From Hydractinia symbiolongicarpus (Eukaryota; Cnidaria; Hydrozoa; Anthoathecata; Hydractiniidae), in contig NC_079887.1 of NCBI RefSeq assembly GCF_029227915.1, forward strand, positions 21,387,650 through 21,451,649: a stretch of 64,000 nt of DNA, in the 5' to 3' direction. Shown here piece after piece: positions 1 through 64,000 of the stretch (position 1 is its first letter; each line of letters opens with the position of its first letter). A program made the position numbers and the translations under genes. The notes beneath the pieces are model-generated. The model was not told the origin of the DNA and did no database searches. It saw only the letters and a list, made by a program, of their open reading frames with translations.

Positions 1-562
1 AAATTACGGCCTTACGTAATTTAGTAATTGTTGAGTATTAGAAATAATCGTGTAGCAAAACGATTTACTCAAGCGGTTTAACACAAGGCGAATTAGGAAC
101 TGCATAATTAAGTGAATAGAATCAATATATGAGGCATGCATAGCGGTCATCTATGTTTGTTAGCAAGCAAAATATTATACTCAACAGCGCAATTAAAAAG
201 AAATTTTTATATCAGTTTACATATCTCTGAGGTCTTTTTTAACAATCTGAGTAGATGTTCTTTCCCTTCCAGTTATAAATCATGAATCTTAAAGGCATTT
301 GTTTTTTATAACAAGTGAAAACGTTTTCCGTGTTTTGATTTAAAGTTTGAGTATTTAATTTTTGAATAATTACTCTAGGCGCTCATTTGGACTGAAAATT
401 ATTTGGTCACGGAGTGCTTTTTATAAATTTGGAGAATGAGCATTCTTATACACTTGAGATAAGTATCCAAAAAGTACGTATCATATTAACAACATCAAAA
501 CCAGTACACAGGATGCATCATGCCTGACCCCCAATGCAGGGTCTTAAAATCAATCAGTTAAA
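1..562. other. AT-rich DNA, no gene seen
   Basis: No open frame or recognisable repeat was found. The first 35 bases resemble positions 62286-62310, where a GGCCTTACGTA motif is followed by TTTAGTAATT. That suggests the window opens in the same palindromic repeat family that lies beside the DIRS element at the far end. Confidence 0.4.
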
Positions 563-564
563 GT

Positions 565-1742
565 GCAAGGGGTTTCTGTTCAGAATCAGTAAACACCTGT
601 TTTCGTCGACTTGGTTTCCCTAATAAGCCTTTACGTTCCCTATTAAAATCCCTAACTTTTACCTCCATGAGTGCTTCTTTTTACATCTGGATGTCTCGAA
701 ATTCTACCACTTGGGTTGAGACTAAAAAGGCCCCAATAATTCCTGAAGTTTCTTCTGTTTCAAATATGGAATGTAAGAAATCAAAAACCCCTGAGAAATC
801 TTCCGCAAATCACACAAAACTTGCTACAAGGTCTTCCAAAACAACAGTCGCATTGCCATCTAACCCTGATTTTAGGAATAGCGGTCTAAAAAACTTGGGA
901 AACACATGTTATGCAAACTCCATCTTACAATGTTTTTATAACCTTCCAAAAGTTAAAGAAGCCATTTCTGTCAGAAAAACAACCTCAAAGTTAGGCGAAG
1001 CATTTGTAGGTGTTCTTTAAAGTTTTGCTGTTTCTAGAAGTCCAATGATCCCTCCCATTTTTTGCGTGCTATGAAACATCATATCTCAGCTGCGAAGGGA
1101 AGTGCATTTAATATTTTTGCTCAGCACGACCTACCCGAGGTTCTTGAATATCTCCTACCTGGTCTGTCATTAGACTTTCCATTTCTTGGAAGTCTTTTTA
1201 GTATTAACATCAAGACATCAACCACTTATAATTCGTGTCATATTACCAGCTCCTCAGAAGTTATAGCACCATGCATCCAACTTTCTCTGCACCCTACGTT
1301 ACAATCTTCCTTAGATAATTTCTTTGAAAGCAAGGAGTTGTCAGACAGCAATGCCTACTTCTGCCATGTTTGCAACGCTCATCAAACGGCTCTAGTTGAA
1401 AAAGAGGTAGTGTCGTGCGGTTCCCATCTCATTTTACAGCTAAAACGTTTTGCCAGTGTCAACGGCCTTGTGTCAAAAATTGCCTCTTGTATTACTGCTT
1501 ACCCTGCTACCCTTTCCATACCTTTAACCGTAGATAGAAAAGTGAAATTTCGTTAAAATTTTCAATTAAGGGCTATTATCAACAATTGCGGCAACTTATA
1601 TAATGGTCACTACACAACCATAGCCTTCGACCAAATGGTTCACAGGTGGATACATTGCAACGATAGAGCAGTAATTTTCTGTGATGACCGCCTTATTAAC
1701 AGTCACGAGTCATATGTTTTCTTTTTAGAAGAGCTGAGGTAA
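565..1742 (+). pseudogene. Endonuclease tail fused to USP (C19) deubiquitinase, copy A
   Basis: A single frame (565-1020) carries the end of the restriction-like endonuclease domain (FYIWMSRNS at about 680) and, roughly 60 residues later, a C19 Cys box, LGNTCYANSILQ at about 895-930. This is the only copy here where the link between the two domains is uninterrupted. A stop at 1018 and a frameshift follow. The body resumes with the QHDLPEVLEYLL box, CxxC pairs of the USP zinc ribbon (YFCHVC) and ILQLKRF. A nonsense change (CGT AAA to CGT TAA, stop at 1554-1556) precedes the His box GNLYNGHYTT and HCNDRAV. Family knowledge: USPs cleave ubiquitin from proteins, and the Cys, His and Asn/Asp residues form the active site. 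All three are present, but the frame is broken, so this copy is dead. A free-standing host USP pseudogene is unlikely because the endonuclease tail is in frame. Confidence 0.85.
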
Positions 1743-1765
1743 GAATATTTTAACCAGAATGAGTC

Positions 1766-1930
1766 AGCAAGGGGGGCTTGGCTACACTCAGTCTTGTCTT
1801 TGGAGAGTGACGACTCCACTTTACCCCAGTCAAAAATAAAAACAAAATCAAATAAAAATTAAGTTAGGAAGGGGTTTGATCACACATGATCTTGTCTTTG
1901 GAGAGTAACGACTCCACTTATTACCTGAGT
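1766..1930 (+). promoter_or_regulatory. Structured 3' UTR units A1 and A2
   Basis: Two tandem units (1766-1830 and 1865-1930) share AGGGG, the linker CTTGTCTTTGG and a closing ACCCC or ACCTG. By eye each folds as an outer stem enclosing two hairpins: GGCT/AGTC and GAGT-GACG-ACTC in A1; GATCA/TGATC and GAGT-AACG-ACTC in A2. A role in recognition by the reverse transcriptase is inference. Confidence 0.6.
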
Positions 1931-2251
1931 TAAAAACAAAGAATAGCACAGTTGAACAGAAAGTGGTCAAAGTTTACTTTAGGAAGATAGGGATGTCTAG
2001 TTTCTGCTGATGACCGTCCGCGGACCTCTTTGAGGTGACCCAGCTGGACATCCAGGGTACTTAGGTTCAGAAATATGGGTCGAAATCTACCTGCCCTTGG
2101 TTAAAGTTCTGTTCATCTTTTCAAATGTGTTGTGTACTTTTTATTTTTTTAAATTTTTTAATTAATTCCTTGTAAAAAGGGAGAATTGTGCTTTTAGAGG
2201 CATTTTCTCTAGAGGAGTACAACCTCTTATTGTTGCTTCTTATTCTTATTG

Positions 2252-2849
2252 CTACTGTCCAAAAGAATCAGTCTTGAGACTGTTTGTACTTTCCAAATGA
2301 ATGGCTTGACTACAGAAGCAGGTAAATAAAGCGCCATAGCGTTTAAGTTCCTTTCTTGCTTCTTTGATCAAAAATGGACCAAACATGTCCACTACTAAAT
2401 ACGTGAAAGGTGCAGCTTCTTTACAACGCTCTGATGGTAAATCTGCCATTCCTTATTCACCGAATTGTCCTTTAAACTTCCTTCATGTAACACATTTAAA
2501 GATTTAGTTTCGGACACATGAACTTGCATTAACAATCATGATACCTTTGTCGTTTAACGTTGCATCTCGACCACCATGTTTCACCTTCTTGTGGTGATAT
2601 TGTATCACCAATTCTGTAATAGGATGCTCTTTTGGCAAAATGATGGGATTCTTTTATCCTCCAATCCAGACTTGACGATTTTCCAATTCGTCCACCAACT
2701 CGTATGATAGAATTTTCATCCACGAATGGGCTCAAACGAGAAAGAGAACCCAAATTTTGTTTTCTTTTGTTCGCTAGCAGGCATGTCAATTCCGTCCCAT
2801 ATTGCTCGTTGTTGTTGAAAGATGTCATCTTCTCAATCCTTTCGTTCAC
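2252..2849 (-). pseudogene. BEL/Pao retrotransposon integrase remnant
   Basis: Minus-strand fragments in transcription order are an H2C2 zinc-binding region (2849-2529; motifs LSRLSPFVDE and RVGGRIGK) and the start of the integrase core (2449-2252; VDMFGPFLIKEARKELKRYG, AIHLE). These motifs are characteristic of BEL/Pao Pol proteins, and the D of DMFGPF is the first catalytic Asp position. No LTRs or remaining Pol domains are evident and the frame is interrupted between the two pieces. An old broken copy. Confidence 0.8.
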
Positions 2850-4964
2850 TGCCGAGTTGTTGTAGGAGTTGCTTGGCTGATAAAAGAAATAGGGATTATT
2901 TTTCTTCCTGGTTTGTTTATGTCATGCATTTAGATAGAACTTCTATATCATGCTCATTTTTCATCCTAGTTTGAGTGGTTCTTCGCTATCCAATACCTCA
3001 AAGAAATTCACAAATTTTTCAGCATTGCACCTGATTTCTGCCACATTTTTGTCAATGTATTTGTCTACATTTTTCACAAACTTTTAAATACTTGAAGCAA
3101 TCTGATATGGCATAAGGGAATCGTTTCCGAACATTAATGAGATAGGCGATACCAAGCTCAAAACTTTCGAGGTGACTACAGTTATGTAAAACCGCAAATC
3201 TTAGTTGTTTAATCATTCCACAATATTTTACGGTTTTGATCAGCAATGTCATTAGACATAAACTAAAATAACTTTGAACACTGGAATCAAAATTTCTTCT
3301 GTAGATCCCATTTTTTGCTGTGATTTGAAGCAAGAAAGCGAGTGTTGCGTGAGTAAGTCGTGCAAGTTTATAAAAATAAGTTCGTAGTTTAAATAAAAAA
3401 GTCTGCACAATTTTTTAACTATACAAAATACACATGACTAATAACAATTTTTACGTATCTTTACAGAAGCAAAAATTCAACCTGTTTAAATTAATATATT
3501 CATCTTTCTAGCTTGTTAGTGTCTTCTTTAACTGCTTCTGTGATAGGTTTTGTATTTTATTGAGGTCAGCGTCGCACTGTAGTTATCATAAAGATCCATA
3601 CTTCTGAAATAAGATTTACGCTGTTGCAATTGGCTTATTTGATGATATTTTAATTGGCATCCTCCTAACTGTAGTACTTCTACCTTGCAAGTGCCTTCAT
3701 TAACTGTTTGTGTAATTAACATTGATTTACACTGCATTGTGATTAGTGTGATACTGTTGTCATCTTGTTGTTAATCGACAGCAAAAAACATTTTACAGCT
3801 ACAACCAGGAACCATGCAGGGTACAGATTACATAAAAACGACACCCATCCAAAAAACAGTTGGGTTCAATTGCTTTCCAACATACCGCCGTGTTGGTCCT
3901 TTGATAAATACACATCGACTTTATGTACAATTTCTAGTAACAATATGTTATTATAAAATCTCTATTATACTCACATGAGCTTGCTGCATCTCTTTTAGAA
4001 TGTTATCATTCACAAAGAAATTACGCCATAGATCAAATCGGAAGCATAGTTACCTTTTTTCTTAATTAATAACGTTTGACGTCATTCGATTTTTAAGGGA
4101 CATTTTTGATCTTCCTTAATTTGTTTATTTACTGCCATGTCAGCTCAATTTTACTATATCTTTTAAAATAAGTGTTCAATAAGGGCATTGTTGAATTTTA
4201 ATCCATTTATGATCTTAAGAAGCATGGTAGTCATGCATATTCTTTGATCTAATACGAATTATTCTCGCAGATATGTTAATGAGTTAAGGCAACACAATCA
4301 GTGTTATATCAAAGAGATTGGAATCTGTTACATTTTCACTCTTATTTTCACTATCGAAAACCCAAACGGTTGTGTAATTTCTCTTTTACCCTTGAATAGT
4401 GCCACTAGGGTTTTTAGGATTTAATAAGTTGTCCAGATCGTTTAGTTGCTCTTCTTGGTTTTTAAGTATCTTTGACTGTGTAACCCCTTGCGGTCCAAGT
4501 GTTAAGTTTGTTAATGTGAGTCATAATTCACGCGAGGATGTAAAGTTTATTGAGACTCCATTGTCTATGCACACTCCATTGTCTATGCACACTCCATTGT
4601 CTATATCAGGGCCTATTTTATTTCCGACGACCATTTTGTTGTAGTAAAATACTGTTCAATATACTTTGCATGTCCAACAATATGCGCGGGATAGCGTTAT
4701 ACTTTTATAACGGTATAGCTAAACTTCTCTCAGTGACCAAAGCAACAATTATATGAATAAGATATTTTTGTTTTCCAATAACCTTCCTTCCTTCATTGAA
4801 CCGATCTGTCTTAGTTTGATTAATCATGAAGGAAAGACACGCTTTCGGGCCAACCACTATTTTTTTACGGATCACCTCTTTTTTGATGAAGCCAGGAAGG
4901 TCTTATAGACATACCTTAGTGAAACTGTTTCTTTCGTGCAATGATATATGAGCATAACCTCTAG
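2850..4964. other. Non-coding remainder of the duplicated block
   Basis: Only short frames occur. The 3052-3408 minus-strand frame and its partner at 24037-24243 are kept in both duplicates, but I recognise no domain and see no coding signal beyond the shared recent origin. Possibly decayed parts of the same BEL/Pao element. Confidence 0.4.
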
Positions 4965-4965
4965 A

Positions 4966-5190
4966 ATTTAAATTTTAAGACTTAACTGGTCGGGTTTATC
5001 ATTGTGCGTGCACTTTGTAATTTTCATTCTTACCACTGCTGTGTGTTTTACATACAGTTTGCCGTTATTCACGAGTTTGTTCACTCGCCGCTTTCCTAGA
5101 AAGCAATTATTAGAAGCTTAGCAAGGGGGCTTTGCAATTGCCTTGTCTTTGGGTGTAACGACCTCACTTATAACATCGTCTTGTTTTTAT
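4966..5190 (+). mobile_element. 3' terminus plus 3' UTR fragment of further retrotransposon copies
   Basis: 4966-5024 matches the very 3' end of copies C and E (AAGACYTAAC...ATCATTG, a hairpin, then TTTGTAA), with the terminal hairpin changed to GTG-CGTG-CAC. Directly after it, 5030-5190 matches the 3' UTR of copy B2 and contains one structured unit at 5119-5174. It abuts the reverse-transcriptase remnant of B1, giving a head-to-tail cluster of truncated copies. Confidence 0.65.
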
Positions 5191-5345
5191 CAGGCATAAA
5201 TGTTATTTTGGAGTACACGCTGGCAACATCTGTGTCATGCTAATCACCTCTATAGAGTATCCTTACCTGTAATAAGGGCTTTTATGGACGACATAAACAT
5301 CATGTCTTCGTCTGTTGCTGGAATTCCTTAACAGGTGCACCACAG

Positions 5346-7540
5346 CTCTAAGTTAAGCCAATATGACATTTCGCGCTGAAAAATCCCGTAGTTTTGTGAT
5401 CATCAAGGGAAGATCTATCAATAGCACCCCTTTTAGTGTATTTAGCCCTGAAAACGACATTTCTCACAGTATATCCCATCTATTCATGCCTTGCCAGTGC
5501 GATTTTTAGGCCGGATTATTGATTGTTCTATCTCAGACAAGAAGTCCATCAACGAATTAGAGAGAAAAGCTGATAGAAGGGCTTGGTGTCATTAATAAGT
5601 CCTTATACACTGGAGCAAAAAAAACCTTGGATCTTGCAACATCTTTTGATCCCGCGAATTCAGTGGCCACTGTTAATATACTAGGTTTCGATGTCTGTTG
5701 CTTGCAACTAGAGCAAAAGGTTTCAGTGTTCATACGAAAATGGCTGAACTTGCACCGTTCCATCACAAACATCTCCCTATATGCTGACTCCTCTCCTTGC
5801 CCTCTGCCCATTAAGAGCCTCAGTTCTATTTTAAAATCCGCAAAAATTAGTGGTCACCTACTTTTGCGACACTCCAAAGATCCAATTCTGTCAACACTCA
5901 ATCCATCCTTAAAGGCAGGTTCTTGGAAGGTGAGCGATGCAGTTAAAATAGCTGAGGATCAATTAAAGTAAAAAACCATAAGGGGTCCTGTACAGCGTGG
6001 ACGAACCGGTCTTGGCAATTGTAAAGTGGAAGTAATACCACCAAAAACCACTCACAAGTACAGAAAGGTAATCGCAAAAACATCAGCTGAGATTGACGAG
6101 GAAAGCTATCTATCTAAGGCATTGCAACTTCAGGTGCGGGGCCAATGGACAAGATGGGAGAACTACGTAAAGTTTGATCTTTCATATAAGAACATCCTAG
6201 CAACTCCTATTCTCTTATCTTTCTGCCTGCAATCCACTTACGATGTTCTGCCCTCACCAAGTAACTTGAGGAGGTGAAAAATAAATACAGAACCATCTTG
6301 TTTCTGCGCACATACTTGGTGCTTGTAAAACTGCTCTTTCCCAGGGAAGATATACCTTTAGACACGATTCTGTACTTACCCATTTGGTAGAAACTTTGAA
6401 AAAGTTCATTTTTGAGCTTTCTTCTGAACCTCTGAGCTTAAACCGGACCTTGTGCTATATTCAAATGACCTTAAGCGTGTTATTATTGTGGAACTCACTT
6501 GCCCATGTGAGGAAAACATGAATGCTAGGCACTCCACCAAAGTTGCCAAGTATTTCTGTTTAATGAATGTGATTATGGTTAATGGCTTGCAAGTTGATTT
6601 CTTGGCCGTGGAAGTAGGAGCAAGAGGGTATTGTGCAAGAACCACCACTGCCTTTTTAAAAAGAATGGGTTTCACCAACAAACTTGCTTATTCCACTGCA
6701 AATGATCTCGTTAAAGTCAGTATGAGGTCTTCTTTTTGTATCTGGCTGGCACGTGAATCCAATGTTTGGTGAACTGACTCCTTAATGCAATTACCCAAAT
6801 CCAAGCAGGCTTTGCCTAATGTGGAGACTAAGTGTGTTTCATCTCGCCAAAAGGGGGTTAGCCAAAATAAAAATGACACTCAACCATTTTGTGTATAAAA
6901 AAACATCGGTTTTTTAAACGAAGGCAACACTTGTTACGCCAACGCCATTTTGCAAGTATTAAGTACCATTCCAACACGCAAAGTGGGTCAGAATCGTTTC
7001 ATTTGTCACCTATTGCGAGGTCTATTTCGCTTAACATGGCGAAACTGACGCAATCATTGTCACCTGTTGACTCTTCGAATTTTCTCTGGGCCCTTAAACG
7101 TCAAATGCTCTGATGGGAAAGTGGACTTCCAATTTAATAATAAGCAAGATGTAGCAGAGATTATGTTTGTGGTTTTGGACGCACTTAAGGGATTTTTCCC
7201 GATTGCTGCAGATAAAATCTCAACTGAAATCTCAATGTCTGTAAACTGAAATACCTGCGTGTGCACCTCGGTAAATGTCGCAATGCAGGACATTTTAACA
7301 CTGCCAATGACATATAACATCCAGTCTTGTGTCAGCAAATTTTTAGAACCAGAAATTCTAAACAATGGAAACAAGTGGTTTTGTCCGCAATGCTTTGCAC
7401 ATAGAGAGAGTACTAGAGAAACGCAAATCAGCAGAAGTGAAATCTTATTGCGGCATGTTAAAAAGGTTTTTAAAACATGGTGAACATCTGGTGAAACACA
7501 ACAGAGTTGTTGAATGTGTTTCTTTACGTGACTCTCCTGC
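5346..7540 (+). pseudogene. RT-RLE-USP retrotransposon, copy B1 (decayed)
   Basis: Colinear with copy E but full of stops. Order: RT C-terminal region (MTFRAEKSRSFVI at about 5361, compare MSFRPSKSRSIVI in copy E); thumb and linker (5627-5971, with KISGHLLLR); central region (6026-6277, ending YDVLPSPSNL); endonuclease core (6452-6772, with VELTCPCEEN, TKVAKY and EVGARGYC); then a USP domain with Cys box NEGNTCYANAILQ at about 6917, KQDVAEIM, WFCPQC and LKRF near 7470. The USP breaks off at about 7540 and continues into a second endonuclease tail (copy B2). The RT catalytic core is absent. It diverges from A/C/E throughout, so it is an older or separate subfamily. Confidence 0.75.
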
Positions 7541-8672
7541 AACTACCTTTCGTCAGTCTGTTTCTTCGTGTTTGAAAAGACTGGGATTGGACCGCAGAAA
7601 AACTTTTCAAGCTGCTCGTCAACTTGGTGACATGTGCATGAAAGCTTCTTTCTGTATTTGGGTCGCTAGAAATACAAAGGTATGGAATGAACACAGCCAC
7701 ATCCCTATTTCAACCAGCTATTCTATACCCACTCCTCTAATGCCAAAGGGCAAACAACAGTCACCAAGCCCAATACACCTGTTAAAGCAGGCCCAGACCC
7801 ACCTACCCACAGCAAAGTAATTCACGCAGGATTAATAAATAAAGGAAACACCTGTTACGCCAATTCCATCCTGCAAGCATTAACTGCAATCCCATCATTT
7901 TGGTTACATTGTGCTTCGGAATCTTCTCTGGTTTCTCCTCTATTGAAGTCATGCTGTCCCAGTCTTCCACAGCTGTTGACCCTTCCGCCTTCTTAAGAGC
8001 CTTGCAGCGTGAGATGTCCAGCATTAGGAAGACCCCATTCAACATTAAGCAGGACGTGCCAGAAATACTGCTTCATCTCTTGGGTGAATTAACAGACCCT
8101 TCGGTTATCGCAAATAATATCATCACCAACATTATAACCACTACGACGTCATGTAATGCATGCTTCTTATCAACTAGCAGGGAGGAAAGTATGCCTATTG
8201 TGCCACTCCCTATCTCAAACAGCGTTCAGGTTCAATTAATTGTTTTTTGCAGCCCGAAAATTTGTCTGGAAATGACAGGTGGCTTTGCCCGCAGTGCTCT
8301 TCTTATCAAGACAGTACAAGCGAAACGGTTTTCACCGAGTGCGGAGACATTCTAATTATCCAACTGAAGAGGTTTACGTTTCTTGATGGAAGAACCCTAA
8401 AAAATAACAAGTTTGTTACCTGCCTTGCTTCACATGACGACATTTTTAGAGTTCGCTCTCAGCCAACGGATGACATTCCATGTAACAACAAATATTCGTT
8501 AGCTCCCACTATTAATCATTCGTTCACCCTAGGAGCTGGTAACTATTGGGCATTCATTAAAGATCGCAGCTGTGGCTCATGGTTAAGATGTGACGATAAA
8601 GCAGTTGTTAGAGTTGCACCATCCGATTTCAATAACTCTTCTGTGTATGTGTTGTTTTTTGTGAAAATGTAA
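7541..8672 (+). pseudogene. RT-RLE-USP retrotransposon, copy B2 (endonuclease tail + USP)
   Basis: Begins with the endonuclease C-terminus (SVSSCLKRLGL, then FCIWVARNTKVW), a Pro/Gln/Ser-rich linker, and a second USP domain. The Cys box NKGNTCYANSILQAL lies at about 7838 and KQDVPEILLHLLGEL at about 8047. Another frame (8247-8672) carries WLCPQC, IIQLKRFTF and the C-terminal box ending VYVLFFVKM with stop at 8670-8672. In the His box the usual GHY reads GNY, so the catalytic His is replaced by Asn in this copy; copy D has GHY at the same position. At least two frameshifts separate the pieces. Confidence 0.75.
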
Positions 8673-9415
8673 AAGTGGTCTGATTAACATTCACATAAAA
8701 GTTGGAGGGTTATCTTTCCCTAGCGGTTTTGTATTACCCCGGCTGTTACTGTCACAAGCAGTCTACCGTGAACCTAGAGTTTGCTCACTCTTCACCCTCT
8801 TATAGAGTAATCATAAGAAGCATAGCAAGGGGGTTCGACTATGTCTTGTCTTTGGGTGCGACGACCCCACTTTTTACCCCACTCCAATAGGGAGGCTAAG
8901 TTTGCGCACTTGATCTACAGGATTAACGATCCTGCTGTACCCATAGTTATTCTTGTAAGAAGCTCTGCAAGGGGGTATGAAATTTCTCTTTCATTTCTTC
9001 GTAGTTTTACGCCCACGCATATCACCCCAGTAACTTCAGGCTGGTCCTGACCAAGGCTGGTCCTAAGCATCAATCACCCGTGTAAGGCTGAGTGTTGAGA
9101 TCCCGTAACACGTGTAAAGCTACAGCCAGGTTCACAACTCCTGGCGCATAGGTAGTTGTTTGCCCCCTTCTCATAGTTTTTATTTATTTGTATATATATA
9201 CGTTTTATGTCAATATATGTTGTTCTTGTTTTTTTGTTTTGTTGTTGCAATATTTGTATTGTCCAGAGGATTGCTTTTTCAATTAACTTGGTTGTACAGA
9301 CCATCCTTGTAAAAGGGAGATCTTGCTTTGCATAGGGATCTTAAGAGGGTTTAACCTCTACCACTTAAAATAAGAGTCATTAGACTAGTCGAATCACTAC
9401 AGCTTGCTGTTTTGT
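8673..9415 (+). promoter_or_regulatory. 3' UTR of copy B2, with structured units and terminal hairpin
   Basis: Contains CCTAGCGGTTTT...ACCCCGGCTGTTA, also in copy D. Structured unit B1 (8823-8884) has hairpins GAC-TAT-GTC and GGGT-GCGACG-ACCC. Unit B2 (8965-9030) has hairpins ATGAAA/TTTCAT and CGTA-GTTT-TACG. Then come a CCAGGTTCACAACTCCTGG hairpin near 9128, the AGAGG...CCTCT hairpin near 9342-9358 and the terminal hairpin ACAG-CTTG-CTGT at 9399-9410. The element ends near 9415. Confidence 0.65.
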
Positions 9416-9424
9416 TATGTCATA

Positions 9425-10616
9425 ATCAAAGTGCAGGACCTATATAAAATAAATATTAAATCGGTTTGCCTAAAAATGGTGATAAATAAGATTTCTCTTG
9501 ACGACCTGCTGAAAAGGAATTAAAGTACAATGCAATACCACATTCATCACGAAAAGCTTTACAAGCTGTCCGTATTAATCTCACTATAGCGGCTTCTTGT
9601 GTATTAAATGCAATTATTTCCCGGGTAAAAGGGCGGCATCAATATTTCTGAGAATCGCGCAATGTGATTGGTTAGAACATAGCAACCGTGTTTAAAGCTT
9701 AAATACGGTAGCATTGAATGTAAATAAACACGGGAAAAAAGTAAACAAAACGCGAAAAATAAGTGAAACTGACTTTTTTGTTTTCAAGAATTCGATGTTG
9801 CAGCTACAATAAAAACCTGTGATTCGATTTTAGTTGGAATCTACGATCCATATGTGAATAGTTTTTATAAAGACATGGTTTCTATGTCCTGCTTATAATG
9901 TTATATTTTTTGTCGTAAAATGCAGTACCCGGATAAAAATCCATATAATAACTGTTTATTTCGGGCAATACCTTCGAATATTAACCCCTGTCACGTATTG
10001 CCCTCACAAGCTCCGGTATTGCCCTCATAAACAGTTATTATAGGGTTAATATCGTTTCATATGTGTCACATATAATTATCTTTTCAAACGTATTTAATAC
10101 TTGCAATAGATGCAGCTTACAAAAGAATTTACCCATATCTGCAATATCATTTCTTTGTTTTATAGACAACATTTTCCAATTTTGAAACACCTTTGGTAGC
10201 AACTCCTATCTTACCGTTTTCAATTGAGCATTAAATAATTGGATTTATTGGACCAAGGTCAGACACAGGTCTTTTTATTGTTAATTCTAATTTAGCAAAA
10301 TTATAATTGGTATTTTTCTCATCCAACACATCACAAATATCATCTATTGTGCCTGTAAAAATTAACACAGTAGCTGCGTCTCTACTGGCTACCTCAGACA
10401 ATCCAAAATATAAAGTTTTGCCTTCACTAGTTGTTGTATGAGAATTTTGGTAATGCTTGTGATACTTACTAATACCATCACCATGAAAACAATCACCCAG
10501 TGTTTTTCCATCATTTTCATTGCTTCTGCGACTTGAAACTGAGATAAAATTAAGGCTTTTTGCATTATACGAGATTTTACCCCAGTTGATGGCAAGCGAC
10601 CAATTTTTTTTGCGGA
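9425..10616 (-). pseudogene. Repetitive transposon-type ORF, family X, copy 1
   Basis: About 1.2 kb, strongly similar to 27190-28262. The minus strand gives broken coding stretches such as LYFGLSEVASRDAATVL and KYHKHYQNSHTTT, which I associate with a repetitive ORF family of cnidarian and fish genomes whose superfamily I cannot name. Frames are interrupted by stops and no start is visible. A 97 bp hairpin insertion at 9945-10041 is missing from the other copy. Confidence 0.45.
9945..10041. repeat. Small hairpin insertion
   Basis: Outer arms ATAATAACTGTTTAT (9945-9959) and ATAAACAGTTATTAT (10027-10041) are perfect reverse complements. Inside them GGGCAATACC (9963-9972) pairs with GGTATTGCCC (10015-10024). 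The second family X copy has only the left arm sequence at the same place (about 27735), so the rest was gained here or lost there. Confidence 0.75.
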
Positions 10617-11048
10617 GAGAAGCGGAGGGCGCGTCAGCGCCCGGAGCGTAGCGGAGCCCATTTCCTCATTAAATAAGCCAAATATAAGGGACGGTGGAGG
10701 GTTATAGGGTTTCCGCACCTATACATTAAAATTTTCAATTTTCGTCAACTTTTTGACTGGGTTGCCCAGTAGCTTACTCTGGTCATTTTCCCCGTAAATT
10801 TATGATTCAACGAGACAACATCAAAGGCACGGTGATGGAGTGCTTTTGTTACTTTTAAAGATGGCCTAGAGGGGATTTCCAGTTGAGATTAAGCTACCCT
10901 TAGCCACGTGAGATATAGTTACTTTGACTAATATCACGTGACTTTTTCTCGAATAACATAGCGCCTCAAACTCAAACTTCCGTTAATCTAAGCTAGCTAT
11001 ATCGCAGCTGAAGGAGGAAGGGCTTGTTCAAGAAAATGAAGAAAGGGT
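10617..11048 (+). promoter_or_regulatory. Possible promoter and first exon
   Basis: 10617-10660 is a GC-rich patch unlike its surroundings (CGGAGGGCGCGTCAGCGCCCGGAG). Further on, TCACGTGACT (about 10946) precedes a purine-rich stretch and ATGAAGAAAGG followed by GTATGT (11036-11052), which reads as a short 5' exon with a good splice donor. No downstream exon was found, so this is weak. Confidence 0.15.
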
Positions 11049-11753
11049 ATGTTTAGCTCGCTTGTATATCACTATTTTTTACATGTAATGAACCTATTCT
11101 TATTCTCACTCACACCTAAAGCTAGCTAGCTTAAAACTGCAGATTTAGAATAATAATAGAACTTAGATAGCATTTAGCTACCTAGCTACTGTAAGAGTTA
11201 GCTAGCATAAAAACAAACAAACAATGCAATATAGCTAGCATCAAACTAGCTACAAGGCTAGCATAAAATTAACTACTTAGCTGGGATAGAACTACCCATG
11301 TAGCTAGCAATAAATTTCTATTTTTGCTGGCATAAAATCAGCAACATAGCTAGCATAGAAAAATTGTTTGAGACTGATTTTCTACCTATCCTCTATCTAG
11401 CTAGCTATTATACATAGCTATATACTACAGAGTGAGTGAGATAATTCTACTCTGTAGGAATGTCCCATCATACAGCTTGTTCTAGCTACAATCGTCCACA
11501 AAATGGCCATACATAGCCAGCTAGGTATTTTGCAGATAGTAAATGTTTATATACAGGTATGTCATGTGTAATTGTTTACGTTGCTTAGCCACAAATGAGC
11601 AGTTCTTAACATTAAGGGGGAATAGAGAGCTATATTTTCGTGGACGGTTGTAGCTAGCTATATATATTGTACACACGTCAGGAAATAAACTTTTTTAACC
11701 CTGCCGCTGAGCATACACCAGTGCGGCTGAAGTTACAGAAGGGGAAATTATTT
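11049..11753. repeat. TAGCTAGC-rich low-complexity DNA
   Basis: Dense scattered AGCTAGCTA motifs, also seen near 15220, 19740 and 55205. No coding frame of interest. Confidence 0.6.
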
Positions 11754-11851
11754 CGATAGATAGATAGATAGATAGATATAGATATAGATATAGATATAGA
11801 TATAGATATAGATATAGATATAGATATAGATATAGATATAGATATAGATAT
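11754..11851. repeat. GATA / ATATAG microsatellite
   Basis: About six GATA units run into about twelve ATATAG units. The Ile-Ser repeat frame on the minus strand is a by-product of this repeat. Confidence 0.97.
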
Positions 11852-12899
11852 CTCGTTCAATCGTCAACATGTATTGAAAATCTCCAAGTGTATTCATTAT
11901 TTCTTACCTAATTTCACGATATGTATACAAATAATGTCCCAATAATTTCTGTTTTTGTAACTTGACCCGATCCTTACACATGTGGCTCTAATGATGTTTT
12001 TGTTCAGTCTGGAATAAGAGATTTTTATCCTACTGTCATGAAAACTTGTTTGCAAACAAAACACATACTGCTATTTGATTTTTAGTTGCACAGGCTAACA
12101 ACAGGCTTTTTTTCGCTGTGTTTTTTTAAACCGAAGTTGCAGTAAAGGTTTTTTTAAAAATGTATTACGGCTGTCTGATTTTATGATTAATTTTTGATCT
12201 AGCACAAACTTTTCCCATAAAATATTGCAGGATTCTTTAGGAGCATAAAAACAGGTTTTGAGCAGTGTTTTTATTTTTAAATGTTACAAAAACTTTTCCG
12301 CAAAATAAAAGTGCTGCATGATTGTTTTAGCTGTGTAGGATAACAACAGGGTGTTTACTGTCTGTTTATTTGAACCAAAGTTTTTCGGATGTGCGCCACA
12401 GTATATTTGTACTAATCACTCAGCCTAGTGTTAACGACAAGCTATTACCTGTGTTTCTATTTAACAGAAGTTGTGCTAAAGTTTTTTTGAAAGGGTTTGT
12501 TTACCTATACTAATGGCGCGCCACAGATTAAAGTACATATATATTTTAAGTTTTACCGGGAACATTTTTTGAAACAGTTTTCGCTATGACATGGCACAAT
12601 ATGTAAATTGTGTTTCTATTCAAGCTAAAGTTGAAGGAAATATATATTTTGTGAATCTGAAAAATATAATTACACACCCGACACACCTTTAATGTTGTGT
12701 GTTTCACTCGATTTATGATATACTGCACACCTGTACTAAAGCCAGCCACCTGAATGTGTGGTACAGTTTAAAATTTGTATTAATTGTTCCATCAAGCGTT
12801 TAACGCCAGGTAACACAGTTACTTGTGGCTTAACCAGCATAAATTCCTAAGTGTATATAATACTCACCTGTAAAGTTTTGTATATATATTTATGTTTAT
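11852..12899. other. AT-rich DNA, no gene seen
   Basis: Repeated phrases such as ACAACAGG...TGTTTTTTTAAACCGAAGTTG recur imperfectly at about 100-130 bp spacing between 12060 and 12640, suggesting a decayed tandem repeat. No domain or exon was recognised. Confidence 0.3.
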
Positions 12900-13585
12900 G
12901 CCCTGCTGGTCTAATGGCTATGACACTCATGCTAATGAGAGATCCAGGTTCAAATCCTGGACAGAGCTAGGAAAAACATAATTATCTTGCACCTACAACA
13001 ACCAGGTTTTCATATAATAGGTAACCTTTGAGTAGGACTTCTCTGATTATTTCTATATCTTGACTTTTTAATGTTGTTGTCATTGGAACCAAGTTAATCT
13101 CAGATTTATGAAAAAATGATATGTCGTTATGACCGATTGTTTAAATACTTGTAATGGCACATAATTCTGCTATGATTCACTGTGTATTGACCTGAGATAA
13201 ATTTGAGACTTTTTTTTTGAGATATTGAATTTGAAACATTTGCACCTCAATATTTTCTATACTCCTGGACTAATATGATACTTAACTTAGACATATTGAA
13301 TATACGCAATCTTTGAGTTGTGAGGTGGAGATTTTCTACTAAAGTCATGCACCCCTGCCTTGCCGTTCCATTGCCTTTCCAGCACTGACCGTGCCTTTCT
13401 TTGCCTACCCTTCCTATGCCTTTTCTGGTGCCTGCCTACTATGTCCTTGCCTGTGGCTCCCATGCCTTGCCTACCCTTGCCTTCCTGATTCCTCTTCCTA
13501 TTTCCTTGCCTGCCTTTGCCCTTTCCTTGCCGTGCTTAATGCCTTTGCCTTGGCAACCTCTCCGCAACACTTTCTATATTGATTG
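12900..13585 (+). mobile_element. tRNA-derived SINE-like repeat with CCTTGCC-rich tail, copy 1
   Basis: 12900-12967 is tRNA-like: acceptor-type arms GCCCTGC/ACAGAGC, a D-arm-like GTC/GAC, a perfect T arm CCAGG-TTCAAAT-CCTGG, and a pol III B-box match GGTTCAAATCC. The anticodon loop is only four bases if the CTCAT/ATGAG stem forms, so this is not a working tRNA gene. About 380 bp later lies a pyrimidine-rich tail of repeated CCTTGCC (13345-13570). The whole unit recurs in opposite orientation at 37690-38193. Confidence 0.6.
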
Positions 13586-13649
13586 CCAAGTGTTCCAATA
13601 ACTACCTTAATGACGTCGTTTACTTTTTTTATACTAACTAAACTTCATT

Positions 13650-14229
13650 TAGTGTTCAAACTGGAGCACCTTCTGTTAGATCTTGCCTTTTTCTTTTACG
13701 TTTGAAAATCATCATTGATGGAACATAACTGCCCGTAGCACTGCAACAAACAACAACGGTTACACCTCTTTCACCACTTGTTGCGGTGGCTACAACACGC
13801 TTGACTTTTGGTGCCAACACCTTTGTTGGTTTATGAACACATGTTAAACCAGATTCATCAACATTAAATATTCGGTGTGGCCTAATGTTAAATTTCTCTA
13901 TGACTGTTTTAAGATTTTCGAAATATCGGTCGATGGAGGTTTTGTTTAGGCCGAACACTCTTTAATGAAACAGCCTCTGGTTTTCGTAATGACAATGTCT
14001 GCCGGCGTTTAAGAAAACCTGACACAAAATCACATCCTGCCATTTGATGAACTTTATTAGAAGGGTGCTTAATTTTATTCGTTTCACAATATTCATATAT
14101 AACCCTTCTTAGTTCATTTATGGATAATCCATAAAAAGAATTGTCTAGAGCAAGTATATATGACTCCAGATCAGTCTCTTGTTCTTCAGTCAGGACAGTA
14201 CGGATAGGACCCAATTGTTTTTTATGCAT
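13650..14229 (-). pseudogene. pogo/Tigger-like transposase (truncated, frameshifted)
   Basis: Two overlapping minus-strand frames. The N-terminal one (14229-13909) has a CENP-B-type DNA-binding pattern: LTEEQE, FYGLSINELRRVIYEY, AGCDFVSGFLKRRQTLSLRKPEA. The second (13958-13656) holds the start of the DDE domain: FNVDESGL, where D is the first catalytic Asp, and TSGERGVTVVVCC. A frameshift near 13940 separates them, and the sequence stops at 13650 before the second and third acidic residues. Pieces of the same family lie at 29731-30270. Confidence 0.8.
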
Positions 14230-14399
14230 ATTTTCTCCCGAAAGTTGCTTTAGCTGTCCATTACAACGTCGACGTAGAGACTCGAAAGGAACTTGAAAGA
14301 TGAAGCAGCTTTTCGTATCGAATATCTTTTCTTTTTACACATTCAATTGGTGTTTTCATTTGATCCTCGTTCCAATTTTCACGATTTGTCTTTCGTACA

Positions 14400-14836
14400 T
14401 AGTTTCGCATCTTAAACACACAAACAAATGAGAAATAAGAGCCACATATTAGCAGCTACATAGTAAGAGGTCACAGGCCTTGGTGGTGTATATATATTGG
14501 AAATGAAAAGGAGCTCATCACAGTCAGGTAGCTATACACGTAGCCGAACCAGGTGAACTTATCAAATTTTCTTGAACAGTTTGCATCAAACACAGACTTA
14601 ATAAAGGAGTTTGCTAATTTAATAAACAAAATTTCTTGGTACATGTTGGCTAGTAGGTATTAGCTACCTAACCCAGCCTTTCTTTAGTGACTGGACTGGG
14701 TAAACTACAGTGTAAAATGTAAGCATGAGAAGAGCAGATATTCACTAATTTTTATTCATTGTGTGACCCATCTTACCCCATGTACCCCTTTGGAGAAAAC
14801 CCTAAATTATTTTCATATTGGAAAAAGTTCAACATG
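14400..14836. repeat. Repeat shared with 32655-33080
   Basis: Near-identical to 32655-33080 in the same orientation, with identical phrases such as GAGAAATAAGAGCCACATAT and ACTACAGTGTAAAATGTAAG. No coding content. Probably a non-coding part or flank of the pogo-like element. The similarity ends just before the inverted repeat at 14840. Confidence 0.85.
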
Positions 14837-14962
14837 TTTGCGCCAAAGATTTAATGATATTCATAAAACGTAAAATTGCCGTTTCTTTTATGATTATCAT
14901 TAAATAAACGGCAACCCGCGGCGTTGCATACCATTATGCTTTGAGCTGCTTCTATATTCAAA

Positions 14963-15014
14963 ATGGAGGATTGTAGTACCAACAACAGTTCATCCAGACG
15001 GAAAAAGAAAGAAG
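14963..15014 (+). CDS. Candidate first exon at the left end of the 5.4 kb transposon
   Basis: ATG followed by codons for MEDCSTNNSSSRRKKKE and a donor GAAG/GTTAGT, 59 bp inside the left inverted repeat. Ser/Asn-rich then basic, like a nuclear protein N-terminus. Later exons on this strand were not found with confidence. The 19488-19694 plus-strand frame ending at a GTAAGT donor is a possible partner. Confidence 0.3.
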
Positions 15015-15789
15015 GTTAGTAATTTCCCCCGTCCTCGTTACTTTAATTTTTTGTTAAAAATAAGTTAGAATTTGGTTTATGGTACAAATAAGTGTTGGCT
15101 AACTTCGTTTTATTAGCTAATATATATATATAGAGTAACAATGTGTTCCAGCAGGATGTGTAAATGTAGCTATAGTTTACGTTGTAATTAACGTAAAGTA
15201 TAGCTTATAATACACATAGCTAGCTAGCTAGAGCTAGCCAGCCTGCCAGTTCACCTTACCCTTTACCCTAGCTACATGGTTTTCTTTAGTGCATAGAGGG
15301 TTAACACGAAAAGGCTATAGATAGCTAACAGAACCAACATTTTTAGCCAAAAGTGAATAGTTATATACTTAGCTGGCTAGTGTAGAAACAGTAGACTACC
15401 CTTGCTAAGTCCATAGCGTAGCTTTTTCATGTATATATTCCTCCTACGCAACATATATAGCTGTATTTTATGTATATATCATGAAACATTGACTGTTTTT
15501 ACACTTGTGAGTTGATGCTTTGACTTTGTAGATTAGGGCAGAATTTATTCAGAAACAATAATAAGAAGTGCAAGGTTTTTGGTGCAATTTTGTGTTTTCG
15601 TGTGATACTTTTAGCAGTAAGCATAAGTCATTATAGCTATATATTTGTAAAGTGTTATTTGTTACGTCTGCAGGGGCACACATTGTGTATATATTATTGG
15701 AATCTCGTTTTTTCTAGTGTTGATAAATTGCAGTGCCTTCAGATAATCTGCGTACCTTTAAAGAGCAAAAATTTGAATTAATTTAATGT

Positions 15790-17908
15790 GATAATTTGTA
15801 AGTTGCCTTTTCCACTTTCGCACATCCTTGTCTTCATTAGTGTAAACTAACCTTGTCGTGTCACAACCAACAGGTATTTCAATTCTGTGTTGAAAAGGTT
15901 GCCCTAAAAAAATTAAATATTTAATTAGTTCAGTGTTGTTAAACACAAAGAAATTAACGAGGTTAATATAACGCTGTGACCTATGCCTTCACTAGTGATT
16001 TTGTCCATATGAAATCCACAAGCAAAGCATCAATTAACACACTGAAATATAGTACAAAAGAAACAGTTAAGAATTTTACCTGGGTAAAAATTTTTATCCC
16101 CTGTGTATTCAAATTTTAAGCACTCAACTTGTTGGTCACGTGCAGTGCCACTCATTACTGAATTGCTTGTTTTATTTTCACTAAACGATAATGAAAAATC
16201 ATTAATATGTTTTGATCAGTAGCTCAAAATTTCAGAATAGGCTTGCGTATAATGAGTAAATGCTGAACAACAACAGACAAAGCTACACTTTCATATTGCA
16301 GTCTAAACTCATGCTTAGTTTCACCTTAGTTTAAAAATACTATTTTTCAGAAACACGAGACCTAAATGGGAAAAAACTTAAAGAAACATTGCCAGCTTAA
16401 TAGTTGGGAAATATAACAAGACCTTCTAAATCGTACGTACATGCAGCTTATACATAAATTTGAGAAACACGAGGCTCAAAATGATTAAAAAACTTTGAAA
16501 ATATTTCAGTCGCAAATAAATGATTTTTTGAGAATTATCGAGCACGCCTTACAAAACTAGTTTTTTATAAAAAAATAAAAAAATACATGACGCCTAAAAA
16601 GGTCTGTCACATTGTTTTGGGTAGATTTAACATACCATAGAGGATTATAAGCATAATCAATAAATAAAAAGTTGGTTTAAAATTGGAAAAAATGTCATGA
16701 CACCGCTATAGATCAGAGCTTTATATACTTGCAAATGAGATTTATGCATTGAAAATGATATTTTAAGAAGAAGAAAAGATTTCACAAAACTTGAAAAGCA
16801 GCTTTTTATCCTTCATATCATTTTCAATACACAAATACTTTAAAAAATACTTTATCTACAAAGTGCTTTTAATGCATCATTGCATTATTCAGATATTGTG
16901 AACATTCCATTTGCTGAAATAACTTCAAGCTTGTAAAGTATGGTAATGGATGATCCTGGTCGAACTAAATTTTTCCATAATATTTTGGCATTATAGCTGT
17001 TCGCATATTCTCTTTCATTCACTTTATTTAACCAAGCACCTTCCACTTTCCTTGCTGACCATTTTGCAACTCGAAAAAGCCAAAAATTTTCTGGATCATC
17101 CGGTTGGGAAGACACTGGAAAAACATCCCCTACCTGGATTTCTTCTTTGGAAATCACTAAAAATATGAGATCAGTTGAACAAGATCGTTATATGAATCGC
17201 AGTCACACTTCAGTGAACTTGCATTAGTGTATTTCAGATTTCAAACAAGGGACAGACTACAATTATATCATTTTAATTAATTAGTTTTTTTTTTTGCATA
17301 ACAATCAACTTCTTAAGTAAAATACATAAAATATAAGCATACCAGATAGTCCTTGCACAAAAGATGAAGCTATAAAAAATTAAAATAAATCATTGCACAA
17401 ATGCAATTTTTAAGTTCACAATGAAGAATTAACCAATTATCAATGATTAATAACGAGTTACAAAAATTTCTAGTAAAAGTATTTATCATTTCTTCTTCAA
17501 ATATATATTTATTAAAATAATAGAAGATGGGATTAATTCTAGCTATACCTTGAGGAGAAGCTAGATGATATTAAATATGTTTTATAATCAATAATAATAA
17601 TCATGATTCAAATATGTTTAAATCAATGAATCACTTTTCATAATTGTGCAGACACAAAAAATGTGGTGCATAACTGGCATATTTACTGGTAATCCAAACA
17701 AAAGCCATATACGAAAACAAAGTTACAATGTCAGAAAGCCAGAACATATGCTACACACCCTTTTCTGGATAATGTTTTTTTGTGCAGTCACATTTGTTTT
17801 TCCAACTGGAATAGCCTGGCTTAATGTTTTCTTTTTATCAAACACCTTGCCACAAGATTTACAGTTCTTGCGGCCAACTTCATTTTTTTCATCGCATTCA
17901 AAACATTT
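15790..17908 (-). CDS. Candidate exons of an unrecognised transposon gene
   Basis: Three minus-strand stretches look like exons. 17908-17723 begins after a TTTAG acceptor and encodes a treble-clef or ribbon-like pattern CFEC-x10-CKSC, then a further CSIC; it has a stop at 17723-17725. 17157-16885 begins after a TTTTTAG acceptor and encodes a compact 90-residue segment (VGDVFPVSSQPDDPENFWLF... ending FTISE, stop) with alternating hydrophobic and aromatic residues. 15905-15790 follows a polypyrimidine acceptor (GQPFQHRIEIPVGCDTTRLV). I recognise none of these families. The zinc pattern suggests nucleic-acid or protein binding. Joining order is uncertain. Confidence 0.35.
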
Positions 17909-19947
17909 CTAAATAAATAGGATTAGAAAAGACAGACTTGCTACAACAACAGTTTCTCAAATTCTATATCAAGCATTCTTATTCAACATTTTTTGCTGAA
18001 CTCGGTATTTACTGAATTAGGCAGTATGTATCAAATCATCACAGAGCTCGTCCATAAAAATATGAACAAAGGAAAGATAAAAATACTGACCTTAAATCTA
18101 ATGGCATAGTGCACAGAAACTTTTTTTCGATAATTTTGTGTTGTTTCTCCATCTAAAAGACGACAAGGATAAAAAATGGTTAAAAATGGTTAAAAATTGT
18201 TTATCTTATCAACAAACCATTTTGGTGTTTGTCTTGAGAAATATTGCCAGACCCCTCTCTACTAAACTTAAACATAATCCTTTTACTTTTTTACTAAAAA
18301 AACTCCACCCGTGGCACAACAACTTCGTTTACTTGTTTTTTATAATTTAAAGAACATATTAACTACATTGTTAGACATGACATTATTAAGCTGTGAAACC
18401 AAGAACATACAGAATTTTTTAAAGGAACACTGTATTAGCTTTCAACATCCTCATACCGCAGTTTACTATAATATATCGAGGACATTGTACCAAATGTAGC
18501 CTTTTTTGAGAACTGTATATACGCCAACAAACTAGGTTCATTATATACACCATCGCTATGGATCTACCATTATGTTTTTTTATCAAGATTAGATGAAGGA
18601 CTCTTAAGATACAAGGCTCAGTGTCCTGCTCTTAATAAAGTGTTATGTAAGTAACATTCCTGTAACTAGGACACTAGCACACACAATTCCACATCACACA
18701 ATGTTTTTTTTAACTTTTCAAATGGATGCAGCTTTTTTAAGTGAAATTTGGAGGTTTTTTAAAAACACCAAACTTACCCAAAAGATTCCCAAGTTTTTAT
18801 GCCTTTTTATGGTGAGTCGGCAACCTCAATAGCAAAGTAGGTACGCAAAAACATAGATTAATTTCATTGTGATGTTATTTGTTTACTTTGTAGCGGTAAG
18901 CTCTTTGGCTCTGGAATTTGCGTGGTAGGAAAAAAGATGCTAGAATTTGGAGAAGATAGGTCTTTTCCTGTCAATTTTTTGTTATGGGAACATCGTTTGA
19001 GGTTTTAAACTGTTATCGAGTGTGGATTTCTAATTTATTCGAATTCAAGTCCCAACAAAACAATGCCTTTGTGTAACGAAATGGACTGAAAATAACTTTG
19101 CTTCACCTAGTGCCGCAAAAAATTTTCCTTCCACACCAATGCCAGAGCCAAAAGAGGCTGCTGCTGGAAATGTAAGCAACGGAATTCATCTATAAAGTCG
19201 CAATACACCTTTGCGATGATTCAATTGTACATGAATTCCTACGGCTCTCCATCGTTTTACAATATCGGAAATGGAGGTAAAAAAAGTTTTTTTATAGAGT
19301 TTGTTAGAGACGAAAGCGTGTTTTCTCAAGTTTTTTAACTTCCTTTGTATCAATTTCTTTCAAATTTTCAGGAAACGTTAATAATAATAAGATACAACTT
19401 ATGTGTACTTTTCATTAAAAACAAAAGGCGGCAAGAAAAGTTATCACGAAAGAACGTGTTTTCTCCTTAATAAACTCTTATAAAAGTGTGATGTTTACCT
19501 CCTCCGATGACAAAATAAACTGTGATGGAGTGTTAGTTTCCCGAATTATCGTAAAAGGTGTATTTTCAAAAAGGCTGCTACGAGAGAGAATTGAAAAGAA
19601 TGAAACAAGCAAAATAAGTCCTGCATTGCACTACCATCAACAACAGTTTCATACTGAAAATTTATTAGAAGTTATTGTAAGTCTAGCTAGCTAACTACCC
19701 CAGTAAAACAGAGCTTTCTGTGAAGGATATTTAAAGGGCTTCTCTCTACTAGCTAGCTAGCTAGTTAGCTACAGCAGCTAACTTCAACAAAAAATATCTA
19801 ATTGTTTTGCTGGAGTGGGTTTAATACGGTAACTTAATTAGGTAGTAAAATAATAGCAAATATGAGCATTTGGTGAATCAGACAGTAAAAAATAAAGGTG
19901 AAAAGCTGAAGAATGAGAAAGCCCCTCACTTCACTTCACAATAAAGC
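17909..19947. other. Interior of the 5.4 kb transposon, nothing firm
   Basis: Short frames only. 19488-19694 (plus) is the longest with a following splice-donor-like GTAAGT. A TAGC-rich patch lies at 19685-19775. Confidence 0.3.
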
Positions 19948-20106
19948 TCAGCCTTCACTTGTTACTTCAATCAGGAAAATTTTTTTACCTTTAGTTTTCT
20001 TAGCAGTCGATGAAGACGTTGACGTTGTCATTGTGGATGAGGATTCATTTTCAGATGCGGTAGACACACGTGAAGCCCTTTTGAAAGTTCCTGTTCCTTT
20101 GGACAT
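19948..20106 (-). CDS. Candidate first exon at the right end of the 5.4 kb transposon
   Basis: ATG at 20106 begins MSKGTGTFKRASRVS followed by a long Ser/Thr run and KKTKGKKIFLIEV, ending near a GTAACA donor-like site. It starts about 85 bp inside the right inverted repeat. Low-complexity Ser/Thr composition gives no family. Together with the exons further left it may form the main minus-strand gene of the element. Confidence 0.3.
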   Translation of the reverse strand: MSKGTGTFKRASRVSTASENESSSTMTTSTSSSTAKKTKGKKIFLIEVTSEG

Positions 20107-20256
20107 GCTTTCACTTGTACGGCAATATTCAACACGGTTAGTGATGGATGTAATAGCGTACACGGTTGTTGATGAACGTTATTATAACTTTTTAATGATA
20201 ATCATAAAAGAAACGGCAAATTTGCGTTTTATGAATATCATTAAATCTTTTGGCGC

Positions 20257-20997
20257 GGATGGGTTGGTAGTAGTAGCCAGAAGTAATATTTGCTTGGAGC
20301 AGGAAGATCTAAAGTCTCCACCTTAGTAAAGGGAAAATTGTGTCACACGGAGGACACTTAGTGTAATGTGTTACAAACCCAGTGGAGCGCTTATTGCATT
20401 AAAGATACAGTATATTTTTCATAAACCAACATTCACACCAGTTATGATGAAGCCAATTGATACTTTTGCAAAGCAAATACAGTTGTTTAGCATTTTTCTT
20501 TTTGCATAAAAAGTTCCTGTGGATATTCAAAAATTAAACTTTCTAACCACTTTGAATTTATACGGCATAAAATTTAGCATATGTATTTCGCATTGTGCTT
20601 TAGAAGCACATTCCCACTTTCTCTGAGGTGGATAAGGTATTTGGTCCTAAACCTGGGACACATTTTATCTGTTTGAATTATTTTTAATCCTGAGAATCAT
20701 TTTGAATGTTTTCTGTACCCATGGCTTGTCAAAGTTGACATGCTTGTCAAGAATAGTTTATCAGCGTCTCTAAAAATGGCTAAATTCAGGAACTCAGAAA
20801 TTATGATAGTAGTACAAAAATGTTTTGGTTTCATTTCATCAAACTGGTCTAAAAACATATAATACTAGTTTTAAATCATTATTTCATTTTTTACTGAAGT
20901 AATATGACTTTTACTTAGTATAGCTTTTCACACCGCTGACACCAAAATGGCTGCAGGGACTAATCGGTTTGAAATTAATATATATTATTCTATAACA
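20257..20997. other. AT-rich DNA, no gene seen
   Basis: Lies between the right end of the 5.4 kb transposon and the duplicated block. No frame or repeat of note. Confidence 0.4.
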
Positions 20998-22072
20998 GAC
21001 ATCAACCACTTGTAATTCATGTCATATTACCAGCTCCTCAGAAGTTATAGCACCATGCATCCAGCTTTCTCTGCACCCTACGTTACAATCTTCCTTAGAT
21101 AATTTCTTTGAAAGCGAGGAGTTGTCAGACAGCAATGCCTACTTCGGCCATGTTTGCAACGCTCATCAAACTGCTCTAGTCGAAAAAGAGGTAGTGTCGT
21201 GCGGTTCCCATCTCATTTTACAGCTAAAACGTTTTGCCAGTGCCAACGGCCTTGTGTCAAAAATTGCCTCTTGTATTACTGCTTACCCTGCTACCCTTTC
21301 CATACCTTTAACCGTAGATAGAGAAGTGAAATTTCGTAAAAATTTTCAATTAAGGGCTATTATAAACACTTGCGGCAACTTATATAATCGTTACTACACA
21401 ACTATAGCCTTCGACCAAATGGTACACAGGTGGATACATTGCAACGATAGAGCAGTAATTTTCTGTGATGACCGCCTTATTAACAGTCACGAGTCATATG
21501 TTTTCTTTTTAGAAGAGCTGAGGTAAAAATATTTTAACCAGAATGTGTCAGCAAGGGGGGCTTGACTACACTCAGTCTTGTCTTTGGAGAGTGACGACTC
21601 CATTTATTACCCCAGTCAAAAATAAAAACAAATCAAATAAAAATTAAGTTGGGAAGGAGTTTGATCACACATGATCTTGTCTTTGGAGAGTAACGACTCC
21701 ACTTATTACCTGAGTTAAAAACAAAGAATAGCACAGTTGAACAGAAAGTGGTCAAAGTTTACTTTAGGAAGATAGGGATGTCTAGTTTCTGCTGATGACC
21801 GTCCGCGGACCTCTTTGAGGTGACCCACCTGGACACCTTAGGTTTAGAAATATGGGTCGAAATCTACCTGCCCTTGGTTAAAGTTCTGTTCATCTTTTCA
21901 AATGTGTTGTGTACTTTTTATTTTTTTATATTTTTTAATTTCTTGTAAAAAGGGAGAATTGTGCTTTTAGAGGCATTTTCTCTAGAGGAGTACAACCTCT
22001 AGCTCATTTCCAAAGACCTAACAGGTTGAGTTCATCATTGCGGTGGCTTGCCACCTCTTTGTAAATTACTTT
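20998..22072 (+). pseudogene. RT-RLE-USP retrotransposon, copy C (USP C-terminal half + 3' UTR)
   Basis: The frame starts inside the USP zinc region (TSTTCNSCHITSS equivalent at 21001), passes through HVCNAHQTA, ILQLKRF, and the His/Asn region to the stop at 21524-21526. It is open except near the start, and lacks the nonsense change seen at 1554 in copy A. In the His box NNGHYTT is changed to YNRYYTT, so the catalytic His is lost (His to Tyr, with Gly to Arg). The 5' edge could be either a retrotransposition truncation or the duplication breakpoint. Confidence 0.85.
21549..22055 (+). promoter_or_regulatory. Copy C 3' UTR: structured units and terminal hairpin
   Basis: Units at 21549-21616 (hairpins GACT/AGTC and GAGT-GACG-ACTC) and 21650-21715 (GATCA/TGATC and GAGT-AACG-ACTC). 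A region of small hairpins (GTCC/GGAC, ACCTC/GAGGT) lies at 21790-21840. The terminal hairpin GGTGG-CTTG-CCACC is at 22042-22055 and the element ends near 22072 at TTTGTAAATTAC. Confidence 0.65.
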
Positions 22073-22079
22073 CTTATTG

Positions 22080-22682
22080 CTACTGTCCGAAAAAATCAGT
22101 CTTGAGACTGTTTGTACTTTCCAAATGAATGGCTCGACTACAGAAGCAGGTAAATAAAGCGCCATAGCGTTTAAGTTCCTTTCTTCCTTCTTTGATCAAA
22201 AATGGACCGAACATATCCACTCCTGAATACGTGAAAGGTGCAGCTTCTTTACAACGCTCTGATGGTAAATCTGCCATTCCTTATTCACCGAATCGTCCTT
22301 TAAACTTCCTGCATGTAACACATTTAAAGATTTAGTTTCGGACACATGAACTTGCATTAACAATCATGATACCTCTGTCGCTTAACGTTTCATCTCGACC
22401 ACCATGTTTCACCTTTTTGTGGTGATATTTATCACCAATTCTGTAATAGGATGCTTTTTTGGCAAAATGATGGGATTCTTTTATCCTCCAATCCAGACTT
22501 GACGATTTTCCAATTCGCCCACCAACTCGTATGATAGAATTTTCATCCACGAATGGGCTCAAACGAGAAAGAGAACCCATATTTCGTTTTCTTTTGTTCG
22601 CTAGCAGGCATGTCAATTCCGTCCCATATTGCTCGTTGTTGTTGAAAGATGTCATCGTCTCAATCCTTTCGTTCACTGCCAA
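22080..22682 (-). pseudogene. BEL/Pao retrotransposon integrase remnant, second copy
   Basis: Duplicate of 2252-2849. The H2C2 region is better kept here: 22682-22332 has LSRLSPFVDE, RVGGRIGK and HHKKVKHGGRDETL, the part ending in the zinc-binding pattern. The core fragment 22277-22080 has YSGVDMFGPFLIKEGRKE. No flanking LTRs were seen. Confidence 0.8.
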
Positions 22683-23007
22683 GTTGTTGTAGGAGTTGCT
22701 TGGCTGATAAAAGAAATAGGGATTATTTTTCTTCCTGGTTTGTTCATGTCATGCATTTGGATAGAACTTCTATATCATGCTCATTTTTCTTCCTAGTTTG
22801 AGTGGTTCTTCGCTATCCAATACCTCAAAGAAATTCACAAATTTTTCAGCATTGCACCTGATTTCTGCCACATTTTTGTCAATGTATTTGTCTACATTTT
22901 TCACAAACTTCTAAATACATGAAGCAATCTGATATGGCATAAGGGAATCGTTTTCAAACATTAATGAGATAGGCGATACCAAGCTCAAAACTTTCGAGGT
23001 GACTACA

Positions 23008-23999
23008 GACAGCTAGTAGTACTTCCAAACTTTTAAATTTCTTTAACAAGGCACTTATTTTTGCACGTGTTTTCAGCATCTAGTGGTAATAGCAGCGTCT
23101 TCAAAACATGTAATAAAAGCTGACCACATATGCATTAATTTGGAGAAAACTCTCGTTCTAACAAATCTGACAACGACAAAACAAACAACGATGTCATAAA
23201 TTTATAAAAACTGTAATAATTCACAATAGAAAAGGGTGTATCGTGATCACTTATTTCATCGCAGGAAATGACCTCCTCAAAAACTACTTTTAAAAAGGTT
23301 CACGCATGATCCCCTATGTCAGTTAGTTTCGTAATGGTTTGTGCAATTCTAACGAATTCGTTACATCCAGATATTTAGTCGATGTAGTAGATAAATTGCT
23401 TGTGTCAATCGATCGGTTCGTTCCAATTTATCATGATCTGAGTTGGTACACGTTCTGACTTGCTCCTATAAAGATGGTGTTATTTTTATATTTAACTTTG
23501 AGCTTATGATCTTCTATGTTTCATCAAGCTTATGCGTCTCTTTCCTCTATTTATATCGTACTGACGTTTTCATATACCTTGGTTTTGTCTCTGGTAATTT
23601 AGCTGAACTTTATCCCGAAATTTGTGAAGGTTTTAGCAACGTTGTCTTAACCAAAATTCAGATAAAGTTATAACATCAGATTCATGACTCTTTAGCATAA
23701 CTTCAAAGTGATCAAAGTTTCATGTGATACTTTATGCATTCAGATGAGCTATTGACAATTAGTTGCAATGTTTATTTAACTTTTTTCTCCAAAATGAAAA
23801 ACTCGTCTGAAGCCCCCAACAGGCAATTGAAAAACGACATTATAGAGAGTGTGCACTTAAAACAAGTCTGAACTAAAGTTGTTAGTATTTTTCTTACTGT
23901 TTTTAACACACCTGACAAACAAACTTTTGAACAGGTCCAGATTTAATGTCAATATCACCAGAAAGTAGTAATTGAACACATGCAGTATGATTAGATATA
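23008..23999. mobile_element. ~1 kb insertion absent from the duplicate block
   Basis: The left block reads GACTACAG/TTATGTAAAACC across this point (about 3175-3190), while the right block carries nearly 1 kb between the same flanks. The inserted DNA has one plus-strand frame (23443-23673), hydrophobic and without recognised motif, and no obvious terminal repeats. Insertion here or deletion in the left copy are both possible. Confidence 0.6.
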
Positions 24000-25640
24000 T
24001 GTAAAACCGCAAATCTTAGTTGTTTCATTTACTTTATTAGTGTTTAATCATTCCACAATATTTTACGGTTTTGATAAGCAATGTCATTAGACATAAACTA
24101 AAATAACTTTGAACACTGGAATCAAAATTTCTTCTGTAGATCCCATTTTTTGCTGTGATTTGAAGCAAGATCGCGAGTGTTGCGTGAGGAAGTCGTGCAA
24201 GTTTATAAAAATAAGTTCGTAGTTTAAATAAAAAAGTCTGCACAATTTTTTTAACTATACAAAATACACATGACTAATAACAATTTTTACGTTCAAAAAT
24301 TCAACCTGTTTAAATTAATATATTCATCTTTCTAGCTTGTTAGTGTCTTCTTTAACTGCTTCTGTGATAGGTTTTGTATTTTATTGAGATCAGCGTCGTA
24401 CTGTAGTTATCATAAAGATCCATACTTCTGAAATAAGATTTACGCTGTTGCAATTGGCTTATTTGATCATATTTTAATTGGCATCCTCCTAACTGTAGTA
24501 CTTCTACCTTGCAAGTGCCTTCATTAACTGTTTGTGTAATTCATATTGATTTATACTGCATTGTGATTAGTGTGATACTGTTGTCATCTTGTGGTTAATC
24601 GACAGCAAAAAACATTTTACAGCTACAACCAGGAACCATGCAGGGTACAGATTACATAAAAACGACACCCATCCAAAAAAACAGTTGGGTTCAATTGCTT
24701 TCCAACATACCGCCGTGTTGGTCCTTTAATGAATACACATCGACCTTATGTACAATTTCTAGTAACAATATGTTATTATAAAATCTCTATTATACTCACA
24801 TGAGTTTGCTGCATCTCTTTTAGAATGTTATCATTCACAAAGAAATTACGCCATAGATCAAATCGGAAGCATAGTTACCTTTTTTCTTAATTAATAACGT
24901 TTGACGTCATTCGATTTTTAAGGGACATTATTGATCTTCCTTAATTTGTTTATTTACTGCCATGTCAGCTCAATTTTACTATATCTTTTAAAATAAGTGC
25001 TCAATAAGGGCATTGTTGAATTTTAATCCATTTATGATCTTAGAAGCGTGGTAGTCACGCATATTCTTAGATCTAATACGAATTATTCTCGCAGATATGT
25101 TAATGAGTTAAGGCAACACAATCAGTGTTATATCAAAGAGATTGGAATCTGTTACATTTTCACTCTTATTTTCACTATCGAAAACCCAAACGGTTGTGTA
25201 ATTTCTCTTTTACCCTTGAATAGTGCCACTAGGGTTTTTAGGATTTAATAAGTTGTCCAGATCGTTTAGTTGCTCTTCTTGGTTTTTAAGTATCTTTGAC
25301 TGTGTAACCCCTTGCGGTCCAAGTGTTAAGTTTGTTAATCTGAGTCATAATTCACGCGAGGATGTAAAGTTTATTGAGACTGCTTCTTCTATGCACACTC
25401 CATTGTCTATGCACGCTCCATTGTCTATATCAGGGCCTATTTCCGACGACCATTTTGTTGTAGTGAAATGCTGTTTAATATACTTTGCATGTCCAACAAT
25501 ATGCGCGGGATAGCGTTGTACTTTTATAACAGTATAGCTAAACTTCTCTTAGTGACCAAAGCAACAATTATATGAATAAGATATTTTTGTTTTCCAATAA
25601 CCTTCCTTCTTTCATTGAACCGATTTGTCTTAGTGCGTCT

Positions 25641-26249
25641 TTCCTTCATTATTATTTAAACCTATTTTTTTTACGAGACTTTTATTTTGATCATGTGACG
25701 TCATAAAAAAGATGTAAATTCTAAGAGATATACTAATTGTTGAAAAAATAATACTTCTATTTTATCACATGACATACATTCACCATCTGAAAATTGTGAA
25801 ATTATTAAAACACAGAAATGTATATCGTATGAGAACATCCTTAAACAGCTGATAGTAACAGTTCACAAATTTTTGTGTGTTGCAATAAACCATCTATAAT
25901 ACCAATTGACTCCAGAAGAAAATGAAAACATTTAAAATATTTCCAATGTATATTTAAACACAAAAATGTTTCTAAAACATTTTAATGTGTGTAATAGACC
26001 AGTAATTGAAACAAAAAAATAAAGTTAAGTTCCAAGGCTTTACTGAAAAATAGGGTATCATAAAAATATCCTATTAACTTCTCAGGAACTTCTCTAAACA
26101 TGGTAAATTTTTTCGATTTTTCTGCGCTGTTAACTTTCTAATTCTTGCATCCTTGATTCTTAACATCATTTCTCAACTAGTTTACTAGTTCACTCTCATC
26201 TCGTGTTTGTAGATTTTAATTGATGTCCAGCAGGTAAATAACTTATTAT
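25641..26249. other. AT-rich DNA, no gene seen
   Basis: Begins where the duplicated block ends. No domain, exon or repeat of note. Confidence 0.4.
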
Positions 26250-28600
26250 CATAATTAAACTTAAGTTTTCAAACCGTTCGCCCCATTTAAATTCTGTCTA
26301 CGGTCACCAACCACTTTCGTTTTGTTGTACAGTTTCATATTACACTTAACTGACATGACATGTTTGTAAAATTTCAATTGTGCCAAAATTGTCTGACATC
26401 TAGCAGTCTCTGGAACATTGGTAATTGATGATTCAGCTTGTTTAATTGGTAATCCAGGCTGGCAAACCCAAGGAAACAAGAATCTTCACATTGTCTGCTT
26501 TTTTAAAGATGTTTTTTCTTCAGTCATTCTTTTCTCTTCTTGTTTTTTTAATAAATTCAGTCGTTTTTGTTCTTTCCAATCAGCTTTTCTAGTGTTGTAT
26601 TTCTCTTTCATATTTGTTACTTGTGTTCTTGCTTGTTGCATCAATTTTTCAACGTTCCTGGACACCACAAGAAGATCTAGAACAGCAAAGTCACTTTCAG
26701 ATCCTTTATTGGTTGCGGGTACAATTGTTGATGACTCTTTCAGAGTTGTAGAAGAATCTCAATACTTTCCTCGAGGTAACTGGTCAACACATTGCCTTTC
26801 CAAAATTGGAACCAGGGCATGACAAATAACTTCTAAGCATTCCTGTGTTAAAGCATGAAAATCATCATCTTAGGTATAGTTAAACAACTTTTTGAAAACC
26901 TCATCATCGTGATTCACTGCATTATTCGTATCAAATATGTTTTCACTTAGGAAGGATGAAGCATCTTTACAAGGATCAGAGTGCTGGATTTTAGGTCAGA
27001 GTAAGAATGGTTTTAGTTCTAATATGCTTTTACAACTTTCTATAATTCTCCAAAGTAGGCCTGTAACTAATTTATCAATAATTCCTAATGCTCTAGCTTC
27101 AGCATAGAATAACTTTGTTAAAATATCCTTACCAACCGCTTTTGGAGATTATTAGGATTTAACCAATTTTTCAGAAAATCAACAATTGCATCATGATGAA
27201 AATAAAGTGCAGCAGCGATATAAAAATAAATATTAAATCGGTTACCTAAAAATGGTGCTAAATAAGATTTCTCTTCACGACCTGCTGAAAAGAATTAAAG
27301 TACGATGCAACACCACATTCATCATAAAAAGCTTTACTAGCTGTCCGTATTAATCTCACTACAGCTGCTTCTTGTGTATTAAATGCAATTATTTCCCGGG
27401 TAAAAGGGCGGCGTCAATAGTTCTAAAAATCGCGCAATGTGATTGGTTAGAACATAGCAACTGTGTTTAAAGTTTAAATACAGTAGCATTAAATGTAAAT
27501 AAACACGGGAAAAAATTAAACAAAATGCGAAAAATAAGTGAAACTAACTTTTTTGTTTTCAAGAATTCGATGTTGCAGCTACAATAAAAACCTGTGATGT
27601 TTACACGATATTCGATGTTGGAATCTACGTTCCATATGTGAATAGTTTCTATAAAGACATGGTTTCTACATCCTGGTTATAATGTTATATTTTTTGTCGT
27701 AAAATGTAGTATCCGGATAATAATCCATATAATAACTGTTTATTTAGTAGGTGCAGCTTACAAAAGAATTCACCTATATCTGAATGTCATTTTTTTGTTT
27801 TATAGACAACATTTTCAAATTTTTAAACACCTTTGGTAGCAACTCCTATCTTTCTGTTTTCAATTGAGCATTAAATAATTGGATTTATTGGACCAAGGTC
27901 AGACATTGGTCTTTTTATTGTTCGTTCTAATTTAGCAAAATTAAAATTGGTATTTTTCTCATCCAACACATCAAAGATATCATCTATTGTGGCTGTAAAA
28001 AAATTTAGCACAGTAGCTGCGTCTCCACTGGCTACCTACCTCAGACAATCCAAAATATAAAGTTTTGCCTATACTAGTTGTTGTATGAGAATTTTGGTAA
28101 TGCTTGTGATACTTACTAATACTATCACTATGAAAACAATTACCCATTGTTTTTCCATCATTTTCATTGCTTCTGCTACTTGAAACTGAGATAAAATTAA
28201 GGCTTTTTGCATTAGACGAGATTTTACCACAGTTGATGGCAAGCGACCAATTTTTTATTTTTTTTGCCCGTGTTCCAATAACTACCTTAATGACGTCGTT
28301 ACTTTTTTATACTAACGTTCAATGACAACAACTCCATTACTACCTCACGTATTTCATCACAATATCTTCCTCCTTTAAAAGTTACTATTTCTTCATCAAC
28401 AAAAAGTTCCACTAACATCTCCAGTTCCTTATTTTCCTTTTCTAAACTTTTAGCATTGACTACTAACTTTTCATAATCTTTAATATTTTGTAAAGCTTAT
28501 GTCATCACATTTGACTTGTTCTGTTCTGTTAGAACCTCCAAAACTTCTGAATGAAGAGCAGTTTCTTCTAACTGATCATCAGAAACCTGAAATATGTTAT
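26250..28600 (-). pseudogene. Repetitive transposon-type ORF, family X, copy 2
   Basis: Minus-strand coding pieces in order: a coiled-coil-like acidic stretch with LEKENKELEMLVELF and FKGGRYCDEIREVVMELL (28600-28320); the region shared with copy 1 (28262-27190, KYHKHYQNSHTTTS); NTQEAAVVRLIRTASKAFYDE (about 27310-27370); and a charged helix with VEKLMQQARTQV and WKEQKRLNLLKKQ (26668-26486). The order and motifs resemble a repetitive ORF family of cnidarian and fish genomes that I cannot assign to a transposon superfamily. Many stops: dead copy. Confidence 0.5.
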
Positions 28601-28759
28601 AATATTATACTCTTTAAACATTTACATACAGTTATTTTTGCAACAGATACATATTCAGACATTATTGTATCATGAACGTATACTTAGAATATATTCTTTT
28701 TAGATTTTTTGATTATCCGTAATTCACAACACATATCTATTCATGTTGAAAAAACCTAC

Positions 28760-28926
28760 CACACTCTTGCAGCATGTATTCTTCTGGGAAAGAATAAATA
28801 TGGTTGGGTATCCCATCAGATAGTTCAGTGTTGCTTTGGTGCCTTATGCGGTGACTATTCCATGTGTCTTGAAAGATGCAGAGTTCCCTTTCCATAACAA
28901 GGATCATTATGTAAACAAGAAGCATT
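28760..28926 (-). pseudogene. Isolated exon of the DDE-integrase-like gene
   Basis: Flanked by a TTTTGTTAG acceptor and a GAGTGTG/GTAGGT donor, the same phase and junction as exon 3 of the 57355-59056 gene. Shared residues include TWNSHRIR, DGIPNHIYSFP and LQECG. No neighbouring exons remain here. Confidence 0.65.
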
Positions 28927-28929
28927 CTA

Positions 28930-29730
28930 ACAAAATAAAATGGAATTAAGTCTTTTTAATTCTTTTTAAAAAGTAGTGAAAATATATATTTCATACCTAT
29001 CAAGTTCACTGTGTGGGTCATAGTAGCTTAATTCGGGGCAGGAGGAGTCACTTAAGGGAACAAACGTAAAAAAAACTAAGAAGACAATGGTTTTTTGAAA
29101 AAAAATTAATACAGGCTTAAACAATGATAAAAAACCTTAAAACAAACCAAAAAAAATTTACAGAAAAAAATCAACATGATATACTGCAATAGTGTGCTAA
29201 CTCATCTTACCGCCAAAGTTGGGGCAAAATGGGACACGATAGAAATCCAGGAACAAAGGAGAAAATATCGAGTTTTTAAACTTCCATTAGATGTCTGACA
29301 AAAGTAAAATTTGTACCACTACTTAGTAGCAGCAAGCTAGCAGGTTAAATGAAAATAAAATATAGCTATAAAAATCCTAACCGTATATAAATCGTGTATA
29401 AAATAATCAAAATAAAAAACAAAGAAATACAATTAATCACAGAAGTCACAAATAGTTTTATCTGAAGAACAACATAGTTCATGAAGCCATGCTGAACACT
29501 TTATACACTGTGTCCAGTTTTCTCCTGGCAATGACTCGTGCCACCAATCACCGCAAACATTCGCAATATTCTACAACTGGTGGTGTCGTTTTTGTTTTAG
29601 TCGTTTTTTTCTTTTTAATGTTTCTTTTTTCGCGTTTGGTTGTTTTTTCGAATTTGATGGTTTCTTTGTCTCAGTCTCAGATTTCTCCAAAGATAACTTG
29701 TATGGTGATCCTGTAATAATTTCTGATTCT
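28930..29730. other. AT-rich DNA, no gene seen
   Basis: Simple A- and T-rich tracts. The plus-strand frame 29489-29716 is hydrophobic noise opposite a lysine-rich minus-strand stretch. Confidence 0.35.
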
Positions 29731-30270
29731 TCACTTCGCTTCTTTTTTTTTTTCAACAATATCGGGAACTTTTAAAATTTCCCTAAAACTCACCGGCGTT
29801 GAATGAACAATCATGTCAATGGCATCAACACTGGATCCAGCTTGCGATGAAGATGCAATAGGCTCTTCTGTAATGCTGCTAATATCTGGGGTAGCAAGTG
29901 GTTCTCTCGGGTCTGACAAAAATTCTTTTTCTGGCAAAATTGATGCATCGTAAGGAACAATTCCAGTGCATCGAAAACCGGATATCGCGTTTTCAATTGT
30001 GGCTGCCTTAATTGTGGCTGTCTGTAAGTCCAATATTTTTTTTATGGCTTCTGTGCCCATCTAAAATTAAAATGACACGATCATCCTTTGTCGGCTTTGT
30101 CATTGTCGATAATGTCTGCCGGCGTTTAAGAAAACCTGACACAAAATCACGTCCTGCCATTTGATGAACTTTGTTAAAAGGGTGCTTAATTTTATTCCTT
30201 TTACAATATTCATATATAACCCTTCTTAGTTCATTTATGGATAATCCATAAAAAGAATTGTCTGCACAGA
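29731..30270 (-). pseudogene. pogo/Tigger-like transposase fragments (N- and C-terminal)
   Basis: 30270-30100 repeats the N-terminal segment seen at 14140-14000 (FYGLSINELRR, AGRDFVSGFLKRRQ). It is joined to a C-terminal frame, 30060-29731, with ENAISGFRCTGIVPYDASIL, a pattern typical of the tail of this transposase family (GF-x-x-TGI-P), followed by a Ser/Pro-rich end. The DDE core between them is missing. Confidence 0.7.
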
Positions 30271-30274
30271 TAGG

Positions 30275-32090
30275 ACGGCTGAAGCTGAAATGAAGGTTAG
30301 ATCCGTATTAGGTTCACCTCAACATGGTAAAAATGGCCTAGGTATGCATCCCAACCCTATAAAGTACCCAATGTCAAGGGATGTTACCGTTACAGAAGAT
30401 TGGTAACAGAACCTGCTAGAGACATCGATGCAGAAGACCATATAAGTAAGGCTATGTAATTACAAGTGCAAGGGTACTGGACCAGATGGAAGAATTACAT
30501 TAAAAACGATCTCTCCTAGAAATCCTTGCTGGGCATGCCCCCAAACTTGCTTGCTTTTTGTTTAGGCACCACCTACGATGTTCTCCCATCACCAAGTAAT
30601 TTGAAGAGGTGGCGTTTGCGCACTGAAACCTCCTGTTTCTTATGCGGTAAGCAAGTGTGCACCAAACTGCCCTTACACAGGGTCGGATTACATTTCTCCA
30701 CGATTCTGTTTTGCGTCTACTTTTAGAGCTTTCTGAGTTTATTACTTCTATCTCTTCCCCGGTAAAGCAACTAAATAACATCAAATTTGTTAAAGCAGGT
30801 GTTCGTCCCCCTAGTAAAAAGTCTAAGCCCATAGGTCTCTTACATCTTGCCTCCGATTGGTTGCTTCTTTCTGACTTAAAAGGTGGATTCGTTTTCCCTG
30901 GTCATATCGCAATAACATCGCTTAGACCAGATCTTGTCATGTACTCTAACAACAGCAAACGTGTAATTTTGATAGAGCTCACCTGTCCATGTGAGGAAAA
31001 TATGGAAATCTGGCATTAAAAGAAGCTTTCGAAGTATTTACCCTTAGTTGAAATTATTAAACAGAACGGATGGAATGTAGATATTTTCGCAATTGAAGTA
31101 GGTGCTCGAGGTTATTGCTCCCGATGAGTGTCACTGTGTTTAAAAAGATTAGGGTTGAACAACAACAAAACTTTCCGAGCTGCGTGTAACCTTGCTGATG
31201 TATGTATGAAATCCTCTTTTTGTATTTGGATTGCAAGAAATTCAAGTGAATGGAATCAAGATGGACTTATCTCCATATCCTCCACACTAACGGGGCCTGA
31301 TTCTCAAATGCCAAAAACAAAAACCTTGCCACAGAAACAAAACCGAACTTACTGTAAGAGCAACCAGTCTGAAAAGACTTTCCCTGATTTGCCTAACCAC
31401 TAGACTGCTTCAATAACTTTACATGCAGGGCTTATAAATAAAAGTAATACGTGCTACGCCAATTCTATTTTGCAAGCTTTAACTGTAACTCCTACACTTT
31501 GGTCACAATGTGCATCTGAGTCCTCTTATGTTTCTTCTCTCTCCGGTTATTGCAAGCAATAGCATTACTAATATTTTAACAACGACCATGTCATGCAATC
31601 GTGTCTCTTTTCATCTAGTAGGGAGAAGAGTATGACTATTGTGCCACTTGCTACCTCAAGTAGCGTTGCAAACTCCTTTCACTTGTTTTTCCAACCCGAA
31701 GAGCTGACTGGCAATGACATATGGCTTTATCCACAGTGTTCTTCCCTCCAGAGAGACAGCTTTTAGTCGGTGTGGGGATTTGTTGATTTTCCAACTAAAA
31801 AGATTTACCTGTGTCGAGGGAAGATCAGTAAAAAACAACCAATTGTTAATTGTATCTCTCATTCTGGCAACATATTGGAGGTACCTTCACATCCTGCAGA
31901 TGATGTTTCTTTTACCAACAAATACAAACTAGTGGCAACTATAAATCATTCAGGCAGCAGGTCATTATTGGGCATTTATTAAAGATCGGAATGTAGACGA
32001 GTGGTTGAAATGCGATGACGGGGCAGTAGTTAAGGTTTAGCCGTCTGATATAACTAACTAGTGTATGTGTTGTTCTTTCTCAAGCTGTGA
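30275..32090 (+). pseudogene. RT-RLE-USP retrotransposon, copy D
   Basis: Starts downstream of the RT, in the linker (GLGMHPNP, SPSNLKRW region near 30590). The endonuclease core follows (30657-31019: RPDLVMYS, IELTCPCEEN), then IEVGARGYC and FCIWIARNS (31085-31250), a Pro/Gln/Lys-rich linker (to 31403), and a USP Cys box NKSNTCYANSILQAL at about 31436. The USP body is shortened around 31540. The C-terminal part carries INHSG...AGHYWAFIKD and KCDDGAVV up to about 32090, with the catalytic His present. Stops and frameshifts occur throughout (for example 31017 and 32038). Closest to copy B2. Confidence 0.75.
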
Positions 32091-32660
32091 AAACGCAAGT
32101 TTTGCTTTGTAAAAGGGGGAGGATTTCTTTTCCTAGCGGTTTTATTACCCCGGCTGTTATTTTCACCGGCAGCCTTCCGTAATTCAGGTGTTCGCTCACT
32201 CTCCACTCTCTTACAGAGTAATTAAAAGAAGCTAAGCAAGGGGGTTTGACAATCTGTCTTGTCTTTGGGTGTGACGGCCCCACTTTTAACCCCGGTCCAT
32301 TAGGGAGGCCAAGTTTGCTCACTTTGTCTACAAGGTTAACGATCTTGATGTACCCACAGTTATTGTTATAAGAAGCTCTGCAAGGGGTTTGATTTACGCC
32401 CACTCATTTTACCCCAGTAACTTCAGGCTGGTCCCAAGCGTCAATCACCTGTGTAAGGCTCAGTGTTGGGATCCCGTAACACATGTGGAAAGCTACGGCC
32501 AGGTTCACAAGTCCTGGCGCATGGGTGGTTGTCTGCTCTTATTTATAGTTTTATATTTATAGTTTGATATTTATTTGTTTCTTTCTATCTCGTATAGCAA
32601 TTTGTAACTGTCAGTAGGTGTTTGTGATGTAATGTTTATAGAGGGTCTATAGAGGCATCT
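32091..32660 (+). promoter_or_regulatory. Copy D 3' UTR
   Basis: Shares CCTAGCGGTTTT and ACCCCGGCTGTTA with copy B2. Structured unit D1 (32234-32294) has hairpins GACA-ATC-TGTC and GGGT-GTGACG-GCCC within GGGG/CCCC. Unit D2 (32377-32417) is shortened. The CCAGGTTCACAAGTCCTGG hairpin is at about 32504. The terminal hairpin seen in B, C and E is not found. Confidence 0.6.
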
Positions 32661-33085
32661 TAAATAAACAAACAAATAAGAAATAAGAGCCACATATTAG
32701 CAGCTACATAGTAAGAGGTCACAGGCCTTGGTGGTGTATATATATTGGAAATGAAAAGGAGCTCATAACAGTCAGGTGGCTATACACGTAGCCAAACCAG
32801 GTAAACTTATCAAATTTTCTTGAACAGTTCGCATCAAACGCAGACTTAATAAAGTAGTTTGCTAATTTAATAAACAAAATTTCTTGGTACATGTTGGCTA
32901 GTAGGTATTAGCTACCTAACCCAGCCTTTCTTTAGTGACTGAACTAGGTAAACTACAGTGTAAAATGTAAGCATGAGAAGAGCAGATATTCACTAATTTT
33001 TATTCATTGTGTGACCCATCTTACCCCATGTACCCCTTTGGAGAAAACCCTAAATTCTTTTCATATTGGAAAAAGTTTGACATTT
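32655..33085. repeat. Repeat shared with 14400-14836
   Basis: Second copy of the pogo-associated non-coding segment. It follows directly on the 3' UTR of copy D and ends at the position where the 5.4 kb transposon sits in the other copy. Confidence 0.85.
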
Positions 33086-33519
33086 TGTGTTGATATGTTT
33101 AGGTATAGCTAGGAGTAAAGTTTCTAAAACATATAGCTATGCTGTGGTTACTACAGTATTTAAGTTGTATAGATGAATTTCCTAACATGTGTTTCATATA
33201 ACAAAAATAAAAAAATAGTTTAAAAATTACGGTACATTTTTTTTTTCTGTGTAATGTCTCTATCGTTGGTTACAGTAAAGTTTCAGCTGTTGATTAAGAG
33301 ATGATGTAACTTAAACAATATCCCTTTAGATAACTATTTTACTGAATCAATCTCGGCCAAACAAGAGATTTTAAAATCCGAATCGTCCTACCCCGCCGAC
33401 CCGTCTTGCTTTTTTTCTTTGAGATAGGCTAATTGAGATTTGAAATAAATTTCCAACTCTTCATGCAGTTCCCGTCACCATCTCTCGATCTAATAGACAA
33501 CGCGGAAGAATTAAAGAAA
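33086..33519. other. AT-rich DNA, no gene seen
   Basis: No frame or repeat of note. Confidence 0.35.
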
Positions 33520-34290
33520 GCACTTCAAATAAATATTTTACTTCGTGGGACACTTGCCACATACCTGATTAGAGGTGGAAGGACCATACAAAATAGTTTC
33601 GCTTGGATCGTTATCATTGTGATGTCTTTGAAGGAACGCAAGCATGACTGCCATAGTTCCCGTTTCTGTTCCTCTGTCAACCCTCAAGGCAGCAATAAGT
33701 TTATTCTCGTAGAAATACCAACGTCCTTCTAACTTTGGGTTGCTGTTGCTTGTCCATATTTTTAACCTTGAAATCTTCCTACTTACTGTATCTATGCGTC
33801 CATAAATAGCCAAAGGTTACGTGCTATTGTGATATCCCACCAACTTGTAATGTCCGTCCAGTGACTGAACCCAGTTAGGACCAGGGGGTTATAAAATGAC
33901 CTTTAACTTTCGTGTGTCCCATAGTTCTAGCCGAAAGCCCTGTCTTAACGTCTTGCATAACTGCGTTCACTAATTCTCGTGGAGCGTTGAGGTTATGTTG
34001 CATTCTAACCTTTCTCTGCATTGTCCGATACCCAACTAAGTTACCTGGGCCATCAAGTTCCGTTTTAACGGCGTTTTTTACATCTCTTATGGAGACGTTC
34101 GCATCGCTGTAGTATACGTTGAAATGACGCAATCTCCGGTCTAACGAGCGATAACTCCATGCATACTGTGGGAATTCCTTCACCGTGAAACTCAGAACTT
34201 CCTTTTCAAGCCCTCACGAACATATTGTGTCAAAGATTTGCAAAGACTGCTGTCGTCTTTCCATTCAGCTGTGCGCATTGCAGTGGCCAT
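33520..34290 (-). pseudogene. DDE-integrase-like transposon gene, decayed copy
   Basis: Reads from ATG at 34290 (MATAMRTAEWKDD) with a frameshift near 34195, then 34183-33875 (YRSLDRRLRHFNV, ELDGPGNLVGYRTMQ), a stop near 33875, and 33813-33538 (AIYGRIDTVSRKI, LRVDRGTETG, YGPSTSNQV). It aligns with the first exon of the 57355-59056 gene, including the two Asp-containing motifs, and ends at the same splice position. The exon carrying the Glu motif is missing here. Confidence 0.7.
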
Positions 34291-34399
34291 CTTTGTTTAT
34301 TATTTGAACGTGTTTTTAAAATGCCGAAAAGCATTATGGTAACTGCCCGCGCTTTAAGATGTTGCAAGGCATTATGGTATACTGTGGCAGCGATAGGCC

Positions 34400-34600
34400 T
34401 GTTGTATTTTTAAAAATTGTTTTACATTTTTTTTTTATTATTATTATTTTTTTTTGCTTTTCTTTTTGTTTTATTTTACAGTTTTATTTTCATTTCTTTT
34501 TTATTTTTTTTTTTGTATTTTATTTTTTTTTGCTTTTTTATTGAAACTGTTTCAAATATTTTTTTTCATCCGGAAAAATCTCTTTTTATACACATTTTTG
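34400..34600. repeat. T-rich low-complexity tract
   Basis: Long T runs with interspersed A, C and G. The Phe-rich frames here are artefacts of composition. Confidence 0.9.
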
Positions 34601-34639
34601 ATATGCCTTGACGAAAATTATCACGTCGGTTTGTAGCTG

Positions 34640-35220
34640 TCTCAGTATCACTTGTTTCTTCTTCCAACTCAATGTTAAAATCTTCATTTTCATCTCAATT
34701 AAGAAGTTCCATTGGTAAATTACCAACATCAATATTTATTCAATATTCATTCAAAAGCATTATTAGTTTTTAGATAAAACAGGGCATTTTCCACCGTTTC
34801 AGGTGATACGGGTTCAAAGCAAACATAACCAGTGAATTCTATTTTTTTAATTGACTAGCACATCTTTAGATTAGTGTAGATTCCGCGTTTATGTTGTTGC
34901 TGTTTCATCTACTGAGACAGGAATATTACAAATAGCACCTTTTATTTTTGGCATTTGCTCTTTAGACATAGTAGCAATTTTTTTGAACAACAAACGTTTT
35001 GCAATTGAAGCAAGCTCAACTTGTTTAAAATAGCTAACTCTTCGGGAATATCTGCAACATTCAGTTTGTTGGCTACAGCCTGACAAGGAGCTTTTATTTT
35101 TTTGAACATGTTAAACAATAGATGTTTTCTTGCACGTACTAAATTTAACTTTTGATCGTTTTGACGCATGTATTTGTGTTTGCCCTTGTATTTGTATTTT
35201 TGAGGTGTCCAACATATTTA
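34640..35220 (-). pseudogene. Helitron-associated protein remnant
   Basis: Minus-strand pieces read LNVADIPEELAILNKLSLLQ and, in a second frame, KKIATMSKEQMPKIKGAICN, then GYVCFEPVSPETVENALFYL near 34810. The order 'IPEEL-LNxLE, KKI-MPKxQ-KIKGAICN, F-GxVxFExVxPExV' matches the region upstream of the Helitron rolling-circle domain as I recall it. Rep and helicase domains are absent. Broken by frameshifts and stops. Confidence 0.5.
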
Positions 35221-35345
35221 TGATGTTCTTTTAAAAATCTGAGGTTTGATTTCTTACAAAATAACGTTTAACATGGATATCGATACCCTGAATTAGTATG
35301 ACAAGAAATTGCATCTCGTACTGTGTACGAATAAGTATTATTTTG

Positions 35346-35381
<36 letters not shown>

Positions 35382-35423
35382 TTAGATAGGGACAGTGGAG
35401 ATCTTGCTAATCTATTCATGCGT

Positions 35424-35454
<31 letters not shown>

Positions 35455-36114
35455 AATACTTGTATAATCCTGTTTTAATTTGGGGTCGATGCCCCGTATA
35501 TAGATAGTGTATATTTATGTAACCTTGAATTACGTACACATTTTTTATTTACGAATCTTCTCCAAGTTTAGATAGTATCGACGTTGAAGGTAAAGTGTTA
35601 ATCACCTCGCTTTGCACTCCGAGTGCATAGACGTAAATTACAACCTGCTCTTCTTCGCATTGTTTGCAGGGCAAATGTCCATTTCAGACCTTTGGTAAAC
35701 CACTAGGGGTCTACCGTAAATTATACCCTCATACTTCTAGCCACTATGATATCGATATGACGTTGTTTGCCGCCGAGAATACCGTTGCCGTCAAGAATAA
35801 CGTATCTCTAGAAACAGGGATTTTAATAACAATAATTTAACAACAACTGCTTCTGTTGAATCTATAGCTTCCGTAACAAAAAGAGAGAGAGCACATGCTC
35901 GCAAACAAATATATACAAGGTGCGCAATGCATGTGGACAAGTTTCACAGTTTATACGTAACCGAAAATAAATATATACAAAATATGGTTCGTATTTTTAC
36001 AGTATTGTTGTTTTGCAAGCACCAGATTCCTCTCAATGAAACAATGATGGCGCCGAATGTAATGTTCCATATGTTAAATTTATCGGTCAGCGCTTTTCTT
36101 AAGCCTGGTCTATC
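35221..36114. other. No gene seen
   Basis: Mixed-composition DNA without recognisable frames or repeats. Confidence 0.35.
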
Positions 36115-36690
36115 CTAATAACCCACCTTTTGTTTATATGCTTCAGCATGTTGAAATCTTATTAGTTCTGTGACGATTGGAACATCTACGACGATAACGT
36201 TATCCGGCTTTGCAGCCACGAGATCAGGTTTTAGTTTGATGCCGCCAATAGTGAACACGGGTTCGACAAACACTTGATATTTATTCTTTACTGCAATCTT
36301 TTCGATATAGTCGACAATTGCGTCATGCCTTTTCATTCTTGAAAAATGTGTTTCCCCACCCTCTGACAATGTCTATACTTCTTGTCTACTTTGGGTCCTC
36401 TATTACAATTCTCCAGCGTCGGAAGTCGGCCAATGCGCAACTTTACAAACTCGATATGGCAGTCCCCTGATAATATGGACGTAATGTCCTTTTGCCAAAG
36501 TTGGCGCTGGAGTTATTCCGTAGTTCGCATAATGGTTTACCGTCGATTGTAGTGTACAGCTGGGTGCTTAAGCCAGGGTCTTTATTCAGCGCTTCTTCGG
36601 GTGTAGCTTCACAAAGGATTATCGCGCATTTTTGTTTAAGGGCGTCGGTGGCATGCTCATTTAAGCCGTGAACTTCAGAAATTTTGCTCG
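36115..36690 (-). pseudogene. R2/NeSL-type endonuclease fragment of a second non-LTR element
   Basis: One minus-strand frame (about 36690-36370, partly frameshifted) includes KLRIGRLPTLENCNRGPKV and then CRHC-like residues, the usual lead-in to the CCHC knuckle. The next frame (36369-36115) has RMKRHDAIVDYI, then LKPDLVAAKPDNVIVVDVPI and AYKQKVGYY. This is the PD...(D/E)-x-x...K layout of the restriction-like endonuclease in R2/NeSL-type elements. It is clearly different from the A-E family, which has ELTCPCE at the second position. No RT or UTR remains. Confidence 0.6.
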
Positions 36691-37369
36691 CGCAAGCAAT
36701 TTACGAAATTTCAAGATGTTAGTTGCAATTTGTTTTGATTTGTATGCTTATTTGATGTTCAATAAAAGATCTATTTAATTGTTATTAAAATATTATTTTT
36801 GGCTTCGGAAAGTTTGACCATATACCTTGAAATTTTGATCAAGCAGAAACAAGGAAGAAAAAACTTCGGAAGTATGTCGGTGGCTGTTCAGGGAAATATA
36901 GAATAAATCAAGGTTTCGTTTTTTCCCATCCCAGGATAATCCTCAAGTAATCAGAAGTTTTTCTGAACAAATGAATTGCATACTTGTATACAGGAATACT
37001 TGGTTATTGTTCTAAAATAACCGAATCTTATTAGAATATTTTTTACGAGAAACGTGAGTGCAAAGCTTGGAAACTTTCGTGGTCGTTTAAGTCAGTGGAA
37101 AAGTCGAAAAATCAACATGGTGTCATTTCCAATGGATTAATAAGCTGATAATTTTCCAGCAACAACTAAAGCTAAGTGTTATACTCATGCTAATTTCCTG
37201 GTATATGCATTCCTCACTGGCTATGTAGCTAATAGTCTTAATATTAAAATTACTGCTATATACCTTCTTCACTGGCTATCTCAGCAAAGTCTGAATCATT
37301 CTACGATTTGGAGTTCTTTTTTTCGTTTTTTAATCTCAAGGATATAGCTTTTGCATATTGGTTTTACTT
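36691..37369. other. No gene seen
   Basis: AT-rich, no recognisable feature. Confidence 0.35.
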
Positions 37370-37640
37370 TCAAGTGGTGTTGTTCCATAATGACACGCAC
37401 TCTTGATGCTGGTGTGGTCTCACACTACTATATGTGTTTCTCAACATATTGAACTCAGGGTGAATGCTCTTCCCGCCTTGTCCACCATGCAATCCCAAAC
37501 CGATCTTCCATTTTGAAATAAAATCTACAACGTGATTTTCCAGCCTGTGTAGTTTGGGTGTAATAGATTCACCTGGGAAGGTTTTCATCAAAAAATGCAT
37601 CAAAGTTTTGATAGGTGTATCTGAAATAAAAAAAAGTCTT
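37370..37640 (-). pseudogene. Transposon-derived ORF C-terminal fragment
   Basis: Minus-strand frame with PKLHRLENHVVDFISKWK, GLGLHGGQGGKSIHPEFN and LRNTYSS. This pattern (LExHVV-x-W-x-GLG-GEQG-ESIH-FN-LRRTY) is one I associate with a repetitive, probably transposon-encoded protein of cnidarian genomes. Only the tail is present and I cannot name the family. Confidence 0.4.
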
Positions 37641-37689
37641 AAAAAAATTGACAGGAATTTTTACTAAAGATCCAAACCCCAAAGCAGTC

Positions 37690-38193
37690 GCAATCAATAT
37701 AGAAATTATTGCGGAGATGTTGCCAAGGCAAAGGCATTTAGCACGGCAAGGAAAAGACACAGCAAAGGCAGGCAAGAAACAGGAGAAGGAAAGGCAAGGG
37801 TAGGCGAGGCGAGGCATGGGAGGCACAGGCAAGGCACCACAAAAGCCATAGGATGGGTAAGAAAAGGCACGGTAAGAGCTGACAAGGCAAGTAAATGGCA
37901 AGGCAGGGGCAGGCCTTAATAGAACCTCTCCCCCTACAACTCAAAGATTACGTACATTTAATATCTCTAAGGTATATATTAGTCCAGGAACATAGAAAAT
38001 ACTTCAAATTAAATACAAATTATATCTACAAAAAAAAGTTCGATGGGCAACATTTAATTTTGTTGAATTTGGGGTATTTAAATATTACCTGGCCGTTGTT
38101 AGATGCATAATTAGGTTTCCTAGCTCCGTCCAGGATTCGAACCCGGATATCTCATTTGCATCAGTGTCATAGCCATTAGATTAGCGGGGCATA
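37690..38193 (-). mobile_element. tRNA-derived SINE-like repeat, copy 2
   Basis: Inverted relative to 12900-13585. The tRNA-like head (38193-38120 on minus) starts GCCCCGC, has the B-box GGTTCGAATCC and ends GACGGAGC. Compared with copy 1, acceptor position 5 changes C:G to T:A on both sides, so pairing is kept. The CCTTGCC-rich tail is at 37920-37730. Confidence 0.6.
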
Positions 38194-38658
38194 AAATTAT
38201 TCAGTGTCTTAAGTAAAAACGGCATATCGAAAAAATATACGCATTTTTATAAGAACAATTTCATAAGAGAGGAGCTCTCAAATTTTTCCAAAAATAAAAA
38301 CAAAATAAAAACAGATTCAGGCTCAAGTAATTTTTGTTAAATTTTCCTTTTTTAATTAAAAAAATTATTTTGATATAAATGAATGACACCTATAAAAGTG
38401 AAACAAAAAGAAATTTCAACACTTTATGGATTAATATTCTCTTAAAAATGTTTACAAATTTTATTTTATTATAAGTTAAGGGGGTGCTAATTTTTTATTT
38501 AAAAAAAGGCGCTTATTAAATAAAATCAAGGACACCACAATATTTAGTTTTTATTTCCCTCTAAATAAAACAATGACAGTAATAAATCTAACAAAAATGT
38601 ATGTATCAAAGAAAGATGGCTAAACTACACGCTCTTTTTTATAAGAATAACTTCTTTC
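38194..38658. other. AT-rich DNA, no gene seen
   Basis: A- and T-rich, no recognisable feature. Confidence 0.35.
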
Positions 38659-39545
38659 GGTGATGCGGTTTCGTCATAATGCGGTTTCGTCATTATGCGG
38701 TTTCATCATTATGCGGTTTCGTCATTATACGGTTTCATCATTATGCGATTTTGTCTTTATGCAAGTTTTGTGCATTTTTCTTAAATGCTCTACTGGGTTA
38801 AGTATTTCATTCGAGACCACTGGCACTGCGAGCTCCCCCTCTTCTTCTGGAGGTAACCAACATATTCCTTTCTTCCTGGGGAGAACAAAACCTAGCACTA
38901 TTTTGATCAGCATTTAATGAGAGAAAGCTGTTTGTTAACGCTGTATTATGACTTTCAAAGAGAAAGGAGAGAAAGGGGCGGAAAAAGCGCCTAAATACGA
39001 AACCGCATAATGACGAATCCGCATAACTGAATGAAGAAACCTCATAACCAAATTACCTAACTGCATAATCAATCGACGTAACCACATAACCAAACAACAT
39101 ATTCTGTTGGGCGCCCCAGCCAGGTACACAAGTCCTGGCGCACAGATTGTTGCCTGCTTTAGTTTACATTTGTTCCCTTAGGAATTATTCTAACATTTAT
39201 CCGTTTAAGGATAGTGGACTTTTTATGTTCTTTTTTATTAGTGTTTTGTGCTTTACCACTGTTTTACGCGTCCTGTTTGATGGTCAATGTTTTTTTTCTG
39301 AGAGAATCCTTGTTAAAAGGGAGGGTTTTGCTATTATGCAGAATCTTCAGAGAGTTACAACCTCTATAATATCTCACCAGCCGCCATTAGACAAGCTATA
39401 TCACAACAGCCAGCTGTTTTGACACTTTATCATAACCGAACTAAGCAACCACACAACCGAATCACAACATTGCATAACTGATTAGGGCAATCACATAACC
39501 AAATATTAGAATCGGATAACCAAATAAAAAGATCTCAGAGTTTGC
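38659..39545. repeat. Minisatellite arrays, partly inverted
   Basis: About six units of roughly 16 bp (ATGCGGTTTCGTCATT) at 38659-38760. Related but degenerate units in the opposite orientation (AAACCGCATAATGACG, CATAACCAAAT) lie at 38990-39090 and resume at 39425-39545. The inverted arms could fold back. The gap between the second and third blocks is filled by the retrotransposon tail at 39105-39422. Confidence 0.75.
39105..39422 (+). mobile_element. Retrotransposon 3' UTR fragment inside the minisatellite
   Basis: Matches the end of the B/D-type 3' UTR: CAGGTACACAAGTCCTGGCGCA, CCTTGTTAAAAGGGAGGG, an AGAG...CTCT hairpin and the terminal hairpin ACAG-CCAG-CTGT (39406-39417). An extreme 5' truncation that landed in repeat DNA. 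Confidence 0.65.
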
Positions 39546-40059
39546 CGAATGCTTTATCCGCATAAGAAAGTCATGGCATTCCTATTTCGTTGATTATTAT
39601 CTCTGGGAAGAAAAACATAAACATGCTGTAAATGCGTAACAGTATACTAAAATGTGTGTGAACATCTCATTAGACTAAATTTTCTCATATATACATATAA
39701 CTATAATAAATTAGAACAAATTAACAAAAAATAAACAAAACCACTTTCCTCCCCTCCCTCCGCTATAACCGCCTCCACTCCTCTTCATGCTCATCCTTCC
39801 CCTTTGGTCGTCCTCCTGGGTGTACACGCAAACACCGCCTGACGCCTTCCAGGACCTGTATTTTTGGGAGCTTATTAAAGCGCCAATGACTGTTTTTTTG
39901 CACAGAAGTCCCGAAAGGCGTCCCAAATCAACCTTCTTAGTTTCTAATTCCTAAATGAATGAAAAATTACTTATGGAAATACAACATTCTTTACTACCAT
40001 AAAAATGTAAACTTAGTAAACTTTTTATCTAATACTACATATCTAATCGCATTTACCTT
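39546..40059. other. No gene seen
   Basis: AT-rich with a G-poor stretch. The minus-strand Gly/Arg-rich frame at 39711-39926 has no support as a gene. Confidence 0.35.
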
Positions 40060-40071
40060 TTAGATGATACA

Positions 40072-41317
40072 ATGGCCAAGGTAAGGTTACTTCGCAGAGG
40101 TGAGCGGAATAGGAAAAAACATTGGAAAATCTCGAATGCACGCCAGGCTTTCTCTAAGAATCCTTATCAGGCTGGGAAAAATATTTTAGATCCTAAATGT
40201 TCAATAAAACTTTAAGTTATTTTTCAAGCTTGTCTTTAAACAAGCTTGAAAAATGTCTTTTATTCCTGTGAAATGGAGAATTGCATCAGAAGTTTACATA
40301 CCTAAAAACAACACACCTTGTCCATCCAACATAAAGGATTTTCGCCCCACAGCTCTTCTGAATGTTGAAGGAAAGCTCTTTTTTAGTTTGATTTCCAAGC
40401 GGTTAGAATCGCATATTATAAAGAAAAACAAGTTCATTAATACTTCCATTCAAAAATATTGTATGGAAAAAGTTCCGCGTTGCTGGGAACACATGTCTCT
40501 TGTTTGGTCCACACTTAAGAATGCGAAGGCACAACATACTTCACTTTCAGCCATATGGCTTGATATTGCTAATGCGTACCCTTCAGTTCCGCACAAGCTG
40601 ATTTTTATGGCTCTCAGACGCTATTGTGTACCAGAATTCTGGATAGGGCTCATACAGCTATACTACGACAGCCTGTGGAGTAAGTCTTTTTCGGCTTCTG
40701 CTCCATCCAGTTGGCATCAACACTGTAGGGGAATTTTTATCGGCTGTACACTTTCCATTATACTATTTCTTGCAGCTATAAACGTTATTATTGAGTATGT
40801 GTGTGTTACCCCCAGCCTTATTGATACTAAAGGTAATAAAAACAAAATCCCCGACCAACCCCCAATAAAAGATTTTATGGATGATATATTCTTAATGTCC
40901 ACGTCAATTCCAAGTACTCAAAATTTATTAAACAGGTGTACAACAACTCTTGATTGGATAGGCATGTCGTTTAGGCCTTCTAAATCACGCAGCATTGTTA
41001 TTGATAAGGGAAAAGTCGTCCAAAGTTCACCGTTTACAGTTGGCAGCGAAAAAATTCCATCCATTTATTCTAATCCAATTAGGTTTTTAGGCAAAACCAT
41101 TAACTCATCCTTGTCTGATTCTGCTGCATTACAAGAATTTCTAAATGATGCCGAAGACAAACTTATGGCTATAGACAGGTCCTTTCATAAAGGGGTCCAT
41201 AAGGTTTGGTTTTTACACCATGTGGTAATTCCCAGAATCCGCTGGTCATTATTAATTTATGAAGTTTCTCTATCTACTATCACAAAACTAGAGCAAAGAT
41301 TTTCTTTTTTTCATTAG
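40072..41317 (+). pseudogene. Non-LTR reverse transcriptase, copy E
   Basis: The 40072-40215 frame (MAKVRLLRRGERNRKKHW, then FSKNPYQAGKNIL) matches the basic region that precedes RT domains in this kind of element. It stops at 40213-40215 before a 33 bp hairpin. The 40253 frame carries the RT: VYIPKN, FRPTALLNVEGKLFFSLI, first catalytic Asp in WLDIANAYPSVPH (residue about 104), GCTLSIILF (about 164), and the active-site motif FMDD (about 208-210; the common motif is YADD), then MSFRPSKSRS and a thumb with FLGKTI. Family knowledge: such RTs copy element RNA at a nicked chromosomal site. The frame shifts in a T-run near 41310 and continues in the next entry. Confidence 0.88.
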
Positions 41318-42545
41318 GAAATGGTTAAAACTACATCATTCAATTTCCAACATTTCCTTATATTTCTCGACATCGCCTTGTCCTCTTCCCCTGAAAAGTC
41401 TTGCATGTGTTCTTAAATCTGCCAAAATCAGTGGACATCTGTTACTAAGAGATTCTGTCGATCCTTGTGTGTCTAAGTACGTACCAGATTTAAAAGCTGG
41501 AAATTGGAAAGTTAGTGAGGCAGTTCTTTCGGCGGATAGTCAGCTCAATTTCAAAAGGATTTTAGGTTTGCATGAGACTGGTCGAGCTGGCTTAGGGCTC
41601 TTAGACCACAAAAGTATACCACCAAAAGGCACTTATGCTTACCGAAAGCTTGTTTCCAATATCATTGAAGAAAATGAAGAAGATATCTACCATGCCAGAG
41701 CTGTACAGTTGCATTTGCAAGGCAATTGGACAAAATGGTGCTCTTATGTGAAAAATGATTTGTCTTGGAGAAGAATTCTTTCACTGCCACAATGTCTAAC
41801 TTCTTTTTGTATAGGGGCAACCTACGACACCCTTCCCTCTCCAACCAATCTTGTGAGATGGGGAATTGAGAAAGACAAAAGTTGCATTCTGTGCAAGAAA
41901 CCATCCTCAAATGTCTCTCACATATTGGGTGCCTGTAGGACCTTCCTTACGCAGGGTAGATCCACATACCGTCATGACTCGGTTTTAATAGTTTTGGTTA
42001 AGGCATTAAAAGAGTTTTTGGTAACATATGAACCTCTTAAGGTTTCCAAGTTCAACAAAATTAATTTCATTCTGGCCGGTCAATCACCGTCTAAGAAGAG
42101 GCATACAAAGTGTCCAGGCCTTCTTCACCTTGCTTCCGATTGGAAAGTACTGTCAGATTTAGATTCCGTTTTAGTTGTTCCACCATACATTGCAATAACA
42201 CAACTACGCCCAGACGTGTTATTAATATCCAGTTCTTCCAAAACTGTAATTATGGTAGAACTGACTTGTCCATGTGAAGAGAACACGGAATATAGGCACA
42301 AACGAAAGCTTAACAAATATTCTTCACTTTGTTATGCTATGAAAAACAATGGATGGATCGTGCATTTCTTTGCCATTGAGGTGGGTGCAAGGGGTTTCTG
42401 TTCAGAATCAGTAAGGACCTGTTTCCGTCGCCTTGGTTTCCCTAACAAGCCTTTACGTTCCCTATTAAAATCCCTAACTTTTACCTCCATGAGTGCTTCT
42501 TTTTACATCTGGATGTCTCGAAATTCTACCACTTGGGTTGAGCCT
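41310..42545 (+). pseudogene. Thumb, CCHC knuckle and restriction-like endonuclease, copy E
   Basis: Open from the frameshift near 41310 to beyond 42545. It contains KISGHLLLRDSVDP, YDTLPSPTNLVRW, a zinc knuckle CILC...HILGAC (C-x2-C-x9-H-x4-C, about 41884-41937), then the nuclease motifs LRPDVL (Asp codon 42213-42215), VELTCPCEE (Glu codon 42258-42260) and RKLNKY, followed by EVGARGFC and FYIWMSRNS. Family knowledge: the PD...E...K restriction-like endonuclease cuts target DNA to prime reverse transcription. All three nuclease motifs look intact. A 22-25 bp deletion relative to copy A near 42547 shifts the frame, so the USP is not reached in frame. Confidence 0.85.
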
Positions 42546-42689
42546 GAATCATTCCTGAAGTTTCTTCTGTTACAAATATGGAATGTAAGAAATCAAATAC
42601 ACCTGAGAAATCTTCCGCAAGTCACACAAAACTTGTACAATCAAAAAACCCGAAAAACTTGCTACAAGGTCTTCCAACATAACAGTCGC

Positions 42690-43524
42690 ATTGCCATCTA
42701 ACCCTGATTTTAGGAATAGCGGTCTAAAAAACTTGGGAAACACATGTTATGCAAACTCCTGCAATCTTACAATGTTTTTATAACCTTCCAAAAGTTAAAG
42801 AAGCCATTTCTGTCAGCAAAACAACCTCAAAGTTTCCCATTTTTTGCGTGCTATGAAACATCATATCTCAGCTGCGAAGGGAAGTGCATTTAATATCTTT
42901 GCTCAGCACGACGTCCCCGAGGTTCTTGAATATCCCCTACCTGGTCTATCATTAGACTTTCCATTTCTTGGAAGTCGTTTTAGTATTGGCATCAAGACAT
43001 CAACCACTTGCAATTCATGTCATATTACCAGCTCCTTAGAAGTTATAGCACCACGCATCCAACTTTCTCTGCACCCTACGTTACAATCTTCCTTAGATAA
43101 TTTCTTTGAAAGCGAGGAGTTGTCAGACACCAATGCCTACTTCTGCCATGTTTGCAACGCTCATCAAACTGCTCTAGTTGAAAAAGAGGTAGTGTCGTGC
43201 GGTTACCATCTCATTTTACAGCTAAAACGTTTTGCCAGTGCCAACGGCCTTGTGTCAAAAATTACCTCTTGTATTACTGCTTACCCTGGTGCCCTTTCCA
43301 TACCTTTTACCGTAGATAGAGAAGTGAAATTTCGTAAAAATTTTCAATTAAGGGCTATTATCAACCATTGCGGCAACTTAAATAATGGTCACTACACAAC
43401 CATAGCCTTCGACCAAATGTTTAACAGGTGAATACATTGTAACGATAAAGCAATAATTTTCTGTGATGCCCGCCTTATTAACAGTCACGAGTCATATGTT
43501 TTCTTTCTGGAAGAGCTGAGATAA
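42690..43524 (+). pseudogene. USP (C19) deubiquitinase domain, copy E
   Basis: LKNLGNTCYANS (about 42724-42760) is followed by a 4-base insertion that breaks the Cys box frame. About 45 bases present in copy A are missing near 42835. From 42844 the body is open: MKHHISAAKG, AQHDVPEVLEY, CNSCHITSS and YFCHVCNAH (zinc ribbon), LILQLKRF, INHCGNLNNGHYTT (His box) and, after a nonsense TGG to TGA change at 43429-43431, HCNDKAI. The C-terminus ends VFFLEELR at the stop 43522-43524. The catalytic Cys, His and Asn/Asp positions are all kept, which argues that the ancestral domain was active. Confidence 0.88.
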
Positions 43525-44165
43525 GAATATTTTAACCACAATGAGTCAGCAAGGGGGCTTGACTACACTCAGTCTTGTCTTTGAAGAGTGACGACTCCAC
43601 TTATTACCCCAGTCAAAAATAAAAACAAAATCAAATAAAAATTAAGTTAGCAAGGGGGTTTGATCATGCTAGGTCTTGTCTTCGGAGAGTGACGACTCCA
43701 CTTATTACCCCAGTTAAAAAAAATATTAGCAGGGGGGTTTGATCACACATGATCTTGTCTTTGGAGAGTAACGACTCCACTTATTACCTGAGTTAAAAAC
43801 AATAGCACAGTTGAACAGAAAGTGGTCAAAGTTTACTTTAGGAAGATAGGGATGTCTAGTTTCTGCTGATGACCGTCCGCGGACCTCTTCGAGGTGACCC
43901 AGCTAGACATCCAGGGTACTTAGGTTCAGAAATATGGGTAGAAACCTACCTGCCCTTGGTTAAAGTTCTGTTCATCTTTTCAAATGTGTTGTGTCCTTTT
44001 TATTTTTTTTTATTTTTTTTTAATTAATTCCTTGTAAAAAGGGAGAATTGTTCTTTTTGAGGCATGTTCTCTAGAGGAGTACAACCTCTAGTTTATTTCC
44101 AAAGACCTAACAGGTTGAGTTCATCATTGCGGTGGCTTGCCACCTCTTTGTAAATTATTTTCTTT
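43525..44165 (+). promoter_or_regulatory. Copy E 3' UTR: three structured units and terminal hairpin
   Basis: Units at 43547-43613 (GACT/AGTC; GAGT-GACG-ACTC), 43648-43715 (GATC/GGTC; same second hairpin) and 43727-43795 (GATCA/TGATC; GAGT-AACG-ACTC), each inside a GGGG...ACCCC or ACCTG outer pairing with CTTGTCTTTG between the hairpins. Further on come small hairpins at 43870-43920, AGAGG...CCTCT near 44073-44091 and GGTGG-CTTG-CCACC at 44131-44144. Confidence 0.65.
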
Positions 44166-44847
44166 CTTTTTTCTCCTTTTTTTATTTGTGAAAAATTTTG
44201 GTTCAATTCAAATGCATCCGATGTTTCCTCCAACATCAAAAAATTACGATGTTGGATGCATTTGAGCCGGCCTAATACATACACAGGAAATAGTAAAAAA
44301 GCAACTCTATGACTCGAACTATCTATAACTCGAACGATTTTCAATTCCCTGTGCGAGTTCGAATTGTATAGAGTCTGTCAATATTTTTTGTAAAATCGGA
44401 AAATTAATCAGAATACCTTACTGTAATACTATACTAAGAAAAACAATAAAAAGAATCACTGAATCCACTTTTAAATGTAAATTAATAGAAAAAGAGCACA
44501 GAGACAAGTTGCAAGTCACAAAAGGGTGCGTAATTGTTGAAAACCAGGTAACAGACACGTGGGAACACTAAACTTTTGAACAAAATATAATGAAAACTAT
44601 GTAACAAGCCATATTAATTTTAGTAATTTTAATCTTTAACCTTAAAAAATATTTTCAAAGTAAAGTACAAAATGTATAAAATGATGAGAGACTGAAAGGC
44701 TATAACGACAACTTGCTCTGATACTCTTATCACTAATTAGTATATGTAATCGCACGTTTACAAGTGCAATTAGGAAATAATCGAACGAGTATTTTTTTTT
44801 GCTTAGGATAAATTAAAAAAGCAAAAAAAATACGAGTTCGATTAGAA

Positions 44848-45594
44848 CATCGCTGGAATTATCTGCACGCGTTAGGAGCAATTGATGGAAAACATATTAC
44901 AATTAAAAAGCCCGATAATGGTGGATCATTTTATTTCAATTACAAGAAAACCCATTCAATTATCTTAATGGCAATAACAGGTCCGGATTGCCAGTGTTTA
45001 TGGGCGGATGTAGGTTCAAACGGCAGAACAAATGACGGGGGAGTTTGGAACAAATCGCAGCTATGGTCATCTATTGAGGATGAGTTGTTGAACTTCCAAA
45101 AAATAAGTCAATTTCAGATGCATATCCTAATATGACATTCGTTTTTTTGGGAGATGACGCTTTTGCACTTAAAACATATATGATGAAATCATATTCCCCA
45201 AAACAATCTGACTGTCGATAGAAGAATTTATAACTACAGACAGCCGTGCAAGACGAATTTCTGAGAATCTTTTTGGAATATTGGTAAACAAATGGCGAAT
45301 ACATCACGCCAAAATTCCACTTTTCCAAAACGAGTCGAAAATATCATTCTGACAACGCTAGCCCTTCACAATATGCTATGTAAGAGCCAAACATCGCAGA
45401 ATACCTATCGCCCGAACGTCTTAGTGGATTCATTTGACGACGAGGGCTATTTAATAGGAGGAGAATGGCGAGAAGAAAATGATTTGGAACACTTTCATCC
45501 TTTGCAAGTTAAGTTGTGGTTCAATGATAGTGGAAGTATACAAAACTTTTTCGATGGAAAACTTTTTTTAAACAACAAGAGTAATATGTACTAG
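44848..45594 (+). pseudogene. PIF/Harbinger transposase
   Basis: Motifs in order: HRWNYLHALGAIDGKH (first catalytic Asp in AIDGKH), FYFNYKKTHSIILMAI, ADVGSNGRTNDGGVW (second Asp), a stop near 45130, then RRISENLFGILVNKWRI (third acidic residue, Glu, near 45265) and, after a frameshift near 45310, VENIILTTLALHNML. The C-terminal frame ends at 45592. The N-terminal third of the domain is missing or unrecognisable, so the copy is inactive. Confidence 0.8.
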
Positions 45595-45849
45595 TATATA
45601 TTCCTATTCATAAACAAAGTAAAATGCGTTTTGGTTTGAGTAAAATAGAGCTAAATTTAAACAAATAAAGTAGGTGTTTTTCCTTTCTTTTCCCTTACTT
45701 AATTCCTCAGCATAGCACTGTAAGGTCCGTGATAACTTGGACTACTAAAAAATGAAACGTTTCCTGTAGAATTTCCAGGTGTTCCATGTTGCAAAATTAA
45801 AACAGTGCCACTTCCGGAATATATATTGTTGTTGTTAATTTCATCCATA

Positions 45850-46260
45850 AATTCAACTCAAAAATAACGTCAGTAATTCTTTTTTCAGCGAACGCTCTCT
45901 TTCGTCATCCAAACCTCGTAACTTTTCATCGATATACAACGCAAATGTCGACATTTAGGTCTCTTTGCCTTCTTTTCCATTTTTTGGTTCCTCTTTCTTC
46001 TTCGTAATAGCTTCGGTGCATTTTGCCAGCAGTTCTAATTTCCGTTCAGCTACTGATCTTTTCTTCGACTCTGGTGGTATTGACGCCTCGCCATCATCAT
46101 GATCATGAGCTTCAATATTGACCACTTCAAAGTACAGCTCAACTCCTGATACTCGTTCCTGAAAAGTTTCTTTGCTCTTTGAAGCACCCATCACGGGAAG
46201 CAATCGATTATAATGAATCCACGAACTTTCATATAGTTCATCAGCCACTTTTGACCACAT
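45850..46260 (-). pseudogene. Harbinger MADF/BESS-type accessory protein
   Basis: The frame 46260-45955 encodes MWSKVADELYESSWIHYNR, an acidic middle (EAHDHDDGE) and a Lys-rich coiled region. Just downstream, in another frame, MSTFALYIDEKLRGLDDERER (45953-45850) matches the BESS-like C-terminal motif of these proteins. Family knowledge: the accessory protein carries the Harbinger transposase to the nucleus and DNA. A frameshift at 45955 and loss of the N-terminal MADF part make it non-functional. Confidence 0.55.
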
Positions 46261-46779
46261 TCAAATGAAATCAAAAATTTCTGTCCAATCTTTCTTGTCC
46301 TTCTCATCTGCCTTTGATGCTTTTTTTACGCTGACCTTTCTCTGGTTGCTTTAGATTCTTCTCTTCTATATTCTTCTTTCCTTCCACTCCGGTGTTTTCA
46401 GCTTTAATTTCAGAAAATGTTTGCTCGTCTTCACTTCCCATGCTTTTCTACCATCTTTATTTGTACACAATTTCTAATAAAAACGTTCGATTTTCTTTTG
46501 ATTGACGTCATCATCATTCGAATGTTGGACAAAAAGTGTTCAAACGATTCAACAGAAAAATCGATCGAGAAAAAGAGGCAAAAGTTGGATGAAAAGTTTG
46601 ATGGCGAACAAACTTTCATCCAACTTCATCCAACTATTTTTTTCTTCTTTTTACGTCATTTTTTTCTTCTTTTATAAATTTTACTTTCGTTCAAACGATT
46701 CCAACATTTATCCAACATGGGTGTTGGATGTGTGTTGGATGGAATGTTGGAAACGTTTGCCCCGGCTTTAAGAATTTTT

Positions 46780-47370
46780 TCATTGTGTTCGACAGAAATT
46801 ATTTTTCTTGAGTTGATCTAACGTTTATATTGTCAGAAGACATGGTTTCTACATACATAAACATGTTGTATTTTACTATTCATCCAAATGTTTGTGACTT
46901 AGACCTACCTTGGCTTACTTTAATTCCTATGTTTTTACCAAGCTACCAGGTACTAAATGGCTTATAACCCTTTATTCAAGCGCTACGCAGAGAAATAAAC
47001 CTCGGTTGTTTTGCATGACGCCTCAACCTCGGTCGCTATTTTTCCGTAGCGCCATCTAAACGAGATTTATAACCATTCACAATCAATCAAATTTTACATT
47101 TTTTTGTCTTTCGTGTAAATTTTTATCTCCTGCGTCCGTTAACGACAAAATCAAAAGCAAAGTTTGGCAAAAATTTTCAGGCAACAAAGGGTTAAACATA
47201 CATAAAAACACTTGTCCACGGAGGCACAGTTAATTATTTCGACTTTTGGTGATTGATAAATATTCGCAATCCTTTTTACTTCGTGTAACAATAATCACCA
47301 ACTTATTAAAATTATTTTTTTATTTTTTGTTTTTGTTTTTGGCTAAAGCATAATTTGTATATTATATAGA
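46780..47370. other. Upstream flank of eIF3c, no gene seen
   Basis: AT-rich. Contains GCGCTACGCAG...GTAGCGCCATC near 46980-47055. No frame of interest. Confidence 0.35.
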
Positions 47371-47751
47371 CCTTTCTCGAATTTCCTAATTATGCCAAAC
47401 CCAATTAAAGCGGTCGATATTAAAAACGATTCTTATCCCTAAGTTCCTTTGCAAAAGGTAGAACAAATTACCTATTTTCGTAAATATTTCTGTTCGTTAA
47501 GTGCCTTAATTTCAAACTGAAAGTTACGATCAAACCCTTTATATAGCCAAGGTTTCCTACAATAGCCTCAAAATAATTATTTTCCTTAAATCTAAATAAA
47601 ATCCAACCAGAATATTATATTGCTCTAAAAACTTCATTTTTGTCATGATAATTTAATATTCTATCTGGATGTCCTTACTTGAAGAGCACAGAACCATTAT
47701 AAAATTTTGGTTGACGTCATAAGTATTATATTTTATGAAATTCGGGAAAGG
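47371..47751. mobile_element. MITE upstream of eIF3c
   Basis: Ends are inverted: CCTTTCTCGAATTTC (47371-47385) and GAAATTCGGGAAAGG (47737-47751), one mismatch. Flanks ATTATATAGA and TGTATTATATA may contain a TATA-type target duplication. About 380 bp with no coding capacity. It lies within 170 bp of the eIF3c start codon. Confidence 0.6.
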
Positions 47752-47915
47752 TGTATTATATAATAATAATAAAAAATTAACACGGTTTTATTGTATGATT
47801 GCCAACCAGAATCACTTGGCGGCCATCTTACTTTTCAGAAGTCGACGAAACGTGACACATGTTCCTCCTAGAACGGCTCATTTTATTTGTTATTTTGTCC
47901 TAAAGTAAAGGGAAA

Positions 47916-50811
47916 ATGTCCCGTTTTTTCAGAGTAAACAGCTCTGAAAGTGAGTCAGAGGAAAGCGATGATGAAGTAATTGTGAGACCAAGAACAACTG
48001 CACCAACCAGGTAGCTGAACAAGTTTTATTTCTAAAGCCTCCTTGCTGCGCTCAGCAGTTACATTTCAGCGACGATAGTAATAGTAGTGGCTGTGGGGGG
48101 ACAATAAACAAGTTATTCCGACCCTTGATGCCAAAATTTGCGAGTAGCTCTAACACAAAATACTTCTGGGATGTCAGCCTTAAAAGTAAAGTGGAAAATA
48201 GATAGATAGATGTGCATATTTTACATGGCTAGCCTCACTAATAATGAGGGATATACCCTGTATATTATTTCCAGGAGGGGCCATGGCTTAGATAGAGATT
48301 CCTAGAGTATTTAATGCTCATTTTGAGCTACGCAGACCCAATTAGGGCCTGCGCTCTACTAGACAACTCCTGGCAACATCCAACGGCCCACACAGTGTGC
48401 CATCTCCCCAATTTCCCTCACATGGTTTGGGTCAACTCAGGAGCTATGGTAACATTCACTTGCTCATTTTGAATCGGCGTCAAGAGGAATCAAACGCCGG
48501 TCTCCCGCACGATCGAGAGCTATAACCACTGATCTATGGCGCCACAAGAAGAAAGTCACAAGTTTCCTATCACCTGCCACCTTGATCATTCAGTATAACT
48601 AGATTTTTTTTCAAAATTTAGCTAGCTACAATATGTAACAAATAAAGCTCTGTCAGTACAATACTGCACTTATCCGAATTTTCAGAGACAATACACCTTG
48701 TCACGGTTGAGTAAAAACAACATACCTTTATTTTATCCAACCCAGGTTATCTGTACAACTAGTTTCACTGTACTAATCATCCTAAAACCAATTTGGAAGA
48801 CATGTTTATCTGACCACAGTATGTATTTGTTTTAATGGACAGCTTATTGGTCAAAGAAGTTGTATATTACATATCAGACAGTTTTGAGAAGCCATGATAT
48901 ATAAAAAAGTACTAAAATTCAAAGCTATATCAGCAAAATAAAATACACTGATGTCCCATTTTAGAACTATTTCAGCAAGATTTGCAAGAACTTGTTCTTA
49001 ACTCTCGAAAATGTCACTATATGTTATATTAAAATTAAAATTTAATTGTAAAAGGTTTTTGGCTTATCTAGTTTCAGCATGTGACAGAGGGTCTCCAACC
49101 TTAGAGGTCACCTTGTTGTTCCAGTAGTTTCTATTGTATTCATTTTTGTATAAAGCTTAGAGCGGACTGTATTAAATTTCAACCTATTTTTCTGTCCTCA
49201 GTGATTTGAGATTTGAGAATATTAACACCTTTTTGTAGAGTGTATCAGTTCAGTGATGATGAAGACGATACGAAGAGAGTTGTTTGCAGTGCCAAAGATA
49301 AAAGGTTGTATCTTTGTTAATGTTATTACGAAGTTTTTCTCTCTTCACATTTAAACAAAATGTTGTGACATCTTAATTTTTAGGTTTGATATTCTACAGA
49401 CAACTATAAAATATATGCGAAATAGTATGAAGATTAATGATATTGCCAAAATACAAACAGGTTATCCTTTACGCATTTTATAGTTCTAGATTGACAGAAC
49501 ATGTTTTAAGCTATTTAATATTCAAGTTCTCACTGTGTAAATTTATGCTTTTTGTTCGAGTGTGAGTTTTGTAGATACATTCTTACTTGTCCTTGAAGTA
49601 ACCATTTGCCCGCGACACAGTATTTCTCGTTTTTACATGAAATGAAAACATCTTTACAACTGCAATGCTTGGCCGTTCATTTCTCCAGTGGTTTTGAAAA
49701 TCGGTGTAAAAGATTTAATATTGATTGTTACATAAGCAAAAACTTGTCATTATTAGACAATGCAATTCATGCATGCATAGGAAATTTGATTTTATGGATC
49801 TTAAATAACTAAGAATACAACTTTAAATTATATGTATAACCTAAATAACGTAGTTTTTATTTCTTGTCTACAGAATACGAAAACTTAACAAAGGAATATG
49901 ATAAATCAAAAAATGTTGTTGAGAGGGAAGGTATTCCAAACTTTTATGTGAAATGTTTGGCTGATTTGGAAGATTATTTACAGCAGGTATATGTTTACCC
50001 TTCATGAAAGTTATAAAAAAAGAAGTGATTGATCATTGTAACAAATTTAGATTCAAGCTAATATGAATTTCTTTCTAGCAATGGGAAGATACGAAAGGCA
50101 GGAAGAAACTTCATAAACTTAATGCCAAGGTATCTCAATTGTGTTTTTTTTAAGTTTCATATATATTTAACATCTAGGAGAAAATTCATGACTCAGATGG
50201 TGAATGTTAAGTTCCTTTCCTGTCAACCAAGGAAATGTTTATTGTGGTTTGTAGTTTTTAGTTATTTACAATATTTTAATTATGAGCTTATTTTTGTTTA
50301 AGAAAATAATGTTATTTCCTATTTTTTTTAGGCATTGGCAAGTCTTCGACAAAAACTGAAAAAATATAATCGCAATTTTGAAGCAAAAATAGAAGAGTAT
50401 AGAGCAGTTAGTATTTTGTTATTTTTATTGTATTAACTTTTATATGTAATAATTTTGTGGCACAAGTTGGTAGCGTGTGGACAAATCTCTGGCAATTAGG
50501 GCTTAAAATCTGACCCAGTCTTGGAAGAGTCTTTTTAGACTATAATCGATTATGTTACGTTAGTCTGCCAAATAAACTTACTTGAATTTAATTTTACCAT
50601 TAATAATGCTTTGAAAATTCCCCCTTTTTTATTTTTAATCCAATATGCATTAAAATCTGTTAACTAGAATGCAGAAAATTAATAAAACTATGTTTCACAA
50701 ATTTTAAATTCAATATTTTTTTTATTTAACTATTTAAAAAACTTTTTCAGGATCCTGACAAATTTGAAGAAGATGAAGTAGAGGAAGAAGAAGCTGATAA
50801 AACTGTCTCAG
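47916..50811 (+). CDS. EIF3C: Eukaryotic translation initiation factor 3 subunit C, 5' exons (partial)
   Basis: Seven exons join in phase with GT-AG introns: 47916-48010, 49239-49304, 49384-49460, 49874-49986, 50079-50129, 50332-50406 and 50751-50811. The product starts MSRFF followed by an acidic Ser/Glu tract, then DDEDDTKRVVCSAKDKRF, MRNSMKINDI, EREGIPNFYVKCLADLEDYL, QWEDTKGRKKLHKLNAKAL, SLRQKLKKYNRNFE and a second acidic stretch. This matches the eIF3c N-terminal domain in order and spacing. eIF3c is a core PCI-domain subunit of eIF3 in the cytoplasm; its N-terminus contacts eIF1/eIF5 during start-codon selection. The last donor at 50812 (GTTTGTG) should lead to further exons, but the remaining roughly 700 residues, including the PCI domain, were not found in the following 13 kb. 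The ATG is the first in frame after an apparent 5' UTR. Confidence 0.95.
48200..48548 (-). mobile_element. tRNA-derived SINE in eIF3c intron 1
   Basis: On the minus strand the head GGCGCCATAGATCAGTGG (A-box region 48519-48536) and GCGTTTGATTCC (B-box region 48486-48497) form a tRNA-like promoter. A body of about 280 bp follows, with CCATGGCCCCTCCTGGAAAT, and the element ends in a short TATC simple repeat near 48203-48215. It is distinct from the SINE-like family at 12900 and 37690. Confidence 0.7.
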
Positions 50812-51189
50812 GTTTGTGTAAACGTTTCTGCTGTCATTTTTAAAAGCATGTCAATACATTCCAAACCATTTTGTAGAATTGTGACTTAATGGTCTATAGA
50901 TGTGCAATATTAAGATGAGGTTAATTAGCAGATTGGTTTCTGTTGTAATCATATCTGTCAGTCACCTGTTAAACAATTTCCCGTAAACATTAAAGTCGAT
51001 AATTTATGCAAAAATTGTCCTGCATTCAGACCAAACATTTTCTCCATTAACAGCTTGAATAACAGAAGTAACCAGGCCTAAGTTATTGTGTACCTTGTAC
51101 CCTAAATGGGAAGTTAATGCAAAAATTTTATTTTTGATATATGATCCAGCTGGTCCATAAAATCACAAAATGTTTTCACTGTCCATGTT

Positions 51190-51515
51190 TGTTTTTCGTT
51201 TACACACAGTTTATACACAGCTTTTCTACCATCTTTATTTATACACAATTTCTTTGAGAACTTTTCGAATAACAAACGTTCGATTTTCTTTCGATTGACG
51301 TCATCATCATTCAAATGTTGGACGAAAAGTGTTCAAACGATTCCAACAGGAAAATCGAGCGAGAAAAAGAGGCAAAAGTTGGATGAAAAGTTTGTTGGCG
51401 AACAAACTCTCATCCAACTTCATCCAACTATTTTTTTCTTCTTTTGGTGTTATTTTTTCATCTTTTTTATAAATTTTACTTTCGTTCAAACGATTCCAAC
51501 ATTTATCCAAAATGC
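51190..51515. repeat. Repeat shared with the right end of the Harbinger element
   Basis: Closely matches 46437-46715 (AGCGAGAAAAAGAGGCAAAAG, TTTCGTTCAAACGATTCCAA). Probably a Harbinger-derived MITE, here downstream of the last visible eIF3c exon. It contains internal inverted TTGGATGAA/TTCATCCAA. Confidence 0.75.
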
Positions 51516-52246
51516 CGGACTGCTGAACTCTTTTAACAATAAATATATCAATATAGGATCAAACAATTTTAAAGTCAGAAAAGCAACGTAATGACGTCAA
51601 AATTACATTGACGTTTGACGCGGGTGTTCTTATTCAAGATGGCGATAAGATTTGCAAACAAGTAACTTTTTTACCTTTGTTTTATCTCAGTACTGAGAAC
51701 TGCAAACTTGCAAAAAAAGATATATTTTTTCGAAACTAATGTTATGGGTGTTTTGAGATTAAGTTGCTTTTACTGGGAAGTAAGCTTTAAGGGCAAGTTT
51801 TAACAAATATTATGACGTCAGGTTTTGTCTCATTTTTTCTTGTGGGCGTTGTTTTAATACTTTTAACTCTATAAAATTTTTAGAACATTTTTATCGAACT
51901 AATTATAATTGTTAATCGTAATTCTCTTGAAAGTTTTGATAAAGTGAAATACTGTTTAAACAAATACTTTTTAACCTTTTGACGCCAGAGCTTTTTGAAA
52001 AAAGTAACAACTGAATTATTTCCATAACTTTCATAGCGTTTCAGGGCGTTCATTTGACCATACTACTTTCTGCAAGCAACTGCTGTCTACTCGGCTTGGG
52101 CGCAGACAAAATGCCCTGAAAGATAGTTTTAATATTGTGTCCAAAAATTGCTGTCCGAGTAAGATTTCGTCGATTCATGGTCATATAAAAACGCTCACGT
52201 AAAATATGAAGTCCAGCCTTCGATAGACGCTAACTTAAAGTATAAT
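51516..52246. other. No gene seen
   Basis: AT-rich. No eIF3c exon could be found here. Confidence 0.35.
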
Positions 52247-52392
52247 TTTAGCTTTGCTTAAACGCCCACTTTATGTATAAAAAAAATTAGCATTATATAA
52301 ACGCCCACTGGAAGTAAAAATCTAGCCTTACATAAACGCCCACTGGAAGTAAAAAATCAATCCTTACATAAACGTCCACTTTGAGCGATACA
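52247..52392. repeat. Tandem repeat, ~38 bp unit
   Basis: Four units containing TTACATAAACGCCCACT followed by GGAAGTAAAAATC. The first and last are degenerate. Confidence 0.8.
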
Positions 52393-52724
52393 TTCGTTCT
52401 TAAATAAAAAATTTTTACGACCGTCTCCAATTACAAGCGTTTATATTGCATGTATCAGGCGCGGATCCAGGTTTAGTCAGATAAGTCGCGTGACTAAGTG
52501 TAAATTTGACGAAAAATGTTAGTCAAGTAAATGATGTCGACGCTCCCGGTGTTTCAGACGGAGGGCGTTAAAAAATCCGTTTAGATTGTAATTTTTTACG
52601 GCAAAAAGCCACGGTTCACAGCCCTCTCCATTTCGCCTATGGCGATGGTGACGTCAAAGTTGTGACGTCGCTACCATATAGACTGAGAGGGTTCCAAATT
52701 ATAGCTTACAGAATTTGACTGATT
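52393..52724. other. Left flank of the kinase/integrase element, no gene seen
   Basis: Contains a quasi-palindrome GTGACGTCAAAGTTGTGACG near 52650. No frames of interest. Confidence 0.3.
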
Positions 52725-53009
52725 TATGGTGGCCCATGACTGCCATCAAGAAAATCAGAAATTTTAATTAAATAAGAAAACAAAATCAAAGTTAATTTAA
52801 TTTTAATTTGTTTTTTTTATTAAAATGAATTCGATTTACCTTTTTTCATTTTAATCCAAACTAATTCAATTTTTTTATGAAATTAAATTTAAAATGAAAA
52901 AGTTCCACGTGGCCCATTGCTGCCAAAAATGTTGTTTTGAATGATAACCTTTATTGCGGTATTAAGGATAGTGTGTTATAGCCATGCGCATTCAAAACAA
53001 ACATGGCGG

Positions 53010-55970
53010 GTAAGCGACAAGTAGACTAGAAATTAAAAAAAAGGTTGCGAAGCATTTCGCAAGTTGCAAGGAAAATTAAACTATCCAATACTTTGTCCCT
53101 AGCACTTCTTGTTTCTTTGGCGCTAACATCTTCCGAAATACATCAAAATGGAATATCATATAGAAGAACCCTGGGGACGAGGTAGGAAAATGAACGCTCT
53201 GCAGAACAATTCGTTGCGCAAAAACAGTTTTTTTTTTTGCGAATAGACTGCGCGAGTATTTGATGTGCGTGGGATATTCTTTTCAAAATGTCCGAGAAAA
53301 TTAGATTACACGAAACTAACAAAAACGAATAACGCGTGTTAAAATTTTGTACCGCCTTTTCCCACAGAATGATAAAAGTAAAGAGCGCAATACAAAATTA
53401 CACTTTTAGCAGTATTCCGAAAGATATGTAATACATCGAGTTGTACAACCCGCAGAAGTTGGTCATAACGTTAACGATTTCGTAAATGACCTTACAACAA
53501 AACAGTATTTTTTTCACGTAAAAATACCGGCACTAGAAGCCACAGAATCTGCTGGAACGAATTTCGAAAACTCACGGGAAACAATTAAAACAAAAACAAA
53601 CAAATCAAAACAGTTTTTTAACTTTATCAAGATTTATTAAATAGCTTTAAATTTGGGCAAAAAAACAGTAACGGTTTCGCCTTCTTTTCACCACACGCAT
53701 TGGAAGATTACATCACTCACTCCATTGTACACAATCTAAAAGAAAAAGAAAACATTTTCATGTAGTGAAGCTTCCAGTGCCTTTAAGGGATGGCGAAGTC
53801 AACGGAATTGAAAGCACTGTTTTTCATCTCATAAATAATTAAGGCTAATTCGGAAAAGTATAAAAGAAAAAAACTAAACAATTTGGCAACTTTACTAATT
53901 TTATATGTAAAGTTCCAACCATACCAACAGTTTCCAAATCTGACAAAATCATTTTAGAAGTGTTTATTTTTTCAGAATTTGATTGATGCAAGGCCAAGGG
54001 AAACTAAATTGTCCTAGACCCATTCAAAAACATATGCTTCTCATCATTCAGGTTTTTCTCAACCAACATTAATGTAATCACCCAGAGGAAATTATAATGT
54101 CTCTTGTGTGTGTTTTAGAAGCTGAGTACACAAATACAAAAATATTACAAGTGCTGAACTTTGGCAATCATATTTTGCAATCAGACCCTTTTAAAAACTA
54201 TGCTGAATCATGTCAATTATTAAATTCAGCACTAATAGAAAAGCACCTTGGATAGGATTCTTTGTTGGATGAATAAAATGACTGACAAATGGTGTATCCT
54301 GAATGAAATAGTAATTTTTACACAAATAATTTAAAAAATAATGAACTTTTTTATGTGGGTTGTTCTCAAACACACATGGGCGGTGAACAAGAAACTGTGG
54401 TGTAATTTCTCTTGGTCTATTATTCCTGAGAATATTCTAAAATAAGAGGGTGTCAATAAGCTGCAAACAGCCACATATATAAGGGCGAGTTCGGGCAACT
54501 TTTGCAATTAAATTAGTTGTTGTCTTCCAAAACCGCCCGCACTTTCCCGAACTTGCCTGGAGCATTTTCAAAATTCAATTCCTTGTAACATACCTTGTGG
54601 ACGATAGTTGGAAAAAGAACCTTTAAGAGAAAAGAGTTAATAAAGTTTAAAAGTTATTTATCAAGTGAATTTTATCAAAAACCATCAAAAACAGTTCTTT
54701 TAAGAACTTTGCTACCACATAGTTTATTTTATGGTCTATGCTGGTTTTTTCGGGTGAATACTTCAATTTTTTTCTAAACGCTAAACTTGCACAAAAACGC
54801 CTGCACGTTATACGGCGTATGCAGCTTATCAGCACCCTTGTTCTAAAATTACAAGCAGTTTCGAAGATGTCCACGCCGTTTAGAGGACGTGTGCGGCTTG
54901 GGCATCCTTGGAGTTCTGTTGAATGACAGTTTTATTGTTTTAAACCTTGTTCTCAGGGAGGGTGTACTAATTCCTATTGACAATTACATTGCTGTTTGGT
55001 TTGATAGCAAAGGTGGATATTTTTTTAATTACTGTAACAGGTTACTTATATAATAAATAAAAAACTGTGATAAAAAACGGTTGGTCAGCTCACTCTGCGT
55101 CCTAGCTACAGATTTTCCTATATCTGGCTATCAGTTAGGTAGTAGTACAGCTTCTCCATATGTATTCTACAAATTACTTTCAATTATTTTATACAAAACT
55201 GAGCTCTAGCTAGCTAGCTACCTTTCGTGTGATTAAGCCTTACCTTGATTTGGATAAAACCAATTAAAACTGATAATATTGTATTCTTACATCTTCTTAG
55301 AAACAATAAAATAAAACACAACTCGGCGCGTTATAATTGTACAAATTTCTTCAATATTTCTTTAGAAAAGGGTACCTTACACAGGAACTTTCCAATCCAA
55401 CTCAAATCTCCAGAAAAAGCATAGCAACAAAAACGCTTAAAATACACAAGTAAAGTCGATTAGAAACAGGACTAGCACTAAATTATTTCAAAAGAAGAAA
55501 ACCGTTTTAATACTGTTATGTTTCATTAAAATACAACTATAATAGTATTAGAAGCAAAATTGCAAAATAATTAATTAATTATTTATAAAATAATTAGCTA
55601 TAATACAAAGAAATAAAGCATATTTTAGGTCTGTAAAATATACGTGTCCAAAATACTACCGTTTCTTGTTCACGGCATATTCCTCTTGTGTGTTCAAGTT
55701 CGGCGGACGTATCATCCGGACCAAAACACGGGGGGGGGTCAAAATCCGGGGGTGGGGGGGGGGGGGGGTACGAGGCGTACTTAATGCATTTTTTACTAGA
55801 CTTATACTTTAACCCCTCGGTCCAAACTTATTTGTTTTATTAGAAAAAAAAATACCCTAGCTTTATGTGCAAAAATATCAGTCCTATTTCTTTACACTGA
55901 TTTTATATGATTTTTTTTCTATCGAAATTTTGAGAATCTCAATAATTGTCTTGGTATACCTCGCGTGTAG
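53010..55970. other. Left interior of the kinase/integrase element
   Basis: No long frame. Possible small exons: MEYHIEEPWGRG at 53147 followed by GAG/GTAGGA. A minus-strand Arg/Cys-rich frame at 54647-54874 has no recognised domain. Large introns of the kinase gene, or other insertions, could occupy the space. Confidence 0.25.
55731..55770. repeat. Poly-G tract
   Basis: Two G runs of 9 and 5, then a run of 15 interrupted once, within 40 bases. Potential G-quadruplex, and a likely sequencing or assembly weak point. Confidence 0.9.
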
Positions 55971-57302
55971 CAAACGTGCTCCACAATTTCGCTTCGCTCG
56001 CAAAGCTCAATTGCTTCATGAAGAAAAAGAGGACGAACAAGCCAGACCAAGCGCGAAAAAGCGATATAGATATTGGAGCAACTATTTTGAACTGTAAAGA
56101 AATTATTGTTCAGACACTGGAATCTGAGGCTACAGGAAAAGCTAAGAAGTATGAACGAACTGGGCCTCAGGAATTTGTCGAATTTTTAGAGGAAGAAGTG
56201 ACGATATGTTCAATTAAAAATGCTTGTTATGAGCATTTTAAAGACAAAGTGCCACCTGGAATGACTTGTGACATCCTTGCATCTGATAGGGGACCATCAT
56301 GCACAAAGCTTTCTCAACTTCCGAACCTGAAAGTAGTTCACATTCGATTTATCAAGGAAAATAGTTTTGGTTATAATTCTTTAAATAACACAAGTCAACA
56401 AAGTAAAACAATCTCGTCAACAAAAAGTATTTTCCCAATTTATCAGAAGCAGTACCTTTATAAATCCGACATTTAATATCCCAAAAAGTGCGCCACTGAA
56501 TTTATCAAAAAAAGTATCAAAAGCACCACCCAAGTCATTAAGTGTCTCATGTATGCTAAAAATGGGTAAAGTTGTAACTAATATGAAACAACCGTTCACA
56601 GAGATTGACTGTTCAACATTCGAAATAGATAGTATGGTTTGGACTTTGCCGATAACAAAAAAATTTGAAATTGAAGAAGTTGCGTGTGGTGATGGTGCGT
56701 TTCGTAAGGTATTTAAAGCCATCTCCTTTCCAGATGATCGAAACACGTTTGTTATAAAAAAGTACAATGTAGAAATACTACAATCTCTTGATGAAATTCG
56801 AGAAACCCCAGAGGCCCATGCCAGTGTACAAATGCACATGTTGGCAAAAAATTGGCCGAAAAATTTGCTGCTCAATTAAAACAAAATGGAAATGAAGGCC
56901 AAAACTTAACATACTCCAAAGTTGCTTTTGGCAAAATCAAACCGAGCGATGAAATTGTTACAATCGAATTATTCCAAAATGGAGTTTTCAGGAAGTATAT
57001 CAATAATGATGGACAGATCATTGATGGACCACAAGATGTATTGCAAATGCTGTCAGAAAGTTTGGCTCATTTTTCTTTCATTAAATCAAATCAAAAACTT
57101 CTTCTTGTGGATATTCAAGGCTCAGAATTTAATATGTTTGACCCAGAAGTAGCTAGTATTGATAGTAATTTTTAAAGAAGGAGAATTGCTATTTTGTTTG
57201 GGAAATTTGTCTAAAGTAGCATATGATAATTTTTTTACTCAACATACTTGCAATAAGTTCTGTGAAATGATTGGTATAAATGGAAAACAACATTTTACAT
57301 AA
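55971..57302 (+). pseudogene. Alpha-kinase (MHCK/EF2K type), frameshifted
   Basis: A TGTAG acceptor at 55970 precedes an uninterrupted stretch. The first frame (to 56476; likely Met at 56018, MKKKRTNKPD) encodes an N-terminal region with KKYERTGPQEFVEFL and CDILASDRGPSC that I do not recognise. After a frameshift near 56470 the kinase follows: FEIEEVACGDGAFRKVFKA (phosphate-binding loop), FVIKKYN with the ATP-binding Lys, VQMHMLAKN, a frameshift in an A-run at about 56848, AEKFAAQL, VTIELFQNGVFRKYINN, LAHFSFIKSNQKLLLVDIQG. A further frameshift in a T-run near 57170 leads to FCLGNLSKVAYDNFF and the zinc motif HTCNKFC, stop 57300-57302. All hallmark motifs are present; three indels in homopolymers break it. 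Sequencing error is possible for these, but decay is likelier. Confidence 0.8.
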
Positions 57303-57354
57303 ATGATTTTTTGTTCTTAAACAAAAAAATACATAACATGTAGTAAAATATAGC

Positions 57355-59056
57355 TTATAAACTAGTTGTTCCATTTGTTAATTCGTTTTTCAAAGTCAGA
57401 TATGCTTTAACATATTCTTCATACTGAAGTTCTGGGGGATTAGGTATAATTTGTTCACATTTTTCAAGGAAATCCTTTTCTAAATAATCATCATCTGTGT
57501 CAAGAACTTCAGAAGAGGAGGCAACATTTTTTAAATCATCGTCTGTAATTCCCATTCCTAAAGGAAGGAAAAAACAACATTTGTGATTTGCTGAATGTAG
57601 CAGTTACTTGACAGAATAGATTTTGTGCACAAGAACGTGTTCTGTATATACTTTGATATTTTGGGTTTTTTATCTTGTATATAATGCAAAGTTTTAAGTA
57701 AATTATGGAAATTACATACCACACTCCTCCAATTCATATCGATTTGGAAATGCGTAGATATGATTAGGTACACCGTCTGGCATGTAGGTCTCTTTCTGCT
57801 TTCGTATTCTGTGAGAGTTCCATATTGTTTCCTTAAATTCGTCTATTTCTCTTTGCATAAATGGAATCATAATGTAAGCAAGGGATAGTCTATGAAATAG
57901 TGAATATTCACATTTTATATAGCACTTACTGCATATCATTTGTGTTCATATTTTAAGAATATTTTTATAATTATGTTCATGGAATTTCTTTTATAAAGAT
58001 TTCAAATTTTTGATGCTAAATTATCAAATGTTATGTTTTTTTTATCCAGAAAAAATTATGTTTAACTGATATACATGTATAATTTCTTTGTCCATACTGA
58101 TAACAGATTCTGAGAAAAATGAGTATACCTGTCTTTTTTAATCGATGGATCATAATGATTTTGGTCTTTTAGCCACATTAACCCAAGTCTATAGTATTTT
58201 TCAAGTCTCTCGTGCAACTCGCGCCACCATCGTTCTATCTAAAAAAATATTGCAGATAATATATATACACAACTTCGAATTACGAAAGTTAATATAATGC
58301 TAATAAACACTTCACTTGATTAGATGTAGATGGCCCATACTGTACAGAATCTGTTGGATCTTCAAGATCATTGTGATTAATTCTCAGGAACGCATGCATA
58401 GTTGCCGTAACACCAGTTTCTGTTCCCTTGTCAACTCTTAGGTACTTTGGTATAATTTTAGTTCCGTAAATATATTCCAAATACCATTTACCAACAAATT
58501 TTGGATTAGAGTTTGTGCTCCATACTTTTATCCACAAAATCTTTCTACTGGCTGTATCAATACAACCATATATTGCAATAGGGAAAGTAGAGTTTTGAGA
58601 CCCCATCATCTTGTCGTGACCGTCTAGCGACTAAACCCAATTAGGACCTTTCGTTGTGAAGTGTCCTTTTTTTCTCTTCTTTTTGTCAGGCCGTCTATCT
58701 TCTAACTCTTATGGACATAAATCGCTCATGACATTATATACCACATGTTACGGTACATTCAGGCCGTGCTTTTGTCTTAGTTTCTGTTGCATAGCACGAT
58801 AACCTAGTAAACACCCAGGTCCATCAATCTCTGTTTGCACTGCTCTCTTGACTTCAGAGATGCTTACAGTAGTGTCAGTATAGTTGATACTAAAATATCG
58901 AAGCTTGCGATCGAGTGTACGTAAGCTCCACGGATACTGGTTATAGTCCCTTTTTACAAAATCTAATATTTCTTCCCTTCTCAAATTCTGTGTAACATAC
59001 TTCAATAAATCTTCTTTGAGATTGAGGTCATTCTTCCACGAATCTGCGTAAGCCAT
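57355..59056 (-). pseudogene. DDE-integrase-like transposon gene, four exons
   Basis: Exons in transcription order: 59056-58316, 58238-58129, 57889-57720 and 57557-57355, joined in phase at GT-AG sites. Exon 1 starts MAYADSWKNDL, has LRTLDRKLRYFSI and EIDGPGCLLGYRAMQ, then the catalytic region SLDGHDKM, IYGCIDTASRKI and LRVDKGTETG. Exon 2 has IERWWRELHERLEKYYRLGL with the likely catalytic Glu. Exon 3 has NSHRIRKQK and GVPNHIYAFPNRYELEECG. Exon 4 is acidic and ends NELTNGTTSL. The Asp/Asp/Glu layout matches an integrase-core family common in cnidarian and vertebrate genomes. Exon 1 has three in-frame stops (near 58750, 58705 and 58632), so this copy is dead, although splice sites are intact. 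Related pieces are at 33520-34290 and 28760-28926. Confidence 0.78.
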
Positions 59057-59436
59057 TGCCTATCTGGGCAATGCAATGACCTGTTGCTATTTTAATTTCA
59101 AGCGTGGTAGCCAATTACTTCAATCGAGGTACATAAAATGTGCTATTTCACAAAGGCTGCGAGTCCAACTAAACTCTAAAAGGTCATTGCTTTAAACAAC
59201 AATTTTGGCAGCGATGGGCCATGCACAAAATCAATTCAATTTAATTGGGGCGAAGTCGATTTAATTTAATTTCAAGAATTAATTTAATTTCTGATTGGCA
59301 GCCCTGGGCCAAGACGAAAAAGTATATTCAATTCAGTTGTTATTTTGAAAACGTTTTTATTTCATTTTTAAAAGCGAAATTAAATTAAATTTTGAAACAA
59401 AAACAAAATACATAGTGGCAGTCATGGGCCACCATA

Positions 59437-59718
59437 CTGATTCATTTTAACTAATCAGTCACTTAGTCAGTCAAAAATCAAATAGCTATGGTCTGCACAT
59501 CTCCCCATCTCACTTAAGGGGCATGTGAAGTCAAAATTGTGACGTAATTTTCGTACTCTATGCGTAGTCCAACAATGTGTGGCCTGTGGTCGGCCTAGGA
59601 AATTTAGGTTCCGTACAGCGTGGTTTCTTATAACCTGTTAGGCTATAGTTTTAACTCCCATCCGTCAAGATCAGTAACAAAGACTCACGCCTTTTGGCTT
59701 GGATTCTTTCCGTACTAT
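59437..59718. other. Right flank of the kinase/integrase element
   Basis: Includes GTGAAGTCAAAATTGTGACG near 59527, similar to the left-flank quasi-palindrome and in the same sense. No gene. Confidence 0.3.
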
Positions 59719-61170
59719 CATGGCTACTGCAGACATGTTGGTGTGTGTTCTTGCTGATTTAAGGTGTGCTAATGTTAAATCTCTTTGTGAAATGCAAAAA
59801 GAACTTTTAAAAAGTGTTCATTCTCGGACATTTTCGTTTTCTCGAGATATTTATCCCTTGGTCGGTAAAAGTCTGCATCTAAATCCAGGTGCAGATATAT
59901 ATATATATAGCAGCTAGCTACATATTCCATCTGAGGCAAGGTGTGAAGATAAAGGAATTATTGCTTTAAGGTGAGAAGTATGTTTTTTACTCTTCAACAC
60001 ACCTTAATTTTTTTGAAGGTTTTCAGTATATTAGCTACAAAAAGCTAGTTAAGGAGAGTTTTTCACAACAGACTAATAAAAATGAATACAAAAAGATTTA
60101 GGGGCAACATCCATACTCATATTGCCACGCTTATCGGAAATAGGCTGATACAACTTTTGACCTACCTACGGACCTCTGTGGCATGTTTCTCGCAATAATC
60201 CTTGAGGACCGTGAATTTGTAGCAAAAATGATTCATTGTGCCATGTCTTAACGGAAAACAAGTTGACCTACCTACCTACTTCCGGCCTATTTCTGATAAG
60301 CGTGACAATGTGAGTATTGATTTCACCCCTTAATTAGCTAGCTATCTGGCAAACTATTTTTGCAATATGAGCTCATTGAACAGATTTTTTGTCATTGTGG
60401 AGGAGTTCTTTCTCAATTAATACTTGTGTCGTTATTAGAACCAAGAAACCTTGACATTTGGATAAGTAAGGTCGGTGATGAAATTAAACAACTCTTTGAA
60501 TGGCTTTTAGGAAACAAAGTTTGTTGAGTGGAAGGTCATGGTAAAATATATTATTTTTAGATCCAATCCATTAGAAACTGTCTATACAGCTTAGCATCGT
60601 TGGTTTTGGTAGGTGATAATTCTCTTGTTGATGTTTTGAGAATCTTGACATCTATGGAACTTTTCTTGCATCCTTTCTTTTATTCCAAGCATCCTTGTTT
60701 TTCAATATGCTTTTAAAAGCAAAAGAAATAATTTTTATATCTGAAAAAAGTTTATTCAGATTTTCCCTTTCCGTATTGTTTGTGACATGATTCTTTCTCC
60801 TGAGGAGGCAGTGAAATCAGACTACCCGTAAGACATGGTCGCCTTTTTTGTCAATACTTGCCTTATTAACAGTAATAAAAAGAAAAATTTACCCACAGAT
60901 AAGCTTGTTAAGGTTTCGAAGTCTCTTTACGCAGTGTATATTGACATGTCCATCTATTTTATCTCATGGAGATCAGTTAAAAATTTTATTTTGTTATAAA
61001 AGTATTGTTAAGTCTGGTGTAGACTTCAAACCAAATCATTACGTTTCCCTTGTTCCAGGTTACAACCTTCTTAAACAAAAGTTGCACTTTCGTATTTCAA
61101 CCTGCAAGTGAACTGTATGACCTCATTATACATCGTTCCTGTGCATCTGAACAAATATTGGGATTGAGGT
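59719..61170 (+). CDS. Possible multi-exon gene, unrecognised
   Basis: ATG at 59719 opens MATADMLVCVLADLRCANV to about HLNPG, where a CAG/GTGCAG donor-like site lies (about 59890). Further stretches between acceptor- and donor-like sites are IPSEARCEDKGIIALR/GTGAGA (about 59927-59972), LIEQIFCHCGGVLSQLIL...DEIKQLFEWLLGN (about 60372-60520), FPFRIVCDMILSPEEAV (about 60762-60815) and QPASELYDLIIHRSCASEQI (about 61095-61160, followed by GTGTGT). The pieces are amphipathic and Leu-rich, like a helical-repeat protein, but I recognise no family. Phases were not fully reconciled, so this is a weak model. Confidence 0.3.
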
Positions 61171-61180
61171 GTGTATGTAT

Positions 61181-61894
61181 CATATCACATTTATGTACAT
61201 TTCATCTTCATTATCCTGATCTTTCGATTTTCGTATTGTTTTTGTTATGATTGTGTTTTATTTTGCTGTCCATGGCTGGTGTGATCATTTGATTTACCTA
61301 GTCATGCTGATGAAGCCTGATATTGGCAGAAACAGCAAGAATTTATAAATATTGAAATATATTCATAATTGTGTCACTTAATTGTAGTTAATCCCTGTTA
61401 ATCTCTGCTGTTGTTTTTGATTGATAAACAGTTTAAGTTCTACATGTTAGCACAGTTTTTAGTGGCATTAGTGCTTTTATCTATCTAAAATATGGCGTAT
61501 AAGACGGAGAGTTGCTTCTTATAAAAAATGTTCTTAGGAGATTTTCTTATAACTTATCGTTTCTTTCGTCAATTTTAATGATAACTAGATAAATCAGAAG
61601 ACAATTTTTGGCGATATTTGTACCCGCAAAGCTCAAATAAGCAAAAGTTTTTGGGGTTTCACCCCAGACCCCAGTTGGGGGGCTTACAGCGTTCCCCAAA
61701 ACCCCTAGCTGCTAAACTTAAGCCTTGTCGAGTAAGTCTTGAAAAAGTCTGGATCAGCCCCTGTGTATATAACTTCATTGAATATCCATGTTGAACTAAT
61801 CAATAATCATTAAAAACAAGACATAATTCTCATCCTTACAACGCCCTACAAAAAAGTGAATATCCACTTTGGTTAAGTACAAATTACTAAATTA
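61181..61894. other. No gene seen
   Basis: AT-rich. A C-run and G-run palindromic patch, ACCCCAGACCCCAGTTGGGGGGC, lies near 61660. Confidence 0.3.
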
Positions 61895-62375
61895 CGTAAG
61901 GCCGCGTAGCGGCCGCAATGTAATTTGGATTTTATAAATAAAATTGAAGTACGATATAATGCTGAGTCATCCAACCCTATAGCGCTAGAATAAGTAAGAA
62001 ACCGGAGGGTAAAATCGAAAATAAAATACTGAATAATGTAAAATGCACACGTGTTATTTCACTGAAAAAGAATAATTTAAACATTAATTTGATCCACGGT
62101 ACGATCTACGGTATCCACCTCGATAGCCACCGCCATAACCACGATTTCCTCTTGGTGCTATAACAATGAAAAAGAAAATACTAAGTAAATACATCCAATA
62201 AACACTGGGTAGGGTATGGGCGGGACAGCATTATATCGTACTTCAATTTTATTTATAAAATCCAAATTACATTGCGGCCGCTACGCGGCCTTACGTATTT
62301 AGTAATTTTATTTCATAAAATTTCCGTCGATATAATGCTGAGTCATCCAACCCTATAGCGCTAGAATAAGCGCGG
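61895..62375. repeat. Palindromic repeats flanking an RGG exon
   Basis: 61895-62005 contains GGCCGCGTAGCGGCCGC, then AATTGAAGTACGATATAATG and CTGAGTCATCCAACCCTATA. 62231-62298 is the reverse complement of its first half. 62331-62375 repeats its second half directly. The second block therefore reads CAGCATTATATCG...CGATATAATGCTG, a MITE-like hairpin of about 130 bp. Confidence 0.75.
62084..62157 (-). CDS. Terminal exon of an RGG-repeat protein
   Basis: On the minus strand a TTGTTATAG acceptor is followed by codons for PRGNRGYGGGYRGGYRRSY and a few more residues, then TAA at 62086-62084. The run of Arg-Gly-Tyr repeats is typical of RNA-binding proteins. Upstream exons should lie to the right, where a DIRS element now occupies 62395-64000, so they are either beyond the window or the exon is stranded. 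It could also belong to a gene whose last intron took the insertion. Confidence 0.55.
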
Positions 62376-62396
62376 CCCTGCGGGCCCCACATATCC

Positions 62397-63328
62397 TCAG
62401 TTCAAAGCGCTACCCAGTCCTATTGTCTCTTGAAATACTTGTGAAACAGGTCTGACAGTCTTATGATAATGTTTCTGCCAAGTTGTTTTACCAGACCACT
62501 TTCCCCGTTTCAAAATATCCGCAGTTGAAAGTCCTATTGCCTTTGCTTTTGAAATGGAGGCAGATCTTGTAGAATGTGCGGAAAATGAATCAGTATCAAT
62601 TCCCGCTTCCTTCAAGATTGACTTCATCCATCCTGCGACTGTAGATGGTACCACAGCCTGATGGGGATGCAATGCGCTCAAAAGCAACTGTGAATGTTCA
62701 TCACTTTTTCGCCACTTGTAAGTTCTTGTAATATAACACTCAATAGCATTCACAACACACAATTTTGAATTACTCTTAAACTTATTGAATTCGAGAGATG
62801 GAGCGGAAGAGCCTTTCTTCCTGGTTTTGGTTATCTTATCTTTTGGTTATCTTAACAAATTTCTGATCCCCTTGAAGCAGAAGTCAGTGCTAACAACATC
62901 GCTAATTTGTGAGACAAAACTTTTGTAGATAAGCTGTTATTAATTGGGAGTGTATTGAAATAATCAATCACTACTTGCACATCCCAAATAAATGTGAAAC
63001 GTGGTTTAGTGGGTCTCAAATTGAATACACCTGTCATCAAAGAACGAATTCTAGGATGTTCCCCCACATTGACAGAATTTATTGGTTCATGGTAAGCGGA
63101 AATAGCTGACCTATGACCATTAATTGTGCTATATTCATAACCTTGATGAAATAACATAGCAAAATAGTTTGCAATTACATTTACATCACATCGAACAGGA
63201 TCAGCTTGTTGTTGCATACACCAGTCAGACCACTTACGCCAGGCCGATTGGTAATTAGAAATTGACCCTTTGCGTCTGGAATTTGTGATAAGCTCTGTAG
63301 CTTTCGACGATAATCCTTCTGAAGCCAA
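62397..63328 (-). pseudogene. DIRS tyrosine recombinase
   Basis: First frame 63328-62852: MASEGLSSKATELI, SISNYQSAWRKWSDWC (N-terminal SAM-like part), YSTINGHRSAISAYH, and LTSASRGSEI with the first catalytic Arg. Second frame 62762-62397: HSTRSASISKAKAIGLS (His-x-x-Arg), KRGKWSGKTTWQKHYHK (probable catalytic Tyr) and a short tail ending GLGSALN. The R...HxxR...Y set is complete but the frames are separated by a frameshift and stops near 62800. Family knowledge: this enzyme integrates a circular DNA copy, in place of a DDE integrase. Confidence 0.85.
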
Positions 63329-63951
63329 GCATTCCCTGAAACTGTCCAGGCCGCTAGTCTTAATTGATTGTGTTTGACTAGAGGGTGTATCTGACCCTGA
63401 GAATTCGTCAATAACTGAGGGTGCTTGGGAAGAAGTACTGGACTATGAATTGACATTTCCAGTAGTATAGAATACCACGGTTGACTTTGCCAAGCTGGTG
63501 CTAATAAAAGAAGGACTGTTCCTTCTTGGGCAACTTTCTTTAGAATTTTTGGAATCAAGCAAAATGGAGGGAAGGTATACCCGTACAGTTCCCCCCACTT
63601 CTGTTGCATGGCATCCGTCCCCACACTGTTTGGATCCGGACGCCAGGACATGTAAGTCTCCAACTGATGATTTAGACGGGACGCAAAAAGATCTATCTCT
63701 GGCTTTTGTCTGATTGTTATAAGTCTTGCAAACACTGTTTGATCCAATTGCCAATCGCTCGGATCCATATTGTTGCGTGACTCCCAGTCCGCTACTACAT
63801 TCACACTGCTGGGAAGATATTCCGCAGTAATCATGATCTGCTTGGACAAAAGAAAATCCCAAATTTCCTTGGATATTTGCATCAGGTGCATGTTTTTTGT
63901 GCCCCCCATTTTTAGGAGATAGCTCAACGCAGTCATGTTGTCTATCTGCAA
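63181..63951 (-). pseudogene. DIRS RNase H and linker region
   Basis: The frame reads IDNMTALSYLLKMGGTKN, where D is the RNase H Asp position and MGG is typical, then WDFLLSKQIMITAEYLPS, VVADWESR, IDLFASRLNHQLETYMSWRP, YTFPPFCLIPKIL and LLLLAPAWQSQPWY. This is the order seen in DIRS Pol between RT and recombinase. The frame overlaps the recombinase start by about 150 bases. Upstream of position 63952 the frame enters the fold-back and hits a stop. Confidence 0.85.
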
Positions 63952-63982
63952 GTGGATTGCAGATAGACAACATGACTGCGTT
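63926..63982. repeat. Perfect 26 bp fold-back in the DIRS element
   Basis: AACGCAGTCATGTTGTCTAT and six more bases (63926-63951) are repeated as the reverse complement at 63957-63982 with a 5-base loop, GTGGA. Confidence 0.95.
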
Positions 63983-64000
63983 TTGATTTTTCAGAAAAGT

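Follow-up and report, generated by a model that had tools for sequence, protein, structure and literature searches.

The 64-kb stretch of Hydractinia symbiolongicarpus DNA analysed here (the window) raises the question of whether a non-LTR retrotransposon can carry a ubiquitin-specific protease (USP) as the end of its own protein, and of what such an enzyme would do during transposition. The initial annotation had described one copy (copy E) as a reverse transcriptase (RT) with an FMDD active site, a CCHC knuckle and a restriction-like endonuclease (RLE; RPD, ELTCPCE, KLNKY), followed by a C19 USP domain. All these motifs could be located, with profile matches to PF00078 and PF00443:

40060..44157, + strand: copy E, RT-RLE-USP element with 3' UTR, 5'-truncated (both edges approximate)
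40250..41314, + strand: copy E reverse transcriptase (RVT_1/PF00078, E=5.2e-17; FMDD at 40874)
41883..41936, + strand: copy E CCHC zinc knuckle, CX2CX8HX4C (SCILCKKPSSNVSHILGAC, first Cys 41883)
42207..42542, + strand: copy E restriction-like endonuclease, core and C-terminal end (RPD 42207, ELTCPCE 42258, KLNKY 42306, GARG)
42721..43521, + strand: copy E USP domain (PF00443, 1.3e-10 for piece 42799-43428)
43548..43797, + strand: copy E 3' UTR, motif of about 65 nt in three units

The USP domain of copy E displays the Cys box (42745), QHD (42904), QLKRF (43219), His (43390), Asn (43441) and two CxxC pairs. The copy is defective, with a 5' truncation near 40060 and a piece that seems to be missing between 40212 and 40250, and its read-through requires five frame changes (near 41306, 42546, 42629, 42760 and 42833; places approximate) and crosses one stop (43429).

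Judged by its sequence, the reverse transcriptase is of the LINE/R2 type. The best PDB matches of the RT and RLE read-through are R2 proteins (R2 chain 9nl3, E=1.1e-11), and the RLE profile, searched up to E=10, has two R2 chains (0.012 and 0.019) as its sole, weak PDB matches; the RLE had no Pfam match. R2 has the same order of RT, linker, CCHC and RLE as the element described here, whereas the active-site motif is FMDD in the latter and FADD in the aligned R2 chain; R2 is not known to carry a USP. The knuckle of RLE LINEs, upstream of the nuclease, obeys the spacing rule CX2-3CX7-8HX4C (PMC5678591), which is found in one copy (E), B1 and D being damaged at the knuckle. The hallmark of the RLE itself is a PD-(D/E) core with KX2KY (PMC5678591), and RPD/KPD, ELT and KLNKY/KVAKY/KLSKY are present in the three copies, E, B1 and D, that span the nuclease core.

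The window contains further copies and fragments of the element:

565..2247, + strand: copy A, RLE C-terminal end, linker, USP and internally deleted 3' UTR (3' edge approximate)
562..1020, + strand: junction ORF of copy A, a single frame running from the RLE tail through the linker to the USP Cys box (PF00443, 1.8e-8 from the ORF alone)
883..1739, + strand: copy A USP domain (PF00443, 5.9e-26, profile 2-253/254, read-through)
5027..5174, + strand: B0, 3' UTR fragment from another copy, immediately 5' of B1
5133..7429, + strand: copy B1, RT (FMDD 5281), RLE 5729-6769 and USP 6908-7429, the 3' part of the USP being lost
7554..9427, + strand: copy B2, RLE C-terminal end 7554-7691, USP 7829-8669 and 3' UTR (PF00443, 2.6e-16, ORF 8178-8669; 3' edge approximate)
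20996..22069, + strand: copy C, USP C-terminal part 20996-21523, followed by 3' UTR (PF00443, 1e-8), a segmental duplicate of A
30266..32654, + strand: copy D, linker/RLE 30275-31256, USP 31428-about 32080 and 3' UTR (edges approximate)
39110..39430, + strand: F, probable 3' UTR fragment from another copy (B2/D type)

These copies show RT, knuckle, RLE and USP in one non-LTR element, in three divergent lineages. None within the 64 kb is intact: every copy is dead and 5' truncated, and the N-termini are absent. The USP of copy A, for instance, is interrupted by a frame change near 1015 and by stops at 1035 and 1554. A and C have kilobases of flank in common and are therefore one insertion, later duplicated, which rules them out as independent insertions. 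Downstream of the USP, A, C, E, B2 and D all carry the 3' UTR motif. C and E have their 3' terminus in common, A nearly so, and the 5' ends vary among copies; a common 3' end combined with variable 5' truncation is the behaviour of RLE LINEs. The match between B2 and D extends only to 9205 and 32580, respectively, the last part of D being different. In one folding trial the motif RNA gave 14 pairs, three of them with double changes, at -7.95 kcal/mol, a result from which we claim no structure. Copy D occupies the interval 30263 to 32655, to which about 260 bp correspond in the other arm (14146 to 14407, BLAST edges), so that no target-site duplication can be read. Viral contigs were scanned with the RLE of copy E, with alignments A1 and A2 and with a 3' UTR DNA pattern, and none of the four scans gave a confirmed relative: the first three returned 17, 11 and 25 stretches fitting the pattern, without a single confirmation, and the last returned 0. 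Prokaryote genome contigs gave 76 pattern stretches, none of which was confirmed as a relative.

We lean towards reading these copies as an RLE non-LTR retrotransposon lineage whose protein ends in a USP that would deubiquitinate the element's own RNP or integration complex. The element protein would recognise its own RNA, the RLE would nick the target and the RT would prime from the nick, while the C-terminal USP would remove ubiquitin in cis from the element's RT/RNP or integration complex. Ubiquitin removal may thereby protect the RT/RNP against ubiquitin-dependent degradation by the host for as long as insertion takes. Provided that the USP works, we assign it self-protection as its main role only tentatively, at a little less than an even chance. 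The same element could instead use its USP in trans on the target, taking ubiquitin off histones or repair proteins and thus favouring second-strand synthesis, repair and insertion. The USP is C-terminal and adjoins the RLE, which acts on target DNA, and the available excerpts of PMC2836005 propose that Ulp1 and OTU proteases act on DNA-repair factors in transposition. We nevertheless hold this alternative to be rather unlikely: no chromatin-reading domain was found among the Pfam matches, and the sequence names no substrate.

Both readings assume that the USP is fused to the RLE. It follows the RLE C-terminal end in five out of five copies of the window that retain this end (A, B1, B2, D and E), and RT-RLE copies ending at the nuclease are absent from the window. 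As had been noticed initially, copy A joins the endonuclease tail and the Cys box in one open frame (ORF 562-1020) with no stop between them, and the same domain order was confirmed in B1, B2 and D. The joined read-through of E and A matched RVT_1 and, over positions 2-253 of the 254 in the profile, PF00443 (E=3e-24). The Cys box of B1 and D shares its frame with the RLE, from which it is separated by stops (6770 and 6896 in B1; 31125 and 31401 in D). These stops, together with the frame changes in the linkers of E and B2, leave room for a USP translated on its own from a second ORF, or reached via frameshift or readthrough. This arrangement is improbable to us, given that the junction is open in A, that one frame is kept in B1 and D, and that the linker stops of the latter two fail to align.

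The fused domain is a predicted deubiquitinating-type C19 protease. All four USP read-throughs (A, B1, B2 and D) match PF00443 at E<=0.1 (best 2.3e-29), and chains of USP8 and USP15 are recovered with the USP profile, at up to 1e-30. The Cys box and the Asn/Asp are each present in five of the five copies spanning the site, and the catalytic His in three of five (Asn in B2, Tyr in C), so that A, D and E retain the full Cys/His/Asn-Asp triad. USP8, USP15, USP4, USP2 and USP36 share with the element the Cys box, QxD, the CxxC pairs, QLKRF, the His box and Asn/Asp; unlike these cellular USPs, the one described here is a domain of about 280 aa ending a retrotransposon protein. Since the closest enzymes by sequence are deubiquitinating USPs, with USP18, a Ubl-specific member, ranking lower, we give little credence to a polyprotein-processing protease or to one specific for another Ubl (SUMO, NEDD8, ISG15-like). 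Such an activity would be in line with the Ulp1-like proteases of related elements (PMC4640811, available excerpts), and a cleavage target or a Ubl might lie in the unseen N-terminus of the element.

The copies fall into three lineages, between which synonymous sites are saturated and USP residues are conserved. For the eight between-lineage pairs, pS of the USP is 0.68-0.84 and pN 0.37-0.49, and pN of the linker is 0.53-0.63 (41-53 codons only); in a query-anchored alignment, USP pN is 0.33-0.54 versus 0.53-0.72 for the linker, with overlap at one edge. Between B2 and D (USP pN 0.27, pS 0.70), a frame-blind DNA alignment of the USP counts 44/30/87 differences at codon positions 1/2/3, a third-position excess (p=7e-8). 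The B2-D linker has this excess as well (11/9/24, p=0.011) and therefore is no neutral control. The USP frame-blind test gave p=0.004 for A-B2 and was not significant for E-B2 (0.45), E-D (0.55) and E-B1 (0.06), pairs whose DNA alignment is poor. For close pairs, USP dN/dS is 0.74 (E-A), 0.62 (E-C) and 0.37 (A-C). These relaxed values, and the decay of the window copies, are what a passenger USP, captured once and copied along functionless, would show, but the hallmarks kept in three synonymously saturated lineages and the B2-D third-position excess make a passenger very improbable. A host gene beside the element or a chance junction, for which no support was found within the window, is scarcely credible and can be dismissed on the five same-order junctions at separate places in three lineages and on the 3' UTR motif that comes after the USP in each of A, C, E, B2 and D. 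On the substitution pattern, the RLE-USP fusion is old and apparently under selection, which upholds the original view that it is no chance junction, and we are highly confident of the predicted element anatomy together with the selected fusion.

Proteases of the ubiquitin and SUMO world are known from other mobile elements. The initial statement on Ulp1 in NeSL and Utopia is correct: the available excerpts of PMC4640811 describe NeSL (nematodes) and Utopia-1_TSP as RLE LINEs with such a cysteine protease, which is Ulp1-like and N-terminal, whereas the element described here has a C19 protease (PF00443) at its C-terminal end, downstream of the RLE. Utopia inserts in U2 snRNA genes and NeSL in spliced-leader genes; an Rfam gathering scan of the window, which a short U2 remnant could escape, gave 0 matches, hence no rRNA match in the window and no recognisable U2 next to the copies. 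The OTU-type proteases also mentioned initially occur in Ginger1 and Helitron DNA transposons, and the accessible part of the source makes no statement on OTU in LINEs (PMC2836005). According to the same excerpts, Ginger1 bears its OTU or Ulp1 protease C-terminally on the transposition enzyme, as here, but it is a DNA transposon with an integrase-like transposase, and its protease is not of the C19 type. Trichomonas vaginalis XP_001314237.1 (Transposase_11 + Peptidase C19) does have C19 on a mobile-element enzyme, in this case a DNA transposase and no retrotransposon, as far as the excerpted text goes (PMC2836005). Among the literature matches listed by a limited search, with Repbase outside its scope, the accessible text held no precedent for a C19/USP in a non-LTR element.

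Ulp1 and OTU proteases recur in mobile elements (PMC4640811, PMC2836005). The USP would add another protease family, at the opposite end of an RLE LINE protein, and may point to a convergent need for ubiquitin control in transposition; it is also a directly testable enzyme, by a single Cys mutant. R2-class elements are under development for RNA-templated gene insertion (PMC12222951, available part). We judge it an evenly balanced proposition that the copies represent an undescribed ancient clade of RLE LINEs in which a USP-class deubiquitinase is a permanent component of the element's integration enzyme and would counter ubiquitin control of the RNP by the host or serve target-site ubiquitin editing during target-primed reverse transcription.

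The window, of apparently eukaryotic character and with a GC content of ~35%, contains six copies of the element, all on the + strand, and two 3' UTR fragments of further copies. No intact copy and no N-terminus of the element was found among these copies.

Copies and fragments of the element in the window (edges approximate)
565-2247, +, copy A
5133-7429, +, copy B1
7554-9427, +, copy B2
20996-22069, +, copy C
30266-32654, +, copy D
40060-44157, +, copy E, the longest
5027-5174, 3' UTR fragment B0
39110-39430, probable 3' UTR fragment F

The frames of copy E match the reverse transcriptase (RT) profile RVT_1 of Pfam (E=5.2e-17), and RT and linker resemble R2 structures (9nl3, 1.1e-11). Its knuckle, CX2CX8HX4C, lies within the spacing range stated for RLE LINEs; B1 and D carry damage at this site. 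The restriction-like endonuclease (RLE) had no match in Pfam and was assigned from its motifs and a weak profile match. The motifs RPD/KPD, ELT and KX2KY (KLNKY, KVAKY, KLSKY) occur in the three copies covering the region, a KX2KY-type rule for RLE being given in PMC5678591, and the profile matched two R2 chains weakly (0.012 and 0.019; best stretch i-E 0.31), its sole PDB matches up to E=10. The element is filed here as an RLE LINE.

As the initial annotation had claimed, a C19 ubiquitin-specific protease (USP; PF00443) lies downstream of the RT in copy E (1.3e-10 for the piece 42799-43428). A composite read-through, with RT and RLE taken from E and linker and USP from A, matched both RVT_1 (9.8e-16) and PF00443 (3.2e-24; profile 2-253 of 254). 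For A, B2, D and B1, each USP read-through matches PF00443 at E<=0.1 (A 5.9e-26; best 2.3e-29), and a profile built from these four retrieved USPs from the PDB at up to 1e-30, with USP8 and USP15 on top. Bare ORF pieces exceeding the Pfam cut-off were the A junction ORF and those of B2, C and E; the A piece 1038-1553 fell below it (19 vs 23.9 bits). Cys box and Asn/Asp are present in 5/5 covering copies and the His in 3/5, being replaced by Asn in B2 and Tyr in C.

Two RLE C-end queries (tblastn) located five RLE C-ends in the window (42207, 30924, 550, 6440, 7554), the remaining matches having E>3, and in frameshift-aware alignment each of them runs on into a USP; the order proposed to recur in B1, B2 and D does so. 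Copy C starts within the USP. The junction is real and repeated in the window. Copy A indeed carries RLE tail, ~54-residue linker and Cys box in an uninterrupted frame of 152 codons; the Cys box of B1 and D lies in the RLE frame, with stops in between. The frame shifts inside the linker in B2 and E. The simplest reading is a domain fused to the RLE protein, a separate ORF for the USP being an unlikely alternative.

The copies form three lineages: A, C and E (block DNA identity 87-94%), B2 and D (109/198 USP residues identical), and B1 alone. With reading frames assigned by protein-guided joining, eight between-lineage pairs (without C) gave a USP pS of 0.68-0.84, which is saturated, and pN of 0.37-0.49, with a linker pN of 0.53-0.63 over 41-53 codons; query-anchored alignment, including C and B2-D, gave pN of 0.33-0.54 (USP) and 0.53-0.72 (linker). 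Direct alignment of B2 and D yielded a USP pN of 0.27 and pS of 0.70, and a linker pN of 0.46. In frame-blind DNA alignment, B2-D USP differences at codon positions 1/2/3 numbered 44/30/87 (p=7e-8); other USP pairs gave p of 0.45 (E-B2), 0.55 (E-D), 0.06 (E-B1) and 0.004 (A-B2), and the B2-D linker p=0.011, so that the linker is constrained too. Close-pair USP dN/dS was 0.74 (E-A), 0.62 (E-C) and 0.37 (A-C), values to be expected if much of the divergence came after inactivation. Taken together, these comparisons indicate that the RLE-USP fusion is older than the split of the three lineages and that the USP was retained by selection.

The repeat is a mobile element. Its 3' terminus is common to C and E, and nearly to A, and 5' ends vary; the B2-D match ends at 9205/32580, the final part of D differing. 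Two segmental duplication arms, 1213-14838 and 20997-33086, share long blocks 91-97% identical and differ in insertions, thus offering empty-site comparisons for D and B1/B2: D is present in one arm and absent from the other (30263/32655 vs 14146/14407), and B1/B2 occur only in the D-less arm, opposite 1.6 kb without match. The presence of an RT and an RLE, together with the shape of the copies, points to target-primed reverse transcription. Past the USP stop lies a ~65-nt motif, with three units in E and two to three across A/C/E; a common fold is weakly supported, and the B1 3' end is lost.

Positions of the ~65-nt 3' UTR motif
43548-43797, E
1767-1932, A
21551-21718, C
8824-8889, B2
32236-32300, D
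5120-5190, B0

In R2, reverse transcription starts at the 3' UTR, and by analogy the same may apply to the Hydractinia element. At 5027-7554, a 3' UTR piece adjoins the B1 RT and the B1 USP ends near the B2 RLE start, which looks like recombination between adjacent copies. Fragment F, a B2/D-type 3' UTR, lies beside short AACCGCATAAC-like repeats (39009-39095; similar units past 39430), and a preference of the element for such repeats is possible. The window also holds tyrosine recombinase pieces (62397-63990, -; PF00589 4.3e-4, below cut-off; PF02899 1e-4), which we read as DIRS-like, and an alpha-kinase fragment (56795-57172, +; PF02816, 2.9e-19).

Ulp1-like proteases, named in the initial annotation for NeSL and Utopia, are described at the N-terminus in nematode NeSL and Utopia-1_TSP (PMC4640811). 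Ginger1 carries OTU/Ulp1 at the C-terminus, Helitrons have OTU, and in Trichomonas one C19 is joined to Transposase_11 (PMC2836005); extra domains tied to ubiquitination are mentioned for planarian Burro elements (PMC6431247). No C19 in a non-LTR element appeared in these passages or among the literature matches listed; Repbase was outside the scope of this search, and we therefore make no priority claim.

Roles in DNA repair have been suggested for such proteases (PMC2836005). Here, histones or repair factors present at the target site might be substrates of the USP, our second choice and a rather unlikely one, and Ubl or polyprotein processing comes third, as improbable. The reading we favour, tentatively, is that the USP would deubiquitinate the protein or RNP of the element itself.
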